Made by a program: the position numbers and the translations under genes. This document shows positions 1-64,000 of a DNA stretch of 64,000 nt, piece by piece. Source of the stretch: Lachnospiraceae bacterium (GTDB taxonomy: Bacteria > Bacillota > Clostridia > Lachnospirales > Lachnospiraceae); assembly GCA_011959805.1 (NCBI GenBank), contig BLMC01000004.1:1-64000 (forward strand). The letters are read 5' to 3'. Below the pieces are notes generated by a model. The model saw only the letters and a list, made by a program, of their open reading frames with translations, made no database searches and was not told the DNA's origin. Numbering within the stretch: the stretch's first letter is position 1; every line of letters begins with the position of its first letter.

Positions 1-104
1 TGAGAGCCCGCTAAAGCGGGCAAATGGGAGTTAATGTGAAATCTTTGATTTCACAGTCCTGATTTGAGAGCCCGCTAAAGTGGGCAAATGGGAGTTAATG
101 TGAA
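1..104. repeat. Direct repeat pair with hairpins upstream of the first gene
   Basis: A 40-base unit at 1-40 recurs at 65-104 with one mismatch (C at 17, T at 81), giving a 64-base period. Each copy holds a GCCCGCT/AGCGGGC-type stem (6-21 in the first copy). A second perfect stem, GTGAAATC/GATTTCAC with a TTT loop, lies at 36-54 between the copies. Each copy also carries GGGAG followed by a short spacer, so the second copy supplies the probable ribosome binding site of the gene at 107. The array may continue before the window. It could be a leader or attenuator, or an intergenic repeat; function is unknown. Confidence 0.75.
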
Positions 105-106
105 TT

Positions 107-2053
107 ATGAATTATATAATTGGTTTGATTGGTGATGTTCTTGGATGGTTAATGTATTTTTGCTATCGTGTTTTGCCAGATTATTTTATATCAATTATTG
201 TTTTTACTTTTGGAACCAAAATCGTTCTTTTGCCAGTTTCCTTGTGGGTGCAAAAAAATTCAATTAAGATGGTAAAGATGCAGCCGGAGATGAATTTTAT
301 CAAAGCAAAGTATTATGGAAACAGTGAGAAGATTTCAGAGGAGCAATATGAGTTATATAAAAGAGAGCATTATCAACCTCTCGCAGATTTGATTCCACTG
401 GCATTGCAGTTAATTCTTCTGATGGGGGTCATCGAGGTGATTAATCATCCAGAAGAATATATTTTTCGCGGTAAACTAGGGGTACTTGATACGATGTTAG
501 GCAGTCTGGATTTGTCGTCGGTACCAGTGGAGGTTGGAGGAATTGCATACTTGATTCCTTTAATAGCTGCATTGTCTGCATGGTTTATGTGTTTTATACA
601 AAATAAAATTAATGTATTGCAGGCAGAACAAGGGAAACTAAATCAACTTGGAACAATGATACTTTCTATTGGGTTGTCTCTTTATCTTGGCTTTTTTGTC
701 AAGACAGGTGTCGGTATTTACTGGACATTTAGCAATATCTTTTCGGTGGTGCAACTGTATTTTCTCAATCTCATTCTCAATCCTAAAAGGTATATTGACT
801 ATGATGCACTTGAGAGAAGTCGGGAGGAATTAAAAAGTGCCAGTGCCTTTGGTAAGGAAAATAAAAGCAAACTGTTTGAGAAGAACCCCTACAGAAAAAA
901 AGAAAAGGCAGATTACAAACGATTTTTTAAGGATTATGAAATGCAGCTTGTATTTTATTCTGAAAAAAATGGATTTTATAAATATTTTCAAAATATTATT
1001 GAAGTGTTGTTAGAAAAATCAAATGTGGTAATTAATTATGTGACAAGCGATCCCAATGACAAGGTATTTGAAATGGAGAGCGACCGTTTTAAACCCTACT
1101 ATATTGGCGAGAATAAATTGATTGTCCTAATGATGAAGCTTGAGGCGGATGTTGTTGTAATGACAACACCAGATTTGGAGAACTTTCATATTAAACGTTC
1201 TCTTGTCCGCAAGGACAATGAATATATCTATGTGCCACATGATGTAAATAGTCCTAATTTAACCTTCAGAAAAGAAGCGTTGGATCATTTTGATACAATA
1301 TTTTCTTCGGGATATCTATGTACAAAAGAGATTAGAAAAAGGGAAGAATTGTACAAACTACCAGAAAAGAAGATTGTTGAATGGGGCTCAAGTGTTATTG
1401 ACAATATGATTGCTGCTTATGCAGCGATGGACCAAGAAGAAAAGTCTGTAAAAGAGATTTTGATTGCACCCTCTTGGCAGAAGGGAAATATTTTGGCATC
1501 TTGTATTGAAGAAATATTGGAAAGGTTGCAAGGGCAAGGTTATCGAATTATTGTTAGACCGCATCCTCAGTTTGTACGCCACGAGGAGAAAAGACTGATT
1601 TGTCTACAGGAAAAATTTGATATGAACAACCGTGATGACATGGAGTTACAGATGGATTTTTCATCAAATAAGACTGTGTACGAAGCAGATCTTGTGATTA
1701 CGGATTGGTCTAGCATCGCATTTGAATATTCCTTTGCGACTCTTAAACCAGCATTATTTATTAATACGCCGATGAAAATTATGAATGAAGACTATGAAGA
1801 GTTAGGAATTATCCCAATTGATATTGAACTTCGGGATAAAGTGGGAAAAAGTATTGACATTGATAATCTTTCTATACTTCCGCAGGTGGTGGATGAGCTT
1901 TTGAGAAGTGATGCATTTTCAAAAGAGTCTTTGCGAAAGATTAGAGATTGCTATATTTACCATATTGGCAACAGTGGAGAGATAGGGGCACAGTATATTA
2001 TGGAAAGATTGGACTGGTATCAAAAGAAACATGAGGAGGAAGAAGATTATTAG
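107..2053 (+). CDS. YidC/Oxa1-like membrane domain fused to a TagB/TagF-like CDP-alcohol phosphotransferase domain
   Basis: This 648-residue protein has two parts. Residues 1 to about 235 resemble the YidC/Oxa1/SpoIIIJ insertase core: hydrophobic segments, a TKIVLLP stretch where YidC carries its groove arginine (here lysine), then a basic segment ending KMQPEM, and a cytoplasmic loop with YxxxHYQPLADLIP. Residues about 270-640 resemble CDP-glycerol glycerophosphotransferases: RPHP near 484 and DWSS near 530 match family motifs. The usual HGTP histidine motif appears as PHDVNSP. The next gene starts right after this stop and the following genes make AEP, so the enzyme may transfer a CMP- or CDP-activated group such as AEP to a membrane-bound polymer (inference). 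The start is ATG with GGGAG 12 bases upstream. Both domain assignments are fairly secure; the substrate is unknown. Confidence 0.8.
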   Translation: MNYIIGLIGDVLGWLMYFCYRVLPDYFISIIVFTFGTKIVLLPVSLWVQKNSIKMVKMQPEMNFIKAKYYGNSEKISEEQYELYKREHYQPLADLIPLALQLILLMGVIEVINHPEEYIFRGKLGVLDTMLGSLDLSSVPVEVGGIAYLIPLIAALSAWFMCFIQNKINVLQAEQGKLNQLGTMILSIGLSLYLGFFVKTGVGIYWTFSNIFSVVQLYFLNLILNPKRYIDYDALERSREELKSASAFGKENKSKLFEKNPYRKKEKADYKRFFKDYEMQLVFYSEKNGFYKYFQNIIEVLLEKSNVVINYVTSDPNDKVFEMESDRFKPYYIGENKLIVLMMKLEADVVVMTTPDLENFHIKRSLVRKDNEYIYVPHDVNSPNLTFRKEALDHFDTIFSSGYLCTKEIRKREELYKLPEKKIVEWGSSVIDNMIAAYAAMDQEEKSVKEILIAPSWQKGNILASCIEEILERLQGQGYRIIVRPHPQFVRHEEKRLICLQEKFDMNNRDDMELQMDFSSNKTVYEADLVITDWSSIAFEYSFATLKPALFINTPMKIMNEDYEELGIIPIDIELRDKVGKSIDIDNLSILPQVVDELLRSDAFSKESLRKIRDCYIYHIGNSGEIGAQYIMERLDWYQKKHEEEEDY

Positions 2054-3208
2054 ATGCAAGAAGTGATTAGAAAGAAGAGCGAACAAATGAAAAGAAACAT
2101 TTTGTTAAATCCGGGACCAGCAACGACAACAGATACAGTAAAAATGGCGCAAATTGTGCCTGATATCTGTCCAAGAGAGAAAGAATTCTCAGCAATGATG
2201 AAAAAAATGCGTGAGGAATTGGTGCAAATTGTGCATGGAAATCCAAACAAATATACATCTGTGCTATTTTGTGGTTCTGGAACGATAAATATTGATATCT
2301 GTCTCAACTCCTTATTGCCGGCGGAGAAAAAGATATTGATTATAAACAATGGCGCATACAGTACCAGAGCAGCGGAAATTTGTGAATACTATAATCTGCC
2401 TTTTATTGACTTAAAGTTTTCGGTTGATGAACTGCCAGATTTGGAGAAGGTGGAAGCAGTATTACAAGAGAATCCTGATATTGCACTCGTTCATACAACA
2501 CATAATGAGACAGGGACTGGAATCTTAAATCCAGTCAGAGAAATCGGTGCGCTGGCACATCAATATGGTGCCGTATTTACTGTGGATACTACATCCACAT
2601 ATGCGATGAGACCGATTGATATAGAGAAGGATAATATAGATTTTTGCATGGCATCAGCGCAAAAGGGACTTATGGCAATGACTGGCTTATCTTTTATTGT
2701 AGGAAATACACAAATTATACAAAAGTCTGCAAAATATCCTAAACGGTCTTATTATTGTAATTTATATTTGCAGTATCATTTCTTTGAGACAACTGGCGAG
2801 ATGCATTTTACACCACCTGTCCAGACAATCTATGCAGCAAGACAGGCATTGGATGAGTATTTTGCTGAGGGAGAACAAGCGAAGTGGGAACGGCATTTAA
2901 GTGTGTTTGAAGCAATTCATACGGGGCTTGATAGACTTGGATTTCGAGATATGATTAAAAGAGAGCTACAGGCAGGGTTAGTAGTATCTGTAAAATATCC
3001 AGATGATAAGAACTGGGATTTTGAGAAAGTACATGATTACTGTTATGAGCGAGGATTTACAATTTACCCAGGAAAAGTGTCGACACAGGATACCTTTCGC
3101 CTGTGTGCGCTAGGGGCAATTACAGCAAAGGACATTGCAGATTTTTTTGTGGTTTTTGAGCAGGCGCTTAGGGAGTACCAAATACAGATTCCTGTTTGCT
3201 ATCGATAA
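2054..3208 (+). CDS. phnW: 2-aminoethylphosphonate--pyruvate transaminase
   Basis: This is a 384-residue PLP-dependent class V aminotransferase. It interconverts phosphonoacetaldehyde plus alanine with AEP plus pyruvate; in this operon it should run toward AEP. The N-terminal motif NILLNPGPATTT is typical of PhnW. D178 (in TVDTTST) and K204 (in SAQKG) are the expected PLP-binding aspartate and Schiff-base lysine. The ATG directly follows the upstream stop and is preceded by GAGGAGGAAG; an internal Met12 is an alternative start. It sits immediately before the PEP mutase gene. In degradative operons PhnW pairs with a hydrolase (PhnX); none is seen here, and the neighbours point to synthesis. 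Confidence 0.92.
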   Translation: MQEVIRKKSEQMKRNILLNPGPATTTDTVKMAQIVPDICPREKEFSAMMKKMREELVQIVHGNPNKYTSVLFCGSGTINIDICLNSLLPAEKKILIINNGAYSTRAAEICEYYNLPFIDLKFSVDELPDLEKVEAVLQENPDIALVHTTHNETGTGILNPVREIGALAHQYGAVFTVDTTSTYAMRPIDIEKDNIDFCMASAQKGLMAMTGLSFIVGNTQIIQKSAKYPKRSYYCNLYLQYHFFETTGEMHFTPPVQTIYAARQALDEYFAEGEQAKWERHLSVFEAIHTGLDRLGFRDMIKRELQAGLVVSVKYPDDKNWDFEKVHDYCYERGFTIYPGKVSTQDTFRLCALGAITAKDIADFFVVFEQALREYQIQIPVCYR

Positions 3209-3233
3209 TTTTATAGAAAGGTAGGGTTATACT

Positions 3234-4529
3234 GTGAAAAAAGTATATACATGTTTCTGTACTGATGTGATACACGAAGGACATTTGAATCTTCTTCGCG
3301 AGGCAAAGAAATACGGAACTGTGACAGTTGGGATTTTAAGTGATGCCGCAATGATTAAGTATAATCGTTTTCCAACAATCACTATAGAAGAAAGAAAAAA
3401 GATTGTATTGGACACAGGATTTGTCAGTTCTGTTATCATTCAAAATGAAATTATGTATGACAAGGTGATTGCTGAGATAAAGCCAGATTTTGTGATTCAT
3501 GGGGATAATTGGTGCGAAGGACCAGAGAGCGCAATTCGTAATAATGTGATTGAAAATTTAAAGAAGTATGGGGGAGAGTTGATTGAGACTGCTTATACCT
3601 ATAATGAAAATGTAAAAAAAATTGACGATAATATTAGAGAAAAGCTCTCTATGCCAGAGTATCGAAGAAAACGTCTTCGCCAACTGTTAGACTTGTGTTC
3701 TATTGTTAAGACTATAGAAGTGCATAGTGGTCTTACAGGATTGATAGCGGAGAAGACAGTTGTAGAGCACAATGGAGAACTAAACCAGTTCGATGCAATG
3801 TGGTTGTCAAGTTTGTGTGATTCTACAGCCAAGGGAAAGCCGGATATTGAACTTGTCGATATGTCATCGCGGATGCGCACGATTGATGATGTAATGGAGG
3901 TGACAACAAAACCAATTATATTGGATGGAGACACAGGAGGACTGGTGGAGCATTTTGTATACAATGTTCGGACATTGGAGCGTATGGGTGTGTCAGCTAT
4001 TATTATTGAGGATAAAACAGGACTTAAGAAAAATTCCTTGTTTGGAATAGAAGTGAATCAAGTACAAGATTCCGTAGAAAATTTTTGTGATAAGATACGT
4101 GCTGGCAAGAGAGCACAGCGAACAGAAGAATTTATGATTATTGCACGAATTGAAAGTTTGATTTTAGAAAAAGGACAGGAAGATGCGCTGCAACGTGCCT
4201 TTGCATATGTGTCTGCTGGAGCAGATGCAATTATGATTCATTCCAGAAAAAAGTCTCCTGATGAAATCTTTATGTTCTGTGATGAGTTCCGTAAAACAAA
4301 TCAGAAGACACCAATTGTTGTAGTACCTACTTCGTTTAACAGTGTGACAGAGGCACAACTTGCACAGCATGGAGTCAATATTGTAATTTATGCAAATCAA
4401 CTAACAAGAAGTGCATTTCCAGCAATGCAAAGTACAGCAGTTGAAATTTTGAAAAATCACAGAGCACTCGAAGTCGATGCAAAATTAATGCCATTTCAGG
4501 AGATTATTAGGCTGATAGACGATATGTAG
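3234..4529 (+). CDS. Phosphoenolpyruvate phosphomutase with N-terminal cytidylyltransferase-like domain
   Basis: The 431-residue protein starts with a nucleotidyltransferase domain (about 1-130) carrying the HxGH motif H14-E-G-H17, as in glycerol-3-phosphate and ethanolamine-phosphate cytidylyltransferases. The rest (about 150-431) is a PEP mutase/isocitrate-lyase-type barrel with DGDTGG at 231-236 and EDKTGLKKNS from 259, matching the PEP mutase signature EDKxxxKxNS. PEP mutase makes phosphonopyruvate from PEP, the committed step of phosphonate synthesis. Start is GTG with AAAGGTAGG upstream. The fused cytidylyltransferase is interesting because the next gene also encodes a cytidylyltransferase of a different fold. 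Function of the mutase domain is confident; the N-terminal substrate is inferred. Confidence 0.93.
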   Translation: MKKVYTCFCTDVIHEGHLNLLREAKKYGTVTVGILSDAAMIKYNRFPTITIEERKKIVLDTGFVSSVIIQNEIMYDKVIAEIKPDFVIHGDNWCEGPESAIRNNVIENLKKYGGELIETAYTYNENVKKIDDNIREKLSMPEYRRKRLRQLLDLCSIVKTIEVHSGLTGLIAEKTVVEHNGELNQFDAMWLSSLCDSTAKGKPDIELVDMSSRMRTIDDVMEVTTKPIILDGDTGGLVEHFVYNVRTLERMGVSAIIIEDKTGLKKNSLFGIEVNQVQDSVENFCDKIRAGKRAQRTEEFMIIARIESLILEKGQEDALQRAFAYVSAGADAIMIHSRKKSPDEIFMFCDEFRKTNQKTPIVVVPTSFNSVTEAQLAQHGVNIVIYANQLTRSAFPAMQSTAVEILKNHRALEVDAKLMPFQEIIRLIDDM

Positions 4530-4552
4530 AAATAAGAATATGGGGAATTTAT

Positions 4553-5284
4553 ATGGGGAAAGAGATTGGAATTATTATGGCAGCGGGACTTGGAACAAGA
4601 ATGCATCCATTGACAATAAAAAGACCAAAGCCATTAATAAGAGTGTTTGGAAAACCTATGATTGAGACAGTTATTGAAGGGCTGATTCACAGAGGGATAA
4701 CAGAAATTTATGTTGTTGTTGGGTATTTGAAGGAACAGTTTTCTTATTTGTGTACAAAATATGAGGGAATCTATCTGTTAGAGAATCTTGATTACGCAAA
4801 AAAAAATAATATATCTTCCATCTATGCTGCAAAAGATGTACTAGGAAAGGCAGACTGTTTCATTTGTGAGGCAGATCTGCTTGTTTCTGATTTTACGATT
4901 TTTGATAAAAAGCTGGATAGTTCGGGTTACTATGGAAAAATGGTTAAAGGTTATTCTGATGATTGGATATTTGAGCTGAAAAATGGGTATATTTCCAAGG
5001 TAGGAAAAGGTGGAGCAGACACTTACAATATGGTTGGAATTTCATTTTTTAAGAAAGAAGATGCATTAATTCTTGTAGATAAGATTACGCAAGCTTACAA
5101 GATACAAGAAAATGCAAATCTTTATTGGGATGAAGTAATTGACCAAAATATTGATTGTTTTCGGTTAAAAATTTATCCTGTGGAACAAGGGCAGATTATA
5201 GAAATAGATACAGTGGGTGAGTTGATTGCACTGGATGAGAAGGCCGTATTGGCAAATGCGGATACAGAGGAGGAGAATAGATGA
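4553..5284 (+). CDS. LicC/PntC-like CTP:phosphocholine or AEP cytidylyltransferase
   Basis: This 243-residue NTP-transferase has the N-terminal signature MAAGLGTRMHPLT followed by RPKPLIRVFGKPMIE, which binds nucleotide. A central NISSIYAAKD stretch and EADLL metal-binding-like motif resemble LicC-type phosphocholine cytidylyltransferases. Within an AEP operon the likely role is CTP plus AEP to CMP-AEP, as described for PntC-family enzymes. It overlaps the next gene by four bases (ATGA), indicating translational coupling. GGGGAA lies upstream of the ATG. A sugar-nucleotide role is a less likely alternative given the operon. Confidence 0.85.
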   Translation: MGKEIGIIMAAGLGTRMHPLTIKRPKPLIRVFGKPMIETVIEGLIHRGITEIYVVVGYLKEQFSYLCTKYEGIYLLENLDYAKKNNISSIYAAKDVLGKADCFICEADLLVSDFTIFDKKLDSSGYYGKMVKGYSDDWIFELKNGYISKVGKGGADTYNMVGISFFKKEDALILVDKITQAYKIQENANLYWDEVIDQNIDCFRLKIYPVEQGQIIEIDTVGELIALDEKAVLANADTEEENR

Positions 5285-6411
5285 GGGCGAGTATTTTTTT
5301 GCAGGAATTGAAGCGGATCGGAATTCATACAATTGCTGGAGTTCCAGACTCCACATTAAAACAGTTCTGCGATGCTATTCAATTAGATGAGGGAAAACAA
5401 TTTCAACATTATGTGACAGCAAATGAAGGTGCAGCGGTTGGTCTTGCGACGGGAATTTATTTGGCGACGAAACAGCCTTGTTTAGTGTATCTTCAAAACT
5501 CTGGTTTGGGAAATATCATCAATCCATTAGCATCGATTGCCAACTGTGAAGTGTATGGTATTCCAATGCTCTTTGTAATCGGATGGCGTGGAGAACCCGG
5601 CAAAAAGGATGAACCACAGCATGTTTATCAGGGAAAGATTACTGATACGCTTTTGGAAGTGATGAATGTATCATATGCGATAATTGATGATGCAACGACG
5701 CAAGAGCAGTTGAGCGAAATTTTTACAGAGGCCCGCAAAGTTCTGGATAATAACAGACAATATGCAGTGATTGTTAAGAAGGATACGTTTGAGAAAGAAC
5801 AGAAGTTTGAATGGAAAAACGGTTACAGTTTCGTGCGTGAACAGGCGTTAAGAGTAATCCTTCAAAATGTTTATCAAAATTCTTATATTGTATCAACAAC
5901 TGGAAAGATTTCGAGAGAGTTGTATGAACAGTGCCAAATGCTGTTTGGGAATCATGATAGACTTTTTATGACAGTGGGGGGGATGGGGCATGCCTCTATG
6001 ATTGCATTTGGAATTGCGCAGGCAGACAGGGCAAAACGCATTGTATGCATCGATGGTGATGGCGCAGTAATGATGCATATGGGAGCACTCGCATTTATCG
6101 CAAAGCAGTCGCCAAGTAATTTTCTGCATATTGTAATTAATAATGCTGCACATGAGTCTGTTGGGGCAATACCAACAGGTTTTAGTGGACAAACATATGC
6201 ACAGGTTGCAAAGGCATGTGGATATCATCGTGTAAGCACAGTTGATACAGAGCAAGATTTGAATAAGGCTTTGCAGATGGCAAGCAGTAGACAGGAGCTT
6301 TCTATGATTGAGGTGATGACTGCTCTTGATGCAAGGGTAGACCTTGGTAGACCCAAGGAGAGCGCGAAAGAAAACGGGATTCATTTTATGGAATCTTTAC
6401 AGGAAAGATAA
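5281..6411 (+). CDS. aepY: Phosphonopyruvate decarboxylase
   Basis: This is a 376-residue thiamine-diphosphate enzyme. It decarboxylates phosphonopyruvate to phosphonoacetaldehyde, pulling the unfavourable PEP mutase reaction forward. E49 in ANEGAAVGLA is the expected TPP-activating glutamate. GDGA at 259-262 begins the TPP/Mg-binding motif, with the NNAAHESVGAIPTG segment typical of this family from about 287. A strong GGAGGAG ribosome binding site lies just before the ATG. It completes the set PEP mutase, decarboxylase, transaminase needed for AEP. Sulfopyruvate decarboxylase is the closest alternative, but the neighbours make that unlikely. Confidence 0.93.
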   Translation: MRASIFLQELKRIGIHTIAGVPDSTLKQFCDAIQLDEGKQFQHYVTANEGAAVGLATGIYLATKQPCLVYLQNSGLGNIINPLASIANCEVYGIPMLFVIGWRGEPGKKDEPQHVYQGKITDTLLEVMNVSYAIIDDATTQEQLSEIFTEARKVLDNNRQYAVIVKKDTFEKEQKFEWKNGYSFVREQALRVILQNVYQNSYIVSTTGKISRELYEQCQMLFGNHDRLFMTVGGMGHASMIAFGIAQADRAKRIVCIDGDGAVMMHMGALAFIAKQSPSNFLHIVINNAAHESVGAIPTGFSGQTYAQVAKACGYHRVSTVDTEQDLNKALQMASSRQELSMIEVMTALDARVDLGRPKESAKENGIHFMESLQER

Positions 6412-6438
6412 CGCTTCAAAAAATGGGAGGTCCTGAAA

Positions 6439-7374
6439 TTGAGTAGGGTACGAGAGAACTGGATAGACGCGGCGCGAGGGTTGGCAATATACTCTGTAGT
6501 CTTGGGGCATAGCATTCAATATGGGACGCCACAGAATTATGAATTTCGTGCAAATGAAGTATTTCAGTTGATCTATGGATGTCATATGCCGCTTTTTATG
6601 ATACTTAGCGGATATTTGTTTTGGTATTCGTTAAATCGATATAATCTGCTTTATGGTGTATACGCAAAGATAAAGGGGATTATGATACCTTGTGCAGCAT
6701 GGGGATTGGTGACATGGATTTGTGATATATCATTGTGCGGAAATTCAAACATAAGCCTTAAGGGATATTTGTATTATACTGCTTTTTCAAATTGGTTCTT
6801 GTGGGCAGTATTCTATTGCTCTTTGTATGGTTTTGCTACAAAATATCTATTTCATAGTCATATTTTAGGGTATGTTATTGTACTGTTTGTAAATTATATT
6901 ATGCCTGAAATTGGAAATTACTCTGGAACAAAAAGAATGCTACCTTTTTTTGTGATGGGAATATTGTTGAATCAATATAAGATTTTAGACAAAATAAAGG
7001 GGATTCCCCAAATGGTGTTGTTATTGGTGCTCGGGGGATTCTATCTTCTAACTTTAAAGTTAGGATGTGTGGAATTGATTACTGGAACAATTGGAAGTGC
7101 ATTGGTCCTTGTAGGGTTTTATTGTCTGAAGGACCATTTTTATTTCGGGATTTTATGTAGACTAGGGCAAGTATCCATTAGTATTTATTTGTCTACAGGA
7201 ATTGTGTTTTTCTTTTGGATTAAGGAATATTTTAGAATTTCGGACTCCTATCGTTATTTGGTCAAAGCAGGCTATATTTTTTTGATGTCGATTGTACTGA
7301 CAGGAATGGCATTTGTATTGAGTAAACTCTTGCAGAAAAATTCAGTTACCAGAAGGCTGTTTATGGGAAGATAG
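6439..7374 (+). CDS. Acyltransferase family 3 membrane protein
   Basis: The 311-residue integral membrane protein has the acyltransferase-3 (OafA/WecH/NodX) hallmarks: RENWIDAARGLAIYSVVLGHS at the N terminus with the key histidine, then YGCHMPLFMILSGYLF, followed by about eight to nine more hydrophobic segments. Such enzymes transfer acetyl or succinyl groups to surface glycans at the membrane. Start is TTG with GGGAGG eight bases upstream; no better ATG exists at the N terminus. It lies between phosphonate synthesis genes and a sulfatase-like gene and probably O-acylates the same polymer. The acyl donor and acceptor cannot be read from the sequence. Confidence 0.85.
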   Translation: MSRVRENWIDAARGLAIYSVVLGHSIQYGTPQNYEFRANEVFQLIYGCHMPLFMILSGYLFWYSLNRYNLLYGVYAKIKGIMIPCAAWGLVTWICDISLCGNSNISLKGYLYYTAFSNWFLWAVFYCSLYGFATKYLFHSHILGYVIVLFVNYIMPEIGNYSGTKRMLPFFVMGILLNQYKILDKIKGIPQMVLLLVLGGFYLLTLKLGCVELITGTIGSALVLVGFYCLKDHFYFGILCRLGQVSISIYLSTGIVFFFWIKEYFRISDSYRYLVKAGYIFLMSIVLTGMAFVLSKLLQKNSVTRRLFMGR

Positions 7375-7385
7375 GGAGGACTAAT

Positions 7386-9524
7386 ATGTTTTATAACTAT
7401 GGAATTATTCTGATGATAATGATATTTAGCTTGTTGTCTTCTATAGAAATAGATTTTATAAAGACAAGAAAGTACCTTTTTTGGAAATGGTCATTCTATT
7501 TTTGTATAAATTTGTTTCTACTGTCCTCTGTAAAATATTATTTGGGATATCAAAAAGAAAACTTGTTAGAAAGCTTTTGGAATGCAAAATTTATTACATT
7601 GTTGCACTATAGTATTCCGTTGATAGTGGTAGCTGTTGTATTGCCAATTTTGCTAAAATTATTGTTAAGGGAAAACTATATAAAATTGATTTGCTATTTT
7701 GATTCTTCTCTATTTTTTACATTTGTTTTTACATTTTTCTTTGTTCGTAAATTCAATAATCGAGCATTTTGTATTGCGTTTATGTTGGCGATAATCATGG
7801 TTATAGTAGCAATTATTTTGGGAAGGATGAAATCAGATTGTCTGATCGATTTCAATAAAGACGCAGTCAAGAAAAAACTAAAAAAAATCTTACCAATTTT
7901 ATTATATTATCTGGTAACAGTGGTGATTTTTACGCCGAATGAACTTTACCTAAATAATGCGACAGATTTTCCTCTGTCATATGGGTATTTCTTTACAAAA
8001 TTGTTATTGTCAGGGGTGGTTGTAGTTCTGGCATTAATAGCAGGAATGATACTATATTTTAATGAAGAGCATCTAAATTTATGTTTATTTTTTATATTTG
8101 CTTTTTTGACTGTGGGATATATTCAAGGATTACTTTTGAATGGAAATATGGGTGTTTTAGACGGGACAGGAAGTAATGTATATAACAAGGGGACCATAAT
8201 TATCAATATTATTGTCTGGTTTGTATTGATAGGGATATTTGTCTTTGTTGCATGGAGAAAACGTGTATTTTTTGAAAAACTAATGAGGGTTGTAAGCATT
8301 TGGATTTTGCTGATTCAGATAGTGACGCTTGGAACAATTTTTATCACCGCCAAGGAAATCACATCGAAAGACGAGATGGTTTTGCTAACAGAAGGTATGC
8401 TTGATATCGGGCAAAAGGACAATATTATTATCTTTGTTTTGGACAAGTTTGACGGAACTTATGTCGATGAAATATTAGAACAAGACCAAAACTTTTTTGA
8501 GCCTTTAAATGACTTTGTGTTTTATAATAATGCGGCAAGTTTATTTAGTCCAACATATGACAGCATTCCCTTTTTGCTCACTGGAACGACATATGATGAA
8601 GATAGTCATATAGATTATGTACAATATGCATATGATGGTAATAATTTATTGACGGATATTAGTGATGCCGGCTATGATATCGGTGTATATACCGATAAGC
8701 GGTATGTTGTAGAACAGATGAAAGACAGGATATCTAATTATGAAGAAGGCGTGCAAAGAACATGTAGTATGAAGGATTTGTTTTCTTTGATGAAACAGTG
8801 CTCTATGTACAAGATGGCTCCTTTCGTCGCCAAATATTATTATATTTATGATACAAGTGATATTGCGTTGTTGGCTGTAAATGATAAAATAGTAAATATA
8901 GAGGATGATTTGCCATTTTATCATAAACTGATAAGAGAGGGGTTGGGACTCTCCGAAAACAATACAGAGAGTGTATTTCGTTTTATTCATATGCATGGTG
9001 GACATCCACCCTATATTATGACAGAGGATTTTCAACATATTGCATATGATTATAGGAGAGATGAACATTGGGGAAGTGGTGTTTCACAGCGAAAGGGCGC
9101 TATGAAAATTGTATATGAATATATTAACCAGATGAAAAAACTTGGAAAGTATGATGATGCACTTATTGTTATTACTGCGGATCATGGGATCACAGAAGAA
9201 TTGTGTGATGCTGATGGAAATATGGAAAAAGTTTCCTTTCCTATTTTATTTGTCAAAGAGCCCTATGATTCTCATGAAAATATGATGATTAGTAGCACTC
9301 CAGTGTGTCATGAAGACTTGATTGCAACTATTAGAAAAAAGATTGGAATCTCTGTTGCGGACAGAACACTAAAGGAGATTGATGCGGATGAGAAAAGAGT
9401 GCGCTGCATGTATATTTCAACTCCAGATGTACTTGAAAAGTTTGAGATAGATGGAGAGATTGACAAAGTAGATAATTGGAGATTCCTGTATAAAAAACGA
9501 AAAGAATTAGAGACTACACATTAA
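7386..9524 (+). CDS. Membrane sulfatase / LTA-synthase-like phosphotransferase or hydrolase
   Basis: The 712-residue protein has an N-terminal half with about nine to ten hydrophobic segments (1-340) and a C-terminal extracytoplasmic alkaline-phosphatase-superfamily domain (about 344-690). Visible motifs are IIFVLDKFDGT near 345 (metal-binding aspartates), SPTYDSIP near 388 with a candidate threonine nucleophile, TADHG near 596 (Asp-His metal ligands) and CHEDL further on. Proteins of this layout (LtaS, OpgB, EptA types) move phosphoglycerol or phosphoethanolamine groups outside the membrane. In an AEP operon it could transfer or remove a phospho- or phosphonoalcohol group (inference). A GGGAGGA site precedes the ATG. 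Confidence 0.82.
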   Translation: MFYNYGIILMIMIFSLLSSIEIDFIKTRKYLFWKWSFYFCINLFLLSSVKYYLGYQKENLLESFWNAKFITLLHYSIPLIVVAVVLPILLKLLLRENYIKLICYFDSSLFFTFVFTFFFVRKFNNRAFCIAFMLAIIMVIVAIILGRMKSDCLIDFNKDAVKKKLKKILPILLYYLVTVVIFTPNELYLNNATDFPLSYGYFFTKLLLSGVVVVLALIAGMILYFNEEHLNLCLFFIFAFLTVGYIQGLLLNGNMGVLDGTGSNVYNKGTIIINIIVWFVLIGIFVFVAWRKRVFFEKLMRVVSIWILLIQIVTLGTIFITAKEITSKDEMVLLTEGMLDIGQKDNIIIFVLDKFDGTYVDEILEQDQNFFEPLNDFVFYNNAASLFSPTYDSIPFLLTGTTYDEDSHIDYVQYAYDGNNLLTDISDAGYDIGVYTDKRYVVEQMKDRISNYEEGVQRTCSMKDLFSLMKQCSMYKMAPFVAKYYYIYDTSDIALLAVNDKIVNIEDDLPFYHKLIREGLGLSENNTESVFRFIHMHGGHPPYIMTEDFQHIAYDYRRDEHWGSGVSQRKGAMKIVYEYINQMKKLGKYDDALIVITADHGITEELCDADGNMEKVSFPILFVKEPYDSHENMMISSTPVCHEDLIATIRKKIGISVADRTLKEIDADEKRVRCMYISTPDVLEKFEIDGEIDKVDNWRFLYKKRKELETTH

Positions 9525-9565
9525 CGATGAAAGCTGGGTATCGTGTATGGAAGGAAGTAACGAAA

Positions 9566-10552
9566 ATGGATTGCAGTAGACAGAACGGTATACTCTATAT
9601 TGTCATTCCTTGTTTTAATGAGGAGGAGGCATTGGCTTCTTCTTCGTTAAAACTTTTAGAGAAACTGCATGAACTGGTAAGGAGTGAAATGATTTCCCAA
9701 CAAAGCAAAATTGTGTTTGTGGATGATGGCTCTGCGGACAGGACATGGGAAATAATACAAGATTTATATAATAAAAATGAAGAGATTATTGGACTTCGTT
9801 TTGCACATAATAGAGGACATCAGAATGCGATTTTGGCTGGAATGATGTACTCTGTAAAATATTGTGATTTTACTATAACAATAGATGCAGATTTACAGCA
9901 AGATATCAATGCGATGGAGGATTTTATTCGAGCGTATTTGGATGGCAACGAAGTTGTGTATGGTGTTCGTAATTCCAGAAATACAGATGGTTTTTTCAAA
10001 AAACTTTCTGCTACATTATTCTATAAAACAATGAGGATTATGGATTGTGATATCTATGAGAATTCAGCAGACTACCGCCTTATGAGTAAGAAAGCATTGC
10101 AGGCATTATCAGAATATGATGAAGTAAATTTATTTCTTCGTGGAATTATACCAGATATTGGACTGAAGTCTTCTATTGTACATTTTGAAGTATTTCCGCG
10201 GATGCAAGGAGAATCCAAGTATTCTTTATCAAAAATGTTTACATTGGCAGTCGATGGAATTACATCTTTTAGCATCAAACCAATTCGGATGGTTTTTATG
10301 ATGGGTATATTAGCGTTGCTAGTAGGATTTTTTATGATTATACACATTGTCTATGAACACTATTTTGGGTATACCGTCAGTGGATGGTCTTCTATATTAA
10401 TGTCCATCTGGGTGCTTGGAGGGGCAGTTTTGTTATCACTTGGTATTATCGGAGAATATGTAGGAAGAAATTATTTAGAAACAAAACATCGTCCTAAATA
10501 TTATTTCTGGGAGATTCTTTCGAGAGACGAAAGGGGGGAAGATAGTGAGTGA
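9566..10552 (+). CDS. GT2 polyprenyl-phosphate glycosyltransferase (GtrB/DPM1/ArnC-like)
   Basis: About 328 residues. A GT-A domain with VIPCFNEEE, FVDDGSADRTWE and TIDADLQQD (the DxD-type motif) is followed by two C-terminal transmembrane segments and the GRNYLETKHRPKY tail common in GtrB-like enzymes. These make polyprenyl-phosphate-linked sugars used by membrane GT-C transferases. An ATG at 9527 would add 13 residues but has no ribosome binding site; the ATG at 9566 has AAGGAAG at good spacing, so I chose it. The end overlaps the next gene by eight bases. Sugar specificity is not readable. Confidence 0.88.
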   Translation: MDCSRQNGILYIVIPCFNEEEALASSSLKLLEKLHELVRSEMISQQSKIVFVDDGSADRTWEIIQDLYNKNEEIIGLRFAHNRGHQNAILAGMMYSVKYCDFTITIDADLQQDINAMEDFIRAYLDGNEVVYGVRNSRNTDGFFKKLSATLFYKTMRIMDCDIYENSADYRLMSKKALQALSEYDEVNLFLRGIIPDIGLKSSIVHFEVFPRMQGESKYSLSKMFTLAVDGITSFSIKPIRMVFMMGILALLVGFFMIIHIVYEHYFGYTVSGWSSILMSIWVLGGAVLLSLGIIGEYVGRNYLETKHRPKYYFWEILSRDERGEDSE

Positions 10553-11690
10553 GAGCACATCATATGACAAAATAATTATTGGTGCTGGTCTCTATGGCCT
10601 TTATTCTGCTTATTTCTGCGCAAAACGTGGGCAGCATGTGTTGGTTTTGGAGTGTGATAAAGGGCCTTTTCAGCGGGCAACTTATATCAATCAGGCTAGA
10701 GTACATCAGGGATATCACTATCCACGCTCTCTCTCTACAGCTATGAAGTCAGCAGGATACTTTGCCCGATTTAATGAGGATTATAGTTTTTGTATTAATC
10801 GGGAGTTTCAGAAAGTATATGCCACATCCAGTGAATACTCGTGGTCTGATGGAACGCAGTTTAAAAAGTTTTGCGCGGCAGCACAAATTCCATGTGAGGA
10901 GTTGTGTCCAGAAAAATTTTTTCAGAAAGGCATGTGCGACGGGGCATTTTTGACGCGAGAATACACATATGATGCCATGATTTTAAAGGATTTTTTTATG
11001 GAACAGCTGGAATCAGTGAGCAGTTTGGCTAAGATCCATTTCGAGGTGAAGATTGAAAGGATTGAAAAGACACAAGATGCATATGAACTGTATGTAAGAG
11101 AAGGGCAGGAAATAGTAAAATACAGGACAAATTTTGTGCTCAATGCAACGTATGCTTCCACAAACCAAATTCTTGATATGCTTGGGTATGATAAGTTTGG
11201 CATCAAATATGAGTTGTGCGAGATTATACTCTGCGAGGTAAATGATAAGTTGAGAGAGTATGGATTTACTGTGATGGATGGCCCCTTTTTCTCCATTATG
11301 CCGTTTGGAAAAACAGGTATGCACTCACTTACTTCTGTGACGTTTACGCCGCATGAGACAAGTTATGATGCGGTGCCACGGTTTGCTTGTCAGACGGACA
11401 GTGATGGATATTGTAACAGCGAACATCTTGGCAATTGTAACAATTGCAAGGCAAAACCGCGAACAGCATTTCCCTATATGGCGAATCTTGCGCGCAAATA
11501 TTTGCAAAAGGAGTATGCATTTACGTATAAGGAATCTCTATTTTCTATGAAACCGATTCTTATGAGTTCAGAGATTGATGATTCAAGACCGACAGTTGTT
11601 CGCACGTATTCTGTTAATCCAACGTTTGTGGGTGTTTTGTCAGGAAAGATTAATACTGTGTATGATTTAGATGAAATCCTATCTGCGTAA
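10545..11690 (+). CDS. FAD-dependent oxidoreductase (DAO-like)
   Basis: A 381-residue flavoprotein with an N-terminal dinucleotide-binding fold, IIIGAGLYGLYSAYFCA followed by VLVLE, as in the D-amino-acid-oxidase family. The segment TYINQARVHQGYHYPRS and a C-terminal NCNNCKAKPR stretch may contribute to substrate binding or a structural cysteine cluster. The start is GTG with GGGGGGAA just upstream, overlapping the preceding glycosyltransferase. Its location among glycosyltransferases and sugar-modifying enzymes suggests it oxidises a sugar or lipid-linked intermediate, but no substrate can be assigned. The family call is secure; the role is not. Confidence 0.82.
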   Translation: MSESTSYDKIIIGAGLYGLYSAYFCAKRGQHVLVLECDKGPFQRATYINQARVHQGYHYPRSLSTAMKSAGYFARFNEDYSFCINREFQKVYATSSEYSWSDGTQFKKFCAAAQIPCEELCPEKFFQKGMCDGAFLTREYTYDAMILKDFFMEQLESVSSLAKIHFEVKIERIEKTQDAYELYVREGQEIVKYRTNFVLNATYASTNQILDMLGYDKFGIKYELCEIILCEVNDKLREYGFTVMDGPFFSIMPFGKTGMHSLTSVTFTPHETSYDAVPRFACQTDSDGYCNSEHLGNCNNCKAKPRTAFPYMANLARKYLQKEYAFTYKESLFSMKPILMSSEIDDSRPTVVRTYSVNPTFVGVLSGKINTVYDLDEILSA

Positions 11691-11870
11691 TATGCAATCT
11701 CGCCATAAATTTTAATTGTAGGTGTGCGAATTGACTCTAAGCTGACTTGCCCATCATCACAAGAATACCAACGACATTCTTGAATGCAATTTGGGCGATG
11801 AAAAATAGTATAAAATTTGAATACTCGACGAGGCAAGTATATAGGAGTTAAAGTGAGGAAATAAAAATAC
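11691..11870. repeat. Intergenic copy A of a dispersed hairpin repeat (minus orientation)
   Basis: This gene-free stretch carries a CAAGAAT/ATTCTTG hairpin at 11760-11782. Read on the minus strand it matches the element at 22827-22906: after the hairpin, a 19-base block (here 11715-11733) agrees at 16 positions with 22888-22906. The distance from hairpin to block differs by nine bases between copies. It separates the FAD oxidoreductase gene from the next glycosyltransferase. It may be a mobile or regulatory intergenic repeat or a relic of a short coding sequence. Confidence 0.6.
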
Positions 11871-12803
11871 ATGACAAGTAAAGAAAAAAATTTTATATCG
11901 GCGGTAATTTATGTTCATAATGATACAGAACGGATTGAAAAATTCTTGCAAACAGTGGTGCAAGTATTGGAAGAGCATTTTGAACATTCGGAAGTTATCT
12001 GTGTCAATGATTATTCGCAGGATAATAGCGTAGATGTGATAAAATCGATAGGAAGTAAGGCGAAAAATACCACAGTGACAATTTTAAATATGAGTTATTT
12101 TCATGGGGTTGAACTTGCGATGAATGCAGGAATGGATTTGGCGATTGGGGATTTTGTATTGGAGTTTGATATGTGCTTGTTAGATTTTGAGCCGATGGAA
12201 ATAATCAAGGTTTATCAAAAATCTCTAAAAGGATTTGATATTGTAAGTGCCTCGCCCAATCAAAGGCAACGATTTACTTCGGAACTCTTTTATAAGGTGT
12301 TTAATCGATTTACCAATTTTTCTTATCGAATTGGTACAGAACGGTTTCGAGTGTTGAGTCGACGAGTAATTAACCGCATAAGCAATATGAATAAATCAGT
12401 ACCTTATCGAAAGGCGGTATATGCGAATTGCGGCTTGAAAACTGCAAATATGAAATATCAGGTTATTGGAAAACAGAGGATGAAACAGGACCAAGATGAG
12501 CGTAAGTATCGCACTGATTTAGCGGTGAATAGCATGATTCTTTTTACAGGACTAGGGTATCGATTTTCGGTTACGATGACAGTGATTATGATGTTGGTTG
12601 CTATCTTTGTCGCTGTTTACTCAGCAGTAATATATTTATTTAGCACACCGGTTGCAGGGTGGACAACAACAATATTCTTTATGTCCTTTGCCTTTTTTGG
12701 ACTGTTTGGGATTCTGACAGTGATTATAAAGTATCTTCAGATTTTAGTCGATTTAATATTTAAACGAAGGAAATACAGTTTCGAGAGTATAGAAAAGTTA
12801 TAG
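11871..12803 (+). CDS. Divergent GT2 glycosyltransferase with C-terminal membrane segments
   Basis: A 310-residue protein laid out like DPM1/GtrB enzymes: a GT-A domain (about 1-220) and two transmembrane segments (about 225-290). The family motifs are altered: VIYVHNDTE replaces the usual nucleotide-binding start, VNDYSQDNS replaces VDDGSxD, and EFDMCLLD stands where DADLQ is expected. The metal-binding site may therefore be degenerate or specialised. The start ATG follows GTGAGG. It precedes the SDR and isomerase genes. It is a probable transferase or a partner of the preceding GtrB-like enzyme. Confidence 0.75.
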   Translation: MTSKEKNFISAVIYVHNDTERIEKFLQTVVQVLEEHFEHSEVICVNDYSQDNSVDVIKSIGSKAKNTTVTILNMSYFHGVELAMNAGMDLAIGDFVLEFDMCLLDFEPMEIIKVYQKSLKGFDIVSASPNQRQRFTSELFYKVFNRFTNFSYRIGTERFRVLSRRVINRISNMNKSVPYRKAVYANCGLKTANMKYQVIGKQRMKQDQDERKYRTDLAVNSMILFTGLGYRFSVTMTVIMMLVAIFVAVYSAVIYLFSTPVAGWTTTIFFMSFAFFGLFGILTVIIKYLQILVDLIFKRRKYSFESIEKL

Positions 12804-12814
12804 GAGGAACAGAT

Positions 12815-13795
12815 ATGGTAGCATTGGTAGGTTATACTGGATTTGTAGGAAGCAATCTGTATGCAAGAGCGAGGAATCGCATTAAGGGTGTGTACAATTC
12901 ACAGAACATAGAGAAAGCTTATGGTCTTGAGCCAGAGGTACTCATTTACGCGGGGGTACGTGCAGAAAAATATCTTGCAAACAATGCGCCAGAACGAGAT
13001 CTGGAACAGATTTTGCAGGCGGAGAAAAACATTAAGGCAATCAATCCACAGCGCCTTGTGCTAATCTCTACCATAGATGTCTACAATAATCCTGTGGGAG
13101 TGGATGAGAAGGATTCTCCTTTGATGGATGGAAAGGGCAACAAAGAATATCGTTTTGAGCCGTATGGACTAAATCGTTATTATCTGGAGCAGTGGGTGCG
13201 CAAAAATTATCCAAATGCGTTGATTGTGCGGCTGCCAGCACTTTATGGTTATAATATTAAGAAAAATTTTATTTATGACTATATGAATATAATACCATCT
13301 ATGTTAAAGAAAGAAAAGTATCTTGAATTAAAAGTTTTGGAGAAGACAGAAGATGCGATTCGCTTAGAAGATTGCTATGAGGCAGCAGGAAATGGATTTT
13401 ATCGATGTGTAAAACTTGATTGGGAGAAAAGGGAGCTTTTAAAGAGAAAGTTTAAGAAACTAGGATTTACAGCGCTGAATTTTACAGACAGTCGCAGTAC
13501 ATTTCAATTTTATTCGTTGGGGCGGTTGTGGGAAGATATTCAAACGGCATTGAATGAAGATATAACGTATTTTAATATTGCTACGGAGCCTGTTTCCGCA
13601 GCAGAAGTATATAAGGCATTGACAGGAGATGTCTTTAAGAATGAGTTGAAGAAAACACCAGTAAAGTATGATTTCAGAACTACATACGCAGCAAAGTTTG
13701 GCGGTAAAGATGGATATCTTTGTAGCAAGGAAGCAGTTCTGACAGATATCAAGATGTTTGTAAATCATATGATTAAAGAGGGTGAACAAAGATGA
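12815..13795 (+). CDS. NAD(P)-dependent epimerase/dehydratase-like SDR protein
   Basis: This 326-residue extended SDR begins VALVGYTGFVGSN, a Rossmann GxxGxxG-type nucleotide site. Y117 lies in PYGLNRYYLE, so the canonical YxxxK catalytic lysine is an arginine (R121); the tyrosine and an upstream ISTIDVY serine/threonine are present. Such proteins reduce, epimerise or dehydrate nucleotide sugars. TAGGAGGA precedes the ATG, and the 3' end overlaps the next gene (ATGA). Placement suggests it acts with the isomerase-like gene that follows in making an unusual sugar or polyol. Whether the lysine change alters activity is unknown. Confidence 0.8.
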   Translation: MVALVGYTGFVGSNLYARARNRIKGVYNSQNIEKAYGLEPEVLIYAGVRAEKYLANNAPERDLEQILQAEKNIKAINPQRLVLISTIDVYNNPVGVDEKDSPLMDGKGNKEYRFEPYGLNRYYLEQWVRKNYPNALIVRLPALYGYNIKKNFIYDYMNIIPSMLKKEKYLELKVLEKTEDAIRLEDCYEAAGNGFYRCVKLDWEKRELLKRKFKKLGFTALNFTDSRSTFQFYSLGRLWEDIQTALNEDITYFNIATEPVSAAEVYKALTGDVFKNELKKTPVKYDFRTTYAAKFGGKDGYLCSKEAVLTDIKMFVNHMIKEGEQR

Positions 13796-14610
13796 AGCTT
13801 TCAATTTCCAATATTGCATGGACGGCAGAAGAAGATGAAAAAATGTATGCGTTGATGCACAGATATGGGTACAGTGGACTTGAAATTGCACCGACACATT
13901 TTTTTGCAGAGCCATATCGCGATTTGGAATCAGTCAAGAAATGGAGACAGGAGAGCTTTGCAAAGGAGGGTTTTGTAATTTCTTCCATGCAATCTATTTG
14001 GTATGGCAGAACAGAAGCACTCTTTGCAAATGCTGTCCAACGAAAGGCACTTTTTGCATATACCCAAAAAGCGATTGATTTTGCAGAGGCAATACAGTGT
14101 ACAAATCTTGTGTTTGGAAGCCCTAAAAACCGAGTAATTCCTAACCCAGATAACAAACAGCTTTGGCAGCAGGGAGTACAATTTTTCCGAGAAATTGGAG
14201 ATTATGCCTATACAAAACAAGCTGTGATTGCTATGGAAGCGAATCCGCCTATTTATAATACGAATTATATCAATACAACAAAAGAGGCTATTGCGCTTAT
14301 TGAGGAGGTTGCGTCAGAGGGATTTCAACTCAATTTAGACCTTGGCACAATGATTGAGGCAAAAGAGTCAGTGGATGTGTTGGAAGGTTGTGAGAAGCGA
14401 ATCCATCATGTGCATCTTAGCGAACCCTTTTTGCGGCCAATTGTTATAGACAGTAGCCGAAGACAATTTCATCGAGAAATAGCGGCCTTTTTGCGGGAAA
14501 AGGAGTACCAGGGATATGTGTCTGTAGAAATGGGAAAGACGCAAGAAGGTATCGATCGGATTTCTCTACTCGAAGAAATTTTGGCATATGGAAGGGAGAT
14601 ATTTGGATGA
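13792..14610 (+). CDS. Sugar phosphate isomerase/epimerase-like TIM-barrel protein
   Basis: The 272-residue protein matches the xylose-isomerase-like/AP-endonuclease-2 barrel. Likely metal or catalytic residues occur in IAMEANPPIYN, LNLDLGTM and HHVHLSEP, and the C terminus has YVSVEMGK, the usual last-strand glutamate. Members isomerise or epimerise sugars and inositols. It overlaps both neighbours by four bases, so it is translationally coupled to the SDR upstream and the glycosyltransferase downstream. This supports a shared pathway to a modified sugar, with the product unknown. Confidence 0.83.
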   Translation: MKLSISNIAWTAEEDEKMYALMHRYGYSGLEIAPTHFFAEPYRDLESVKKWRQESFAKEGFVISSMQSIWYGRTEALFANAVQRKALFAYTQKAIDFAEAIQCTNLVFGSPKNRVIPNPDNKQLWQQGVQFFREIGDYAYTKQAVIAMEANPPIYNTNYINTTKEAIALIEEVASEGFQLNLDLGTMIEAKESVDVLEGCEKRIHHVHLSEPFLRPIVIDSSRRQFHREIAAFLREKEYQGYVSVEMGKTQEGIDRISLLEEILAYGREIFG

Positions 14611-15404
14611 TAGAAGGTGGACGAACGGGGGTCCCGAATTTTTTGTGTGCGGAATACGCTCCAAAGACGAAGGATTATGTGGTGTTGATTCCTGTTATCA
14701 ATGAAGGCGAGCGTATCTTAAAAGAGCTTTATCGCGCATATCGACATCATATTGCAGACTGTGCAGATCTTGTAATCTGTGATGGTGGCTCGACCGATGG
14801 CAGTATGGAAGAACGAAAATTAAAGAAGCTTCAAGTAAATACTCTGTTGACAAAAAAGGATATTGGAAAGCAGGGAGCACAACTGCGCATGGGAATTTAC
14901 TGGGCGCTTGAGAGAGGATATAGGGGCGTGATTACAATTGATGGCAATAACAAGGACAGTATTGAGGATATTCCGCGATTTATCCAGAAGCTTGAGGAAG
15001 GATATGACTTTGTGCAGGGTTCGCGGTTTATTAAAGGTGGAAAAGCGGTCAATACTCCCCCCATACGAAATATTGCAGTGCGTCTAATTCATGCGCCAGT
15101 AATTTCATTGACTGCTGGACAACGTTTTACAGACACAACAAATGCTTATCGGGCATATTCGGCGCGGTATTTGCAGGATAAGCAAGTGGCGCCACTACGG
15201 GATGTATTTATGACTTATGAGCTTTTAGCATATCTTTCTGTCCGCGCAACACAGCTTGGTTACAAAGCATGTGAGATTCCTGTGACACGCGCCTATCCCA
15301 AAAAGGGAAAAACACCTACAAAGATTAGTTTTTGGAAAGGGAATGGAACTCTTCTTAAGATTTTGTTTCAAAATGTTCGTGGAGAATATAATCCAAAATA
15401 CTGA
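14607..15404 (+). CDS. GT2 glycosyltransferase (DPM1/polyprenyl-phosphate type)
   Basis: The 265-residue GT-A protein has YVVLIPVINEGERILKEL, DLVICDGGSTDGS, and TIDGNNKDSIED in place of the usual DxD region, then QGSRFIKGGKAVNTP, a dolichol-phosphate-mannose-synthase-like segment. There are no clear C-terminal transmembrane helices, unlike the GtrB-like enzymes nearby. The start overlaps the isomerase stop (ATGA) and is preceded by GGGAGA. It may charge a polyprenyl-phosphate carrier with the sugar made by the two upstream enzymes (inference). Confidence 0.83.
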   Translation: MIEGGRTGVPNFLCAEYAPKTKDYVVLIPVINEGERILKELYRAYRHHIADCADLVICDGGSTDGSMEERKLKKLQVNTLLTKKDIGKQGAQLRMGIYWALERGYRGVITIDGNNKDSIEDIPRFIQKLEEGYDFVQGSRFIKGGKAVNTPPIRNIAVRLIHAPVISLTAGQRFTDTTNAYRAYSARYLQDKQVAPLRDVFMTYELLAYLSVRATQLGYKACEIPVTRAYPKKGKTPTKISFWKGNGTLLKILFQNVRGEYNPKY

Positions 15405-15422
15405 CAAAAATAGGAGTACAGC

Positions 15423-15452
15423 TTTACAGCATCTTGTGGGGCGTGGTATAAT
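15423..15452 (+). promoter_or_regulatory. Predicted sigma-A promoter with extended -10
   Basis: TTTACA at 15423-15428 and TATAAT at 15447-15452 are separated by 18 bases. TGG immediately before the -10 gives an extended -10 signature. It lies about 40 bases upstream of the polyprenyl glycosylphosphotransferase start at 15493, so a new transcript probably begins here. Confidence 0.6.
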
Positions 15453-15492
15453 GCAGTGGATTGCAGATGGGTTTTGAAGTAGAGGGAATGAA

Positions 15493-16917
15493 ATGGAGAA
15501 TATCAGAAGAAAGAATAAAATGATAGAGACGTACAGTATTCTTTTGATTGATATACTGGGCGTTGTTATTTCCTATGCATTATCGTTGTTTATTCGGTTC
15601 CACATAATCCACTATGAAAATTATCCCAGACAATTCCATCTGATGGTGGGAACTTATATTGTGGTTTTATGTTTGCTCTACAATATGTTTCTTGACGCGA
15701 ACAGAAATTTTTTTACCAGAGGATATTATCAGGAATTTTACTATACGGTACGATATACACTGATTCTTGTGGTGGGATTGGTAGTAGTGTTATATCTTAC
15801 ACAGCAGGCGTATGAATTTTCCCGTTCTGTGTACGGGATTTTTGCCATTTTAAATACACTGTTCACATATGTGGCGCACATGGTCTTCAAAAAGATTTTG
15901 TGGAAGTATTATAGAAAAAGTACCAGTGCAGAGAAAATGCTTGTCATCACAAAGGATTTTATGGCAGAAGAGGTGATTGGCAATCTGCTCAAAGGAAAAG
16001 AATGGTATTATGATATTACAGCGGTAGTAGTATATGATGTGAATCGGATAGGGGAGATAATAAAAGCAGTTCCAGTTGTCGCAGCAAAAGATAATCTATA
16101 TGAAAAAGTTGTACAGATGATGGTAGATGAAGTGTTTATCTGTCTGCCGGGAGTACCAGTGATTGAAATTCGCGATATGGTCCAGCGATTTGAAGAAATG
16201 GGACTGACGTGTCATTATAATGTGGATTTGTTTCGCCGCGCGAATCCTAACACCTACGTACAGCAGATGGCAGGATACAGTGTTATATCGTTTGCATTGA
16301 AGACAATGGATTCGAGAAGAATGTTGATTAAGCGGTTGATTGATATTTTGGGGGCGCTTGTGGGATTATTTCTCACAGCGCTGCTCACACCGTTTGTGGC
16401 GTTAGCAATTAAAATTGATTCGCCAGGTCCTGTATTTTTTTCACAGACACGGATTGGGAAGAACGGACGTCGCTTTAAGATATGGAAATTTCGTTCTATG
16501 TATCTTGATGCGGAGGAACGGAAAAAAGAGCTTCAAGCCAAAAATGAGATGAATGGTCTAATGTTTAAGATGGAGGATGATCCGCGTGTTACAAAAGTAG
16601 GACGATTTCTACGTCGGACAAGTATTGATGAAACACCACAATTTCTTAATATTTTGATAGGAAATATGAGCTTGGTTGGCACACGACCACCGACGGAGGA
16701 TGAGTTTGAACAGTACAGTGGTTATTACAGGAGACGTATGAGCATCACTCCCGGACTTACGGGTTTATGGCAGGTTAGTGGTAGAAGTGATATTCAAGAT
16801 TTTGAGGAAATTGTAAAAATGGATCTTGAATATATCGATAATTGGTCGTTGGGATTGGATATTAAAATTCTGTTTATGACAGTGTTTGTCGTTCTAAGAA
16901 GAAAGGGTTCAAAATAG
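15493..16917 (+). CDS. Polyprenyl glycosylphosphotransferase (WbaP/CpsE-like), first of two in the window
   Basis: A 474-residue enzyme with four to five N-terminal transmembrane helices, a cytoplasmic CoA-binding-like domain (about 140-270), and the bacterial sugar-transferase domain (about 280-474). The catalytic domain shows KRLIDILGALVGL, a SPGPVFFSQTRIG segment, WKFRSM, RTSIDETPQ and GTRPPTEDE, all family motifs, including the Asp-Glu pair. It transfers a sugar-1-phosphate from UDP-sugar to undecaprenyl phosphate, starting glycan assembly. AGAGGGAA precedes the ATG, and a strong promoter lies upstream. It is followed closely by a TagA/WecG-type transferase. Confidence 0.93.
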   Translation: MENIRRKNKMIETYSILLIDILGVVISYALSLFIRFHIIHYENYPRQFHLMVGTYIVVLCLLYNMFLDANRNFFTRGYYQEFYYTVRYTLILVVGLVVVLYLTQQAYEFSRSVYGIFAILNTLFTYVAHMVFKKILWKYYRKSTSAEKMLVITKDFMAEEVIGNLLKGKEWYYDITAVVVYDVNRIGEIIKAVPVVAAKDNLYEKVVQMMVDEVFICLPGVPVIEIRDMVQRFEEMGLTCHYNVDLFRRANPNTYVQQMAGYSVISFALKTMDSRRMLIKRLIDILGALVGLFLTALLTPFVALAIKIDSPGPVFFSQTRIGKNGRRFKIWKFRSMYLDAEERKKELQAKNEMNGLMFKMEDDPRVTKVGRFLRRTSIDETPQFLNILIGNMSLVGTRPPTEDEFEQYSGYYRRRMSITPGLTGLWQVSGRSDIQDFEEIVKMDLEYIDNWSLGLDIKILFMTVFVVLRRKGSK

Positions 16918-16925
16918 GAGATAAG

Positions 16926-17687
16926 ATGACAAAACTGCAGTATTGTGAGATATTAAAAACAAAGATTAATGTGACAAATATGCAAGAAACACTTGCCTAT
17001 ATTAACACTCATATAGATTTGTTGCGGGGGAAATATATCTGTGTGGCGAATGTTCATACGACGGTTATGGCATATGATAATGAGAAATATCGTATGATAC
17101 AGAACAGCGCTGCGATGGCATTACCTGACGGGGCACCACTTTCTCGCTACAGCAGGTTAATGGGATTTCAAGGGGCACAACGTGTTACTGGTCCAGATTT
17201 GATGATAGAATTGTTTCAGATTTCTCCACAAAAAGGCTACAGACATTTTTTTTACGGCGCGACGCAGCAGACTCTTGATGCAATGCAAAATGCGCTTGAA
17301 AGAGATTATCCAGGTATAAAAATCGCTGGAATGTACGCGCCACCTTTTCGGCCGCTTACAGCAAAGGAAGATGCCGAAATTGTACAGAGAATCAATGATG
17401 CAGCACCAGATTTTGTCTGGGTAGGACTTGGAGCACCCAAGCAGGAGGAGTGGATGTATGCACACAGAGAAAAGCTTTGTGCAGTGTCGCTTGGTGTGGG
17501 AGCGGGATTTGACTATTTGGCGGGCAATATCAAGCGGGCACCTCGCATTATGCAAAAACTTTGCCTGGAGTGGCTTTATAGATTGTTGCAGGACCCACGG
17601 CGTCTTTGGAGACGATATGTGACAACAAATGCCCGGTTTCTTTGGTATCTTATAAGGGGGAGGACAATAAAAAAGAATGACCGATAA
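16926..17687 (+). CDS. WecG/TagA/CpsF family glycosyltransferase (GT26)
   Basis: This 253-residue protein contains the GT26 features VANVHTTVMAYDN, LPDGAPLSRYSRLMG and RVTGPDLM, FYGAT, VWVGLGAPKQEEWM, and GVGAGFDYLAGNIKRAP. These enzymes add a second sugar (ManNAc or ManNAcA type) to the undecaprenyl-diphosphate-linked first sugar, at the inner membrane face. GGAGA precedes the ATG, eight bases after the PGT gene, and it overlaps the deacetylase gene by eleven bases. Together these two genes should build the linkage disaccharide of the region 2 glycan. Confidence 0.92.
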   Translation: MTKLQYCEILKTKINVTNMQETLAYINTHIDLLRGKYICVANVHTTVMAYDNEKYRMIQNSAAMALPDGAPLSRYSRLMGFQGAQRVTGPDLMIELFQISPQKGYRHFFYGATQQTLDAMQNALERDYPGIKIAGMYAPPFRPLTAKEDAEIVQRINDAAPDFVWVGLGAPKQEEWMYAHREKLCAVSLGVGAGFDYLAGNIKRAPRIMQKLCLEWLYRLLQDPRRLWRRYVTTNARFLWYLIRGRTIKKNDR

Positions 17688-18588
17688 GATTTGGTTTCAT
17701 GCGGATGATTATGGGGTGACAATAGAACAGTCAAAACGAATTTTGGATTGTTGGCAGAATGGTGTGTTAAATAGTGTTAGTGTGCTGCCTAATACAAATG
17801 CCCTAAAAGAAGTGTGTACACTTTTGAATCAAGCTGACCCAGATGGAACCCAGATTCGACGTGTTCTTCATTTGAATTTTGTGGAAGGAAAACCAGTTGC
17901 AGGTGCAGAAAAGGTACCAGATTTAGTGGATAAAACGGGGTATTTTGACAAAAGTTTTTTGCAGTTTTTTCGGTGGAACTATACTGAAAGAGGGATAAAA
18001 AGGCATGTGCTTGCCCGGCAGATTCAACTGGAAATTGCAGCACAGTTGCATGCTGTAACAAAAAACAACAATTTCAGGATAACGGCGATTGACTCTCACC
18101 AGCATTATCATATGATACCAATTGTGTTTGATAGTTTGATGAAGGTATTGTCGAAGGAAGAGTTTAAAGACCTGAAAATACGTCATATTCGGATACCAGT
18201 TGACCCAATATCACCTCTTATACACAATACAAAGATGCGAAGAGGTGTACCGCGAATAAATTGGATGAAGTGGGGTATCCTGAAAACTTATGCAAAACGA
18301 AACAAAACAATACTATATAATAGAGGAATAGAAGTGCCAGTCTTTTTTGGTATTTTTTATACTTGTGAAATGAAAAAGGAGGTTGTGGAGGCATTGCTTC
18401 CAGCATATAAGGCTTATGCAGACAAACAGGGACAGGAATTAGAATTGATGTTTCACCCTGGAAATCTTATTGCTGGCAGTGAGCTTTTGGATGAAAGAAG
18501 TAGAGAACTTGCAGCGTTTTATTTGTCTGACAATAGATATGATGAAGCGATGTGTTTAAAGAGGTTGAAGGAGATTATGAAAAAATGA
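17677..18588 (+). CDS. YdjC/ChbG-like carbohydrate deacetylase
   Basis: A 303-residue protein with the YdjC-family start KIWFHADDYGVT (the metal-binding Asp-Asp), then NSVSVLPNT, LHLNFVEG, SHQHYHM and FHPGN near the C terminus, which supply the histidine ligands. The family removes acetyl groups from N-acetylated sugars. It overlaps both the GT26 gene and, by four bases, the following lipoprotein gene. It could deacetylate the lipid-linked disaccharide made by the two upstream enzymes. Confidence 0.87.
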   Translation: MTDKIWFHADDYGVTIEQSKRILDCWQNGVLNSVSVLPNTNALKEVCTLLNQADPDGTQIRRVLHLNFVEGKPVAGAEKVPDLVDKTGYFDKSFLQFFRWNYTERGIKRHVLARQIQLEIAAQLHAVTKNNNFRITAIDSHQHYHMIPIVFDSLMKVLSKEEFKDLKIRHIRIPVDPISPLIHNTKMRRGVPRINWMKWGILKTYAKRNKTILYNRGIEVPVFFGIFYTCEMKKEVVEALLPAYKAYADKQGQELELMFHPGNLIAGSELLDERSRELAAFYLSDNRYDEAMCLKRLKEIMKK

Positions 18589-19769
18589 TAAAGAAAAACA
18601 GGAATAAAAAGCAGGCTGCTACTGTTTTGATGGTAGCTGCGGTGACTGCGATGTCACTTGCAGGCTGCAAAAAAGAGCCAGATAATACAATTGTAATTCA
18701 AGAAGGAGAAACACCAGCAGGATGTGTCCCGGGTTGTGCTTGTACAGGTTGTATTTGCTGCGAGACACTTCTTGCAGAGAAAGGGTCATTGCCAGGCGTA
18801 ACTGACATGGAGTCAGAGCAGGAAGAGCAGAATATAATAGAGAGTGTGCCAAGACAAGAAACATCTGTGGCAGAATCTTCTGAACCGGAATCCGCTACGC
18901 CAGAGTCTTCTACAACAATGCCATCAGAAGAAGGACCCAAAGAGGTTAGTCAGCTTTCAGAGGGGGAGATTGCCGCTAGAAAGGAGCAGCAGGCGAACTT
19001 TGTGGAGGCTAGAGAGACTTTGTATAGCCTTCCAAATTCCAAGGAAAAGACAGAGAAGATTAATCAGATGGATCGACAGATTCTTGCCAATAATACGTAT
19101 GACTTTAGCGGTCGCAATGCTGTATTTATCGGTGACAGTATTACGGAGGGAATTGCAGGTGCAGTGGATGCGGAGGGCAATTTTATTAGTTATGTCAATT
19201 ATGCGGATTCCGCTTTGCATTTCCAGCGGGCGCTAAATCATGGTGGTGGAGGTAGAATGTTTACCCCTTATGCGGATGAGGCATTATCTCTTGCACTAAA
19301 TTTTGGCAATATTACAAATAATGAATCCGATATTATCGTTGTGTTTGCGGGAGTTAATGATTATCTGAGTACCCCGGAGAACAAGCGTTACGGTGATATT
19401 AATGATACAGTTAGCACTGCGGGGTATTGCGGTTCGGTGCGGTATTTTATGAAACAGCTCAAAGAATATTATGGAGACAAGGAAGTATTTTTTGTGACAA
19501 TGTATAATATTCCAAAGACAGTGCAGTGTACTTACTCTGATGCGACAGAGCCGCTGACGTTAAATGATTATCTTGATGTACAAAGAAAACTTGCCAGTGA
19601 GTATGGATTTCATGTGATTGAGTTGCATAATATTGGATTTATGGACTGCTCTGATCCAGCAACGGCAAATTATTATCTTGCAGATGGTCTGCACCCAAAA
19701 GATACTGGAAATATTGTATTGGGAGAGCATATTGCGGCGGAATTGTCTCTTTATTTTGGGCAGAAGTAG
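18585..19769 (+). CDS. SGNH/GDSL-hydrolase lipoprotein
   Basis: From ATG 18585 (AAGGAG upstream, ATGA overlap with the previous gene) the protein has 394 residues and a lipoprotein signal ending LAGC, with lipidated C28. A cysteine cluster GCVPGCACTGCICCE follows at about 50, then a Glu/Ser/Thr-rich linker (about 75-130). The SGNH domain has FIGDSITEG (block I), FAGVNDYL (block III) and DGLHPKD (block V). It is likely an extracellular esterase or O-acetyl/acyl-group hydrolase acting on the surface glycan. A start at 18552 would hide the signal peptide and was not used. The cysteine cluster has no obvious family explanation. Confidence 0.85.
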   Translation: MIKKNRNKKQAATVLMVAAVTAMSLAGCKKEPDNTIVIQEGETPAGCVPGCACTGCICCETLLAEKGSLPGVTDMESEQEEQNIIESVPRQETSVAESSEPESATPESSTTMPSEEGPKEVSQLSEGEIAARKEQQANFVEARETLYSLPNSKEKTEKINQMDRQILANNTYDFSGRNAVFIGDSITEGIAGAVDAEGNFISYVNYADSALHFQRALNHGGGGRMFTPYADEALSLALNFGNITNNESDIIVVFAGVNDYLSTPENKRYGDINDTVSTAGYCGSVRYFMKQLKEYYGDKEVFFVTMYNIPKTVQCTYSDATEPLTLNDYLDVQRKLASEYGFHVIELHNIGFMDCSDPATANYYLADGLHPKDTGNIVLGEHIAAELSLYFGQK

Positions 19770-19861
19770 GGAATGACTGCAGGTGCATACGAAAGCATGA
19801 AAACGGGAAAGATACCATTACAACATTTAATGAACTACAAAGAATCAGGAGAATACATCAG

Positions 19862-20905
19862 GTGGAAATTGTTCGATGGGGAATATTGCTGGCTCTGGTT
19901 TTGCCGGTGCCGTTTTTTCTAGGGTTAATACCTGTAGCGCATATGAATCGCTTACAAAAGACACCCGCAATGACTTATATCTGCGGGTGGTTTGTGAGCT
20001 TTTTTCTATTTGAGCTAACTGCGGTTCCCTTTATTTTACTAGAGCAGAGTTTTACTGCGCTGGTAATTGTGTATACTTGTATTGTTGCTGTTGTGCTAGT
20101 GATTTCTCTTTGGAAAGGATGTAGTCTTTGGAAAGTCTATTATGAGCAGATTTGTCAGATTCGAGAGATGCCCAAGCATGTAAAATTTGGTTGGATTGTC
20201 TTTTTTTTGCTTGTTTTTGTTCAGATTGCATATGCGGTGCTATATGAGTATTATGATGGTGATGATGCGTATTATATTGCCACAGCAGTTCTTACAGATA
20301 CATTTGATACAATGTATCTGCGAGATACCTACACAGGATATATTTATCCACTTGATGCAAGACATGCCTTTTCTCCAACTCCAATTTATCAGGCGTGGCT
20401 GTCAAGACTTAGTGGGATTGCGCCCGCAGCGGTTGCGCACAGTGTTCTGGCACCAGTGTGGCTTGTTTTTTTGTACTGTATCTATGGTCAGATTGGCAGC
20501 AGACTTTTATGGAACAGAAAAAATTATAAACCTATTTTTATGATATTGCTTGCAGTTTGGTTACTGTACGGAAATATATCTCTCTATACTGCGGAGACCT
20601 TTGCGATGACTAGAACGTGGCAAGGAAAGGGATTGATGGCAGGAATGGTTATTCCCGCGTTGTTTTTAAGTCTGCTCTATTTGGCACAAGATACTGTTAG
20701 TCAGGGTATGTGGATGCTTTTTATCTGTGTATGTTTATCGTCAGTCTTTGCCACGAGCACATCATTTATGATTATACCAACGATAACGGGGGTGGCGGCA
20801 GTGTTGATTGGCGTTAAGAAAAAAAATTTGAAGTTTGCAATAGAGTTATTTTTGTGCTGCGTACCTTGTCTATTGCTTGCAGTGTGTTATTTTATTGTAA
20901 GGTAA
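19862..20905 (+). CDS. GT-C-like membrane protein, N-terminal half (DUF6077-like)
   Basis: This 347-residue, strongly hydrophobic protein has about nine to ten transmembrane segments. The extracytoplasmic loop after the third or fourth segment has YYDGDDAYYI, resembling the acidic motif of GT-C glycosyltransferases. It ends abruptly in a membrane segment. The next coding stretch (20957-21790) is in the same frame, with two stops (TAA 20903, TAG 20951) between. Together they have the size (about 620) and order of a DUF6077-type protein as I recall the family. Start is GTG with CAGGAG upstream. It is either a split functional gene or a decayed one. Confidence 0.65.
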   Translation: MEIVRWGILLALVLPVPFFLGLIPVAHMNRLQKTPAMTYICGWFVSFFLFELTAVPFILLEQSFTALVIVYTCIVAVVLVISLWKGCSLWKVYYEQICQIREMPKHVKFGWIVFFLLVFVQIAYAVLYEYYDGDDAYYIATAVLTDTFDTMYLRDTYTGYIYPLDARHAFSPTPIYQAWLSRLSGIAPAAVAHSVLAPVWLVFLYCIYGQIGSRLLWNRKNYKPIFMILLAVWLLYGNISLYTAETFAMTRTWQGKGLMAGMVIPALFLSLLYLAQDTVSQGMWMLFICVCLSSVFATSTSFMIIPTITGVAAVLIGVKKKNLKFAIELFLCCVPCLLLAVCYFIVR

Positions 20906-20956
20906 AAATTGTGGTTTGACTGGATGTGGAAATTACTCAAAAGTAGGAGATAGAAG

Positions 20957-21790
20957 ATGTTGGATGAATTGATCCAAGTTATGAAAGCACTTTTGGAGGA
21001 TATCCTTCTATATAATAATGAAAGTTTTCTGATACCGCTCTTTTTAATCGCACTGTTGTTCTTATGGATGCTAGAGAAAGATAAGAAAGTGCGCGTTGTT
21101 TTGTTGTATCTTGTAGCAGCGCTTGGCGTAATCTTTTTGTGCCCGCTTTATGCATGGATTGGAATGCGAATTGATACGGATATTTATTATCGTGTTCTGT
21201 GGTCGTTGCCAATGGGAATTCTAATTTGCTATAGTGTAGTGAAACTGATGACACGTTTTCGGACAGTTTTGGCTAAAACGTTAATTTTTATTATGGCCAT
21301 ACTGATGATAATACTCAATGGGGATTTAGTATATACTAAATCGCTTCATGTTAAAGCAGGTAATGCATATCATATTCCACAGATTGTAATTGATGTGGCA
21401 GATGCACTAAAATTAGAGAATTATAGACCAATTGCAGTTCTTCCAGCAGAGCTGCTGCCATTTTTACGACAGTATACGGCAGATATCTTTACTCCTTATG
21501 GCAGAAATATTTTGGAACCAGCATGGACTTTTCAAAATGAACTGTACGATGCGATGGAGGGCGATCGCAATGCGTATGATGTGGCGGAAGTGGCTAGATG
21601 CGCGCGCAATCATCAATGTGCTTTTGTTGTGCTGTCCTCACAGAAAGAGATGAATGGCAGTATGGAGGAACAAGGATATTTCTTGTTTCGGTTTGTACAG
21701 GGATATTTTATCTATATGGACTACAATTATTATTGGGTATTTAAGGAACAAGGACTTTTGGATGCAGATGTGATTGAAGCAGGAGGATGA
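20957..21790 (+). CDS. Membrane protein, C-terminal half of the DUF6077-like pair
   Basis: The 277-residue product has four to five transmembrane segments followed by a soluble C-terminal region of about 130 residues. It has its own ribosome binding site (TAGGAGA) and ATG. It is in frame with the upstream membrane gene and probably represents its C-terminal half. It overlaps the following SMR-like gene by four bases (ATGA). If the two halves assemble, they would form a polyprenyl-phosphate-sugar-dependent membrane glycosyltransferase served by the flippase pair downstream. Confidence 0.65.
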   Translation: MLDELIQVMKALLEDILLYNNESFLIPLFLIALLFLWMLEKDKKVRVVLLYLVAALGVIFLCPLYAWIGMRIDTDIYYRVLWSLPMGILICYSVVKLMTRFRTVLAKTLIFIMAILMIILNGDLVYTKSLHVKAGNAYHIPQIVIDVADALKLENYRPIAVLPAELLPFLRQYTADIFTPYGRNILEPAWTFQNELYDAMEGDRNAYDVAEVARCARNHQCAFVVLSSQKEMNGSMEEQGYFLFRFVQGYFIYMDYNYYWVFKEQGLLDADVIEAGG

Positions 21791-22164
21791 GAACGGTGCG
21801 ATCATTGAAAAATATTGTGCTACTGCAAGCAGTTATTATAATCTATACGATTTCGAGTGTAATGTCCAAAGAGGCTTCCAGAAGTGATGGAAACTGGATT
21901 CGTTTTTTGTTTTTCTTTGGAATGGAGTTTATTGTTCTGGCAATTTACGCTGTATTATGGCAACAGATGATTAAGCGATTTGAGTTATCTATTGCCTATG
22001 CGAATCGTTCTATGGCAATTGTTTGGTCGATGGTGTGGGCAGTTGTATTTTTTCATGATACCATAACACTGCAAAATATTGTGGGGGTATTGTTGGTGGT
22101 CATAGGAACATTTATTATAAATTCAGAAAGTGTAGTAAATGTAGAGGAGAAAACAAATGATTAG
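21787..22164 (+). CDS. SMR/EamA-like four-helix protein, candidate flippase subunit (ArnE/F-like)
   Basis: A 125-residue membrane protein with four predicted transmembrane segments, resembling small multidrug resistance/ArnEF-type half transporters (IAYANRSMAIVWSMVWAVVFFHD, then GVLLVVIGTFIIN). It overlaps its partner gene by eight bases and the upstream membrane gene by four. Paired SMR-like proteins beside a GT-C enzyme and GtrB-like transferases usually flip undecaprenyl-phosphate-linked sugars. Drug efflux is a less likely alternative given the context. Confidence 0.72.
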   Translation: MRTVRSLKNIVLLQAVIIIYTISSVMSKEASRSDGNWIRFLFFFGMEFIVLAIYAVLWQQMIKRFELSIAYANRSMAIVWSMVWAVVFFHDTITLQNIVGVLLVVIGTFIINSESVVNVEEKTND

Positions 22165-22495
22165 CAAGTTTGCAGCGGCAATGTTCTTGTCAGTGACACT
22201 TGCATCTATTTCACAGGTTCTTCTGAAGATTAGTGCTGGCAAGCATTATAAAGCATTGATGAGAGAGTATTTAAACCCATATGTTATTGGTGGTTATGGG
22301 TTGTTGCTGGTTTCTATGTTTTTGACAGTGTATGCTTACAGTGGACTAGACTATAAAAATGGACCAATGATAGAGTCGCTAGGTAACGTGTTTGTGTTGG
22401 TATTGGGATATTTTGTATTTGGCGAGAAAATTAGTATTAGAAAATTAGCGGGTATTGTCTGTATTATGGCGGGTATTGTAATTTTTAATCTGTAG
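22157..22495 (+). CDS. SMR/EamA-like four-helix protein, second candidate flippase subunit
   Basis: A 112-residue membrane protein with four hydrophobic segments, ISKFAAAMFLSVTLASISQVLLK at the start and a FVFGEKISIRKLAGIVCIMAGI C-terminal segment typical of DMT/SMR proteins. It lies in an overlapping pair with the 125-residue protein upstream; the two probably form a heterodimer as in ArnE/ArnF. It is the last gene before a roughly 600-base gene-free region with several hairpins. Confidence 0.72.
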   Translation: MISKFAAAMFLSVTLASISQVLLKISAGKHYKALMREYLNPYVIGGYGLLLVSMFLTVYAYSGLDYKNGPMIESLGNVFVLVLGYFVFGEKISIRKLAGIVCIMAGIVIFNL

Positions 22496-22595
22496 AGTAA
22501 GAGCAAATATTTGTTTAATGTTAACTTGTATACAGAATGGAATAGAATACACTTAGGATTTGACGAGGTAAAATTTACAGTAACAGTTGAGTCTA

Positions 22596-22685
22596 GGACT
22601 TTGCACTACGCTGCAAAGTCCGTAGGAATATGTAGTGGTTGGGATGCATCAAGCTATCGCGAAGCGATTTTGCATGGCTTGATGC
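22596..22685. repeat. Two adjacent stem-loops of a MITE-like or REP-like element
   Basis: GGACTTTGC and GCAAAGTCC pair across an eight-base loop (22596-22621). GCATCAAGC and GCTTGATGC pair across a 22-base interior (22646-22685) containing an ATCGC/GCGAT stem. Partly complementary outer arms enclose both. The pattern suggests a non-autonomous mobile repeat or structured RNA at the end of the upstream operon. Confidence 0.65.
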
Positions 22686-22826
22686 CCGTAACAGGAAGAC
22701 AAAGGCTGAACTGTTATAATTTACATTTCAATTTGATAAAAAAGTTATTGAGCAATGTTCTATGTTTTGTTATAATTATTACGCAAATATTACAGAATAA
22801 TGGAAAACATATAATAAGTAGTTGTT

Positions 22827-22906
22827 ATTCAAGAATGTCATCGGCATTCTTGCTGCGGTGTGTGCATCAGTTTTGCTGACATAAAACCAATTCGCATGCC
22901 TGCAAT
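22827..22906 (+). repeat. Dispersed hairpin repeat, copy B
   Basis: CAAGAATG/CATTCTTG stem at 22830-22852, followed by a GCTGCGG tail and a 19-base block at 22888-22906. Copy A (11691-11790, minus) and copy C (59930-59985, minus) share the stem; A shares the 19-base block, and C shares the TTCTTGCTGCG junction. Confidence 0.7.
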
Positions 22907-22975
22907 CCGGCCAGAGACTTATCTTAGTTGGAGATTATACACCTACTGAGACAAAATTGTATTTTTTCATCACTG

Positions 22976-23024
22976 ATAGCTGTGGAAGTCTTCTCCGATG
23001 AAGATTAATAATAGACACAGCTAT
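22976..23024 (+). promoter_or_regulatory. Leader hairpin upstream of the large GH25 gene
   Basis: The perfect outer stem ATAGCTGTG/CACAGCTAT encloses a TCTTC/GAAGA inner stem. There is no T-run directly after it, so a classic terminator is unlikely. It lies about 70 bases upstream of the start of the membrane-anchored GH25 gene. It may be a transcription or translation control structure in the leader. Confidence 0.4.
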
Positions 23025-23096
23025 TTCTAATAGATTTCAATAGATTCTGAAAGGGTATTTTAAAGAAAGGGAGGCGTGCCAGGCGGCGCAGGCAGT

Positions 23097-26000
23097 ATGA
23101 AGAAAAAGAAAAGATTGCAGAATATAGACAAAAGAAAACCAGTAAAATATATTGATACAGAAGATTTTTATGGGGAGGATATAGAATCCAATCAGGAAGA
23201 TTTTTATACTGAGGAGAATGACGACGATGAATATATCGTTGCGTATTCGAGTGAAGATAAGACGGTTGGTACATATAGACAGGAAGAAATGCAGGAATAT
23301 GCAGATGAGTATGCATCAGAGCTAGAGACTGAGGAGTATGAATCTGAAGAATATGAAGAACCAGATGAATATGAATCGGAGGAATATGAGTCCGAGGAGT
23401 ACGAATCTGAAGAATATGAAGAACCAGATGAGTATGAGTCCGAAGAGTACGAATCTGAAGAATATGAAGAACCAGATGAGTATGAGTCTGAAGAGTATGA
23501 GGAACCCGAGGATTATAAGTCTCAAGAATATGAGGAGTCTAAGGAATATCTCTTAGAATCAGACGAGTATGAATCCTCCGGGAAATATGAGTCTGAGGAA
23601 ACATATAATACAAAAGAAATGAATATTGATCTGTATGAGGCTGATGATTATGCGGAGGATACAGAAAGTTATTATGATCGTTTCGAGGAAGCGTATTATG
23701 ATGAGGATACATATGAAGACTCTGCTGACTATTATGATGAGGAAGACTATGATGAGGATTCCTTTGACACTGCATTTGGTGAATATAATGACGAATATGA
23801 ACATGATATTGCAGTGTTTGGTGGTGTAGAAAATGGGGAAAATATTAATTTCTGGCAGAGAGTAAAGTTTCGGATACAGCATTTGACAATGTTTGATGCA
23901 GTTCTTGCATGTACAGGTATTGTTGTGCTGGTGGCGGCGATTGTGATTCTTAGTATGGTGATTCAGTCAAATCAGCTGAATAAACAAGTAGAGGCGTTGG
24001 CACCATTAGGTGATGACTTAAAGAATATGGGGATTGTGGGAGATGATGGATTGCTTGCTATGTCAAATGCTGCCGTCTCTGGAATGTTTGCACAAGAGGA
24101 GACAAGTTCAGAGGAAATTTCTTCGATTGAGGTAGTTGACGAGCCAGAGACCACTAAAGTAAATGTTAGTTTTGTGTCAGTGGAGAAAGATCTTAAAATA
24201 CGATTTACAGATGCAAATACAGGAGAACTGATTACTGGAACAGCATTTGAGGTGACATTGACAAACGCAAAAGGAAAGCAGCTTGTGCTGATAGATGATG
24301 ATATGGATGGTATGATCTATGCACAAAATATAAATGCAGGTGTGTTTGATGCGATTGTGACATCAACAGAAAAATATAAGTTTCCAACTATCGCACAAAA
24401 TGTTACAGTAAAAGATAAAGTAGAGTATGTCGTAATTAATGTGCAAGATGAAGTAAAGACAGAGAAACAAATTAATGTAGCGGTAGAGGACACTCAGAAA
24501 AATGATGCGGCAGCGGAAGCAGAGGTGCTTAAAGATACAGTTGAGTGGGTGGAATCCACAAAAACTCCAGTAAGTGGTTCAGAGAGCTATCTTCTTGTGG
24601 ATAAAAATACGATTGCAGATCCATCACAAGTATCTCGACTGGCGGCAAGAATGCTTTTTGATACCCTGAATGTATCTATTGATCAGTCAGAGGCAAAAAT
24701 GACTACAGGTGCTATTCTTCAATTAAAAGGGACAGAGTTTACAGATACAAAAGAAGGAGATATTGAATCGCAGTATACAATAGAATGGACAAGTTCTGAT
24801 GAGAGTGTCGCGTCTGTCAGTAACGGCAAGGTGACAGCAAAAGCGGAGGGAACCGCAGTTATTACATATACAGTTACTAAGAAGATAATTACGACCACAT
24901 ATGAACCGAAGGAACCTGTGGAAGAGACATTGGAGATTATGCTTGAGGATTATCAGAACCTTTCGGATGAGGAAAAGAAAAAATGTACACCGATTAAGGA
25001 TGATGCAGATCAAATAATCGGATATATATATCAAAAAGTAACAGAGCCACAAAAGAAGACAGAAGAAACGACGGAAACTGCAAGTGCTGAATGCAAGATA
25101 ACTGTCGAGGAGGTTAAGATTGCATCAGGAAGTCTTGAGATTACAAAGAGTGCAGAAAGCTGTGCTGTTGGGGAGACATTGACCATAAAGCCATCAAAAG
25201 TGAGTTATACGAAACAAGATGGAATTACAGAGACTATCACAGAAAATTTTCCGACGATTACCTGGGAAAGCGGAGATACTTCGATTGCATCGGTTGATTC
25301 CAACGGTGTGGTAACTGGTATTCAAGAGGGAAAAGTTCAAATTACAGGAACAGTATCTGGGGTACAAGGTGCTGATGGGAAAGAGTTAAAGATTAGCAGC
25401 AGCGTGGAAATTAGTATCACTGGTGGAAAAGTGTTGACAATTACACTTGACCGGACAAAGGATGTGAACCTTCCAATAGGAGAATCAACAACCCTTGTAG
25501 CAACTGTTTCCAATTACAAAACGGACGCGGGTGTAACGTGGGAAACTTCGGATGCGAATGTAGCAACTGTTGATGAAAAAGGATTAGTCACTGCAATCGC
25601 AACCGGAAGTGTTACCATCACAGCAGTTACAAACGAGAAGGATGCAGATGGCAATCCGCGGAAGGCAACCTGTGTGGTTACAGTGAATCCCAATACAACT
25701 GCTGATACCACAACAAAACTAAAGGATAAGAACGGCAATCAGATTTATGTCAAAAATTCAGATGGCAGTTACAGGGAAGCTGTCCATGCAGATTATTTTA
25801 CTAGCGAGGAGTTTTATATTGTATCACAGCCACAATATATCTATACTGGTTGGCAAACATTAGATGGAAAGACATATTATTTTGACAAGAATGGTAGTGT
25901 TGTGACAGGTACACAGATTATTCAAGGTGTGACCTATAATTTTGGTGCAGATGGAGCGATTGCGACTTCTGTGAACGGCTCAACTTTTGGCATTGACGTG

Positions 26001-26573
26001 TCCAGACACAATGGAACCATTGATTGGAATGCTGTCAAGGCTTCTGGGGTGGATTATGTTATTATTCGTTGTGGTTATAGAGGTTCTGCTACAGGGGTGC
26101 TAATTGAGGATCAGACATTTCGGACAAATATTAAAGGGGCTACGGCTGCTGGTCTGAAAGTTGGTGTGTATGTATTTTCGCAGGCTATCAATGAGGTTGA
26201 GGCAGTCAAGGAGGCATCTTTGGCAGTGAGTCTTGTAAAAGGGTACAATCTTACTTATCCGATTTTTATAGATACAGAGTCTAGCGGCGGAAGAGCGGAC
26301 AAAATTGATAGAGCGACACGAACTGCGGTGGTCAATGCCTTTTGCCAGACTGTTGCGAGCGCAGGATATAAACCGGGAATCTATGCATCAAAAACTTGGT
26401 TTGAGGACAAACTAAATATGGGTGCAATCGGTAATTACAAGATATGGCTTGCACAATATTCTACCGCGCCTACTTACAGCGGCAGATACGATATGTGGCA
26501 GTATTCCAGCAAAGGCAAGATTAGCGGAATCAGTACGAAAGTAGACTTAAACTATAGCTACTTAGGGTATTAG
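23097..26573 (+). CDS. Membrane-anchored cell-wall hydrolase: acidic repeats, Ig-like (BIG2) domains, cell-wall-binding repeats and GH25 lysozyme
   Basis: About 1158 residues. The N-terminal part to about 240 is very acidic and tyrosine-rich, including EYESEEYEEPDEY-type tandem repeats at about 75-145. A single transmembrane helix follows (about 266-290), so the acidic part should be cytoplasmic. Outside come a region with a DDDMDG loop shared with the second GH25 protein, three BIG2 Ig-like domains (ending SVASVSNGKVTAK, SIASVDSNGVVTG and NVATVDEKGLVTA), a GWQTLDGKTYYFDKNG choline-binding-like repeat pair, and a GH25 domain (about 963-1158) with FGIDVSRHNG and FIDTES. GH25 enzymes cleave peptidoglycan. 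The ATG at 23097 gives a basic start (KKKKRLQ); a GTG at 23076 sits almost on GGGAGG and is a less likely start. Confidence 0.88.
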   Translation: MKKKKRLQNIDKRKPVKYIDTEDFYGEDIESNQEDFYTEENDDDEYIVAYSSEDKTVGTYRQEEMQEYADEYASELETEEYESEEYEEPDEYESEEYESEEYESEEYEEPDEYESEEYESEEYEEPDEYESEEYEEPEDYKSQEYEESKEYLLESDEYESSGKYESEETYNTKEMNIDLYEADDYAEDTESYYDRFEEAYYDEDTYEDSADYYDEEDYDEDSFDTAFGEYNDEYEHDIAVFGGVENGENINFWQRVKFRIQHLTMFDAVLACTGIVVLVAAIVILSMVIQSNQLNKQVEALAPLGDDLKNMGIVGDDGLLAMSNAAVSGMFAQEETSSEEISSIEVVDEPETTKVNVSFVSVEKDLKIRFTDANTGELITGTAFEVTLTNAKGKQLVLIDDDMDGMIYAQNINAGVFDAIVTSTEKYKFPTIAQNVTVKDKVEYVVINVQDEVKTEKQINVAVEDTQKNDAAAEAEVLKDTVEWVESTKTPVSGSESYLLVDKNTIADPSQVSRLAARMLFDTLNVSIDQSEAKMTTGAILQLKGTEFTDTKEGDIESQYTIEWTSSDESVASVSNGKVTAKAEGTAVITYTVTKKIITTTYEPKEPVEETLEIMLEDYQNLSDEEKKKCTPIKDDADQIIGYIYQKVTEPQKKTEETTETASAECKITVEEVKIASGSLEITKSAESCAVGETLTIKPSKVSYTKQDGITETITENFPTITWESGDTSIASVDSNGVVTGIQEGKVQITGTVSGVQGADGKELKISSSVEISITGGKVLTITLDRTKDVNLPIGESTTLVATVSNYKTDAGVTWETSDANVATVDEKGLVTAIATGSVTITAVTNEKDADGNPRKATCVVTVNPNTTADTTTKLKDKNGNQIYVKNSDGSYREAVHADYFTSEEFYIVSQPQYIYTGWQTLDGKTYYFDKNGSVVTGTQIIQGVTYNFGADGAIATSVNGSTFGIDVSRHNGTIDWNAVKASGVDYVIIRCGYRGSATGVLIEDQTFRTNIKGATAAGLKVGVYVFSQAINEVEAVKEASLAVSLVKGYNLTYPIFIDTESSGGRADKIDRATRTAVVNAFCQTVASAGYKPGIYASKTWFEDKLNMGAIGNYKIWLAQYSTAPTYSGRYDMWQYSSKGKISGISTKVDLNYSYLGY
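23334..23530 (+). repeat. In-gene tandem repeats encoding Glu/Tyr-rich units
   Basis: Imperfect repeats of a 12- to 36-base unit encode EYESE and EYEEPD modules within the large GH25 protein. Such arrays readily expand or contract, so copy number may vary between strains. Confidence 0.75.
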
Positions 26574-26575
26574 AC

Positions 26576-26604
26576 TTGCATTATTTCCAATTTTAGGATA
26601 AAAT
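26576..26604 (+). promoter_or_regulatory. Predicted sigma-A promoter upstream of rmlB
   Basis: TTGCAT at 26576-26581 and TAAAAT at 26599-26604 are separated by 17 bases. The rmlB start is at 26638, so the leader would be short. Confidence 0.55.
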
Positions 26605-26637
26605 AGCAAGAAAGATGATTACGGAGGTAGATATTTG

Positions 26638-27714
26638 ATGAGAACTTATTTGGTGACCGGCGGCGCAGGCTTTATCGGATCGAATTATATTCATTATATG
26701 TTTCGGAAATATGACAATGAGATTCGTATTATTAATGTCGATGCATTGACCTATGCTGGAAATCTTGAGAATCTGAAAGAGATTGAAAACAGAGAAAACT
26801 ATACATTTATCAAGGCAGATATTACAGATAAAGAAGCAATTGCAAAAATCTTTGCGGAGAATGATATTGATAGAGTAGTTCATTTTGCTGCGGAGAGCCA
26901 TGTGGACAGAAGTATTAAAAATCCAGAAGTATTTGTACAGACAAATGTTCTCGGTACGGCAGTGATGCTCAACTGTGCAAGAGAGGCATGGCAGCTTTCT
27001 GATGGCAGTTTTCAGGAGGGAAAGAGATTTCTTCATGTCTCAACAGATGAGGTCTATGGTTCCCTAGAAGAGGATGGTGGGTATTTCTATGAGACAACCC
27101 CATATGCACCACACAGTCCTTATTCTGCGAGTAAAGCAGCTTCGGACATGCTCGTGCGCTCTTATATGGACACTTATCAGTTTCCAGCGAATATTACCAA
27201 CTGTTCTAATAATTATGGACCATATCAGTTTCCAGAGAAATTTATTCCGCTTGTCATCAACAATGCACTTCATGGAAAAAACCTTCCAGTATACGGAGAT
27301 GGCAAAAATGTGCGCGATTGGCTTTATGTAGAGGATCATGCTAAGGCAATCGATATGGTGCAGGAGAAGGGAAGACTGTTTGAGACTTACAATATTGGTG
27401 GACACAACGAGAAGCAAAATATAGAAATAATTCATATTATTCTTGAGACATTGCAGGAGCAACTTGCGGATGAGGACCCACGGAAAAAATTGGTGTCTGA
27501 GAATCTAATCACTTATGTGGAAGACCGAAAAGGACATGATAGGCGTTATGCGATTGCCCCAGATAAAATTAAGGCGGAGATTGGATGGGAGCCGGAAACA
27601 ATGTTTAAGGAAGGTATTCGTCAGACGATAAAGTGGTACTTTGAGCATGAGGATTGGATGAGGAATGCAACAAGTGGTGATTATCAGAAATATTATGATG
27701 AGATGTACAAGTAA
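26638..27714 (+). CDS. rfbB: dTDP-glucose 4,6-dehydratase
   Basis: The 358-residue extended SDR has TGGAGFIGSN near the N terminus (NAD binding), STDEVYG, PYSASKAASD (YxxxK) and NNYGPYQFPEK, all RmlB signatures. It converts dTDP-glucose to dTDP-4-keto-6-deoxyglucose, the second step of dTDP-rhamnose synthesis. GGAGG lies ten bases upstream of the ATG; the TTG codon just before it is not needed. rmlA and rmlC follow, separated by a GH25 gene; rmlD is not in the window. Confidence 0.96.
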   Translation: MRTYLVTGGAGFIGSNYIHYMFRKYDNEIRIINVDALTYAGNLENLKEIENRENYTFIKADITDKEAIAKIFAENDIDRVVHFAAESHVDRSIKNPEVFVQTNVLGTAVMLNCAREAWQLSDGSFQEGKRFLHVSTDEVYGSLEEDGGYFYETTPYAPHSPYSASKAASDMLVRSYMDTYQFPANITNCSNNYGPYQFPEKFIPLVINNALHGKNLPVYGDGKNVRDWLYVEDHAKAIDMVQEKGRLFETYNIGGHNEKQNIEIIHIILETLQEQLADEDPRKKLVSENLITYVEDRKGHDRRYAIAPDKIKAEIGWEPETMFKEGIRQTIKWYFEHEDWMRNATSGDYQKYYDEMYK

Positions 27715-27734
27715 ATTTGTGTGAGTAGTATATA

Positions 27735-27767
27735 GGGAACGTCGATACCAGAAGGTAGGGCGTTCCC
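27735..27767 (+). terminator. Hairpin after rmlB, possible weak terminator
   Basis: GGGAACG pairs with CGTTCCC, with an inner TACC/GGTA stem and AGAA loop. There is no T-run after it, so termination is uncertain. It lies between rmlB and rmlA, about 20 bases after the rmlB stop. Confidence 0.45.
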
Positions 27768-27928
27768 ACTTTGGCGTAAAATAGACTCTCGGAGTTTTTT
27801 GTAAGATGTACATAAATTTATAAAGGGTGTGTTGATTAAATTTATGTGTATTTGGCGGAAAATTTGCCGTAAAAGCAGGTGAAAGGGAGATTCTAAAAGC
27901 TATTAAATGATACAGGAGGATATTTAAC

Positions 27929-28798
27929 ATGAAAGGAATAATATTGGCGGGCGGTTCAGGTACGAGGCTTTATCCTTTGACGAAGGCGATTTCAAAACAG
28001 ATTATGCCTGTTTATGATAAACCGATGATTTATTACCCATTGTCAACTTTAATGCTTGCGGGAATTCGAGATATCTTGATTATCTCAACACCGCGGGACC
28101 TTCCAGTGTTTCGGGAATTGTTTGGAACAGGAGAACAGCTTGGACTTCGTATGGAGTATGCAGTGCAAGAGCAGCCACGAGGACTTGCAGATGCATTTAT
28201 TATTGGGGCTGATTTTATTGGAGAAGATTCTGTGGCGCTAGTTTTAGGGGACAATATTTTCTATGGACAAAGTTTTTCCAAGCTATTACAGCGCGTTGCG
28301 GCAAAAAAGAGTGGCGCTACTATTTTTGGTTATTATGTGCGTGATCCACGAGAATATGGCGTAGTGGAGTTTGATGAGAGTGGAAAAGCGATTTCAATTG
28401 AAGAAAAACCCGAGAAGCCTAGAAGTAACTATGCAGTACCAGGGCTTTACTTTTATGACAATGATGTTGTTGCGATTGCCAGAAATGTGAAGCCGTCCGC
28501 GCGCGGAGAAATTGAGATTACAAGTATCAATAATGAATATCTGCAACGGGGAATGCTTACAGTGGAGACAATGGGGCGCGGTTTTGCGTGGCTCGATACA
28601 GGAAATCACGACTCTTTGCTGGATGCTGCGGATTTTGTCTGTGCATTCCAGAAGCGCCAAGGGCTTTATATCTCTTGCATTGAAGAGATTGCATATAAAA
28701 GAGGTTTTATCACTAAGGATCAACTTTTACAGCTTGCAGAACCATTGATGAAGACAGATTATGGAAAGTATCTTGTAGAGGTTGCCAATGGACTCTAA
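27929..28798 (+). CDS. rfbA: Glucose-1-phosphate thymidylyltransferase
   Basis: The 289-residue protein contains the RmlA signature [60 protein letters not shown] and [10 protein letters not shown]. It makes dTDP-glucose from dTTP and glucose-1-phosphate, the first step of dTDP-rhamnose synthesis. CAGGAGG precedes the ATG. The phosphoglucomutase at 41695 could supply its substrate. It overlaps the second GH25 gene by eleven bases. Confidence 0.97.
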
Positions 28799-30095
28799 AG
28801 GAAAGAAAATTGGAATATTATTGGTACTGTGTGCCTTATTGCTTGTTATGGCGGCAGTGGTGTTAGTAAACTATAATAAACTTATAGGCAAAAGTTCTGG
28901 AAAGGTTCCTGACAGTAGTACAGACAGTGGCATTAAACAGATTATTGAAGAAGACGGAAAAGTTCATGGGGCAGATTTGTCGGCTTTTATGAAAGACAAT
29001 GACTTTTTTGATCCTGAAGTACCAAGTGGCTCAAATCAGAGTACATATGATGAGGTGGATGAAAACGGTGAGACAATCCGTAATCTTACTTTGCTGGCAA
29101 GTTCTGTGGAGCGCGATATCCGTGTTAAGATTGTCGACGACAAAGGTGAGACTGTAATAGGACAGCCATTTTCGGTGGAGGTTGCAGAGACAGGAGTGTA
29201 CATGGATGAGGACAAGGATGGTATTATACGGATACCGGATATTAAACCTGGAGAGTACAAGGTTTCTTTGGAAGAACAACCAGGATTTAAGGTTCCAACT
29301 GCGCCGGTGAGTGTTCGAGTAAGATCCATTGTATCCTATACTGTCATTGATGATATTGCGTACTTTGTGCATTCTGAAGCAGAAGTTGACACTTTAAAGG
29401 AAGATACAGAAGAAAAAAAGATTGACAGTGAGGATGAAGATGACACGCAATATACAGCGTTGCTCGATGTGGAACAAGAGCAGGAGAATGCAGTTCAGCT
29501 AGGAATTGACGTGTCAAAATGGAACGGTGAGATTGACTGGGAGGTTGTAAAGGCCGAAGGGGTTGATTTTGCAATTATTCGCTGTGGATACAGAGGTTCT
29601 TCTTCTGGATGGTTAATTGAGGACCCTTATTTTTATCGTAATTTGACAGAGGCGAAAAAGGCGGGGATTAAGGTAGGATTATACTTTTTCACACAGGCGA
29701 TAAATCAGGTAGAAGCAGTTGAGGAAGCCAGTATGGTTGTAACATTACTAGGAGAGACCACTTTAGATTACCCAGTTTTTATCGATACAGAGGGAGCAGG
29801 CGGAAATGGAAGAGCGGACAATCTGGATGCTGCCACAAGGACAGCGGTGGTCAATGCATTTTGTCAGACCATTCAGAATGCAGGGTTTGATGCAGGTGTG
29901 TATGCAAGCCGTAATTGGTATCTGAATAATCTTTATGTTGATAAGATGGATGCACCAAACATTTGGTTGGCAGAGTACAGACAGACTCCTTTGTATGAGG
30001 GCCGCTATGATATGTGGCAGTATACTTCGAGCGGTGCAGTTGCTGGTATAGAAGGAAGAGTTGACTTGAATATTAGCTATCTAGGCGTAAACTAA
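28788..30095 (+). CDS. Membrane-anchored GH25 lysozyme-like protein
   Basis: About 435 residues: a short basic N terminus, one transmembrane helix (about 8-28), a roughly 100-residue extracytoplasmic domain with a DEDKDG loop, a charged linker, and a C-terminal GH25 domain (about 238-435) with [20 protein letters not shown] and [10 protein letters not shown]. The domain before the linker resembles the matching region of the large GH25 protein upstream (DDDMDG loop), so the two are paralogues. Start is ATG 28788 with TAGAGG just upstream; it overlaps the end of rmlA. It probably remodels peptidoglycan where the polymer is attached. Confidence 0.88.
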
Positions 30096-30143
30096 ATGTA
30101 CGACCAGTTAGAAATATTGATTGTTCAATATAAAAATAAGTAT

Positions 30144-30179
30144 ACAGTCGCATAGGGAACTATGTCACTTTGCGGCTGT
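30144..30179 (+). terminator. Hairpin after the second GH25 gene, possible terminator
   Basis: A nine-base stem with one wobble (ACAGTCGCA/TGCGGCTGT) is separated by an 18-base loop. No T-run follows. It lies between the GH25 gene and rmlC and could be an attenuator or processing site. Confidence 0.4.
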
Positions 30180-30243
30180 GTGATATTCGCGGCAAATTTT
30201 ATTGACCATCAGTATATAATAATAGAAAGGAAAATGAAAAATC

Positions 30244-30810
30244 ATGGGAAAAATTACAGTAGAGGAATGTGTTGCGGACGGGATAGTCATAGAAGGGCTT
30301 AAGGTGATTACACCGCAGGTTTTTGGCGACAACAGGGGATATTTTATGGAGACCTATAACTACAATGATTTTAAGGATGCAGGTATCGATCAAGTCTTTG
30401 TGCAGGACAACCAATCGGCTTCTCGGAAGGGCGTGCTTAGGGGATTGCATTTTCAGAAAGAGTTTCCTCAGGATAAACTTGTTCGTGCTGTGCGCGGCGA
30501 AGTATTCGATGTGGTAGTTGATTTGCGAGAAGGGTCAAAAACTTACGGAAAATGGTATGGTGTTTATTTATCGGAGGAAAATAAGAAACAGTTTTTTGTT
30601 CCAAAGAATTTTGCGCATGGTTTTTTAGTGCTTTCAGAGTATGCGGAGTTTTGTTATAAATGTACTGATTTTTATCATCCAAACGATGAAGGAGGAATTT
30701 TGTGGAATGATCCCAATATCGGTATAAAATGGCCAATCTCAGAAGATATGGAATTGATAATTTTGGAAAGAGATCAAAAGTGGGGCGGTATAAAGGAATT
30801 TAAGAGATGA
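30244..30810 (+). CDS. rfbC: dTDP-4-dehydrorhamnose 3,5-epimerase
   Basis: The 188-residue cupin has the RmlC motifs GDNRGYFMETYN, VQDNQSASRKGVLRGLHFQ (catalytic histidine), GEVFDVVVDLR and FVPKNFAHGFLVLS. It epimerises dTDP-4-keto-6-deoxyglucose on the way to dTDP-L-rhamnose. GAAAGGAAA lies upstream of the ATG. Its stop overlaps the ABC permease start (ATGA), tying rhamnose synthesis to polymer export. Confidence 0.96.
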   Translation: MGKITVEECVADGIVIEGLKVITPQVFGDNRGYFMETYNYNDFKDAGIDQVFVQDNQSASRKGVLRGLHFQKEFPQDKLVRAVRGEVFDVVVDLREGSKTYGKWYGVYLSEENKKQFFVPKNFAHGFLVLSEYAEFCYKCTDFYHPNDEGGILWNDPNIGIKWPISEDMELIILERDQKWGGIKEFKR

Positions 30811-31808
30811 GAAAAGGATTATCCAAGACCATCGTCAAACTGTATGTGACGCTTGCTGCCGCAATCCTTGCGGCTGTGATTCTAATCCATCATAATCCGT
30901 TAGCAGATCCACAGGAAGAGACTATTAAAAAGGTGATTGCCTGTCTAATTATTGTCGGTGCAATAGCGATTTTTTACCGATTTTATGACAGATTAATTAC
31001 ACTTCCGGTAGAGTTATGGCAGTCACGGAAGCTAATTTGGAAGTTGGCAAAAAATGATTTTAAAAACCGCTATGCAGGGTCGTATTTAGGGCGTGTGTGG
31101 GCATTTACACAGCCGGTAGTCACAGTGCTCTTATATTGGTTTGTATTTGGACATGTTATGGGGCAGGACAAAAAGGAGATTCTCAATGTCGGTGTGGAAG
31201 CGCCTTATGTACTGTGGCTTACAGCGGGATTGGTGCCGTGGTTTTACTTTAGCGAGGCGATTAATAATGGTACAACCTCGCTTTTAGAGTACAGCTATCT
31301 TGTCAAGAAAGTTGTGTTTAAAATCAGTATTATTCCGATTGTAAAGTTGATTGCAGCGTCGTTTGTTCACTTGTTTTTTGTGGCGTTTATGCTGCTTGTA
31401 TATTTTGTGTATGGATACACACCATCACTGTATTTACTGCAGCTTCTTTATTACACCTTCTGCATGTTTATGTTTGTGCTAGCACTAAGCTACTCGACTT
31501 GCGCAATTGTTATTTTTTTCCGGGATTTGACACAGATTATCAATATTTTGTTGCAAGTTGGTATGTGGGCAACTCCTATTTTGTGGAATATTGCCATGCT
31601 GGATAACAGCCCTATCTTGCAGAAGATTATGAAGATTAATCCAGTATTTTATATTGTGAATGGTTATCGAGATGCGATGTTTGCAGAGAAATGGTTTTGG
31701 CAGGATTTTTACTCGACGGCGTACTTTTGGATTGTGACAGTGGTTTTCTTTGGCATTGGGGCGCTGATATTTAGAAGGCTGAAAGTGCATTTTGCGGATG
31801 TACTTTAG
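30807..31808 (+). CDS. ABC-2 type polysaccharide export permease (Wzm/TagG-like)
   Basis: The 333-residue membrane protein has two N-terminal hydrophobic segments not typical of TagG, followed by the family core: WKLAKNDFKNRYAGSYLGRVWAFTQP, LVPWFYFSEAI and about six membrane segments, ending in a NPVFYIVNGYRDAMF motif. It forms the channel that exports undecaprenyl-diphosphate-linked polysaccharide or teichoic acid. The ATPase follows after 13 bases. Confidence 0.92.
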   Translation: MRKGLSKTIVKLYVTLAAAILAAVILIHHNPLADPQEETIKKVIACLIIVGAIAIFYRFYDRLITLPVELWQSRKLIWKLAKNDFKNRYAGSYLGRVWAFTQPVVTVLLYWFVFGHVMGQDKKEILNVGVEAPYVLWLTAGLVPWFYFSEAINNGTTSLLEYSYLVKKVVFKISIIPIVKLIAASFVHLFFVAFMLLVYFVYGYTPSLYLLQLLYYTFCMFMFVLALSYSTCAIVIFFRDLTQIINILLQVGMWATPILWNIAMLDNSPILQKIMKINPVFYIVNGYRDAMFAEKWFWQDFYSTAYFWIVTVVFFGIGALIFRRLKVHFADVL

Positions 31809-31821
31809 GTGAGGGAGAAAT

Positions 31822-33198
31822 ATGGAAGAAAGAAAAGAAGAAACAACGCAAGTTGCAATTGCGGTGGAGAATGTCTGCAAGGTTTATCGTCTTTATGATA
31901 AGGCGACGGATCGATTAAAGGAAGCGCTTAAACTTACCAGAAAACAGAAATATCATGAATCTCATGCATTATCAAACGTAAGTTTTGATGTGCGGCAAGG
32001 AGAATGTGTCGGTATTATTGGGACAAATGGATCTGGAAAATCTACTATTTTAAAGATTATTACAGGCGTGTTAAATCCGTCAAGTGGGTCAGTTATTGTC
32101 AATGGACGTATTTCTGCGCTCTTAGAGTTGGGAGCAGGATTTAACCAGGAGTATTCCGGCATTGAAAATATATATCTCAATGGAACAATGAATGGTTTTT
32201 CTGAGGAGGAAATCAAGGAGAGATTGCAAGATATCCTTGATTTTGCAGATATTGGTGATTATGTCTATCAACCTGTAAAAACCTATTCGAGCGGAATGTT
32301 TGTGCGCCTTGCATTTTCCGTTGCTATCAATATTGACCCAGAGATTTTGATTGTCGATGAGGCACTTTCGGTCGGGGATGTATTTTTTCAGGCAAAATGC
32401 TATCACAAGTTTGAAGAATTTAAAAAAATGGGAAAAACGATTATGATTGTCAGTCATGACCTAAGCAGTATTGCAAAGTATTGCGATAGGGTGATTCTGC
32501 TCAATCAGGGAGTAAAGCTTGGAGAAGGCTCCCCAAAAGAGATGATTGATGATTTTAAGCGTGTCCTGGTAGGACAGTATGAACTACCTGAATCGAAATC
32601 AGAGCAAAGTTTGGTAAATGATGCAGAGGTGCAGGAAGCAGTGCAGTCACAAGCTGCCGCGCAAAAGCGCGCAAGACAACAGTCGGATGGCAGAGAGGTA
32701 AAGACACTGGAATATGGCACACAGGAAGCTATAATTGAAGAGATTTATTTGACAGATGACCGCGGAACACAGACAAATGCGATTATCAAGGGACTTTCTT
32801 TTAGTATTTGTATGCGGGTAAGATTTCAACAGGATTTGCCCGCGCCTATTTTTGCCTTTTCGATTAAGACAGCCAAGGGCACTGAGATTACAGGGACCAA
32901 TACCATGTTTGAAAAGGCATTTTTAGAGCCAGTAAAAGCAGGAACAGTAAAGGATATTCGTTTTACACAAAAGATGTCTTTGCAAGGCGGCGAGTATCTA
33001 ATTTCCTTTGGTGTCACAGGCTATGAAGGAAATGACTTTAAGGTCTATCACAGACTCTACGATGCGTTGGATGTGACTGTGGTATCTGATAAGAATACAG
33101 TAGGATACTACGATATGGATTCCAAAGTAGTAGTTAGAGATGCGCATGAGAAAAGTGATTTGGGGGATAACATTATAAAGTACACAAAGATACAGTGA
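31822..33198 (+). CDS. ABC polysaccharide export ATPase with Wzt-like C-terminal domain
   Basis: A 458-residue ATPase with Walker A GTNGSGKS at 67-74, signature YSSGM at 155-159, Walker B ILIVDE at 175-180 and switch H212. Residues about 250-300 form an Ala/Gln-rich linker, and about 300-440 resemble the Wzt C-terminal beta-sandwich that recognises the modified non-reducing end of the polymer in some O-antigen exporters. GGGAGAAA precedes the ATG. The following gene may supply the terminal modification the domain recognises. Confidence 0.9.
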   Translation: MEERKEETTQVAIAVENVCKVYRLYDKATDRLKEALKLTRKQKYHESHALSNVSFDVRQGECVGIIGTNGSGKSTILKIITGVLNPSSGSVIVNGRISALLELGAGFNQEYSGIENIYLNGTMNGFSEEEIKERLQDILDFADIGDYVYQPVKTYSSGMFVRLAFSVAINIDPEILIVDEALSVGDVFFQAKCYHKFEEFKKMGKTIMIVSHDLSSIAKYCDRVILLNQGVKLGEGSPKEMIDDFKRVLVGQYELPESKSEQSLVNDAEVQEAVQSQAAAQKRARQQSDGREVKTLEYGTQEAIIEEIYLTDDRGTQTNAIIKGLSFSICMRVRFQQDLPAPIFAFSIKTAKGTEITGTNTMFEKAFLEPVKAGTVKDIRFTQKMSLQGGEYLISFGVTGYEGNDFKVYHRLYDALDVTVVSDKNTVGYYDMDSKVVVRDAHEKSDLGDNIIKYTKIQ

Positions 33199-33219
33199 AC
33201 AGGAGTAGATGGAGGCAGT

Positions 33220-35334
33220 ATGGCAGAGAAGATGCGGATAAAGCAGGAAAAAATCGGCGGTGTAATTATGGATTATACCTATTATGCAGGGCAGGATTTA
33301 TATTCGGATGGCGCAGTGGAAGATGAAATGTTGGATATTGCAATGAACAATCTGCCAGAGCACTTTTTGCAGATCATTGAAGAAAAGAAAAGTTGGCCGA
33401 TTTTTTACCATTTTTCGCCGCTGCGCACAAATATTATTGATTGGATTCCATTCAAAAAAACGGACAAGGTGCTTGAGATTGGGTCTGGGTGTGGGGCAAT
33501 TACAAGTACGCTGGCAAAAAAGGTTGGCAATGTCACTTGTATAGACCTATCTAAAAAACGTAGTCTGGTAAATGCATATCGCAACTGTGATGCGGATAAT
33601 ATTACAATTGTAGTGGGCAATTTTAAAGATATTGAGCCACATCTGGATACTGATTACGATTATGTATTGCTGATTGGTGTTTTTGAATATGGGCAAGCAT
33701 ATATCGGCGGCGCATCTCCCTATGAAGATTTTATGCGAATTTGTAATCGCCATAAGAAACAGAATGGACGTCTTGTGATTGCGATTGAAAATAAGTTTGG
33801 TTTAAAATATTGGGGAGGATGTCGCGAGGACCATTTGGGGACGTATTTTTCTGGGTTGGAAGGATATCGTGAAGGAGGTTCTGCAAGAACTTTTACCAAG
33901 CAGGGATTGGAAAAAATATTGAGTAAAGTTGGAATAGAAGACTATAAGTTTTATTATCCGTATCCAGACTATAAGTTTACGACGACCATTTTCTCGGATG
34001 ATTATCTTCCCCAAAAGGGGGAATTGAGCAACAATCTTAGAAATTTTGACAGGGAGCGAGTTCTTTTATTTGATGAGAAGCAAGTGTTTGATGAAATCTT
34101 GGACGAAAACGAATTTCCGCTGTTTTCTAATTCGTATCTTTTGGTAGTCGGTGCCACGCTGGATGTGATTTATACCAAATTTTCTAATGATAGGGCTCCA
34201 AAGTGGGCGATTCGCACTTCGATTATAAAAGAACCGTCCGGGCGCATTTATGTGGAGAAATTGCCAGATACGAATGCAGCATTTAGACATTTAAAGAATA
34301 CAAAACATGCATATGAACAGCTGTTGGCACGCTATGAAGGGACGAAAATTAAAATTAATACTTGTGCTGTGATTGGGGAGGATATTAAAAATGGACTCTC
34401 TTTTGTGTTTTGCAATGGTAGAACTCTGGAATCTCTACTTGACGAGTGTCTAATGCGGGCAGATGTCGCAGGATTTAAAACGCTTATCGAAGAATATCTC
34501 TATTGGCTGCGCTACAAAGAAGATATGTTTGCAGTCAGCAATTTTGACTTTATTTTTCCCAATATTCTTGTGGATGGAGAGACATGGCATGTCATTGACT
34601 ATGAGTGGACATTTGACAAGCACATTAATTCGGATGATATTGCTTTTCGAGCGTTTTACAATTACATGCTAGGCGGAGAGATGCGAAAGGCGTGCAAGGA
34701 CCTTTTGATGAATGACATTTTGGGATACTCTGATGCGCAGATAGCGGAAGCTGCCGCAGAAGAACAGGAATTTCAGCTTCGTATTACACAAAGCCATGCC
34801 TCGGCGGAGCGTATGCGCGAACTGATTGGAAATCGAGCATATGCTTTAGAAGGAATGCTACAGTATTGTCATCATGCAGATCTTCAATATGTAGTGCAAA
34901 TTTTTATCGATTATGGTGAGGGATTTCGGGAAGAAAATTCGCAAAGGCTTTTGGATTGCTATTTGTTAGGAAAACATTTAAAATTGGAATTTGATATTCC
35001 AAAGGATGCAATAAAGTTTAGAATTGATCCTTGTTCGTTCCCTTGTGTTGTAGAGATTCTTAAGATTCAAGTGGAGGATAAGGTCTATAGCGCAGAGGAG
35101 ATTGTGGTGAATGGTTGTTGGCAGGAATGCGGCGCAGTTGTATTTGACCATGAAGACCCCAATCTGGTTTTTGACGTAGAAGGTGGAAAACATCTTACAG
35201 CAGAATTGGATGTATTAGAATTGCCGCCACAGTTTGCAGTACAGATTGTACAGAATGCAACAAAAGGAGATTTTCTTTCCAGAACAAAGGCGTTTCTTAA
35301 GACAAAGAAAAAGGGAAAACGGCCAGATTTATAA
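33220..35334 (+). CDS. SAM methyltransferase fused to an APH-like kinase domain (WbdD-like)
   Basis: The 704-residue protein has a class I methyltransferase domain (about 60-250) with VLEIGSGCGAIT at 84-95 (SAM binding) and CIDLS at 107-111. Residues about 320-490 look like an aminoglycoside-phosphotransferase-type kinase: VEKLP with K347, NFDFIFPN at 441-448 (catalytic-loop-like, D443 and N448, with N in place of the usual H) and VIDYEW with D460. The layout and size match WbdD, the methyltransferase-kinase that caps E. coli O9a chains. It is directly downstream of a Wzt-like exporter. A C-terminal domain of about 200 residues is unassigned. GGAGG lies four bases before the ATG. Confidence 0.75.
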   Translation: MAEKMRIKQEKIGGVIMDYTYYAGQDLYSDGAVEDEMLDIAMNNLPEHFLQIIEEKKSWPIFYHFSPLRTNIIDWIPFKKTDKVLEIGSGCGAITSTLAKKVGNVTCIDLSKKRSLVNAYRNCDADNITIVVGNFKDIEPHLDTDYDYVLLIGVFEYGQAYIGGASPYEDFMRICNRHKKQNGRLVIAIENKFGLKYWGGCREDHLGTYFSGLEGYREGGSARTFTKQGLEKILSKVGIEDYKFYYPYPDYKFTTTIFSDDYLPQKGELSNNLRNFDRERVLLFDEKQVFDEILDENEFPLFSNSYLLVVGATLDVIYTKFSNDRAPKWAIRTSIIKEPSGRIYVEKLPDTNAAFRHLKNTKHAYEQLLARYEGTKIKINTCAVIGEDIKNGLSFVFCNGRTLESLLDECLMRADVAGFKTLIEEYLYWLRYKEDMFAVSNFDFIFPNILVDGETWHVIDYEWTFDKHINSDDIAFRAFYNYMLGGEMRKACKDLLMNDILGYSDAQIAEAAAEEQEFQLRITQSHASAERMRELIGNRAYALEGMLQYCHHADLQYVVQIFIDYGEGFREENSQRLLDCYLLGKHLKLEFDIPKDAIKFRIDPCSFPCVVEILKIQVEDKVYSAEEIVVNGCWQECGAVVFDHEDPNLVFDVEGGKHLTAELDVLELPPQFAVQIVQNATKGDFLSRTKAFLKTKKKGKRPDL

Positions 35335-35365
35335 TGAAAATACGCTCTGAGATGGAGGAGTCAGA

Positions 35366-37423
35366 ATGTTAGGAAAGATAAAAGGTGCCATACAGGGCAG
35401 ATTATATCAGCGTTGTATAGAGGAGTATGAAAGAGACTTGCGCTGCCAGACTGATCCCTATCTGGTGTGGGTTCAGGAGAATGAACAAAGTCCTTTAAAA
35501 AAAGCGGAGACAGAACGATATTCTGAGGTTGGGATTGTCTATATGGAGGACTGTGGCAGTCGCTTCTCTTTGTCTAATCTAAACAAAAAGTATCTTTTGT
35601 TTGTGTCCAGGGAAGGTAGAATGGCAGTAAATGCTGTGCGCGAGATAATAGCTTACTTTGAATCCCATCAGGAGACGGATATGGTCTATGCAGATGAGGA
35701 TGTGTGGATGTTAAATCAGAGCAGACCGCAAAAAGGGCTAAAGGATGATGGGGGTGCCCATCGGATTTTTCCGTGGATCAAACCAATCTGGTCACCGGAT
35801 ACTTTATTTTCTTTCTTTTATTTTGGACATATATTTGCAGTTCGCAGAGAGGCTTTCTTAACGGTTGAGTGGCTTGGCGATGTGGATTACCGTAGAAATA
35901 TCTACGACTTTGTGTTGAAGGCTTCAGAACGGCAAGATTGCCCAGGACATATTGAGAAGATTCTCTTTCATGCATATGAAAAGGAAAACAGTCGCGAGGA
36001 AATTGAGAACAAGTTGATGCACAGGACAGACTTTATTGGTGTGGGCAGCTTGTATGATGATATTCGGGAACATGCAATAGTACGGCGTGGTTATTTGGGA
36101 AAAATGTTGTTGGATAGAAAGACAGAAATCTCGTATCCAATTTATGAGGTGCCAGACAAGCCACTTGTCAGTATTGTCATTCCTTCTAAAGATAATCCCA
36201 ACGTACTTCAACAATGTATTCGCTCTATTTATGCACACACGGATTATCCTAATTTTGAGTTGATTGTGATTGACAATGGAAGTACAAAAGAAGTGCGTAG
36301 TACACTCGAACATTTTCAGGAAGAGTGTCCGTTTCAGTATCGATATCTACCGATGGAGTATAATTTTTCACGGATGTGTAACCTTGGAGTGAAAGAGACA
36401 AATGGAACGTATATTCTGTTACTCAATGATGATATGGAGGTAATTGAGGACTCATGGTTGACTAGGATGGTTGGGCAGGCGTCATTAGGGCATGTTGGTG
36501 CAGTGGGTGCAAAACTTTTGTATCCAAACTCAACCAAAATACAACATGTAGGGATTACCAATACAATATCGGGGCCTGGACATAAATTGAAGCTACTAGA
36601 TGACAAACTATCTTATTATTATGGCAGAAATCGCTTTGTATATGATATGATTGGGGTTACGGCTGCCTGTCTTTTGATGCGAAAAGACTGTTTTCTTGCA
36701 GTAGGGGGATTGTTTGAAGGACTTGCAGTGGCGTACAATGATGTTGATTTGTGTTTTCGTCTGCATGATAAAGGGCTGTATAATGTCCAGAGAAATGATG
36801 TGGTGCTGTACCATCACGAATCACTCAGTAGAGGAGATGATTTGAAAGATGAAAAGAAACTTAAGCGATTAACGGAGGAGAAAGATATTCTTTACCAACG
36901 GCATCCAAGTCTTTTTCGACAGGACCCTTTTAATGGAACGCTCTTAAATAGTGGAGAGCCAGAATATCATTGTCGTTGGCTGGAAGGGTATGAGCGTCCA
37001 GATGCCTTTATATTAGGGCATGTTCCCGTGGAGGGGAAAAAACTTCCAGAACAAACAAAAATGAATCAGGCAATTAAAATTGTTGTGGAAGAGTGTGGAC
37101 TAGAAAATCATGTTAAAAAGGCGTATTATCTTATTAAAGGTTGGGCATATGTGCCTGGCGTAGACAATGCGCGCTATCAGTTTAAAATTCTTTTTGTGAA
37201 TAGCGCGGGGAATGTGTGGGAACTTCCTCTACAAAAGCGATATCGCAAAGATGTGGCGGCAATTTTGCCGGACGAGACAAATGTAGAGCTAACTGGTTTT
37301 TGCTGTTGGATTTTTGAGGGAACACTGCCGCCAGACAGGTATGATTTATGGATGGCTGCAAAGGATGGCTGTTCAAGACAAAAACTATATCGAAGGATGG
37401 AGAAAAAGTTGGCAATCGAATGA
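35366..37423 (+). CDS. Two-domain GT2 glycosyltransferase (first of three tandem relatives)
   Basis: The 685-residue protein has a degenerate N-terminal GT-A-like part (about 50-240) with MVYADEDVW and FAVRREAFL, and a full GT2 domain (about 265-510) with SIVIPSKDN, VIDNGST, LLLNDDMEV (DxD type), VGAVGAKLLYP and AVAYNDVDLCFRLH. A C-terminal region of about 115 residues follows. The layout resembles rhamnan or O-antigen transferases with two GT-A domains. It overlaps the next gene by four bases (ATGA). A third relative follows, so these genes probably arose by duplication. Confidence 0.88.
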   Translation: MLGKIKGAIQGRLYQRCIEEYERDLRCQTDPYLVWVQENEQSPLKKAETERYSEVGIVYMEDCGSRFSLSNLNKKYLLFVSREGRMAVNAVREIIAYFESHQETDMVYADEDVWMLNQSRPQKGLKDDGGAHRIFPWIKPIWSPDTLFSFFYFGHIFAVRREAFLTVEWLGDVDYRRNIYDFVLKASERQDCPGHIEKILFHAYEKENSREEIENKLMHRTDFIGVGSLYDDIREHAIVRRGYLGKMLLDRKTEISYPIYEVPDKPLVSIVIPSKDNPNVLQQCIRSIYAHTDYPNFELIVIDNGSTKEVRSTLEHFQEECPFQYRYLPMEYNFSRMCNLGVKETNGTYILLLNDDMEVIEDSWLTRMVGQASLGHVGAVGAKLLYPNSTKIQHVGITNTISGPGHKLKLLDDKLSYYYGRNRFVYDMIGVTAACLLMRKDCFLAVGGLFEGLAVAYNDVDLCFRLHDKGLYNVQRNDVVLYHHESLSRGDDLKDEKKLKRLTEEKDILYQRHPSLFRQDPFNGTLLNSGEPEYHCRWLEGYERPDAFILGHVPVEGKKLPEQTKMNQAIKIVVEECGLENHVKKAYYLIKGWAYVPGVDNARYQFKILFVNSAGNVWELPLQKRYRKDVAAILPDETNVELTGFCCWIFEGTLPPDRYDLWMAAKDGCSRQKLYRRMEKKLAIE

Positions 37424-39555
37424 AAGAAAAAGAATTACACTATCAAGAAGAACTTTTTGCACAAAAGACACCGTACTTGCAGTGGCTAAGACAGCAGAAA
37501 ACGCAAAATACAATAGCTGTGGGGAAGCAGATGAATAGGCTTCCCTTTTCTTCGTGTATGGATTCTCTAAAATCCTTTGGGAAAATTTGTGCAGAACAGG
37601 TTTATCTGTTTGAGAGAGAGAACGGAAAATTGTCGGAGAATGCAGAACAGAGAATCGCGGAGTGTTTTCTTGACTTCAAGGAAGCAGACAGAGCAGTTCT
37701 TGTATATGCCGACGAAGATTATGTGGGAAGTTTGCAAGAACTGTATGACATTAAAGAAGGAGATTTTAACGCTGTAATCACGACGCCATATCAATACAAT
37801 ATGAATACAGACCATGTTTATTATCGCGGATGGCCTTGGTTTAAGCCTGATTTTTCACCGGATACACTCACTTCTTTTTTCTATGTTGGCAGTGTGTTTG
37901 CCATTCGAGGTGATGTGATATTGGAGACTGTCAGTAAATATCAGGATGTCACAAATCTCTATGAACTTGTTTTTTGGATTTTTCAGGATGCGTTAAATAG
38001 GCGCCAAATCGGGAAGAATTGTGGCATTGTTCATATACCAGAAATATTGTATACTAACCACAACCCAATAGAAGTACAGCGTATGGAGATTTCAGAGAAA
38101 ATCCAAAATCTGCATAAAGTAGAATATACTTCATACAAAGTATCCATTGTTATACTAAGTAAAGACCACGCGCAATTGTTAAAAAAATGTTTGAAAACAT
38201 TGACAAGATATACAGAATATAAAAATTATGAAATAATTGTTGTGGACAATGGAAGTAATCCGGAACAGAAACAGTGTATATTGGATACTATCAATGCACA
38301 TAACAAGATAGACAAAGAACATCAAATTTATTATCTTTATCAACGGCAAGAATTTAACTTTTCCAATTTGTGTAATTTAGGTGCACAACATGCCACTGGA
38401 GAGTATCTGCTTTTTATGAATGATGACGTTGAGATTTTGGATACCAGTGAAGGCAGAAAATGGTTGGACAGAATGATGGTGTATGCTGTAAAATCACATG
38501 TGGGTGCTGTTGGAGCAAAGCTATATTATCCAACTCATTTAGAAGATGATACCCATTATAGAATTCAGCATGTAGGAATCACAAATATGGGTATTGGGCC
38601 TGCACATAAATTAAATAATATAAAAGATAAAGGTTGTATTTATCATGGGCGTAATGTGCAGAACTATAATATGTTGGCAGTTACCGCGGCATGTATGCTA
38701 ATTCAAAAAGGTGTGTTTGAGGCAGTTGGTGGATTTGATGTGTTGTTTCCAGTGGCATACAATGATGTTGAACTTTGTTTTCGGTTGTACCAGCAAGGCT
38801 ATTTTTCTGTCCAAGTCAATGAGGCAGTGTTAATTCACCATGAATCGTTTAGTCGGGGTTATGATGATTCATCAGAAAAACAAAAGCGTCTGCAAAAAGA
38901 AAAAGAACATTTATACGAAAAATATCCTTTTTTTAGGGCAGTTGACCCATTTTACAGTTCTCATTTAGTACAGTGGAAAAAGGATGGGGAATACAATGTT
39001 AATTATCTGTATGCATGTGAAAAGATGGCAGAGCCAGTGCTTTTGTCAAATCAAATTATGCATCTTATTTGGAAGGAACGTTTTCGAGAGAAATTATATA
39101 AAGTATGTAGTACAGCAGGGAAAATTTATGACAAGATGATCGGTAGGCATCTTGTTATGTATTCGATTGACAATATCGAACAACAAGATATGACGGTAGT
39201 AGTGACAGGATGGTGTGTGCAACGAAAGCATGATAATGCAGGGCTATCGCGACAAATTGTGCTAATTCAAGATACAGAGGAAACAAAATCAAGAACAATA
39301 TATGCATTTGCGCTGTATCCTAACTTACGGGAAGATGTGGCAGAATTATTTTTACAGGATAGTTCGGAACAAAAGACAACAAATGTTGCACTTTCGGGTA
39401 TTTATTTGCAATTTAATAAACAAAAGTTAATGCCAGGAACATATCGAATCGGTATTTTGATTCAAGAAAAGCATTTGCTTTATATAAAAGATAAAACAGG
39501 CAATCAAATATTTGTAACAATTGAAGAAAATGCACAACAGAAAGGTGTGGAGTAA
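37420..39555 (+). CDS. Two-domain GT2 glycosyltransferase (second of three tandem relatives)
   Basis: Read from the ATG at 37420, which overlaps the previous stop, the protein has 711 residues. The N-terminal half is degenerate (LVYADEDYV, WFKPDFSPDTLTSFFYVG), while the second half has SIVILSKDH, VVDNGSN, LLFMNDDVEI, VGAVGAKLYYP and PVAYNDVELCFRLY. Its C-terminal 130 residues are less conserved. It is close in layout to the transferase at 35366. A longer start at 37348 would sit inside the previous gene with no ribosome binding site. Confidence 0.87.
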   Translation: MKEKELHYQEELFAQKTPYLQWLRQQKTQNTIAVGKQMNRLPFSSCMDSLKSFGKICAEQVYLFERENGKLSENAEQRIAECFLDFKEADRAVLVYADEDYVGSLQELYDIKEGDFNAVITTPYQYNMNTDHVYYRGWPWFKPDFSPDTLTSFFYVGSVFAIRGDVILETVSKYQDVTNLYELVFWIFQDALNRRQIGKNCGIVHIPEILYTNHNPIEVQRMEISEKIQNLHKVEYTSYKVSIVILSKDHAQLLKKCLKTLTRYTEYKNYEIIVVDNGSNPEQKQCILDTINAHNKIDKEHQIYYLYQRQEFNFSNLCNLGAQHATGEYLLFMNDDVEILDTSEGRKWLDRMMVYAVKSHVGAVGAKLYYPTHLEDDTHYRIQHVGITNMGIGPAHKLNNIKDKGCIYHGRNVQNYNMLAVTAACMLIQKGVFEAVGGFDVLFPVAYNDVELCFRLYQQGYFSVQVNEAVLIHHESFSRGYDDSSEKQKRLQKEKEHLYEKYPFFRAVDPFYSSHLVQWKKDGEYNVNYLYACEKMAEPVLLSNQIMHLIWKERFREKLYKVCSTAGKIYDKMIGRHLVMYSIDNIEQQDMTVVVTGWCVQRKHDNAGLSRQIVLIQDTEETKSRTIYAFALYPNLREDVAELFLQDSSEQKTTNVALSGIYLQFNKQKLMPGTYRIGILIQEKHLLYIKDKTGNQIFVTIEENAQQKGVE

Positions 39556-39556
39556 A

Positions 39557-41575
39557 ATGGCAAAGGACATGATTGACAATCCTCAGAATAAGGAAGTGCA
39601 GGATGTGCAATTCTATAAGCAAGCATATGAGCAGGAGAAGGCACGCGCGGCATCTCTTGCAGGCAGACTTGCAGATGCCAAGAATGAGGCGGACAGCTTG
39701 CAGTTTCAGCTGGACCGCATCAAAAACAATCCGCTGTGGAAGGCATCAAAGCCTTTGCGCCAAATGATGCACTGGGGGCTTCGCAACTATAGACGTTTGC
39801 GCAATCTGGGTGGACCGCGGGGAGTTGCCAGAAAGTTAAAACAAAAACAGATTGAGGCGGAGGCAAAGAAGCTTCATGGAACAGCAAGCTTTCCGACACC
39901 AGAAGAGGTGAAGAGCCAGCGAGATACTGTTTTTGATCAGATGATAAAAGTTAGTATTTTGGTGCCGTTGTGGAATAATGAGCGCGAGTTTCAGATAGAG
40001 ATGCTTGATTCTGTAATGAATCAGACATATCAAAATTGGGAGCTTTGTTTGGCAGATGGTTCAGATGAGGAGCACAGTTATATTGGAGAAATCTGCAAGG
40101 AGTATGCTGCGCGCGCAAACGGAAGAATTGTCTATCATAAATTGGAGAAAAACGGCGGTATCTCTGGAAATACAAATGAATGCCTAAAGCTTGCCACTGG
40201 CACATATCTTGGTCTTTTTGACCAAGATGATATTTTGCATCCTTGTGCGCTTTATGAGTATGTCAAGGTGATTAACGAGCAAGGCGCCGATTATATTTAC
40301 TGTGATGAGACCACGTTTAAGGGCAATAGTATTGACAATATGATTACATTACATTTTAAGCCAGATTTTGCGCCGGACAATCTGAGGGCCAATAATTATA
40401 TCTGTCATTTTAGTGTGTTTTCGCGAGAGCTTTTAGAAGGAACAGAGCTTTTTCGGAGTGGCTTTGACGGAAGTCAAGACCACGATATGATTTTAAGGCT
40501 GACTGCGAATGCAAAAAAGGTGGTGCATGTGCCAAAACTACTGTATTATTGGCGTTCGCATAAAACGAGTGTGGCGAGTGATATCAATGCAAAACCTTAC
40601 GCGATTGCAGCAGCTAAGGGAGCAGTAGCTGACCATTTGACACACTGTGGATTTAAAAATTATGAGATTAAGAGTACACGGGCGTTCGACACAATCTTTG
40701 AGATTAAGTATGAGATTCGCAGTGAGGACAAAATTTCAATTTTAATTCCAAACAAGGATCATGTTGAGGATTTAAGACGCTGTATAAACTCTATTAAAGA
40801 ACGCAGTACGTACAGTAATTATGAGATTATTGTAATAGAGAATAACAGTGAGGACAAAGCGGTTTGGGATTATTACGATACTATTAAAAAACAGAAAAAT
40901 ATAACAGTAGTTTCCTATACAGGAACATTTAACTATGCCAAGATTAATAATTTTGGTGCTGGTTATGCAACGGGTAAGTATCTGCTATTATTAAATAATG
41001 ACACGCAGGTGATTTCTCTAAACTGGATGGAGTCCATGTTGATGTATGCCCAGCGACCAGATGTAGGGGCTGTCGGCGCAAAGCTCTATTATGGAGACCG
41101 AACAATACAACACGCAGGTGTTGTCATCGGTCTTGGTGCACACAGGACAGCAGGACACATACACTATAAAATTAACTATGACAATCTTGGCTATATGGGA
41201 CGGTTGTGCTATGCTCAGAATGTATCAGCAGTGACAGGGGCGTGTCTGATGGTTAGAAAAAGTCTTTATGATGCGCTTGGTGGACTTGATGAGGCATTTG
41301 CTGTGGCATTAAATGATGTGGATTTTTGCCTGCGTGTTAGGGAAAAGGGGTACTTGAATGTCTTTACCCCATTTGCAGAGTTATATCATTTTGAGTCGGC
41401 TTCGCGAGGTAGTGATATTATAGATGCAAAGAAAGCAGAACGCTACGAAGAAGAGTCAGCTTTGTTTCGAGAGCGGTGGAAAAAGCTTTTGGAAAAAGGA
41501 GATCCCTATTATAATCCGAATTTTTCTCTTGATAGAAGCGATTATTCTCTCAATATTAACAATAAGACAAATTAA
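39557..41575 (+). CDS. Two-domain GT2 glycosyltransferase with N-terminal coiled coil (third of three)
   Basis: A 672-residue protein. Residues 10-60 are charged and Ala/Glu/Gln-rich, probably coiled coil. Then two GT-A domains both look intact: SILVPLWNN, LADGSDEE and LFDQDDILHP in the first; SILIPNKDH, IENNSED, LLLNNDTQV and AVALNDVDFCLRV in the second. It probably adds two linkages of the repeat unit. ATG 39557 follows GTGGAG; a longer start at 39521 lies inside the previous gene. Unlike the two upstream relatives, the first domain keeps its DxD motif. Confidence 0.88.
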   Translation: MAKDMIDNPQNKEVQDVQFYKQAYEQEKARAASLAGRLADAKNEADSLQFQLDRIKNNPLWKASKPLRQMMHWGLRNYRRLRNLGGPRGVARKLKQKQIEAEAKKLHGTASFPTPEEVKSQRDTVFDQMIKVSILVPLWNNEREFQIEMLDSVMNQTYQNWELCLADGSDEEHSYIGEICKEYAARANGRIVYHKLEKNGGISGNTNECLKLATGTYLGLFDQDDILHPCALYEYVKVINEQGADYIYCDETTFKGNSIDNMITLHFKPDFAPDNLRANNYICHFSVFSRELLEGTELFRSGFDGSQDHDMILRLTANAKKVVHVPKLLYYWRSHKTSVASDINAKPYAIAAAKGAVADHLTHCGFKNYEIKSTRAFDTIFEIKYEIRSEDKISILIPNKDHVEDLRRCINSIKERSTYSNYEIIVIENNSEDKAVWDYYDTIKKQKNITVVSYTGTFNYAKINNFGAGYATGKYLLLLNNDTQVISLNWMESMLMYAQRPDVGAVGAKLYYGDRTIQHAGVVIGLGAHRTAGHIHYKINYDNLGYMGRLCYAQNVSAVTGACLMVRKSLYDALGGLDEAFAVALNDVDFCLRVREKGYLNVFTPFAELYHFESASRGSDIIDAKKAERYEEESALFRERWKKLLEKGDPYYNPNFSLDRSDYSLNINNKTN

Positions 41576-41600
41576 ATATTGGATAAATTTGCATAGAATC

Positions 41601-41629
41601 TTGCAAAATTTCCAAATTTTTGGTTTAAT
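41601..41629 (+). promoter_or_regulatory. Predicted sigma-A promoter upstream of phosphoglucomutase
   Basis: TTGCAA at 41601-41606 and TTTAAT at 41624-41629 are separated by 17 bases. It lies about 65 bases upstream of the phosphoglucomutase start. Confidence 0.5.
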
Positions 41630-41694
41630 ATAAGTGGAATGTAGTGCAAACTGACAAGGCACTGATTTTAATGAATTTATGTGGAGGTAGCAGT

Positions 41695-43422
41695 ATGAGT
41701 TTTATGGATGAATTTAACTTCTGGCTCAATGATGATTACTTTGACCAGGCAACAAAGGATGAGCTCTTAAAGATTAAGGATAATGAGAGCGAAATTGAAG
41801 AACGTTTTTACAGGGAGCTTGAGTTTGGCACTGGTGGTCTCCGCGGTGTAATCGGCGCAGGCACAAATCGAATGAACATCTACACAGTAAGAAAAACATC
41901 ACAGGGACTTGCAAACTATATCATCAAAGCTAATGGGCAGGAGAAAGGGATTGCCATCGCATATGATTCACGGTTTATGTCTCCAGAGTTTGCGGATGAG
42001 GCAGCGCTGTGTATGGCAGCAAATGGTATTAAGGCTTATGTGTTTGAATCCTTAAGACCAACCCCGGAGCTTTCTTTTGCATTGAGAACACTTGGCTGCA
42101 TCTCTGGTATTGTTATCACAGCGAGCCATAATCCACCAGAATATAATGGATACAAGGTATACTGGGAGGATGGTGCACAGATTACTGCACCCAAGGACAA
42201 AGATATTATTAGTGAAGTGAAAGCAGTAACAGATTATCATACAGTGAAGACAATGGACAAGCAGGAAGCGATGAACGCTGGTCTGTATCAAGTAATCGGC
42301 AAGGAAATTGATGACGCATACATGGTGGAATTAAAGAAACAGATTATTCATCCAGATGTGATTCAAGCGGTTGCAGATGATATTAAGATTGTATATACAC
42401 CGCTGTGTGGAACAGGAAACAAGCCAGTGAGAAGAATTCTCTCGGAACTTGGATTTAAAAATGTATATGTTGTGCCAGAACAGGAGAATCCTGATCCAAA
42501 GTTTACGACATTGGATTATCCAAACCCAGAAGATCCGAAGGCATTTACATATGCCTTGAATCTTGCAAAAGAGAAAAATGCAGACATTGTACTTGCTACA
42601 GACCCAGATGCAGATAGACTTGGCATTTATGCGCTGGATACAAAGAGTGGAGAATACAAGGCGTTTACAGGTAATATGTCAGGTATGCTGATTGCAGAAT
42701 ACATTTTGAGAGAGCGCAGAGCAACAGGAACCATGCCAGAAAATCCTGCGCTTGTCACAACAATTGTTACAACGAATATGACAGCTCCAATTACAAAGGA
42801 ATATAATGTAAAATTAATTGAGGTGCTTACAGGATTTAAGTTTATTGGAGAGCAGATTAAGTTGTTTGAGCAGACAGGTTCTAACAACTATGTGTTTGGT
42901 CTTGAGGAGAGCTATGGATGCCTTGCCGGAACACACGCGAGAGACAAAGATGCAGTCGTAGCAGTAATGTGTCTGTGCGAGGTTGCTGCATGGTGCAAGA
43001 AGAATGGCAAGACGCTGTATGATATGATGCTTGAGATTTATGAAAAGTATGGTTATTATAAAGAGACACAGTATGCAATCACAATGAAAGGGATTGATGG
43101 ATCAAAACAGATTGCTGCATTGATGGACAAGTTCCGCAATAATCCTCCTAAGAAATTTGGCGAGTTGGAAGTAGTGCGCGTAAGAGATTATGAGAATGAT
43201 GTTATTACAGAACTTGCAACAGGGAAAACTTATCCCACAGGTCTGCCAAAGTCCAATGTACTTTATTTTGACCTTACGAATGATTCCTGGTGCTGTGCAA
43301 GACCTTCTGGTACAGAACCAAAGATTAAATTTTATATGGGCGTGAAGGGAACCAGCCTTGAAGATGCCCAGAAAAAGGTAGAAAACTTGACGAATGAGGT
43401 TAAGGCTGTTATCGAAGAATAG
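41695..43422 (+). CDS. Phosphoglucomutase / phosphomannomutase
   Basis: A 575-residue alpha-D-phosphohexomutase of the PgcA type. ITASHNPPEYNGYK holds the catalytic serine; DPDADRLG binds Mg; EESYGC and the C-terminal RPSGTEPKIKFY bind substrate phosphate. It interconverts glucose-6-phosphate and glucose-1-phosphate, feeding rmlA and UDP-glucose. The ATG at 41695 has GGAGG seven bases upstream; an upstream ATG-like start at 41644 lacks support. It is likely an independent transcript. Confidence 0.95.
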   Translation: MSFMDEFNFWLNDDYFDQATKDELLKIKDNESEIEERFYRELEFGTGGLRGVIGAGTNRMNIYTVRKTSQGLANYIIKANGQEKGIAIAYDSRFMSPEFADEAALCMAANGIKAYVFESLRPTPELSFALRTLGCISGIVITASHNPPEYNGYKVYWEDGAQITAPKDKDIISEVKAVTDYHTVKTMDKQEAMNAGLYQVIGKEIDDAYMVELKKQIIHPDVIQAVADDIKIVYTPLCGTGNKPVRRILSELGFKNVYVVPEQENPDPKFTTLDYPNPEDPKAFTYALNLAKEKNADIVLATDPDADRLGIYALDTKSGEYKAFTGNMSGMLIAEYILRERRATGTMPENPALVTTIVTTNMTAPITKEYNVKLIEVLTGFKFIGEQIKLFEQTGSNNYVFGLEESYGCLAGTHARDKDAVVAVMCLCEVAAWCKKNGKTLYDMMLEIYEKYGYYKETQYAITMKGIDGSKQIAALMDKFRNNPPKKFGELEVVRVRDYENDVITELATGKTYPTGLPKSNVLYFDLTNDSWCCARPSGTEPKIKFYMGVKGTSLEDAQKKVENLTNEVKAVIEE

Positions 43423-43440
43423 GAATAAGCAGTAAGTTAG

Positions 43441-43480
43441 ATGGAACCGGACGCTGCGTTTTGCAGCTGTCTGGTTCCAT
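43441..43480 (+). terminator. Strong hairpin after phosphoglucomutase
   Basis: An imperfect stem, ATGGAACC...GGTTCCAT with inner GCTGC/GCAGC pairing, lies 18 bases after the stop. No long T-run follows, so it may be a weak terminator or RNA-stability element. This hairpin overlaps an otherwise possible upstream start for the GtrA gene. Confidence 0.55.
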
Positions 43481-43509
43481 TTCGTGAAAAGAGTGGAGAG
43501 TTGACCGAT

Positions 43510-43965
43510 ATGAATAAATTGCTGGCGCAGATTATGAAGTTTGGTGTGGTGGGCGTAGTCTGTTTCTTGATTGATTACGCGATTGGGATAGCGGTGTTGA
43601 ATATTATTTTGAAACTGGGTGGGAAACAGTATTTTGAACTTGCCTCAATGGTAGGTTCTGCACTGGGATTTACAGTTTCTGTGATTATAAATTATATTTT
43701 AAGTTTTATGTTTGTATTTGAGCGTAAAGAAAACCTTAACCGCAAAGCGGAGTTTGTTGTCTTTATTATATTAAGTGTAATTGGCTTGGGATTAAATCAG
43801 TTCATTATTTGGATATGTGTAGGTCCAATTTATAGAAACATAGCATTTCTGCGCAGATTACTCAATTATAACTTTGCATATACAGGTGCGAAGGTAATCG
43901 CTACAGCAGTCGTGATGGTTTATAATTTTATTAGTAGGAAGGTATTTTTGGAGAAAAAAGCTTAG
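43510..43965 (+). CDS. GtrA family membrane protein
   Basis: A 151-residue protein with four transmembrane helices and the GtrA family pattern: FGVVGVVCFLIDY, IINYILSFMFVFE and a final AKVIATAVVMVYNFISRKVFL. GtrA proteins probably flip polyprenyl-phosphate-linked sugars for glycan modification. GGAGAG lies 10 bases before ATG 43510. No GtrB-like gene is adjacent; the nearest is at 9566. A longer start at 43441 would translate the preceding hairpin. Confidence 0.9.
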   Translation: MNKLLAQIMKFGVVGVVCFLIDYAIGIAVLNIILKLGGKQYFELASMVGSALGFTVSVIINYILSFMFVFERKENLNRKAEFVVFIILSVIGLGLNQFIIWICVGPIYRNIAFLRRLLNYNFAYTGAKVIATAVVMVYNFISRKVFLEKKA

Positions 43966-43981
43966 AACGTGGGGGATAGCA

Positions 43982-45337
43982 ATGTCATTGGCACAGAATA
44001 TCAGAAAAACGATTAACTATAGTAAAAAGAATGGATATACGGAAGCGGCAGTTGCGGCATGGGAGCGGGTGACCGCAAAGTATTATGCGGATTATGATTA
44101 CCATGTGCCGGATAAGGATACTTTAGCAAGACAGAAGGCGGACAAAGACGTATCCAATATTAAATTTTCGATTTTAGTGCCAGCGTATGAGACGCAGGCA
44201 GTTTATATGAATGCGTTGATAAAAAGCTGCATTGCACAAACTTATGAGAATTGGGAGCTTGTCATTGCAGATGGAAGTGAAAAGGATGTTGTCAAGGATT
44301 TAATCAATCAATATGAAGACGTGCGAATACGATATGTTCGTCTGGAAGGAAACAATGGAATCGCTGAGAATACAAATCAAGCGATTGCCTTTGCAACGGG
44401 CGATTATTATGGATTGCTAGATCATGATGATATGCTAACACCGGATGCTTTGTACGAGATGGCTAGCGCTATCGACAAAAGCCGACCGATTCTAGCATAT
44501 TCTGATGAGGATAAGTGTGATATATCAGGAAAGCATTTTTATGACCCTCATATTAAACTTGATTTTAATTTGGATTTGCTTTTGACCAATAATTATATCT
44601 GTCATTTTATGACAGTGCGCGCAGACGTACTTAAGAAACTACAGATTAGAAAAGAATTTGACGGCTCGCAGGATTATGATATCATTCTTAGGATTGTGAG
44701 CAGTCTTTTAATAAAGGAGAAAGAAAATAAAGAAGCAAGGCCAATAGAAGAATTTATTGTACATGTGCCCAAAGTGCTCTATCATTGGCGCTGCCATGAA
44801 AATTCTACTGCAGATAATCCCCAGAGTAAAATGTATGCCTATGAAGCTGGAAAAAAAGCATTGATTGATTTTGCATCGCGCATGGGCTGGAAAGTTGATG
44901 TACGTCATAATAAGCATCTAGGATTTTATCGAATTGAGTATGGTGAGAGCGTACTGGCGCATAGACCAGATTTGGCAGCAGTTGGCGGTTTTGTCGCAAA
45001 ACATGGAAAAGTGGTTTCTGGCATCTACCAAGGACAGCCTTTATTGTATGCTGGATATATGAACAGAATGGATTTGTATCAAAATACAACATGGCTTGAC
45101 TTGCGGAATATGGCAGTCAATAAGGCATATCAGCCAGTTTATCAAGAGGTTACAGGACATGCGTACATCAGTACGTTATTTACGGAGAAAAAAGAGCTGC
45201 CACAGTGGATGCAGGAGTTAGGACAGACCACGGAGGGAGATAAGAAATTGTTGGAGCTTGGCGAAAAGCTATGTAAGCGTTTGATAGAGAGCGGGGCAAG
45301 ATTATTGTTAGACCCTGTCTGTGTGAGAAAAATGTGA
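43982..45337 (+). CDS. GT2 glycosyltransferase
   Basis: A 451-residue protein with an N-terminal GT2 domain (about 60-280): FSILVPAYE, VIADGSE, LLDHDDMLTP (DxD type), and a WRCHENSTA segment seen in two-domain rhamnan-type transferases. The C-terminal half (about 300-450) looks like a shortened second GT-A domain (AAVGGFVAKHGKVVSG) without a clear DxD. It resembles a truncated relative of the gene at 39557. GGGGG lies upstream of the ATG. Confidence 0.86.
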   Translation: MSLAQNIRKTINYSKKNGYTEAAVAAWERVTAKYYADYDYHVPDKDTLARQKADKDVSNIKFSILVPAYETQAVYMNALIKSCIAQTYENWELVIADGSEKDVVKDLINQYEDVRIRYVRLEGNNGIAENTNQAIAFATGDYYGLLDHDDMLTPDALYEMASAIDKSRPILAYSDEDKCDISGKHFYDPHIKLDFNLDLLLTNNYICHFMTVRADVLKKLQIRKEFDGSQDYDIILRIVSSLLIKEKENKEARPIEEFIVHVPKVLYHWRCHENSTADNPQSKMYAYEAGKKALIDFASRMGWKVDVRHNKHLGFYRIEYGESVLAHRPDLAAVGGFVAKHGKVVSGIYQGQPLLYAGYMNRMDLYQNTTWLDLRNMAVNKAYQPVYQEVTGHAYISTLFTEKKELPQWMQELGQTTEGDKKLLELGEKLCKRLIESGARLLLDPVCVRKM

Positions 45338-45368
45338 AAGGAAACAGCCCTTGGAGCGAGAGTGGGAT

Positions 45369-46346
45369 ATGATAAAGTCGACAATTGTGATACCGAATTT
45401 TAATGGGATTCGATATATACAGACATGTCTTGAAAGTCTGTACAGTGGGACCACAAAAGAAATTATTGTCATTGTGGTGGATAATGCATCAACAGATGGC
45501 AGTATGGAATTGGTGCGAGAGCAATTTCCACAGGTAAAATTGGTGGTTAATCAGACCAATACAGGATTTAGTCATGCAGTCAATCAGGGAATTCGTCTAA
45601 GCAAAACACCGTATGTGATTTTGCTAAATAATGATACACAAGTAGATTTATCCTTTGTGCATGAATTGGAAAAAGTTATGGATAATGACAGGCAGAAGCG
45701 TTTTTTTTCTGCTTCGGCAAAACTTATTTCGCTTTATGATAAGGAGAAGATTGATGATGCCGGAGATTACTATTGTGCGTTAGGTTGGGCGTTTGCGAGG
45801 GGAAAAGGGAAGCATACAGATTGTTATAGCAAGGATTGTGATATTTTTGCTGCTTGTGCAGGTGCTGCGATTTATCGCCGGGAATTATTGGAAGAAGATC
45901 AGGTTGGATTGTTTGATGAGGAACATTTTGCATACTTTGAAGACATTGATCTGGGTTATCGGGCAAAAATTTATGGATATAGAAATCGATTTGCGGCAAA
46001 CTCTATAGTATACCATGCAGGAAGCGCCACAAGTGGTTCAAGATACAATGCATTTAAAACTAAGTTGGCATCGAGAAATAGTGTTTATCTTATCTACAAG
46101 AATATGCCAACTTTGCAGATTTTATTGAATCTGCCACTTCTAATGATAGGATTTTTGGTGAAGACGTTGTTTTTTGTCAGAAAAGGGATGGGAAAAGAAT
46201 ATATAATAGGACTTTGGAAAGGGCTGATGCTTTCGATAGGACCTGTTGGGAGAAGACACAAGCAACGATTTATAAAGAAGAGAGTTAGAAATTACGTGTT
46301 GATACAGTTCGAACTTTGGAAGAATTTGTTTCGGCTTTTTGCATGA
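45369..46346 (+). CDS. GT2 glycosyltransferase (rhamnosyltransferase-like)
   Basis: A roughly 325-residue GT2 enzyme with STIVIPNFNG, VVDNASTDGSM, ILLNNDTQV (DxD type) and AYFEDIDLGYRAKIYG, typical of rhamnosyltransferases such as WbbL. A basic C-terminal tail with one or two membrane-associated hydrophobic segments follows. ATG 45369 is chosen as the conserved family start; a TTG at 45351 with AAAGGAAA upstream is a plausible alternative. With rhamnose synthesis genes nearby, rhamnose is a reasonable donor, not proven. Confidence 0.85.
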   Translation: MIKSTIVIPNFNGIRYIQTCLESLYSGTTKEIIVIVVDNASTDGSMELVREQFPQVKLVVNQTNTGFSHAVNQGIRLSKTPYVILLNNDTQVDLSFVHELEKVMDNDRQKRFFSASAKLISLYDKEKIDDAGDYYCALGWAFARGKGKHTDCYSKDCDIFAACAGAAIYRRELLEEDQVGLFDEEHFAYFEDIDLGYRAKIYGYRNRFAANSIVYHAGSATSGSRYNAFKTKLASRNSVYLIYKNMPTLQILLNLPLLMIGFLVKTLFFVRKGMGKEYIIGLWKGLMLSIGPVGRRHKQRFIKKRVRNYVLIQFELWKNLFRLFA

Positions 46347-46359
46347 GGTAAAAAAAAAG

Positions 46360-46388
46360 TTGTACTTTTTGCTCAAATATTGTAGAAT
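46360..46388 (+). promoter_or_regulatory. Predicted promoter upstream of the second polyprenyl glycosylphosphotransferase
   Basis: TTGTAC at 46360-46365 and TAGAAT at 46383-46388 have a 17-base spacer; a TATAAT overlaps at 46388-46393. The A-run before and T-run within give an AT-rich promoter region. Confidence 0.45.
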
Positions 46389-46421
46389 ATAATGAGTTAA
46401 ATTCTTTCCATTGGAATTAAG

Positions 46422-47840
46422 GTGAAAAAATTGATAAGAGATAATCAGAAGTATTTTAACAGACTGCTGGTTTTGCTCGATGCACTGGTTATAGGAGCTG
46501 CTTACTGGCTTTCGTGGTTTTTGTGGCTCGGCGGATATGTGAAAGAAAATGACCCCGGTGCAGGTATTTTGGCAGTGCAGATTTATTTCACTGCTTTTGT
46601 AGTAATCGTTCCGGGATATCTGATTCTGTACAATGCGTTTGATCTGTATTCATCCAAGCGTACAGCAAAGACAGTATATGAAATCTTTAATATTATTCGA
46701 GCAAATACCATAGGGCTTCTAGCAGTTATGGTAGTGCTTTTTGCGATTAATATACCAGACTTTTCGCGCGGAATGATCGGTGTATTCTATGGAATTAACA
46801 TTGTAGCGGAATCACTTATGCGAAAATCAGTTCGCTATGGATTGCGGCGGATGCGCAAAAAGGGCTACAATGTCAAGCATATTTTGCTAGTAGGATATTC
46901 GCGCGCCGCGGAGGAGTACATCAACAAGATTAAGGCGAACCCTGAGTGGGGATATGAAGTTTGTGGTATACTGGATGACCATGTTCCAGTGGGCGCTGTC
47001 TATAAAGGGGTTCATGTGACAGGAGAGATTCATTCCCTACAAGTGATACTTTCTGAAAACAAACTGGATGAGATTGGTATTACGATTTCTCTCTCGGATT
47101 ATGATAGATTGGAAAGTATTGTAAATATTTGTGAGAAGTCAGGGGTTCATACAAAATTTATCCCTGATTATAATAGTGTGATTCCAAGTAGACCCTACTT
47201 AGAAGACCTCGATGGGCTTGCAGTAGTAAATATCCGAAGAGTGCCGCTCAATAACATGATGAATATGTTGATGAAGAGGTTTGTGGATATTGTAGGTGCA
47301 CTTGTTGCCATTTTATTGTCTTCCCCATTTATGTTGGCTGCAGCAATTGGTGTAAAGGTGACAAGCAAAGGACCACTGATTTTTAAGCAGGAGCGGGTTG
47401 GACTGCACAATAAGCCCTTTCAAATGTATAAATTTCGGAGCATGGAGGTACAGAGCACCGCGGACGAAAAAAAGGGGTGGACGACTAAGAATGACCCTCG
47501 AGTTACAAAAGTGGGTAGGATTCTTCGCAGTACGAGTATCGATGAGCTTCCACAGTTTTTTAATGTATTAAAAGGGGATATGAGCCTGATTGGTCCACGT
47601 CCTGAAAGACCTCTTTTTGTGGAGAAATTTAAGGAAGAGATTCCCCGGTATATGATTAAGCATCAAGTACGACCAGGGATTACAGGGTGGGCACAAGTAA
47701 ACGGATATAGAGGAGATACCTCAATCAAAAAGCGGATTGAGTACGATCTTTATTATATTGAAAATTGGTCGATGACATTTGATCTGAAAATTTTATTCCT
47801 TACAGTATTTAAAGGTTTTATTAATAAAAATGCCTATTGA
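46422..47840 (+). CDS. Polyprenyl glycosylphosphotransferase (WcaJ-like), second of two in the window
   Basis: A 472-residue enzyme with five N-terminal membrane helices, a central CoA-binding-like domain ([15 protein letters not shown]), and a sugar-transferase domain (about 280-472) with [42 protein letters not shown] and GPRPERP. The Asp-Glu pair is intact. It is likely an undecaprenyl-phosphate glucose or galactose phosphotransferase that starts the region 3 polymer. The start is GTG at 46422, or TTG at 46431 with AAGGTG upstream. Confidence 0.93.
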
Positions 47841-47914
47841 GCACTTTTTCATCAATAATTCTGTGCAGAGGTACAAATTTGCGAGCCGCTTTGGGCAGCA
47901 TGGAGGATTATAAA

Positions 47915-49462
47915 ATGCAGGAGTATGATAATAATAAAAACAGTAATGTAAGAAGGATGCCAGGTGGTCCAGACAGACAGCCAAGAAGTCAGGTAGAGAG
48001 TGGTCAGCCAAGGAGACCAGCATCAAAGCCTGTACATCAAGATACGGCGAATGGTCGGACAAGAAGACCAGCGCAGCAGAATACTATGGATGGTCATCCA
48101 AGATCGGCGCGTCAAAGTACAGGGAATGGTCAGCCAAGATCAGTGCGCCAAGATGTCGCTGGCGGTCAACCAAGAAGAAGACCAACAACAGGACAATCTA
48201 CAAGACCAACAGGGCAAGGAATACAAAATAGTCATCCAAGAAAACCAGTTTCGGGTACATCAAATGGTTCGTCAAGACCAGCCAGTAGGATACCGCAAAA
48301 TACGCCGGGAAGTGCGCCAAAGAAAAAGGCTGGAAAGAATACAAAAGGTTTGACCCCACAACAGGCGGCAAAGAAAAAGAGAAAAAAAATCATACTATTT
48401 GTAGCGGAAATTTTTTTGTTGCTGATATTAGTCGGTACTCTCTGGGCAGTCAAAAAGGCTCAGTTGATTCAGCATGTGGATATTAAGCCAGATGATGTCC
48501 ATATCAACAAGGAAGTTCAACAAGTGATTGATGATGGTACTACCAGCATGAAGGGATATAGAAATGTTGCTTTGTTTGGCGTGGACTCGCGCAATAAAGA
48601 ACTTGATAAAAATACACGGACAGATGTAATTATGATTGCGTCTATCAATCAAGATACAAAAGAAGTGAAATTGGTATCTGTTTACCGTGATACTTGGCTA
48701 AATTTGTCTACAGATAAGTATGGCAAGGCAAATGCTGCCTATGCAAAAGGCGGGGCAAAACAGGCAATTAGTATGCTCAACATGAACCTTGACATGGATA
48801 TTACAGATTTTGTTACTGTGGGATTTGATGCGGTGATTCATGTGGTAGATGCAGTCGGTGGCGTTGAGATTAATGTGACTGAAGCAGAAATTAAAGACTT
48901 GAATAACTATCAGATTTCAATGGTAGGAAAGCAGACAGGATTAAATGCAAAAGGAGAACCCAATTTTGAGGCAAGAGAAGGGATAGATTATACTCCTGTC
49001 ACGAAACCAGGTTTGCAGACATTGAATGGACTTCAGGCTACGGCATATTCGCGAATTCGTTATGTAGGAGGAGACGGAGCAAGAACAGAAAGACAAAGAA
49101 CTGTTCTGACACAGATGGCGAAGAAGGCAATGCAGCTAAAACCTGCTACAATTAATGAGATTGCCAATGCTGTGTTTAGTGAGATTGCAACTTCACTTTC
49201 CATTCAGGAAATCCTGTCTCTACTTGCAGATATTGCAAGCTATGATATTGGTGAAACGTCAGGTTTTCCTTTTGCAGAGCATGTCAAAATGAATGGGCGT
49301 GTGGGAAGCCAGAGCGTTGTTGTGCCAATCGATCTCACAAAGAATGTAACCTTGTTGCATGAATTTTTGTTTGATGAACAGGATTATGTTCCATCAGAAA
49401 CGGTGAAGGAGTGTAGCCAACGTATTGTGACAGAAACAGGTATTAGTTATAATGGAGAATAG
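47915..49462 (+). CDS. LytR-CpsA-Psr (LCP) family glycopolymer ligase with basic repeat N terminus
   Basis: Read from ATG 47915 (GGAGG eight bases upstream) the protein has 515 residues. The N-terminal 130 residues are cytoplasmic and rich in Arg, Gln, Pro and Gly, with repeats of about 15 residues containing NGxPRxxRQ-like units. A transmembrane helix follows KKKRKK (about 150-170). The LCP domain (about 200-450) has FGVDSRN, TRTDVIMIASI, LVSVYRDTW and RIRYVGGDGARTERQRTVL, with the conserved arginine and aspartate residues. LCP proteins attach wall glycopolymers to peptidoglycan. A strong terminator follows. Confidence 0.93.
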   Translation: MQEYDNNKNSNVRRMPGGPDRQPRSQVESGQPRRPASKPVHQDTANGRTRRPAQQNTMDGHPRSARQSTGNGQPRSVRQDVAGGQPRRRPTTGQSTRPTGQGIQNSHPRKPVSGTSNGSSRPASRIPQNTPGSAPKKKAGKNTKGLTPQQAAKKKRKKIILFVAEIFLLLILVGTLWAVKKAQLIQHVDIKPDDVHINKEVQQVIDDGTTSMKGYRNVALFGVDSRNKELDKNTRTDVIMIASINQDTKEVKLVSVYRDTWLNLSTDKYGKANAAYAKGGAKQAISMLNMNLDMDITDFVTVGFDAVIHVVDAVGGVEINVTEAEIKDLNNYQISMVGKQTGLNAKGEPNFEAREGIDYTPVTKPGLQTLNGLQATAYSRIRYVGGDGARTERQRTVLTQMAKKAMQLKPATINEIANAVFSEIATSLSIQEILSLLADIASYDIGETSGFPFAEHVKMNGRVGSQSVVVPIDLTKNVTLLHEFLFDEQDYVPSETVKECSQRIVTETGISYNGE

Positions 49463-49469
49463 AGGAGCC

Positions 49470-49515
49470 AATAAGGGACCGTAAAGCCGGTTCCTTATTG
49501 TCTTTGTTGTTTTCA
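49470..49515 (+). terminator. Rho-independent terminator after the LCP gene
   Basis: A 12-base stem (AATAAGGGACCG with CGGTTCCTTATT, one wobble) with a short loop is followed by a T-rich run. It marks the end of the region 3 polysaccharide transcript. Confidence 0.85.
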
Positions 49516-49537
49516 GTAGATTCGGAGGGGGATATTT

Positions 49538-50470
49538 ATGCAGTATAGTGTAGATGTCATATTGCTGACTTATCAGCCTACAAAACCAGTTCTTAGGCTA
49601 ATTAGGGCGTTGGAGGAGCAGACATATCCCGTACGGAAAATTATTATTATGAATACGGAAGAACGATATTTTTATAATCTTTTCTATGGCACAGGTTTTT
49701 TAGAAAAGTATAAAAATATAGAAATTCATCATCTTTCGGAAAAGGAATTTGACCACGGAAGGACAAGAGCGAAGGCAGTGCAGTATTCAAAAGCAGATTT
49801 TTTTGTCTGTATGACACAAGATGCTCTACCAGTGAACGACCAACTTATTCAAAACTTAGTTCTCGCATTGACTACACAGGATAATATTGCCGCAGCATAT
49901 GCAAGACAGCTCCCACATCCAGACTGTCGTGAAATTGAGCAGTACACTAGAAGCTTTAATTATCCAGAAAACTCTTTTGTGAAATCTTTGCAGGATGTGG
50001 AGCGACTTGGAATAAAGACATTCTTTTGCTCCAATGTATGTGCTGCCTATAACAGAGAAATTTATGAGAATATAGGTGGATTTGTAAAGAAAGCAATCTT
50101 TAATGAAGATATGATTTATGCCGGACATGCGGTTAATGCGGGATATTCTATTGCTTATGCAGCGGAAGCATGTGTACAACATTCACACAATTATACTTGT
50201 ATGCAACAGTTTCGTAGAAATTTTGATTTGGGAGTTTCGCAGGCAGAACACCCAGAAGTATTTGAGGTTGTATCTTCAGAACGAGAAGGAATGAAGCTGG
50301 TCCGGGATACTATTCAGCATTTGTGTAAGACAAAACATAGAATATTGATTCCTTATTTGTTTGTATCAAGCGCTTTTAAGTTAATTGGATATCAGTTGGG
50401 AAAACACTTTCAGTCGCTTCCGGTTGGCATAACAAAATGGTGCAGTTCCAGCAAGACATATTGGGATTAA
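49538..50470 (+). CDS. GT2 glycosyltransferase
   Basis: A 310-residue GT2 enzyme with YSVDVILLTYQP, KEFDHGRTRAKAVQYSKADFF and MTQDALP (a QDA motif instead of the usual DxD), then FNEDMIYAGHAV, as in bacterial rhamnosyltransferases of the RfbF/RfbN kind. GGAGGGGG precedes the ATG. It follows the terminator of the main polysaccharide operon and precedes glmS, so it may be part of the glmS transcript. Confidence 0.85.
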   Translation: MQYSVDVILLTYQPTKPVLRLIRALEEQTYPVRKIIIMNTEERYFYNLFYGTGFLEKYKNIEIHHLSEKEFDHGRTRAKAVQYSKADFFVCMTQDALPVNDQLIQNLVLALTTQDNIAAAYARQLPHPDCREIEQYTRSFNYPENSFVKSLQDVERLGIKTFFCSNVCAAYNREIYENIGGFVKKAIFNEDMIYAGHAVNAGYSIAYAAEACVQHSHNYTCMQQFRRNFDLGVSQAEHPEVFEVVSSEREGMKLVRDTIQHLCKTKHRILIPYLFVSSAFKLIGYQLGKHFQSLPVGITKWCSSSKTYWD

Positions 50471-50518
50471 AGTGAGAATATTTTATAGGGCAGTAGTGAA
50501 AAATGGAGGATAGAATAT

Positions 50519-52345
50519 ATGTGTGGAATTGTAGGATATATTGGAAAACATGCAGCGGCGCCAGTTATACTTGAAGGGCTTTCTAAATTGGAATATAGAG
50601 GATATGACTCAGCAGGAATGGCTGTTTTTGATGGAGAACGCATTCAGATTAGTAAGTCGGCGGGAAGACTTAAGGTGCTTGAGGAACTGACACATGGCGG
50701 TGCTACAATGTCTGGAAACATTGGAATTGGACATACGCGATGGGCGACGCACGGTGCTCCGAGTGATGTAAATTCGCATCCACACTACAATGCTGAGGAG
50801 ACAATTGCGGTTGTGCATAACGGAATTATTGAGAACTATCTCCCGTTGAAAGAGAAGCTAGTATCAAAAGGATATACGTTTGTGTCAGATACGGATACCG
50901 AGGTACTTGCACATTTAATTGATTATTATTATAGAGGAAATCCTTTGGAGGCCATCACAAAGGTAATGCATCGAGTACAAGGGTCTTATGCGCTAGGGAT
51001 ACTATTTGCAGAACATCCTGATCAGATTTTTGCGGTTCGGAAGGATAGTCCATTGATTGTCGGACAGAATGAAGATGGGTGTTTTATCGCGTCAGATGTG
51101 CCTGCTATACTAAAGTATACTAGAAAAGTTTATTTTATACAAAATCAGGAAGTAGTTCGTCTTCGCGCTGACCATATGCATTTTTACACAGTGGATGAGG
51201 AGGAAATTACAAAAGAACCAGTCACAATTGAGTGGGATGCCAATGCCGCGGAAAAAGGTGGCTATGCACACTTTATGCTAAAAGAAATGTATGAGCAGCC
51301 AAAGACGGTGACAGATACATTAAGTCCGCGAATCAAGAATAAGGATATTGTAATTGAAGAGTTGGGAATGACAGATGCGGAAGTTCGAGCTATCAACAAG
51401 ATTTTTATTGTGGCATGTGGGTCTGCATATCATGCTGGTGTGACCGGAAAATATATTATAGAAGGAATCGCGCGGATTCCGGTGGAGGTCGATGTAGCGA
51501 GTGAGTTTCGCTACCGAAGTCCAATTTTGGAAGAGGGTACAATGGTGATTGTGATTAGCCAGTCTGGTGAGACAGCCGACACACTTGCTGCGTTGCGGGA
51601 ATCACAAAAACTTGGACACAAGGTACTTGGCATTGTCAATGTTGTAGGCAGTTCGATTGCGCGTGAGGCGGATAATGTGATGTATACCTGGGCAGGGCCA
51701 GAAATTGCAGTTGCTACCACAAAAGCGTACAGTGCACAATTGATCGCTTTATACTTGCTTGCGATGAAATTTGGAAAGATTCGGGAAAAATTGGATGAGA
51801 TTGCCTTTGGTAGGATGTTGGAAGATTTAAGACGTCTTCCAGCACAGATAGAGATGCTTTTGTCCAATAAACAGCGGATACAGCGTTTTGCCAACCGTTA
51901 CATTGGAGCAAAAGATGTGTTTTTTATTGGCCGAGGTATTGATTTTGCGATTTCTATGGAAGGCTCTCTAAAGCTCAAGGAAATTTCCTATATTCACTCT
52001 GAAGCATATGCGGCAGGAGAGCTAAAACATGGAACGATATCGCTAATTGAGAAGGGGACACTTGTCGCAGCTGTCGCTACGCAAGATGCACTTTTCCAAA
52101 AGACACTTAGCAATATGGTAGAAGTGAAATCAAGAGGTGCATTTGTGCTGGCTGTCACCAACGAGGGAAACACTGAGATTGAGAAGGCTGCGGATTATGT
52201 AATTTATATTCCAAGAACAAATCAATTTTTTACCAATTCATTGGCAATAATACCGTTGCAGCTATTTGGATACTATGTAGCAGTAGGAAAAGGCTGTGAT
52301 GTCGACAAGCCCAGAAATCTTGCAAAATCTGTTACTGTGGAGTGA
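50519..52345 (+). CDS. glmS: Glutamine--fructose-6-phosphate aminotransferase (isomerizing)
   Basis: The 608-residue enzyme begins MCGIVGYIG (catalytic Cys2), with HTRWATHG, SHPHYN and HNGIIENY in the glutaminase half. Two SIS domains follow, with SQSGETADT, and the C terminus ends KPRNLAKSVTVE. It makes glucosamine-6-phosphate for peptidoglycan and other amino-sugar polymers. TGGAGGA precedes the ATG. Only 48 bases lie upstream, with no room for the glmS ribozyme found in many Firmicutes. Confidence 0.97.
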   Translation: MCGIVGYIGKHAAAPVILEGLSKLEYRGYDSAGMAVFDGERIQISKSAGRLKVLEELTHGGATMSGNIGIGHTRWATHGAPSDVNSHPHYNAEETIAVVHNGIIENYLPLKEKLVSKGYTFVSDTDTEVLAHLIDYYYRGNPLEAITKVMHRVQGSYALGILFAEHPDQIFAVRKDSPLIVGQNEDGCFIASDVPAILKYTRKVYFIQNQEVVRLRADHMHFYTVDEEEITKEPVTIEWDANAAEKGGYAHFMLKEMYEQPKTVTDTLSPRIKNKDIVIEELGMTDAEVRAINKIFIVACGSAYHAGVTGKYIIEGIARIPVEVDVASEFRYRSPILEEGTMVIVISQSGETADTLAALRESQKLGHKVLGIVNVVGSSIAREADNVMYTWAGPEIAVATTKAYSAQLIALYLLAMKFGKIREKLDEIAFGRMLEDLRRLPAQIEMLLSNKQRIQRFANRYIGAKDVFFIGRGIDFAISMEGSLKLKEISYIHSEAYAAGELKHGTISLIEKGTLVAAVATQDALFQKTLSNMVEVKSRGAFVLAVTNEGNTEIEKAADYVIYIPRTNQFFTNSLAIIPLQLFGYYVAVGKGCDVDKPRNLAKSVTVE

Positions 52346-52363
52346 TGAAGGAGGCACTAAGGT

Positions 52364-53929
52364 ATGGGAAAGAAAAATACAATATTTAAAAATATTATGG
52401 TGACGTTGGGGTGTACTGCGTTTGCTGGAGCATATGCTTTGGGGGCGAGTTGCCTTGTTAGTAGTATTGCAAATGATGGGATTGCGCGGCCAGCATGGTT
52501 GGATAAAGTGGAAATTTGTGTCGACGAAAAGTCGAAATCTACAAGCAGTACAGTAAAACAAACTTCTGATATGATTGGTACAGATGGAAATGTACAAAAT
52601 GTTATGCCTGTAGGAGCAGGAGTTACAGGGGGCAGAAATGATAGATCTGGTTCCGGGGATATTCTTCAAAAGCCGCGTTTTGAGGAAGAAGATGAAACGG
52701 AGACGGAGACCGACATTGAGCAAGAAATAGAGACAGAAGTAGAAACAGAAACGGAGACCGAAAAGGAAACAGAAATCGAGACAGAGACACAGGCTGACGA
52801 AGAAACTGAGACAAAACAGTCAAAACGCAAAAATGATGAATCGGAAACCGAGATGGAAGATGAGCACAAGAAAAAGCCATCTGGTGAAGTACGTCATGTT
52901 GAGATTGTGGAGCAGGACGCGCTGGTAAATGCTGTTACAGCGGATGTGACAGCTGTGGTTAAGGCGGCTATGCCTTGTGTTGTATCCATTACAAATGAAT
53001 ATACAGCATACGACTTTTGGTATGATGAGGAGTATGATGAGAAAGCAAATGGTTCGGGAATTATTGTTGCTCAGAGTGACGAGGAGATGTTAATCGTAAC
53101 GAATTATCATGTGATTCAAGATAATAATAATCTGTATGTAAAGTTTATTGATGACAGGGAAGCGACTGCATATGTAAAGGGAACTTCCCCTGAGAATGAT
53201 CTTGCAATTGTATCGGTATTTTTGGATGAGATGTCTGACAAGACTCTTGACAGCATTGCAATCGCAGCATTTGGAGATTCGGATAGCTTGCAGGTGGGAG
53301 AGCCAGCAATCGCGATTGGTAATTCTTTAGGGTATGGGCAATCTGTTACAACTGGTGTCATTAGTGCGTTGAATAGAACGGTGTATGCAGACGACCAAGA
53401 TACGACAAATCAGGGGTATCTGATTCAGACGGATGCAGCAATTAACCCGGGAAATTCAGGCGGTGCACTTCTCAATGTAAAGGGTGAGGTGATTGGTATC
53501 AACTCTAGTAAGATTGCAGATTATGTAATTGAGGGGATGGGATATGCGATTCCGATTACAACAGCACAGCCGATTATTGAGGATTTAATGTTGCGGGAGA
53601 CAAAGAAAAAAGTTCCTGAGAAAGAACGAGCGTTTCTAGGAGTTGCAGGTACAGATGTCATTGAGGAGGCAACAGAACGATATGCGATGCCAGAAGGAGC
53701 ATTTGTATCCAATGTGCTCGTTGATACAGCGGCCGACGAAGCAGGTATTCAAAAAGGAGATATTGTTACCTACATAGACGGTGAACGGATAACAGGTATG
53801 GATGAACTACAAGGGTTATTGGAATACTATTCTGCAGGAACAGAGATTGAGATCGTATTGATGCGACCGACCAAGGGAGAATACAAGGAAATAACAATCA
53901 ATGTAAAACTGGGCGCAAAAGAGCAGTAA
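52364..53929 (+). CDS. HtrA-like membrane serine protease with acidic Glu/Thr repeats and PDZ domain
   Basis: A 521-residue protein: one N-terminal transmembrane helix (about 8-36), an acidic ETETE-rich segment at about 107-150, a trypsin-like protease domain (about 185-410) and a PDZ domain (about 425-515). The catalytic triad is H249 (TNYHVI), D279 (NDLAI) and S365 (GNSGG). It degrades or refolds damaged exported proteins. GAAGGAGG precedes the ATG. The acidic linker is unusually rich in alternating Glu-Thr pairs. ClpX follows, suggesting a protein quality-control pair. Confidence 0.92.
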   Translation: MGKKNTIFKNIMVTLGCTAFAGAYALGASCLVSSIANDGIARPAWLDKVEICVDEKSKSTSSTVKQTSDMIGTDGNVQNVMPVGAGVTGGRNDRSGSGDILQKPRFEEEDETETETDIEQEIETEVETETETEKETEIETETQADEETETKQSKRKNDESETEMEDEHKKKPSGEVRHVEIVEQDALVNAVTADVTAVVKAAMPCVVSITNEYTAYDFWYDEEYDEKANGSGIIVAQSDEEMLIVTNYHVIQDNNNLYVKFIDDREATAYVKGTSPENDLAIVSVFLDEMSDKTLDSIAIAAFGDSDSLQVGEPAIAIGNSLGYGQSVTTGVISALNRTVYADDQDTTNQGYLIQTDAAINPGNSGGALLNVKGEVIGINSSKIADYVIEGMGYAIPITTAQPIIEDLMLRETKKKVPEKERAFLGVAGTDVIEEATERYAMPEGAFVSNVLVDTAADEAGIQKGDIVTYIDGERITGMDELQGLLEYYSAGTEIEIVLMRPTKGEYKEITINVKLGAKEQ

Positions 53930-53977
53930 AAATCACTTAAAAGGAAATGTGAGCGTCGATATGAGAGAACGGAGGGT

Positions 53978-55552
53978 ATGATTTTGGACAATAATTTTGA
54001 CAATGATAATAATGAAGAAATAGAGGTTATAGACACGACAGAGGACGAAAAGACAGAGAAAACAGAGGAGACAGACAAGGGCGAGAAAGATAGTGAATAT
54101 GAGGATGTATGTTTTATTTGTCGTCGTCCTGAAAGTAAGACTGGGAAAATGTTTAAGCTTCCAAACCATATTTCTGTTTGTTCGGATTGTATGCACAAGA
54201 CGATGGACACAGTTAGTCAGTTTGATTATCAAGGAATGTTAAATAATACTACGTTTAATTTTGACAAGAATGATAATAAGGAAGGAAAAAGACGATTTCC
54301 GAATATAAGCTTTGTCAATATTGCAGATTTGCAAGGGGAGGGTGGGATTCCAAACCGCCAGAAACTCAAGAAGAAAAAGACAAAAGAGAAAAAAGAGAAA
54401 GCAGTATTTAACATTAATGATTTGCCAGCACCACACAGAATCAAAGCGCAGTTGGATGACTTTGTAGTTGGTCAGGACTATGCAAAGAAGGTGATTTCTG
54501 TTGCGGTGTACAATCATTATAAACGTGTGACAACAGGCACAATGGATGAGATTGAAATCGAAAAATCAAATATTCTTTTGTTGGGTCCTACCGGTTGCGG
54601 TAAAACGTATCTAGTCAAGACACTGGCAAGATTATTGGATGTGCCACTCGCCATCGCAGATGCGACGTCATTGACAGAAGCAGGGTATATCGGTGATGAT
54701 ATTGAGTCTGTAATATCTAAGTTGTTAGCAGCAGCGGAAAATGATGTGGAGAAAGCAGAACAGGGAATTGTATTTATTGATGAGATTGACAAGATTGCCA
54801 AGAAGAAAAACACGACTTCGCGCGATGTGAGTGGAGAGTCTGTGCAACAGGGAATGTTAAAGCTTTTGGAAGGTTCTGATGTGGAAGTTCCTGTAGGGGC
54901 AAACAGCAAGAATGCGATGGTTCCGCTGACAACAATCAATACGAGAAATATTCTCTTTATCTGTGGAGGTGCATTTCCAGATCTTGAAGATATTATAAAG
55001 CGAAGACTTACAAAGCAGTCTTCGATTGGATTTAATGCAGAGCTGAAAGATGCCTTTGACAAGGAGACAAACATTCTTAAAAAAGTGGTGATAGAGGATC
55101 TTAAGAAATTTGGAATGATTCCAGAATTTATTGGACGTCTGCCAATTATCTGTCCTATGGATAGTCTTACCAAAGAAAGTTATGTTAAGATTCTAAAAGA
55201 GCCCAAAAATGCAATTCTCAAACAGTATCAAAAATTGTTGGAATTGGATGAAGTAAAGTTGAACTTTGATGACAGTGCTCTGGAGGCGATTGCGGAGAAA
55301 GCGATGGAACGCGATACAGGTGCACGTGCATTGCGGGCGATTATTGAAGATTTTATGTTGGATATTATGTACGAGATTCCAAAAGATGATAATATTGGCG
55401 AAGTGACTATCACAGGGGATTATATTAATGGCACAGGGGGACCTGTGATTGATATCCGAACAGATACAGTGCACACAACAAATCAGATTACACAGTCTTC
55501 TGTGCCAGAAGAGCACAAAAAGACAGAAGAGTATAATTTTTATGAGTTTTAA
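53978..55552 (+). CDS. ClpX-type AAA+ unfoldase with extended acidic N terminus
   Basis: This 524-residue protein is about 100 residues longer than typical ClpX. The extra residues are an acidic N-terminal tail (1-42) and a basic linker (about 85-145). The zinc-binding domain has C45, C48, C68 and C71. The ATPase shows Walker A GPTGCGKT (203-210), pore loop GYIG (236-239), Walker B VFIDEID (265-271), RDVSGES and the ClpP-docking IGF at 350-352. So it can in principle dock ClpP. No clpP is nearby. It may be a second ClpX with its own substrates. GGAGGG precedes the ATG. Confidence 0.9.
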   Translation: MILDNNFDNDNNEEIEVIDTTEDEKTEKTEETDKGEKDSEYEDVCFICRRPESKTGKMFKLPNHISVCSDCMHKTMDTVSQFDYQGMLNNTTFNFDKNDNKEGKRRFPNISFVNIADLQGEGGIPNRQKLKKKKTKEKKEKAVFNINDLPAPHRIKAQLDDFVVGQDYAKKVISVAVYNHYKRVTTGTMDEIEIEKSNILLLGPTGCGKTYLVKTLARLLDVPLAIADATSLTEAGYIGDDIESVISKLLAAAENDVEKAEQGIVFIDEIDKIAKKKNTTSRDVSGESVQQGMLKLLEGSDVEVPVGANSKNAMVPLTTINTRNILFICGGAFPDLEDIIKRRLTKQSSIGFNAELKDAFDKETNILKKVVIEDLKKFGMIPEFIGRLPIICPMDSLTKESYVKILKEPKNAILKQYQKLLELDEVKLNFDDSALEAIAEKAMERDTGARALRAIIEDFMLDIMYEIPKDDNIGEVTITGDYINGTGGPVIDIRTDTVHTTNQITQSSVPEEHKKTEEYNFYEF

Positions 55553-56198
55553 GATTAAAAGAGAGAACAAGAGATGTTTTGTACGACCGCCGAAGTTTCG
55601 GAATCGGATGATTATGATGTTATGTGGAGTGATAGTACAGGGATTGGGATTGTCATTGCTTAGGTCCATTAATTTGGGGACAGATCCGTGTTCTTGTCTC
55701 ACACAAGGTATTACGAAGTTTGTACCACTAAGTTTTGGCACCTGTCAATTATTGTGTCATTTGGTAACATTTTTGTTTGTGATTCGGTATGACCTTGGCA
55801 TGATTGGCTTTGGAACTATTGGGAATATGTGTTTTTTGGGATATATCTCGGATTTTTTTCGTTGGCTATGGTCCTTGTTACTTCCAGTGGGATTCTTTGA
55901 GGCGGCAGGAAATCAGTACATACTGCTGATACCATCGCTTGTAGTGTTTTTGCTTGGAGCAGCAGCATACATGTGTGCAGGACTTGGTTCCTCACCGTAT
56001 GATGCAATACCATTTATTATCGCGTCACATATGAAGAAATTTTCTTTTAAAATAGTGCGCATGATCTGGGATATTAGTTTTATGACGGTGGGTTTTTTGC
56101 TCGGCGGAGATGTCGGTATTGTCACGATTCTGGTGGCCTTTTTCCTTGGTCCAATCATTACATGGATGCAGAAAAAGATGGAGGTACTGATTGCATAA
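55542..56198 (+). CDS. YczE/YyaS/YitT-family membrane protein
   Basis: A 218-residue integral membrane protein with five to six transmembrane segments. GLGLSLLRSINLGTDPCS and AYMCAGLGSSPYDAIPF repeat a G-L-G-x-x-P pattern typical of the YczE/YitT family. The ATG at 55542 lies within the end of clpX (11-base overlap), so translation is coupled; no strong ribosome binding site is seen. Function is unknown. A longer start at 55449 lies inside clpX and is not credible. Confidence 0.82.
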   Translation: MSFKIKRENKRCFVRPPKFRNRMIMMLCGVIVQGLGLSLLRSINLGTDPCSCLTQGITKFVPLSFGTCQLLCHLVTFLFVIRYDLGMIGFGTIGNMCFLGYISDFFRWLWSLLLPVGFFEAAGNQYILLIPSLVVFLLGAAAYMCAGLGSSPYDAIPFIIASHMKKFSFKIVRMIWDISFMTVGFLLGGDVGIVTILVAFFLGPIITWMQKKMEVLIA

Positions 56199-57023
56199 AT
56201 GACAGAGCTAGAGGAATATTATAATAAATTTAATGAAGAGAAACGATTAAATTCCCGTCATGGACAGGTGGAATATCGTATCTCTATGAAATATATCCAC
56301 AAATATCTGGATGAGGCTGCACGTATGGTGGGGACAGAGCAGATAAAAGTGCTTGATATCGGCGCAGGAACAGGACGCTATAGTGTGCCGTTGGCAGAGG
56401 AAGGTTATGATGTTACTGCGGTTGAGCTTGTAAAGTATAATCTTGGTATTTTAAAAAAGAAAGCAAGCCCTGTCAAAGCGATACAAGGGAACGCCATAAA
56501 CTTAAAGAAGCTTGCAGATAATAATTTTGATGTCACATTGTTGTTTGGACCAATGTATCATTTATTTGCGTTTGCGGACAAGTTAAAGGCTTTACAGGAA
56601 GCCAGACGTGTTACAAAACCAGGTGGCGTGATTCTTGTGGCATATTGTATGAATGAATATAGTGTAATCACGTATGGTTTTAAGGAACGTCACATATTAG
56701 ATTGTATAAAAGAGGGACGTTTTACAGAGAATTTTCAGACAATTTCTGGACCGAGTGCATTGTATGACTATATGCGCATAGAGGAAATTGACGCGCTGAA
56801 TCAGGCGGCAAATTTGCAACGAATACAGATTTTGTCTCCTGATGGGCCAGCGAATTATATGAGACCATTTTTAAATCAGCTCAGCGAAGAGGAATTTGAA
56901 ATGTTTGTTCATTATCAGATGGCTGTCTGCGAGCGCGCTGATTTGATAGGTGCAGGAGCACATACTGTTGATATATTGAGAAACAGCGATTCTAAAAATG
57001 AGGAGGGACAATATGGACATTAA
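56199..57023 (+). CDS. Class I SAM-dependent methyltransferase
   Basis: The 274-residue protein has VLDIGAGTGRYSVPLA (SAM-binding motif I), VTAVEL, NFDVTLLFGPMYHLF and KPGGVILVAY. The substrate is not evident. It starts one base after the upstream stop and overlaps the next gene by eleven bases. The pairing with the DUF4037-DUF4125 protein may be functional. Confidence 0.88.
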   Translation: MTELEEYYNKFNEEKRLNSRHGQVEYRISMKYIHKYLDEAARMVGTEQIKVLDIGAGTGRYSVPLAEEGYDVTAVELVKYNLGILKKKASPVKAIQGNAINLKKLADNNFDVTLLFGPMYHLFAFADKLKALQEARRVTKPGGVILVAYCMNEYSVITYGFKERHILDCIKEGRFTENFQTISGPSALYDYMRIEEIDALNQAANLQRIQILSPDGPANYMRPFLNQLSEEEFEMFVHYQMAVCERADLIGAGAHTVDILRNSDSKNEEGQYGH

Positions 57024-59793
57024 CCAAGTAACAAAGGAGCTTGACGAGCTTTTTGCACAACAGAAAATAGAGGAAATACCACAGTATTTGGAGTCACATA
57101 TTGCACAGGCAATCAGCGAGAATGCACAGGATGTACTGTTGACACTCTACAATGAGATTATTGGATTTTACAGAGAGACTGGACAATATGCGCTTTCTAT
57201 AGAAAATTGTCACAAGGCAGTTGCGCTTATGGATGGGATGGGAATACAGGACACAATCCCTTATGCGACTACTTTATTAAATGCTGCCAATGCACACCGC
57301 GCTGCTGGGTTGCTTCAGGAGTCCCTAGACTTATATAATAAAGTAAGACCAATCTATGTAGCACAACTAAATGAGGACGACATGTATTTTGCAAATTTTT
57401 ACAATAATCTTAGTCTTCTATATCAGGAAATGAAGGACTTTGCTTCAGCAAAAGAACAACTTGTAAATGCGCTTTATATTGTAAATCACAAGTCAGATAA
57501 ACAGTTTGAGGTGGCGGTTACACAGGCAAATCTTGCCAATACTTGTATTGAACTTGGACAGGATGATGAGGCGAAGGCAAGAGCAGAGGAAGCAATCCGT
57601 ATTTTTGAAGAGATTGGTGTGGATGATGCACATTATAGTGCTGCATTGTCCGCATTGGGAAGTTTGTATTATATCGACAAGGACTATACAAATGCTTTGA
57701 GTGTTATGGAAAAGAGTAGGGATTGTGTAGCAAAATATTTGGGGACAGACAATATCCAGTATCAGCGGCTTAGCGATAACATTCAGATTATAAAGGGTAG
57801 ACTGGATGAAACTACAACACCAGAATATGTTGCGCAACAGATAGATTCGTCGAGAGAAGAAACAGAAAATTCTGTATTGGAAAATCAAGAATTAGAAGCA
57901 TCGATTTTGGAGGAAGTTGCATCAGAAAATCAGGCTTTGGAGAATGTGGAACCAGAGACAAAAAGTGTAGAGTCAATAGACATAGAAACAGAAATGACAC
58001 AGACAGAGACAGGGGCAGAAATTTCTGATGCAGAGAAGGCATATAATGAAGGGATAGAACCAGAAAAAGATCTTTTTGAAAGTGTAATAGAAGATATTAT
58101 TCGGGAAAGCGAAAAAACAGCTTTGGAGGAAATTGAGAAAGAAGAAGTGTCAGAAGTTGTCGAGGAAATCATAGAGAATCTCACACCAAAAATTACGGGA
58201 CTAGAATTGTGCCGTCGCTATTATGAGGAGTATGGTCGACCAATGATTGCAGAGAAGTTTGCAGCATATGAATCTTGTATTGCGGTAGGGCTTGTCGGAA
58301 AAGGTTCTGACTGTTTTGGTTTTGATGATGTTTTGTCGAGGGATCATGATTTTGGCCCACGTTTTGCTTTGTGGGTCACAAAAGCGGTATATGACGAGAT
58401 TGGAGAAGCGTTGCAGGCAGAATACGAGAAATTGCCAGCAAGCTTTATGGGCATTGACAGAGTTGAGACATTTCATGGTAAAGACCGCTGCGGGGTTATG
58501 GTGATAGAGGAATTTTACAAAAATGTGCTTGGCATCAATCCAGAGGCAATTTTTGGTCAGCAAAAAAAAGACAGTGTATCTGGAAAGGAAAAGATGGATG
58601 CAATTAAAAGCTGGCTTGCAGTGCAGGATTATGCACTTGCTGCAGCAGTAAATGGGGAAGTATTCCGCGATGATGAAGGATTATTTACAAAATATAGAGA
58701 AATATTGCAAACATATTATCCAAAGGCTGTATGGTATAGAAAAATAGCGCAGACTTGTGCATTGTTTTCCCAGAATGGACAGTATAATCTACCTCGTATG
58801 CGCAGACGTGGACAGTTTGTATCTGCAGAACTTGCAAAAGCAGAGTGTGTAAAACAGGCAATGAAATTATTTTATCTGTTAAACAGAAAGTATGCACCAC
58901 ATGATAAATGGCTTTTTAAAGGACTTCCAGAAAATCCGTTAATGACAGTGGATCATGTAGATGTAGCAGAGTTGGTAGAAAAAATTAGTCGACTTCCAGC
59001 AGACCAATCACATGAGCAGGAATTAACGATTGCAATCGAGTCACTTGCAGTAATTTTTGCGAATGAACTGGAAAAACAGGATATGGTGGGACAATGTGAT
59101 TTTTATCTTGATGCTTGCACTAAGGAGTTAATGATAAAAAGCGATGCGCTTCTGACTGCGATTGTGGCCAGTACACCAGTGATAACAGCACTTTCTCTTT
59201 CGGTTGCAAAGACGGAGTTTGAGGCATTTGACAAGGTGCAAAATGAGGGAGGTAGAGCTTCTTGCCAGAATAATTGGCCAACGTTCAAGGTGATGCGTAT
59301 GAGTCAGTACATGACATGGACAGAGGATATGTTGCTTCAGTATTTGTATGAATTTAAAACAAATTTTGAGAATGGCAGAAATATGGTGGAAGAAAAGTAT
59401 GCCCGCATGATGGAATCCACAGCGCCAGATGAATACGCAGCTTTTGCGGACCAGTTACCGCCGCTCTCAGAGGAAAAGAAAGCTATTATGGAACAAGTTA
59501 TTGGGCTTCAAGTAAAATGGATGGAGGAATTTGCTGCTGCGTATCCTAATTTGGCGGAAGATGCACGACGCATACACACATCAGAAGATTTGCCAGATGA
59601 CACTTCCTACGAAACTTATCTAAGAGGAGAACTTAGCACATACTCAGATCGGATGCTCGAAATGTACGGACGATATATTGTAACACATGCGCAGGAAGGC
59701 AGGAATGTAGCACGTGAAATTATGGAGAATACAGTCCATTTTTATGGTTATCAAGATTTAGATGCGGCAAATGCTGCAAAATTTAAAGGATGA
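57013..59793 (+). CDS. TPR protein with DUF4037 nucleotidyltransferase-like and DUF4125-like domains
   Basis: From ATG 57013 (GGAGGG six bases upstream) the protein has 926 residues. The N-terminal 260 residues contain tetratricopeptide-like repeats (ATTLLNAANAHRAAG, FYNNLSLLYQEMKD, AVTQANLANTCIELG). An acidic Glu-rich linker follows (about 265-385). Next is a DUF4037-like domain with VGKGSDCFGFDD and SRDHDFGP (about 420-450), a nucleotidyltransferase-like GS..D.D pattern. The C-terminal 230 residues look like DUF4125 (CQNNWPTFKVMR). It may be a signalling or nucleotide-modifying protein; function is unknown. The longer start at 56998 is unsupported. Confidence 0.78.
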   Translation: MDINQVTKELDELFAQQKIEEIPQYLESHIAQAISENAQDVLLTLYNEIIGFYRETGQYALSIENCHKAVALMDGMGIQDTIPYATTLLNAANAHRAAGLLQESLDLYNKVRPIYVAQLNEDDMYFANFYNNLSLLYQEMKDFASAKEQLVNALYIVNHKSDKQFEVAVTQANLANTCIELGQDDEAKARAEEAIRIFEEIGVDDAHYSAALSALGSLYYIDKDYTNALSVMEKSRDCVAKYLGTDNIQYQRLSDNIQIIKGRLDETTTPEYVAQQIDSSREETENSVLENQELEASILEEVASENQALENVEPETKSVESIDIETEMTQTETGAEISDAEKAYNEGIEPEKDLFESVIEDIIRESEKTALEEIEKEEVSEVVEEIIENLTPKITGLELCRRYYEEYGRPMIAEKFAAYESCIAVGLVGKGSDCFGFDDVLSRDHDFGPRFALWVTKAVYDEIGEALQAEYEKLPASFMGIDRVETFHGKDRCGVMVIEEFYKNVLGINPEAIFGQQKKDSVSGKEKMDAIKSWLAVQDYALAAAVNGEVFRDDEGLFTKYREILQTYYPKAVWYRKIAQTCALFSQNGQYNLPRMRRRGQFVSAELAKAECVKQAMKLFYLLNRKYAPHDKWLFKGLPENPLMTVDHVDVAELVEKISRLPADQSHEQELTIAIESLAVIFANELEKQDMVGQCDFYLDACTKELMIKSDALLTAIVASTPVITALSLSVAKTEFEAFDKVQNEGGRASCQNNWPTFKVMRMSQYMTWTEDMLLQYLYEFKTNFENGRNMVEEKYARMMESTAPDEYAAFADQLPPLSEEKKAIMEQVIGLQVKWMEEFAAAYPNLAEDARRIHTSEDLPDDTSYETYLRGELSTYSDRMLEMYGRYIVTHAQEGRNVAREIMENTVHFYGYQDLDAANAAKFKG

Positions 59794-59929
59794 GGTTCTG
59801 GGCGGTTATATCAGATGTGGAATAACTTCCGCCACTATAGACAGTGAGCAACTTATTTGTATCAGTGGCAAGATTCAATCCCCCATCTGGTATGCCTCCA
59901 GCAGATTGCAGGAGCACACAAGAATGTAT

Positions 59930-59985
59930 CATGCTGCGCATAATGCGCTGTGCTTCGCAGCAAGAACGCTGATAGTGTTCTTGAA
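59930..59985 (-). repeat. Dispersed hairpin repeat, copy C
   Basis: CAAGAACGCT/AGTGTTCTTG forms a ten-base stem with one wobble and GAT loop at 59961-59983. Read on the minus strand, its TTCTTGCTGCG junction matches copy B. GCGCAT/ATGCGC at 59936-59948 adds a second stem. It sits between the TPR-DUF4037 gene and trpS. Confidence 0.6.
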
Positions 59986-60009
59986 TTGATAAATTGGAGG
60001 AAAGAAAAG

Positions 60010-61107
60010 ATGAGCAAGATTATTTTAACAGGTGACAGACCCACAGGAAGACTTCATATTGGTCATTATGTTGGTTCGCTTCGCCGTAGGGTAGAATTGC
60101 AAAATTCAGGAGAGTACGATAAGATTTATATAATGATTGCAGATGCGCAAGCCCTCACAGACAATATTGAGAATCCAGAGAAAGTCAGACAGAATGTAAT
60201 TGAGGTGGCGTTGGATTATTTGTCAGTGGGACTTGATCCAACAAAGTCGATACTTTTTATCCAGTCACAGATTTCTGAATTGACAGAACTGACATTTTAC
60301 TATATGGATTTGGTTACGGTATCAAGATTGCAGCGCAATCCCACCGTCAAAAGTGAGATACAGTTACGTAATTTCGAGACAAGTATTCCTGTAGGTTTTT
60401 TCACGTATCCAATCAGTCAAGCAGCGGATATTACATTTTGCAAGGCAAATGTAGTTCCTGTAGGAGAAGACCAATTACCCATGATAGAACAGACAAAAGA
60501 GATTGTGCACAAATTCAATTCTGTGTATGCGCCAGATAATCCAGTGCTTGTAGAACCGAAGGCATTAGTCCCAGAGGCAGAGGCGTGTAAACGGCTTCCG
60601 GGAACAGATGGGAAAGCGAAGATGAGTAAATCTCTTGGAAATTGTATCTACCTTACAGACAGCGCTGATGAGGTGCGCACCAAGATTATGAGTATGTACA
60701 CAGATCCGCTGCATTTGCAAGTAAGTGATCCTGGTCATCTTGAGGGTAATACTGTGTTTACGTATCTCGATGCATTTGCGCGCGATGAACATTTTGTGCG
60801 TTATTGTCCAGACTATACAAATCTTGATGAGATGAAAGCACATTATACAAAAGGTGGACTGGGCGATGTAAAGGTTAAGAAATTCCTGAATAATATTATG
60901 CAGGAGGAGCTTGAGCCAATTCGGAATCGACGTGCGGCATTTGAAAAGGATATTCCTGAGATTTACAATATCCTTAAAAAGGGGTCTGAGGCAGCGCGGG
61001 AAGTGGCAGCACAAACATTAGCCGAAGTAAAACATGCTATGAGAATTGATTATTTTGAGGATATGGAATTGATTCAGGCGCAGAGTACACGATATCAAGA
61101 AGTATAA
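60010..61107 (+). CDS. trpS: Tryptophanyl-tRNA synthetase
   Basis: A 365-residue class I synthetase with [16 protein letters not shown] (HIGH at 16-19), KMSKS at 204-208 and [17 protein letters not shown]. It charges tRNA-Trp. The length is slightly above the usual 330, with the extra at the C terminus. GGAGG lies nine bases before ATG 60010; an upstream start at 59950 would lie in the repeat region. No T-box leader is recognisable. Confidence 0.96.
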
Positions 61108-61128
61108 ATTTATAAAGACATTTCTATT

Positions 61129-61183
61129 AAACTGATTTCCAAAAGTTAGGCTAAGAACCTAGCAATTGGGGTCAGTTTTTTTA
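61129..61183 (+). terminator. Rho-independent terminator after trpS
   Basis: AACTGA pairs with TCAGTT, with an inner TTAGG/CCTAG stem, followed by a run of T. It ends the transcript that includes trpS. Confidence 0.75.
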
Positions 61184-61229
61184 TGTACATAGTTACCTAG
61201 AAGAAAAATGTCGGCTAAGATTTCTCTAA

Positions 61230-61259
61230 TGGATTTCAGGTATAAATCACTGGATTTCA
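61230..61259 (+). promoter_or_regulatory. Nine-base direct repeats upstream of spoVAD
   Basis: TGGATTTCA occurs at 61230-61238 and 61251-61259, exactly 21 bases apart (about two helical turns). This is compatible with two protein-binding sites on one DNA face, about 50-80 bases upstream of the SpoVAD start. I could not assign a sigma-G promoter with confidence. Confidence 0.45.
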
Positions 61260-61309
61260 AGAAAGACTATATTTGATGGAGAAAAAAGAAACAGATAGGA
61301 GGAAGTTAA

Positions 61310-62410
61310 GTGGAAAAGAATACATCAAAGAATGAAGCACTTGGAACATCGAGTATTGCGTATGGAAATCCAGTTCTAATTATGGGAAGTGGATCGATTG
61401 TAGGACAGATGGAGAATGAAGGACCGCTTGCAGGAAGTTTTGACAAAGTAAGTGACGATAAGAATGACATGTTTGGAGAAGATTCTTGGGAGAAAGCGGA
61501 GAGTGCACTTCAAAAGGAGGCGGTAGCACTCACTTTGTCAAAAACGGGTGCGGAGACAGGCGATATCCGCTATTTGTATGCAGGTGATTTGCTTGGCCAA
61601 AACATAGCAAGTTCTTTTGGGTTAGTAGATTATAATATTCCGCTGTTTGGATTGTATGGTGCGTGTTCTACTTGTGGGGAGTCGCTTTGCTTGGGAAGCA
61701 TGAGTGTTGCAGCTGGCTATGCCAACCGGGTTATCAGTTTGACTTCAAGTCATTTTGCAAGTGCGCAAAAGGAATTTCGATATCCGCTGGAATACGGCGG
61801 ACAGCGACCACTTTATGCGTCGTGGACTGTGACAGGAAGCGCTGGATTTTTGCTGCAAAATATTAGTGCATCGGGAAGATCTGTATCCGGCCGACCAATT
61901 AAGAATGAATATGAGGGCAAATATCAGAACAAAATTGGGATTACAGGCGTGACAGTAGGACGGATAGAAGACTTTGGCATTAAGGATTCCTTTAATATGG
62001 GGTGTGCGATGGCACCCGCTGCCGCATGGACAATTGCTGGCAATTTAAAAGATTTTGGCAGAAAACCCCAAGATTACGATGCTATTTTTACGGGAGATTT
62101 AGGAAGTGTCGGGCAGCAAGCATTGTTTGAGCTATTGTTACAAGAAGATATTGACATTCGTGACAGGCATTATGATTGTGGTCTAATCATTTACGATACA
62201 GATAAGCAAGATGTGCACGCGGGGGGAAGTGGTTGTGGCTGTTCTGCTGTTGTGCTTTCAGCGCATATTCTTCCTAGACTTGCAAAAGGAGAATGGAAAC
62301 GGATTTTATTTGTACCGACAGGAGCGTTGCTCAATAAGACTTCCTTTAATGAAGGACAGAATGTTCCAGGAATTGCGCATGGTGTAGTGATAGAAGCACT
62401 TTCTAAGTAA
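61310..62410 (+). CDS. spoVAD: Stage V sporulation protein AD
   Basis: The 366-residue thiolase-fold protein matches SpoVAD: SIAYGNPVLIMGSGSIVG, MFGEDSWEKAESALQKEA, YAGDLLGQNIASSFGL, GLYGACSTCGESL, SLTSSHFASAQKEFRYPLEYG and HAGGSGCGCSAV. SpoVAD binds dipicolinic acid and is needed for its uptake into the forespore. In most spore formers it lies between spoVAC and spoVAE; neither is in the flanking sequence here, which is unusual. Start is GTG with AGGAGGAAG upstream. Confidence 0.93.
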   Translation: MEKNTSKNEALGTSSIAYGNPVLIMGSGSIVGQMENEGPLAGSFDKVSDDKNDMFGEDSWEKAESALQKEAVALTLSKTGAETGDIRYLYAGDLLGQNIASSFGLVDYNIPLFGLYGACSTCGESLCLGSMSVAAGYANRVISLTSSHFASAQKEFRYPLEYGGQRPLYASWTVTGSAGFLLQNISASGRSVSGRPIKNEYEGKYQNKIGITGVTVGRIEDFGIKDSFNMGCAMAPAAAWTIAGNLKDFGRKPQDYDAIFTGDLGSVGQQALFELLLQEDIDIRDRHYDCGLIIYDTDKQDVHAGGSGCGCSAVVLSAHILPRLAKGEWKRILFVPTGALLNKTSFNEGQNVPGIAHGVVIEALSK

Positions 62411-62784
62411 TACGAACAAAATTTTCTGACTATTTTTCCTTAAACCTAGAAAAAGATGGAAAATATATTAAATTGCGTATTTTGTTCAAATAATTAAGAA
62501 AATAACCTAAATTTTTTTGTAAAAAGTTCGATATATTATACAAGGGCAGTTAACGTAATTGTTCCCATTGAATTTTTTTACAAATAATTTTGTGTAGTGT
62601 GGGTGGAGATAGCAGTAAATTTTGTACACAAAGTTCACTATCTTAATCAATGCGTGAGCAATACCAGTTAACATAGATTAATGCCATAAGGAAGCACCAT
62701 AAGTTACAGACAGAATAATTATCTTAGCATAACTGTGTGAAAATAAGGGGTATTCAACACAGTATATAAGGGAAAGGAGCATCT
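62411..62784. other. Gene-free AT-rich region with a long inverted repeat
   Basis: No gene is evident in these 374 bases. GAACAAAAT at 62414-62422 pairs with ATTTTGTTC at 62479-62487, with an inner ATTTTTCC/GGAAAAT stem, forming a long AT-rich hairpin just after spoVAD; it may act in termination or as RNA structure. Further along are AT-rich stretches and short repeated motifs with GTACA/ACAAA cores. I see no convincing promoter for the next gene. Confidence 0.55.
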
Positions 62785-63342
62785 ATGGAGGTTCGGAGCG
62801 CAAATATCACCCTGACAAACAGGGCAGCAGTAGCAATTGACAACTCTGGCTCAAATGGAAAGGAACAGCAACATGCGATGAAGGTAAACAGTGTTGTTCC
62901 CGAAGAGAAACAAGAACTCGATGACGAGTCAGTTATGTTATCGATATCGGCAGCAGGACTGAAAAGAAGTTTACAGTTGGAGAAGCAGACAGAGAAGGAG
63001 ACTGTAGCAGAGGAAGCATTTTCAGGCGAGGCGCAGCTTGAGGACATGATGAAGAAGATGGAAGGACTTTCAAGTCAGGTTATCAACGGACATTTTTCAA
63101 TTTCCGATAGACTAAATTTTAATTCTGAGATTGAGAAGCTCACCAATGAAATTAATCGGTTGAATGGAGACAGTGTGGTTGTATCAAAAAATAACTGTAT
63201 GCAACTGTCACAAAGAATATCAGATTTGACTCGCAATATCAGCGCTGCAGCGGTTTACCGTAACAGTGCGCGCACGGTGTTTATGGTGAACTCAAAACAG
63301 CCAGTAAAACCGACAAATACAAGAGTGGATATTACATTATAA
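62785..63342 (+). CDS. Flagellin-like small protein of unknown function
   Basis: A 185-residue hydrophilic protein without signal or membrane segments. Residues about 98-130 (VINGHFSISDRLNFNSEIEK, then TNEINRL) resemble the flagellin D1 segment SNGTNSxxDRxxxxxEIxxLxxEI. It lacks the typical N-terminal NIxSL start and C-terminal flagellin end, so it is not a full flagellin. It could be a flagellar accessory or export-related protein. AAGGAG precedes the ATG. A strong terminator follows. Confidence 0.6.
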   Translation: MEVRSANITLTNRAAVAIDNSGSNGKEQQHAMKVNSVVPEEKQELDDESVMLSISAAGLKRSLQLEKQTEKETVAEEAFSGEAQLEDMMKKMEGLSSQVINGHFSISDRLNFNSEIEKLTNEINRLNGDSVVVSKNNCMQLSQRISDLTRNISAAAVYRNSARTVFMVNSKQPVKPTNTRVDITL

Positions 63343-63385
63343 AAAAGATGTAGATATTGGCATCTATATATTGTTATGATTTGCG

Positions 63386-63430
63386 AATCGAGTAGGGGAA
63401 AATTTTTTCCTACTCGATTAATTTTTTAAA
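63386..63430 (+). terminator. Rho-independent terminator after the flagellin-like gene
   Basis: AATCGAGTAGG pairs with CCTACTCGATT, an 11-base perfect stem with an AT loop, followed by a T-run. This is the strongest terminator in the window. Confidence 0.9.
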
Positions 63431-63599
63431 AAAATTGAGTTGCAGTGGATAGGACTATTTTTAGTCCCATAATAATAATTGTGCAAAAATATGTAGATAA
63501 GATTGTGGATTTTTTATATAAATTCCTATATAAAATCGATAAGATTTCCTTGACTTTTTTCCTATCCTGGCACAAGATGATATAGAAGGAAGTGATTTG

Positions 63600-63839
63600 A
63601 TGCGTAGGATGGATTTTAAGATGGAACGTCCTGGTCAGGTAAAGGTAGGTGACGTGGTTACAATTACGGAAGGGGTTCTGCCAAGCAATTATTACTATAT
63701 CATCAATCCCGCTGTTGCCATGTCGGGAAATATTCCTTTTCGGGACAGGCTTCAGTCAAAAAGTGGTACAGTGATTTCCGTGGAGGAGAATACAAGAGGC
63801 TATTATGTTATTGTAGAATTTGAGGAAGAAGAGGTATAA
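63600..63839 (+). CDS. Hypothetical 79-residue protein
   Basis: A small protein with [23 protein letters not shown], then [22 protein letters not shown]. The two VxxV-type strands suggest a small beta-barrel (SH3-like) fold; it is not a family I can name. GAAGGAAG precedes ATG 63600; a TTG just before is not needed. It is closely followed by ridA with its own GGAGGAG, so they likely form one transcript. Confidence 0.65.
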
Positions 63840-63853
63840 AGGAGGAGATTCTT

Positions 63854-64000
63854 ATGAAAAAAATTAGTACAGATAAGGCACCAGCAGCGATTGGTCCATA
63901 TTCACAGGCAGTTCTTGCAGGAGATTTTTTGTATGCGTCTGGCCAAATTCCCATTAATCCTGAGACTGGGAATGTGGAGGCAAACGATATTACGGCGCAG
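63854..64000 (+). CDS. ridA: RidA family 2-iminobutanoate/2-iminopropanoate deaminase (partial, cut by the window end)
   Basis: The first 49 residues are visible: [20 protein letters not shown] and [16 protein letters not shown] match the RidA/YjgF N terminus ([11 protein letters not shown], SGQIPxxPxTG). RidA hydrolyses reactive imines formed by PLP enzymes. GGAGGAG lies eight bases before ATG 63854. The remaining roughly 75 residues lie beyond the window. Confidence 0.93.

Follow-up and report, generated by a model that had tools for sequence, protein, structure and literature searches.

The gene at positions 107..2053 (forward strand) of the window, i.e. the whole stretch of 64,000 nucleotides of Lachnospiraceae DNA analysed here, encodes a protein of 648 aa in which a YidC-like membrane domain is fused to a TagF-like transferase domain. 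This fusion is quite possibly the inner part of a dedicated machine for surface decoration, with a route through a lipid headgroup and a transfer by an AlkP-superfamily enzyme outside the cell. Such a machine would probably decorate the cell surface with aminoethylphosphonate (AEP), phosphoethanolamine or phosphocholine. The families involved are known individually, and a search of the open-access PMC literature yielded no description of either a YidC-TagF or a YidC-AlkP protein; as far as this literature shows, the assembled machine is new.

Domains and distribution of the YidC-TagF fusion

The open reading frame has no internal stop. Pfam placed a YidC/Oxa1 core domain (PF02096) at residues 26-221 (182..769), with E 1.5e-29 and 103.5 bits for a cut-off of 35 (E 2.1e-30 in the genome scan), and TIGR03592 also matched above its cut-off. 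The TagF-like GT-B domain extends over residues 246-648 (842..2050), with a PF04464 match at residues 414-551 (E 1.4e-7, 31.3 bits for a cut-off of 22.1). An AlphaFold model built from 25 family rows had a mean pLDDT of 85.2. With this model, the first Foldseek match was TagF (3l7k, E 2.4e-9), and E. coli YidC (6al2, E 5.4e-7) and B. halodurans YidC2 (3wo7, E 5.9e-7) ranked 4 and 5 (TMt 0.67). The initial annotation, which had described a YidC-like N-terminal part followed by a CDP-glycerol phosphotransferase-like remainder, is borne out on both counts, including the YidC fold on which its reading of the N-terminal part depended. The VIA Z of the model to TagF was 21.4, not above that of UDP-GlcNAc 2-epimerases; the fold alone therefore cannot single out TagF, and it is the sequence family that assigns the C-terminal part to it.

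A chance or assembly chimera was ruled out by the presence, in the fetched loci, of 80 open reading frames of at least 560 aa carrying both domains. Clustering at 98% reduced these to 63 non-redundant loci, 49 of which are flanked by 4 kb or more on each side; the neighbour counts below cover a distance of 8 kb from the fusion in these 49 loci, many of which come from one genus. The full-length fusion was found in 25 of the 36 genomes of the same genus (own included). In wider samples, fusions were found in 21 of 397 genomes of the family (two, G653 and G688, being cut by contig ends) and in 5 of 391 genomes of the class (own included). From the phylum sample of 398 genomes, five were listed: both domains are present only in our own genome and in G195, and the three others have the TagF part only. 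Strain 526-35 has the fusion in two frames of 140 and 518 aa (L015, 8001-9940), probably because of a frameshift or an assembly error. Carriers named as strains exist, e.g. Lachnospiraceae bacterium A4 (locus L011) and IMSAGC_002.

Among 28 aligned fusions, RPHP and DWS are invariant, as are H378 (1238..1240) and H486 (1562..1564), the latter belonging to RPHP. Through ordinary PF04464 proteins (hhalign of the fusion against these, E 7.5e-12, plus the TagF alignment), H378 was aligned with TagF H444 and H486 with TagF H584. According to PMC11666461, H444 is the likely base and H584 contacts the pyrophosphate of CDP-glycerol. The RPHP motif noticed in the initial annotation is thus confirmed. 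Its DWSS motif holds for the first three letters, the last being S or G, and its changed HGTP site is real in that the complete WHGTP motif is absent (PHDV in the window fusion), but the histidine of this site, H378, is kept in 28/28 and is the only invariant residue there. TagF/TagB/TarL enzymes (PF04464; 3l7k, 8va1) have the GT-B fold, both catalytic histidines and T-D-[WY]-S in common with the fusion, whereas the fusion keeps the H alone of HGTP, has a YidC domain in front and has CMP-AEP, CDP-ethanolamine and CDP-choline as its probable donors. At E 1e-6, phmmer with its TagF part did not pick up the genus's ordinary PF04464 proteins. The TagF part would very probably transfer a headgroup from a CMP- or CDP-activated donor.

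A positively charged groove residue is known for Gram-positive YidC. As previously noticed, the fusion has a lysine at this groove-arginine position (K38, 218..220, from the alignment of fusions), and a basic residue is kept in all 61 readable sequences of the 63 aligned (K in 58, R in 3). The same position is Tyr in 21/21 canonical YidC of the genus (loci L050 and L052-L071). It is N, Q or S in 13/13 of the YidC-AlkP proteins described below; a basic groove residue is therefore not required. The core fold and the basic residue are common to the fusion and to YidC/Oxa1/Alb3 insertases such as 3wo7 and 6al2, but the C-terminus of the fusion continues into a transferase, and its identity to 3wo7 is 24%. 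The YidC domains of the YidC-TagF fusions (group A, 21 rows), of canonical YidC (10) and of the YidC-AlkP proteins (13) formed separate groups. Long branches leave the relation between the two YidC-like groups unsure, and one recruitment is indistinguishable from two. Unlike the known insertases, the fusion is found in glycan/phosphonate operons. A recent fusion of the resident YidC was rejected, as the fusion domain forms its own group and the canonical YidC has Tyr at the groove. A short stand-alone YidC in G055 was also rejected as a split form, its locus (L032) giving no TagF, small-protein or AlkP match.

Alternatively, the YidC-like domain could serve the membrane proteins of the module (AlkP enzyme, small protein, glycosyltransferases) as their own insertase or assembly factor, physically tied to one of them. 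A true YidC fold, K38 at the groove-arginine site and fusions to different partners would suit such a role, as would the 9 of 25 same-genus fusion genomes where no second PF02096 protein was found; these are drafts, and gaps are likelier than a replacement of the normal YidC by the fusion. Another PF02096 protein is present in the 16 remaining genomes and the YidC-AlkP proteins carry N, Q or S at the groove site, which makes the insertase role improbable.

Probable genes of headgroup activation beside the fusion

In the window, the fusion is followed on the forward strand by genes encoding PhnW, the 2-aminoethylphosphonate aminotransferase (2054..3208; TIGR03301, E 9.1e-140, above cut-off), a cytidylyltransferase-like domain fused to PEP mutase (PepM; 3234..4529; PF01467 E 4.1e-8, PF13714 E 5.1e-56, TIGR02320 above cut-off), a PntC-like NTP transferase, which is a probable CTP:AEP cytidylyltransferase by comparison with PMC6697681 (4553..5284; PF00483/PF12804), and phosphonopyruvate decarboxylase (Ppd; 5281..6411; TIGR03297, E 7.7e-134, above cut-off). 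The successive gaps are 0, 25, 23 and -4 bp. The AEP pathway set is complete, with PepM, Ppd and PhnW above equivalog cut-offs in addition to cytidylyltransferase domains. The latter are of two types in this operon, PF01467 fused to PepM and PF00483/PF12804 as a separate protein, and both are likewise present in most PepM-bearing relatives. An acyltransferase-3 family membrane protein (6439..7374; PF01757 E 4.3e-19) and an AlkP-superfamily membrane enzyme of 712 aa (7386..9524) come next on the same strand, followed by glycosyltransferases.

The fusion had been described as leading a phosphonate operon. The AEP operon is real, but the leading position is an effect of the contig edge. The window starts with two copies of a short hairpin repeat (1..105, forward strand), and the same sequence ends another contig of the same genome (C39), the last bases of which repeat the first bases of the window; the two contigs are not joined. 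The assembly broke at these repeats. At the end of C39 lie genes for an AlkP enzyme (696 aa) and for a small protein with a YIDPS motif (80 aa). As in L002 and L004, AlkP and the small protein thus probably come first locally, followed by YidC-TagF, PhnW and the rest of the operon.

An enzyme activating AEP, a CobD-linked product or choline with CTP was found within 8 kb in 40 of the 49 loci, and was not seen by profiles within this distance in 9. PepM was counted in 28 loci and an FrbH-like protein in 6, the two never occurring together. PepM is encoded in 19 of the 25 same-genus fusion genomes, and 18 of these have it no more than 8 kb away from the fusion; in the remaining one (G033), a contig ends at the fusion and PepM is found on a different contig. 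This linkage gives good support to the donor already put forward from the window, CMP-AEP or a related group. In all six PepM-less fusion genomes, the fusion is adjoined by a protein of about 600 aa combining an NTP transferase with a CobD-like aminotransferase (NTPt-CobD), whose best NCBIfam match, threonine-phosphate decarboxylase CobD, scores 119 bits, below cut-off. One genome (G016) has both PepM and this protein. PepM was also found without the fusion in G011, where the operon is cut at a contig start, and in G034, with no PhnW match in the 19 kb taken; the NTPt-CobD protein was found without the fusion in G002 and, outside the genus, in G042. In other genera, choline kinase-NTPt fusions are located near the fusion in L101, L103 and L105; one also lies near a YidC-AlkP gene in L153. 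In L111, likewise from another genus, PepM is accompanied by an iron alcohol dehydrogenase and gave no PhnW match.

In 33 control loci with PF04464 only (5.5-19.9 kb), we found no AlkP, small protein, PepM or FrbH-like protein, two NTPt-like and one CTP_transf-like protein, and none of the module neighbours was found in 21 canonical yidC loci (12-18 kb). In a subset of 22 loci from 20 genera (L091-L112), AlkP was counted in 12, the small protein in 19, a CTP-activating enzyme in 17, PepM in 9 and FrbH-like in 2. Three of these loci come from G718, flanks were unfiltered, the TagD-like gene of L104 was identified by eye, and L113, where the fusion is cut at a contig end, was excluded.

From the enzyme families and PMC6697681, we infer that the product of the neighbours is CMP-AEP in the window and, in other loci, CDP-choline, CDP-ethanolamine or some comparable product linked to CobD. 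The neighbours point to CMP-AEP, rather than CDP-glycerol, as the donor of the window fusion. The initial view was too narrow, since the probable donor varies and the fusion is one part of a larger module. According to PMC6697681 (2019), the tailoring that follows C-P bond formation is enigmatic; the paper then gives the activation step, in which PntC activates AEP by cytidylylation; it also places LicD-like phosphotransferases near PntC genes. In the PntC/LicC-LicD tailoring described there, AEP or choline is likewise cytidylyl-activated before transfer to the cell surface, but the candidate transferase here is the YidC-TagF protein, not a LicD-like one. Surface transfer is the step after activation, and the fusion is a concrete candidate transferase with its partners, in a system common to AEP, CobD-linked and choline versions. 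C. difficile CD0240-CD0244 was considered as a parallel to the NTPt-CobD enzyme; in the source consulted, the functions of three of these genes, including cd0242 and cd0244, are not described.

Partner proteins and rearranged fusions

At up to 8 kb from the fusion, the AlkP-superfamily membrane enzyme was found in 35 of the 49 loci, or in 29 of 43 when the six seed loci of its profile are set aside, and was not found within this distance in 14. The small YIDPS protein was detected in 45 loci and not found in 4. Both profiles were built partly from loci that were counted (L033 was dropped from the AlkP seeds before the counts). Across the 397 family genomes, the small protein is present in 21/21 fusion genomes, five of which gave rows to its profile, and in 1 of the 376 others (borderline). 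We rejected the idea that AlkP is a general genome feature, as it is present in 0/33 PF04464-only and 0/21 canonical yidC control loci. The small protein has a single membrane pass by hydropathy, the YIDPS motif and a K/R-rich tail; for three such proteins, Pfam gave no family above cut-off.

In the window AlkP, D353, T390, H535, H540, D599 and H600 are invariant in 22 rows; by analogy with known families, we take them to be the nucleophile and metal ligands. Its predicted structure has the AlkP-superfamily fold. About five helices precede the AlkP domain in the short form (L017, hydropathy) and more in the 712-aa window form, and this hydropathy suggests that the AlkP domain is probably outside the cell. 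The best PDB match of the family sequence profile was LtaS (E 5e-10), and the structure matches of the window AlkP were led by sulfatases and YejM, LtaS being absent among the best 50 listed; the structure thus gives LtaS no preference over sulfatases or YejM. LtaS, EptA, YejM and sulfatases also combine helices with an AlkP domain carrying the invariant D, T, H and DH, but the enzyme studied here accompanies YidC-like and small parts or is joined to them in one protein. LtaS and EptA move headgroups from phospholipids.

An AEP- or ethanolamine-lipid could also be the end product itself (a phosphonolipid or an analogue of PE), with AlkP as a turnover enzyme. CDP-choline or CDP-ethanolamine combined with a membrane enzyme does resemble Kennedy-type lipid synthesis, and in the Foldseek ranking the window AlkP fold also matches hydrolases such as phosphonate monoester hydrolase as well as sulfatases. 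However, the module sits among glycan genes in the window and its enzyme is of the TagF type, not of the CDP-alcohol phosphatidyltransferase type, and we consider this end-product role very unlikely.

The same parts were found fused in other ways in relatives. AlkP, YidC and TagF form one protein of about 1200 aa in L023, L024, L025 and L031 (the last scanned with Pfam), and the small protein is fused to AlkP in L094. In a second arrangement, YidC is fused to AlkP (about 900 aa; Pfam run on those of L153, L154 and L155) and TagF is encoded separately, its gene being present at 10 of the 12 YidC-AlkP loci, which come from five genomes; the two genes are neighbours in L153-L155, L168-L171, L173, L175 and L176. 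AEP genes lie beside YidC-AlkP in L154 and L155 (PhnW, PepM, Ppd, NTPt) and in L175 (PepM, Ppd, NTPt). The initial annotation had held that separate genes in close relatives, with no link to AEP genes, would count against it; separate genes were found in more distant relatives, where YidC is fused to AlkP, so that this counter-case did not arise. In one clostridial genus (G117, G143, G193; L170, L171, L175), each genome harbours several genes for YidC-AlkP proteins, some of them arranged in tandem, adjoining TagF genes that start with YIDPG.

The TagF partners of YidC-AlkP proteins start with a YIDPG segment and a helix, recalling the small protein. Compared with the small-protein profile, the best two of 11 such starts scored 14.0 and 8.6 bits (the highest of 2172 shuffled decoys reaching 8.1), and hhalign gave a probability of 43%. 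In addition, a stand-alone relative of the TagF part is encoded in a PepM operon (L152, 9297-10463), with two genes behind it, one for a sulfatase-domain protein of 478 aa and one for a similar protein of 484 aa; neither YidC nor the small protein gave a match in the 15 kb of this locus. Re-fusion of the same parts in different ways is good evidence that they act together, our confidence being somewhat lowered since it is the motif that ties the YIDPG segment in the second arrangement to the small protein. From these sequence arrangements, the YidC-like, TagF-like, AlkP and small parts would, with high probability, work together.

A possible route for the headgroup

On the reading that we favour, the TagF part, placed in the cytoplasm because of the chemistry of its donor, would take the headgroup off CMP and place it on an acceptor lipid. 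As a membrane hub, the YidC-like domain, which comes from a family with a polar groove, would let the headgroup lipid cross, and the AlkP enzyme, outside, would transfer the headgroup from the lipid to an exported polysaccharide, in the manner of LtaS and EptA. The passage role is assigned to the YidC-like part because a donor inside and a transferase outside need a link, and this is the part that is fused to either. It is also proposed because insertases scramble lipids in vitro: according to PMC10491306, members of the Oxa1 family, E. coli YidC among them, do so with phospholipids both in liposomes and in simulations, the lipids concerned being common phospholipids. By this analogy, a lipid-linked intermediate might tentatively be carried across with the YidC-like part. 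It is somewhat less likely still that the YidC fold has been turned from an insertase into the lipid-headgroup passage of a decoration machine of which the small YIDPS protein is an obligate subunit. If the YidC-like domain does pass lipids, this would provide a physiological use for the reported scrambling by insertases and an example of the Oxa1 fold recruited into lipid and glycan chemistry. D-alanylation by Dlt follows the same logic of activation inside, passage through the membrane and transfer outside, but we know of no protein families common to the two systems.

The main alternative, which was also the view of the initial annotation, is that decoration takes place directly in the cytoplasm. 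In this case, the TagF part would put AEP, phosphoethanolamine or phosphocholine onto an undecaprenyl-linked glycan, as LicD-like enzymes do, with YidC anchoring or positioning the acceptor and AlkP performing an unrelated or later step. The acceptors of the TagF family are lipid-linked glycans, and the window carries genes of glycan assembly and export (Bac_transf, WecG/TagA and Wzm/Wzt types). Moreover, L152 manages without YidC and AlkP is missing near the 14 fusions mentioned above. Nevertheless, direct decoration leaves unexplained both the YidC-AlkP fusions and the co-travel of the small protein; we hold it to be possible, if somewhat doubtful.

Among the glycan genes of the window, a Wzm/Wzt-type ABC exporter (ABC2_membrane; ABC_tran with Wzt_C) is encoded at 30807-33198 in the same strand run and is a possible glycan exporter. 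Finally, a block of genes encoding a GT2, an FAD oxidoreductase, a second GT2 and an NAD-epimerase shows 74-84% identity between the window (9527-13795) and locus L043 of G030 (15221-20000), whereas the fusion of G030 is only 50% identical to that of the window.
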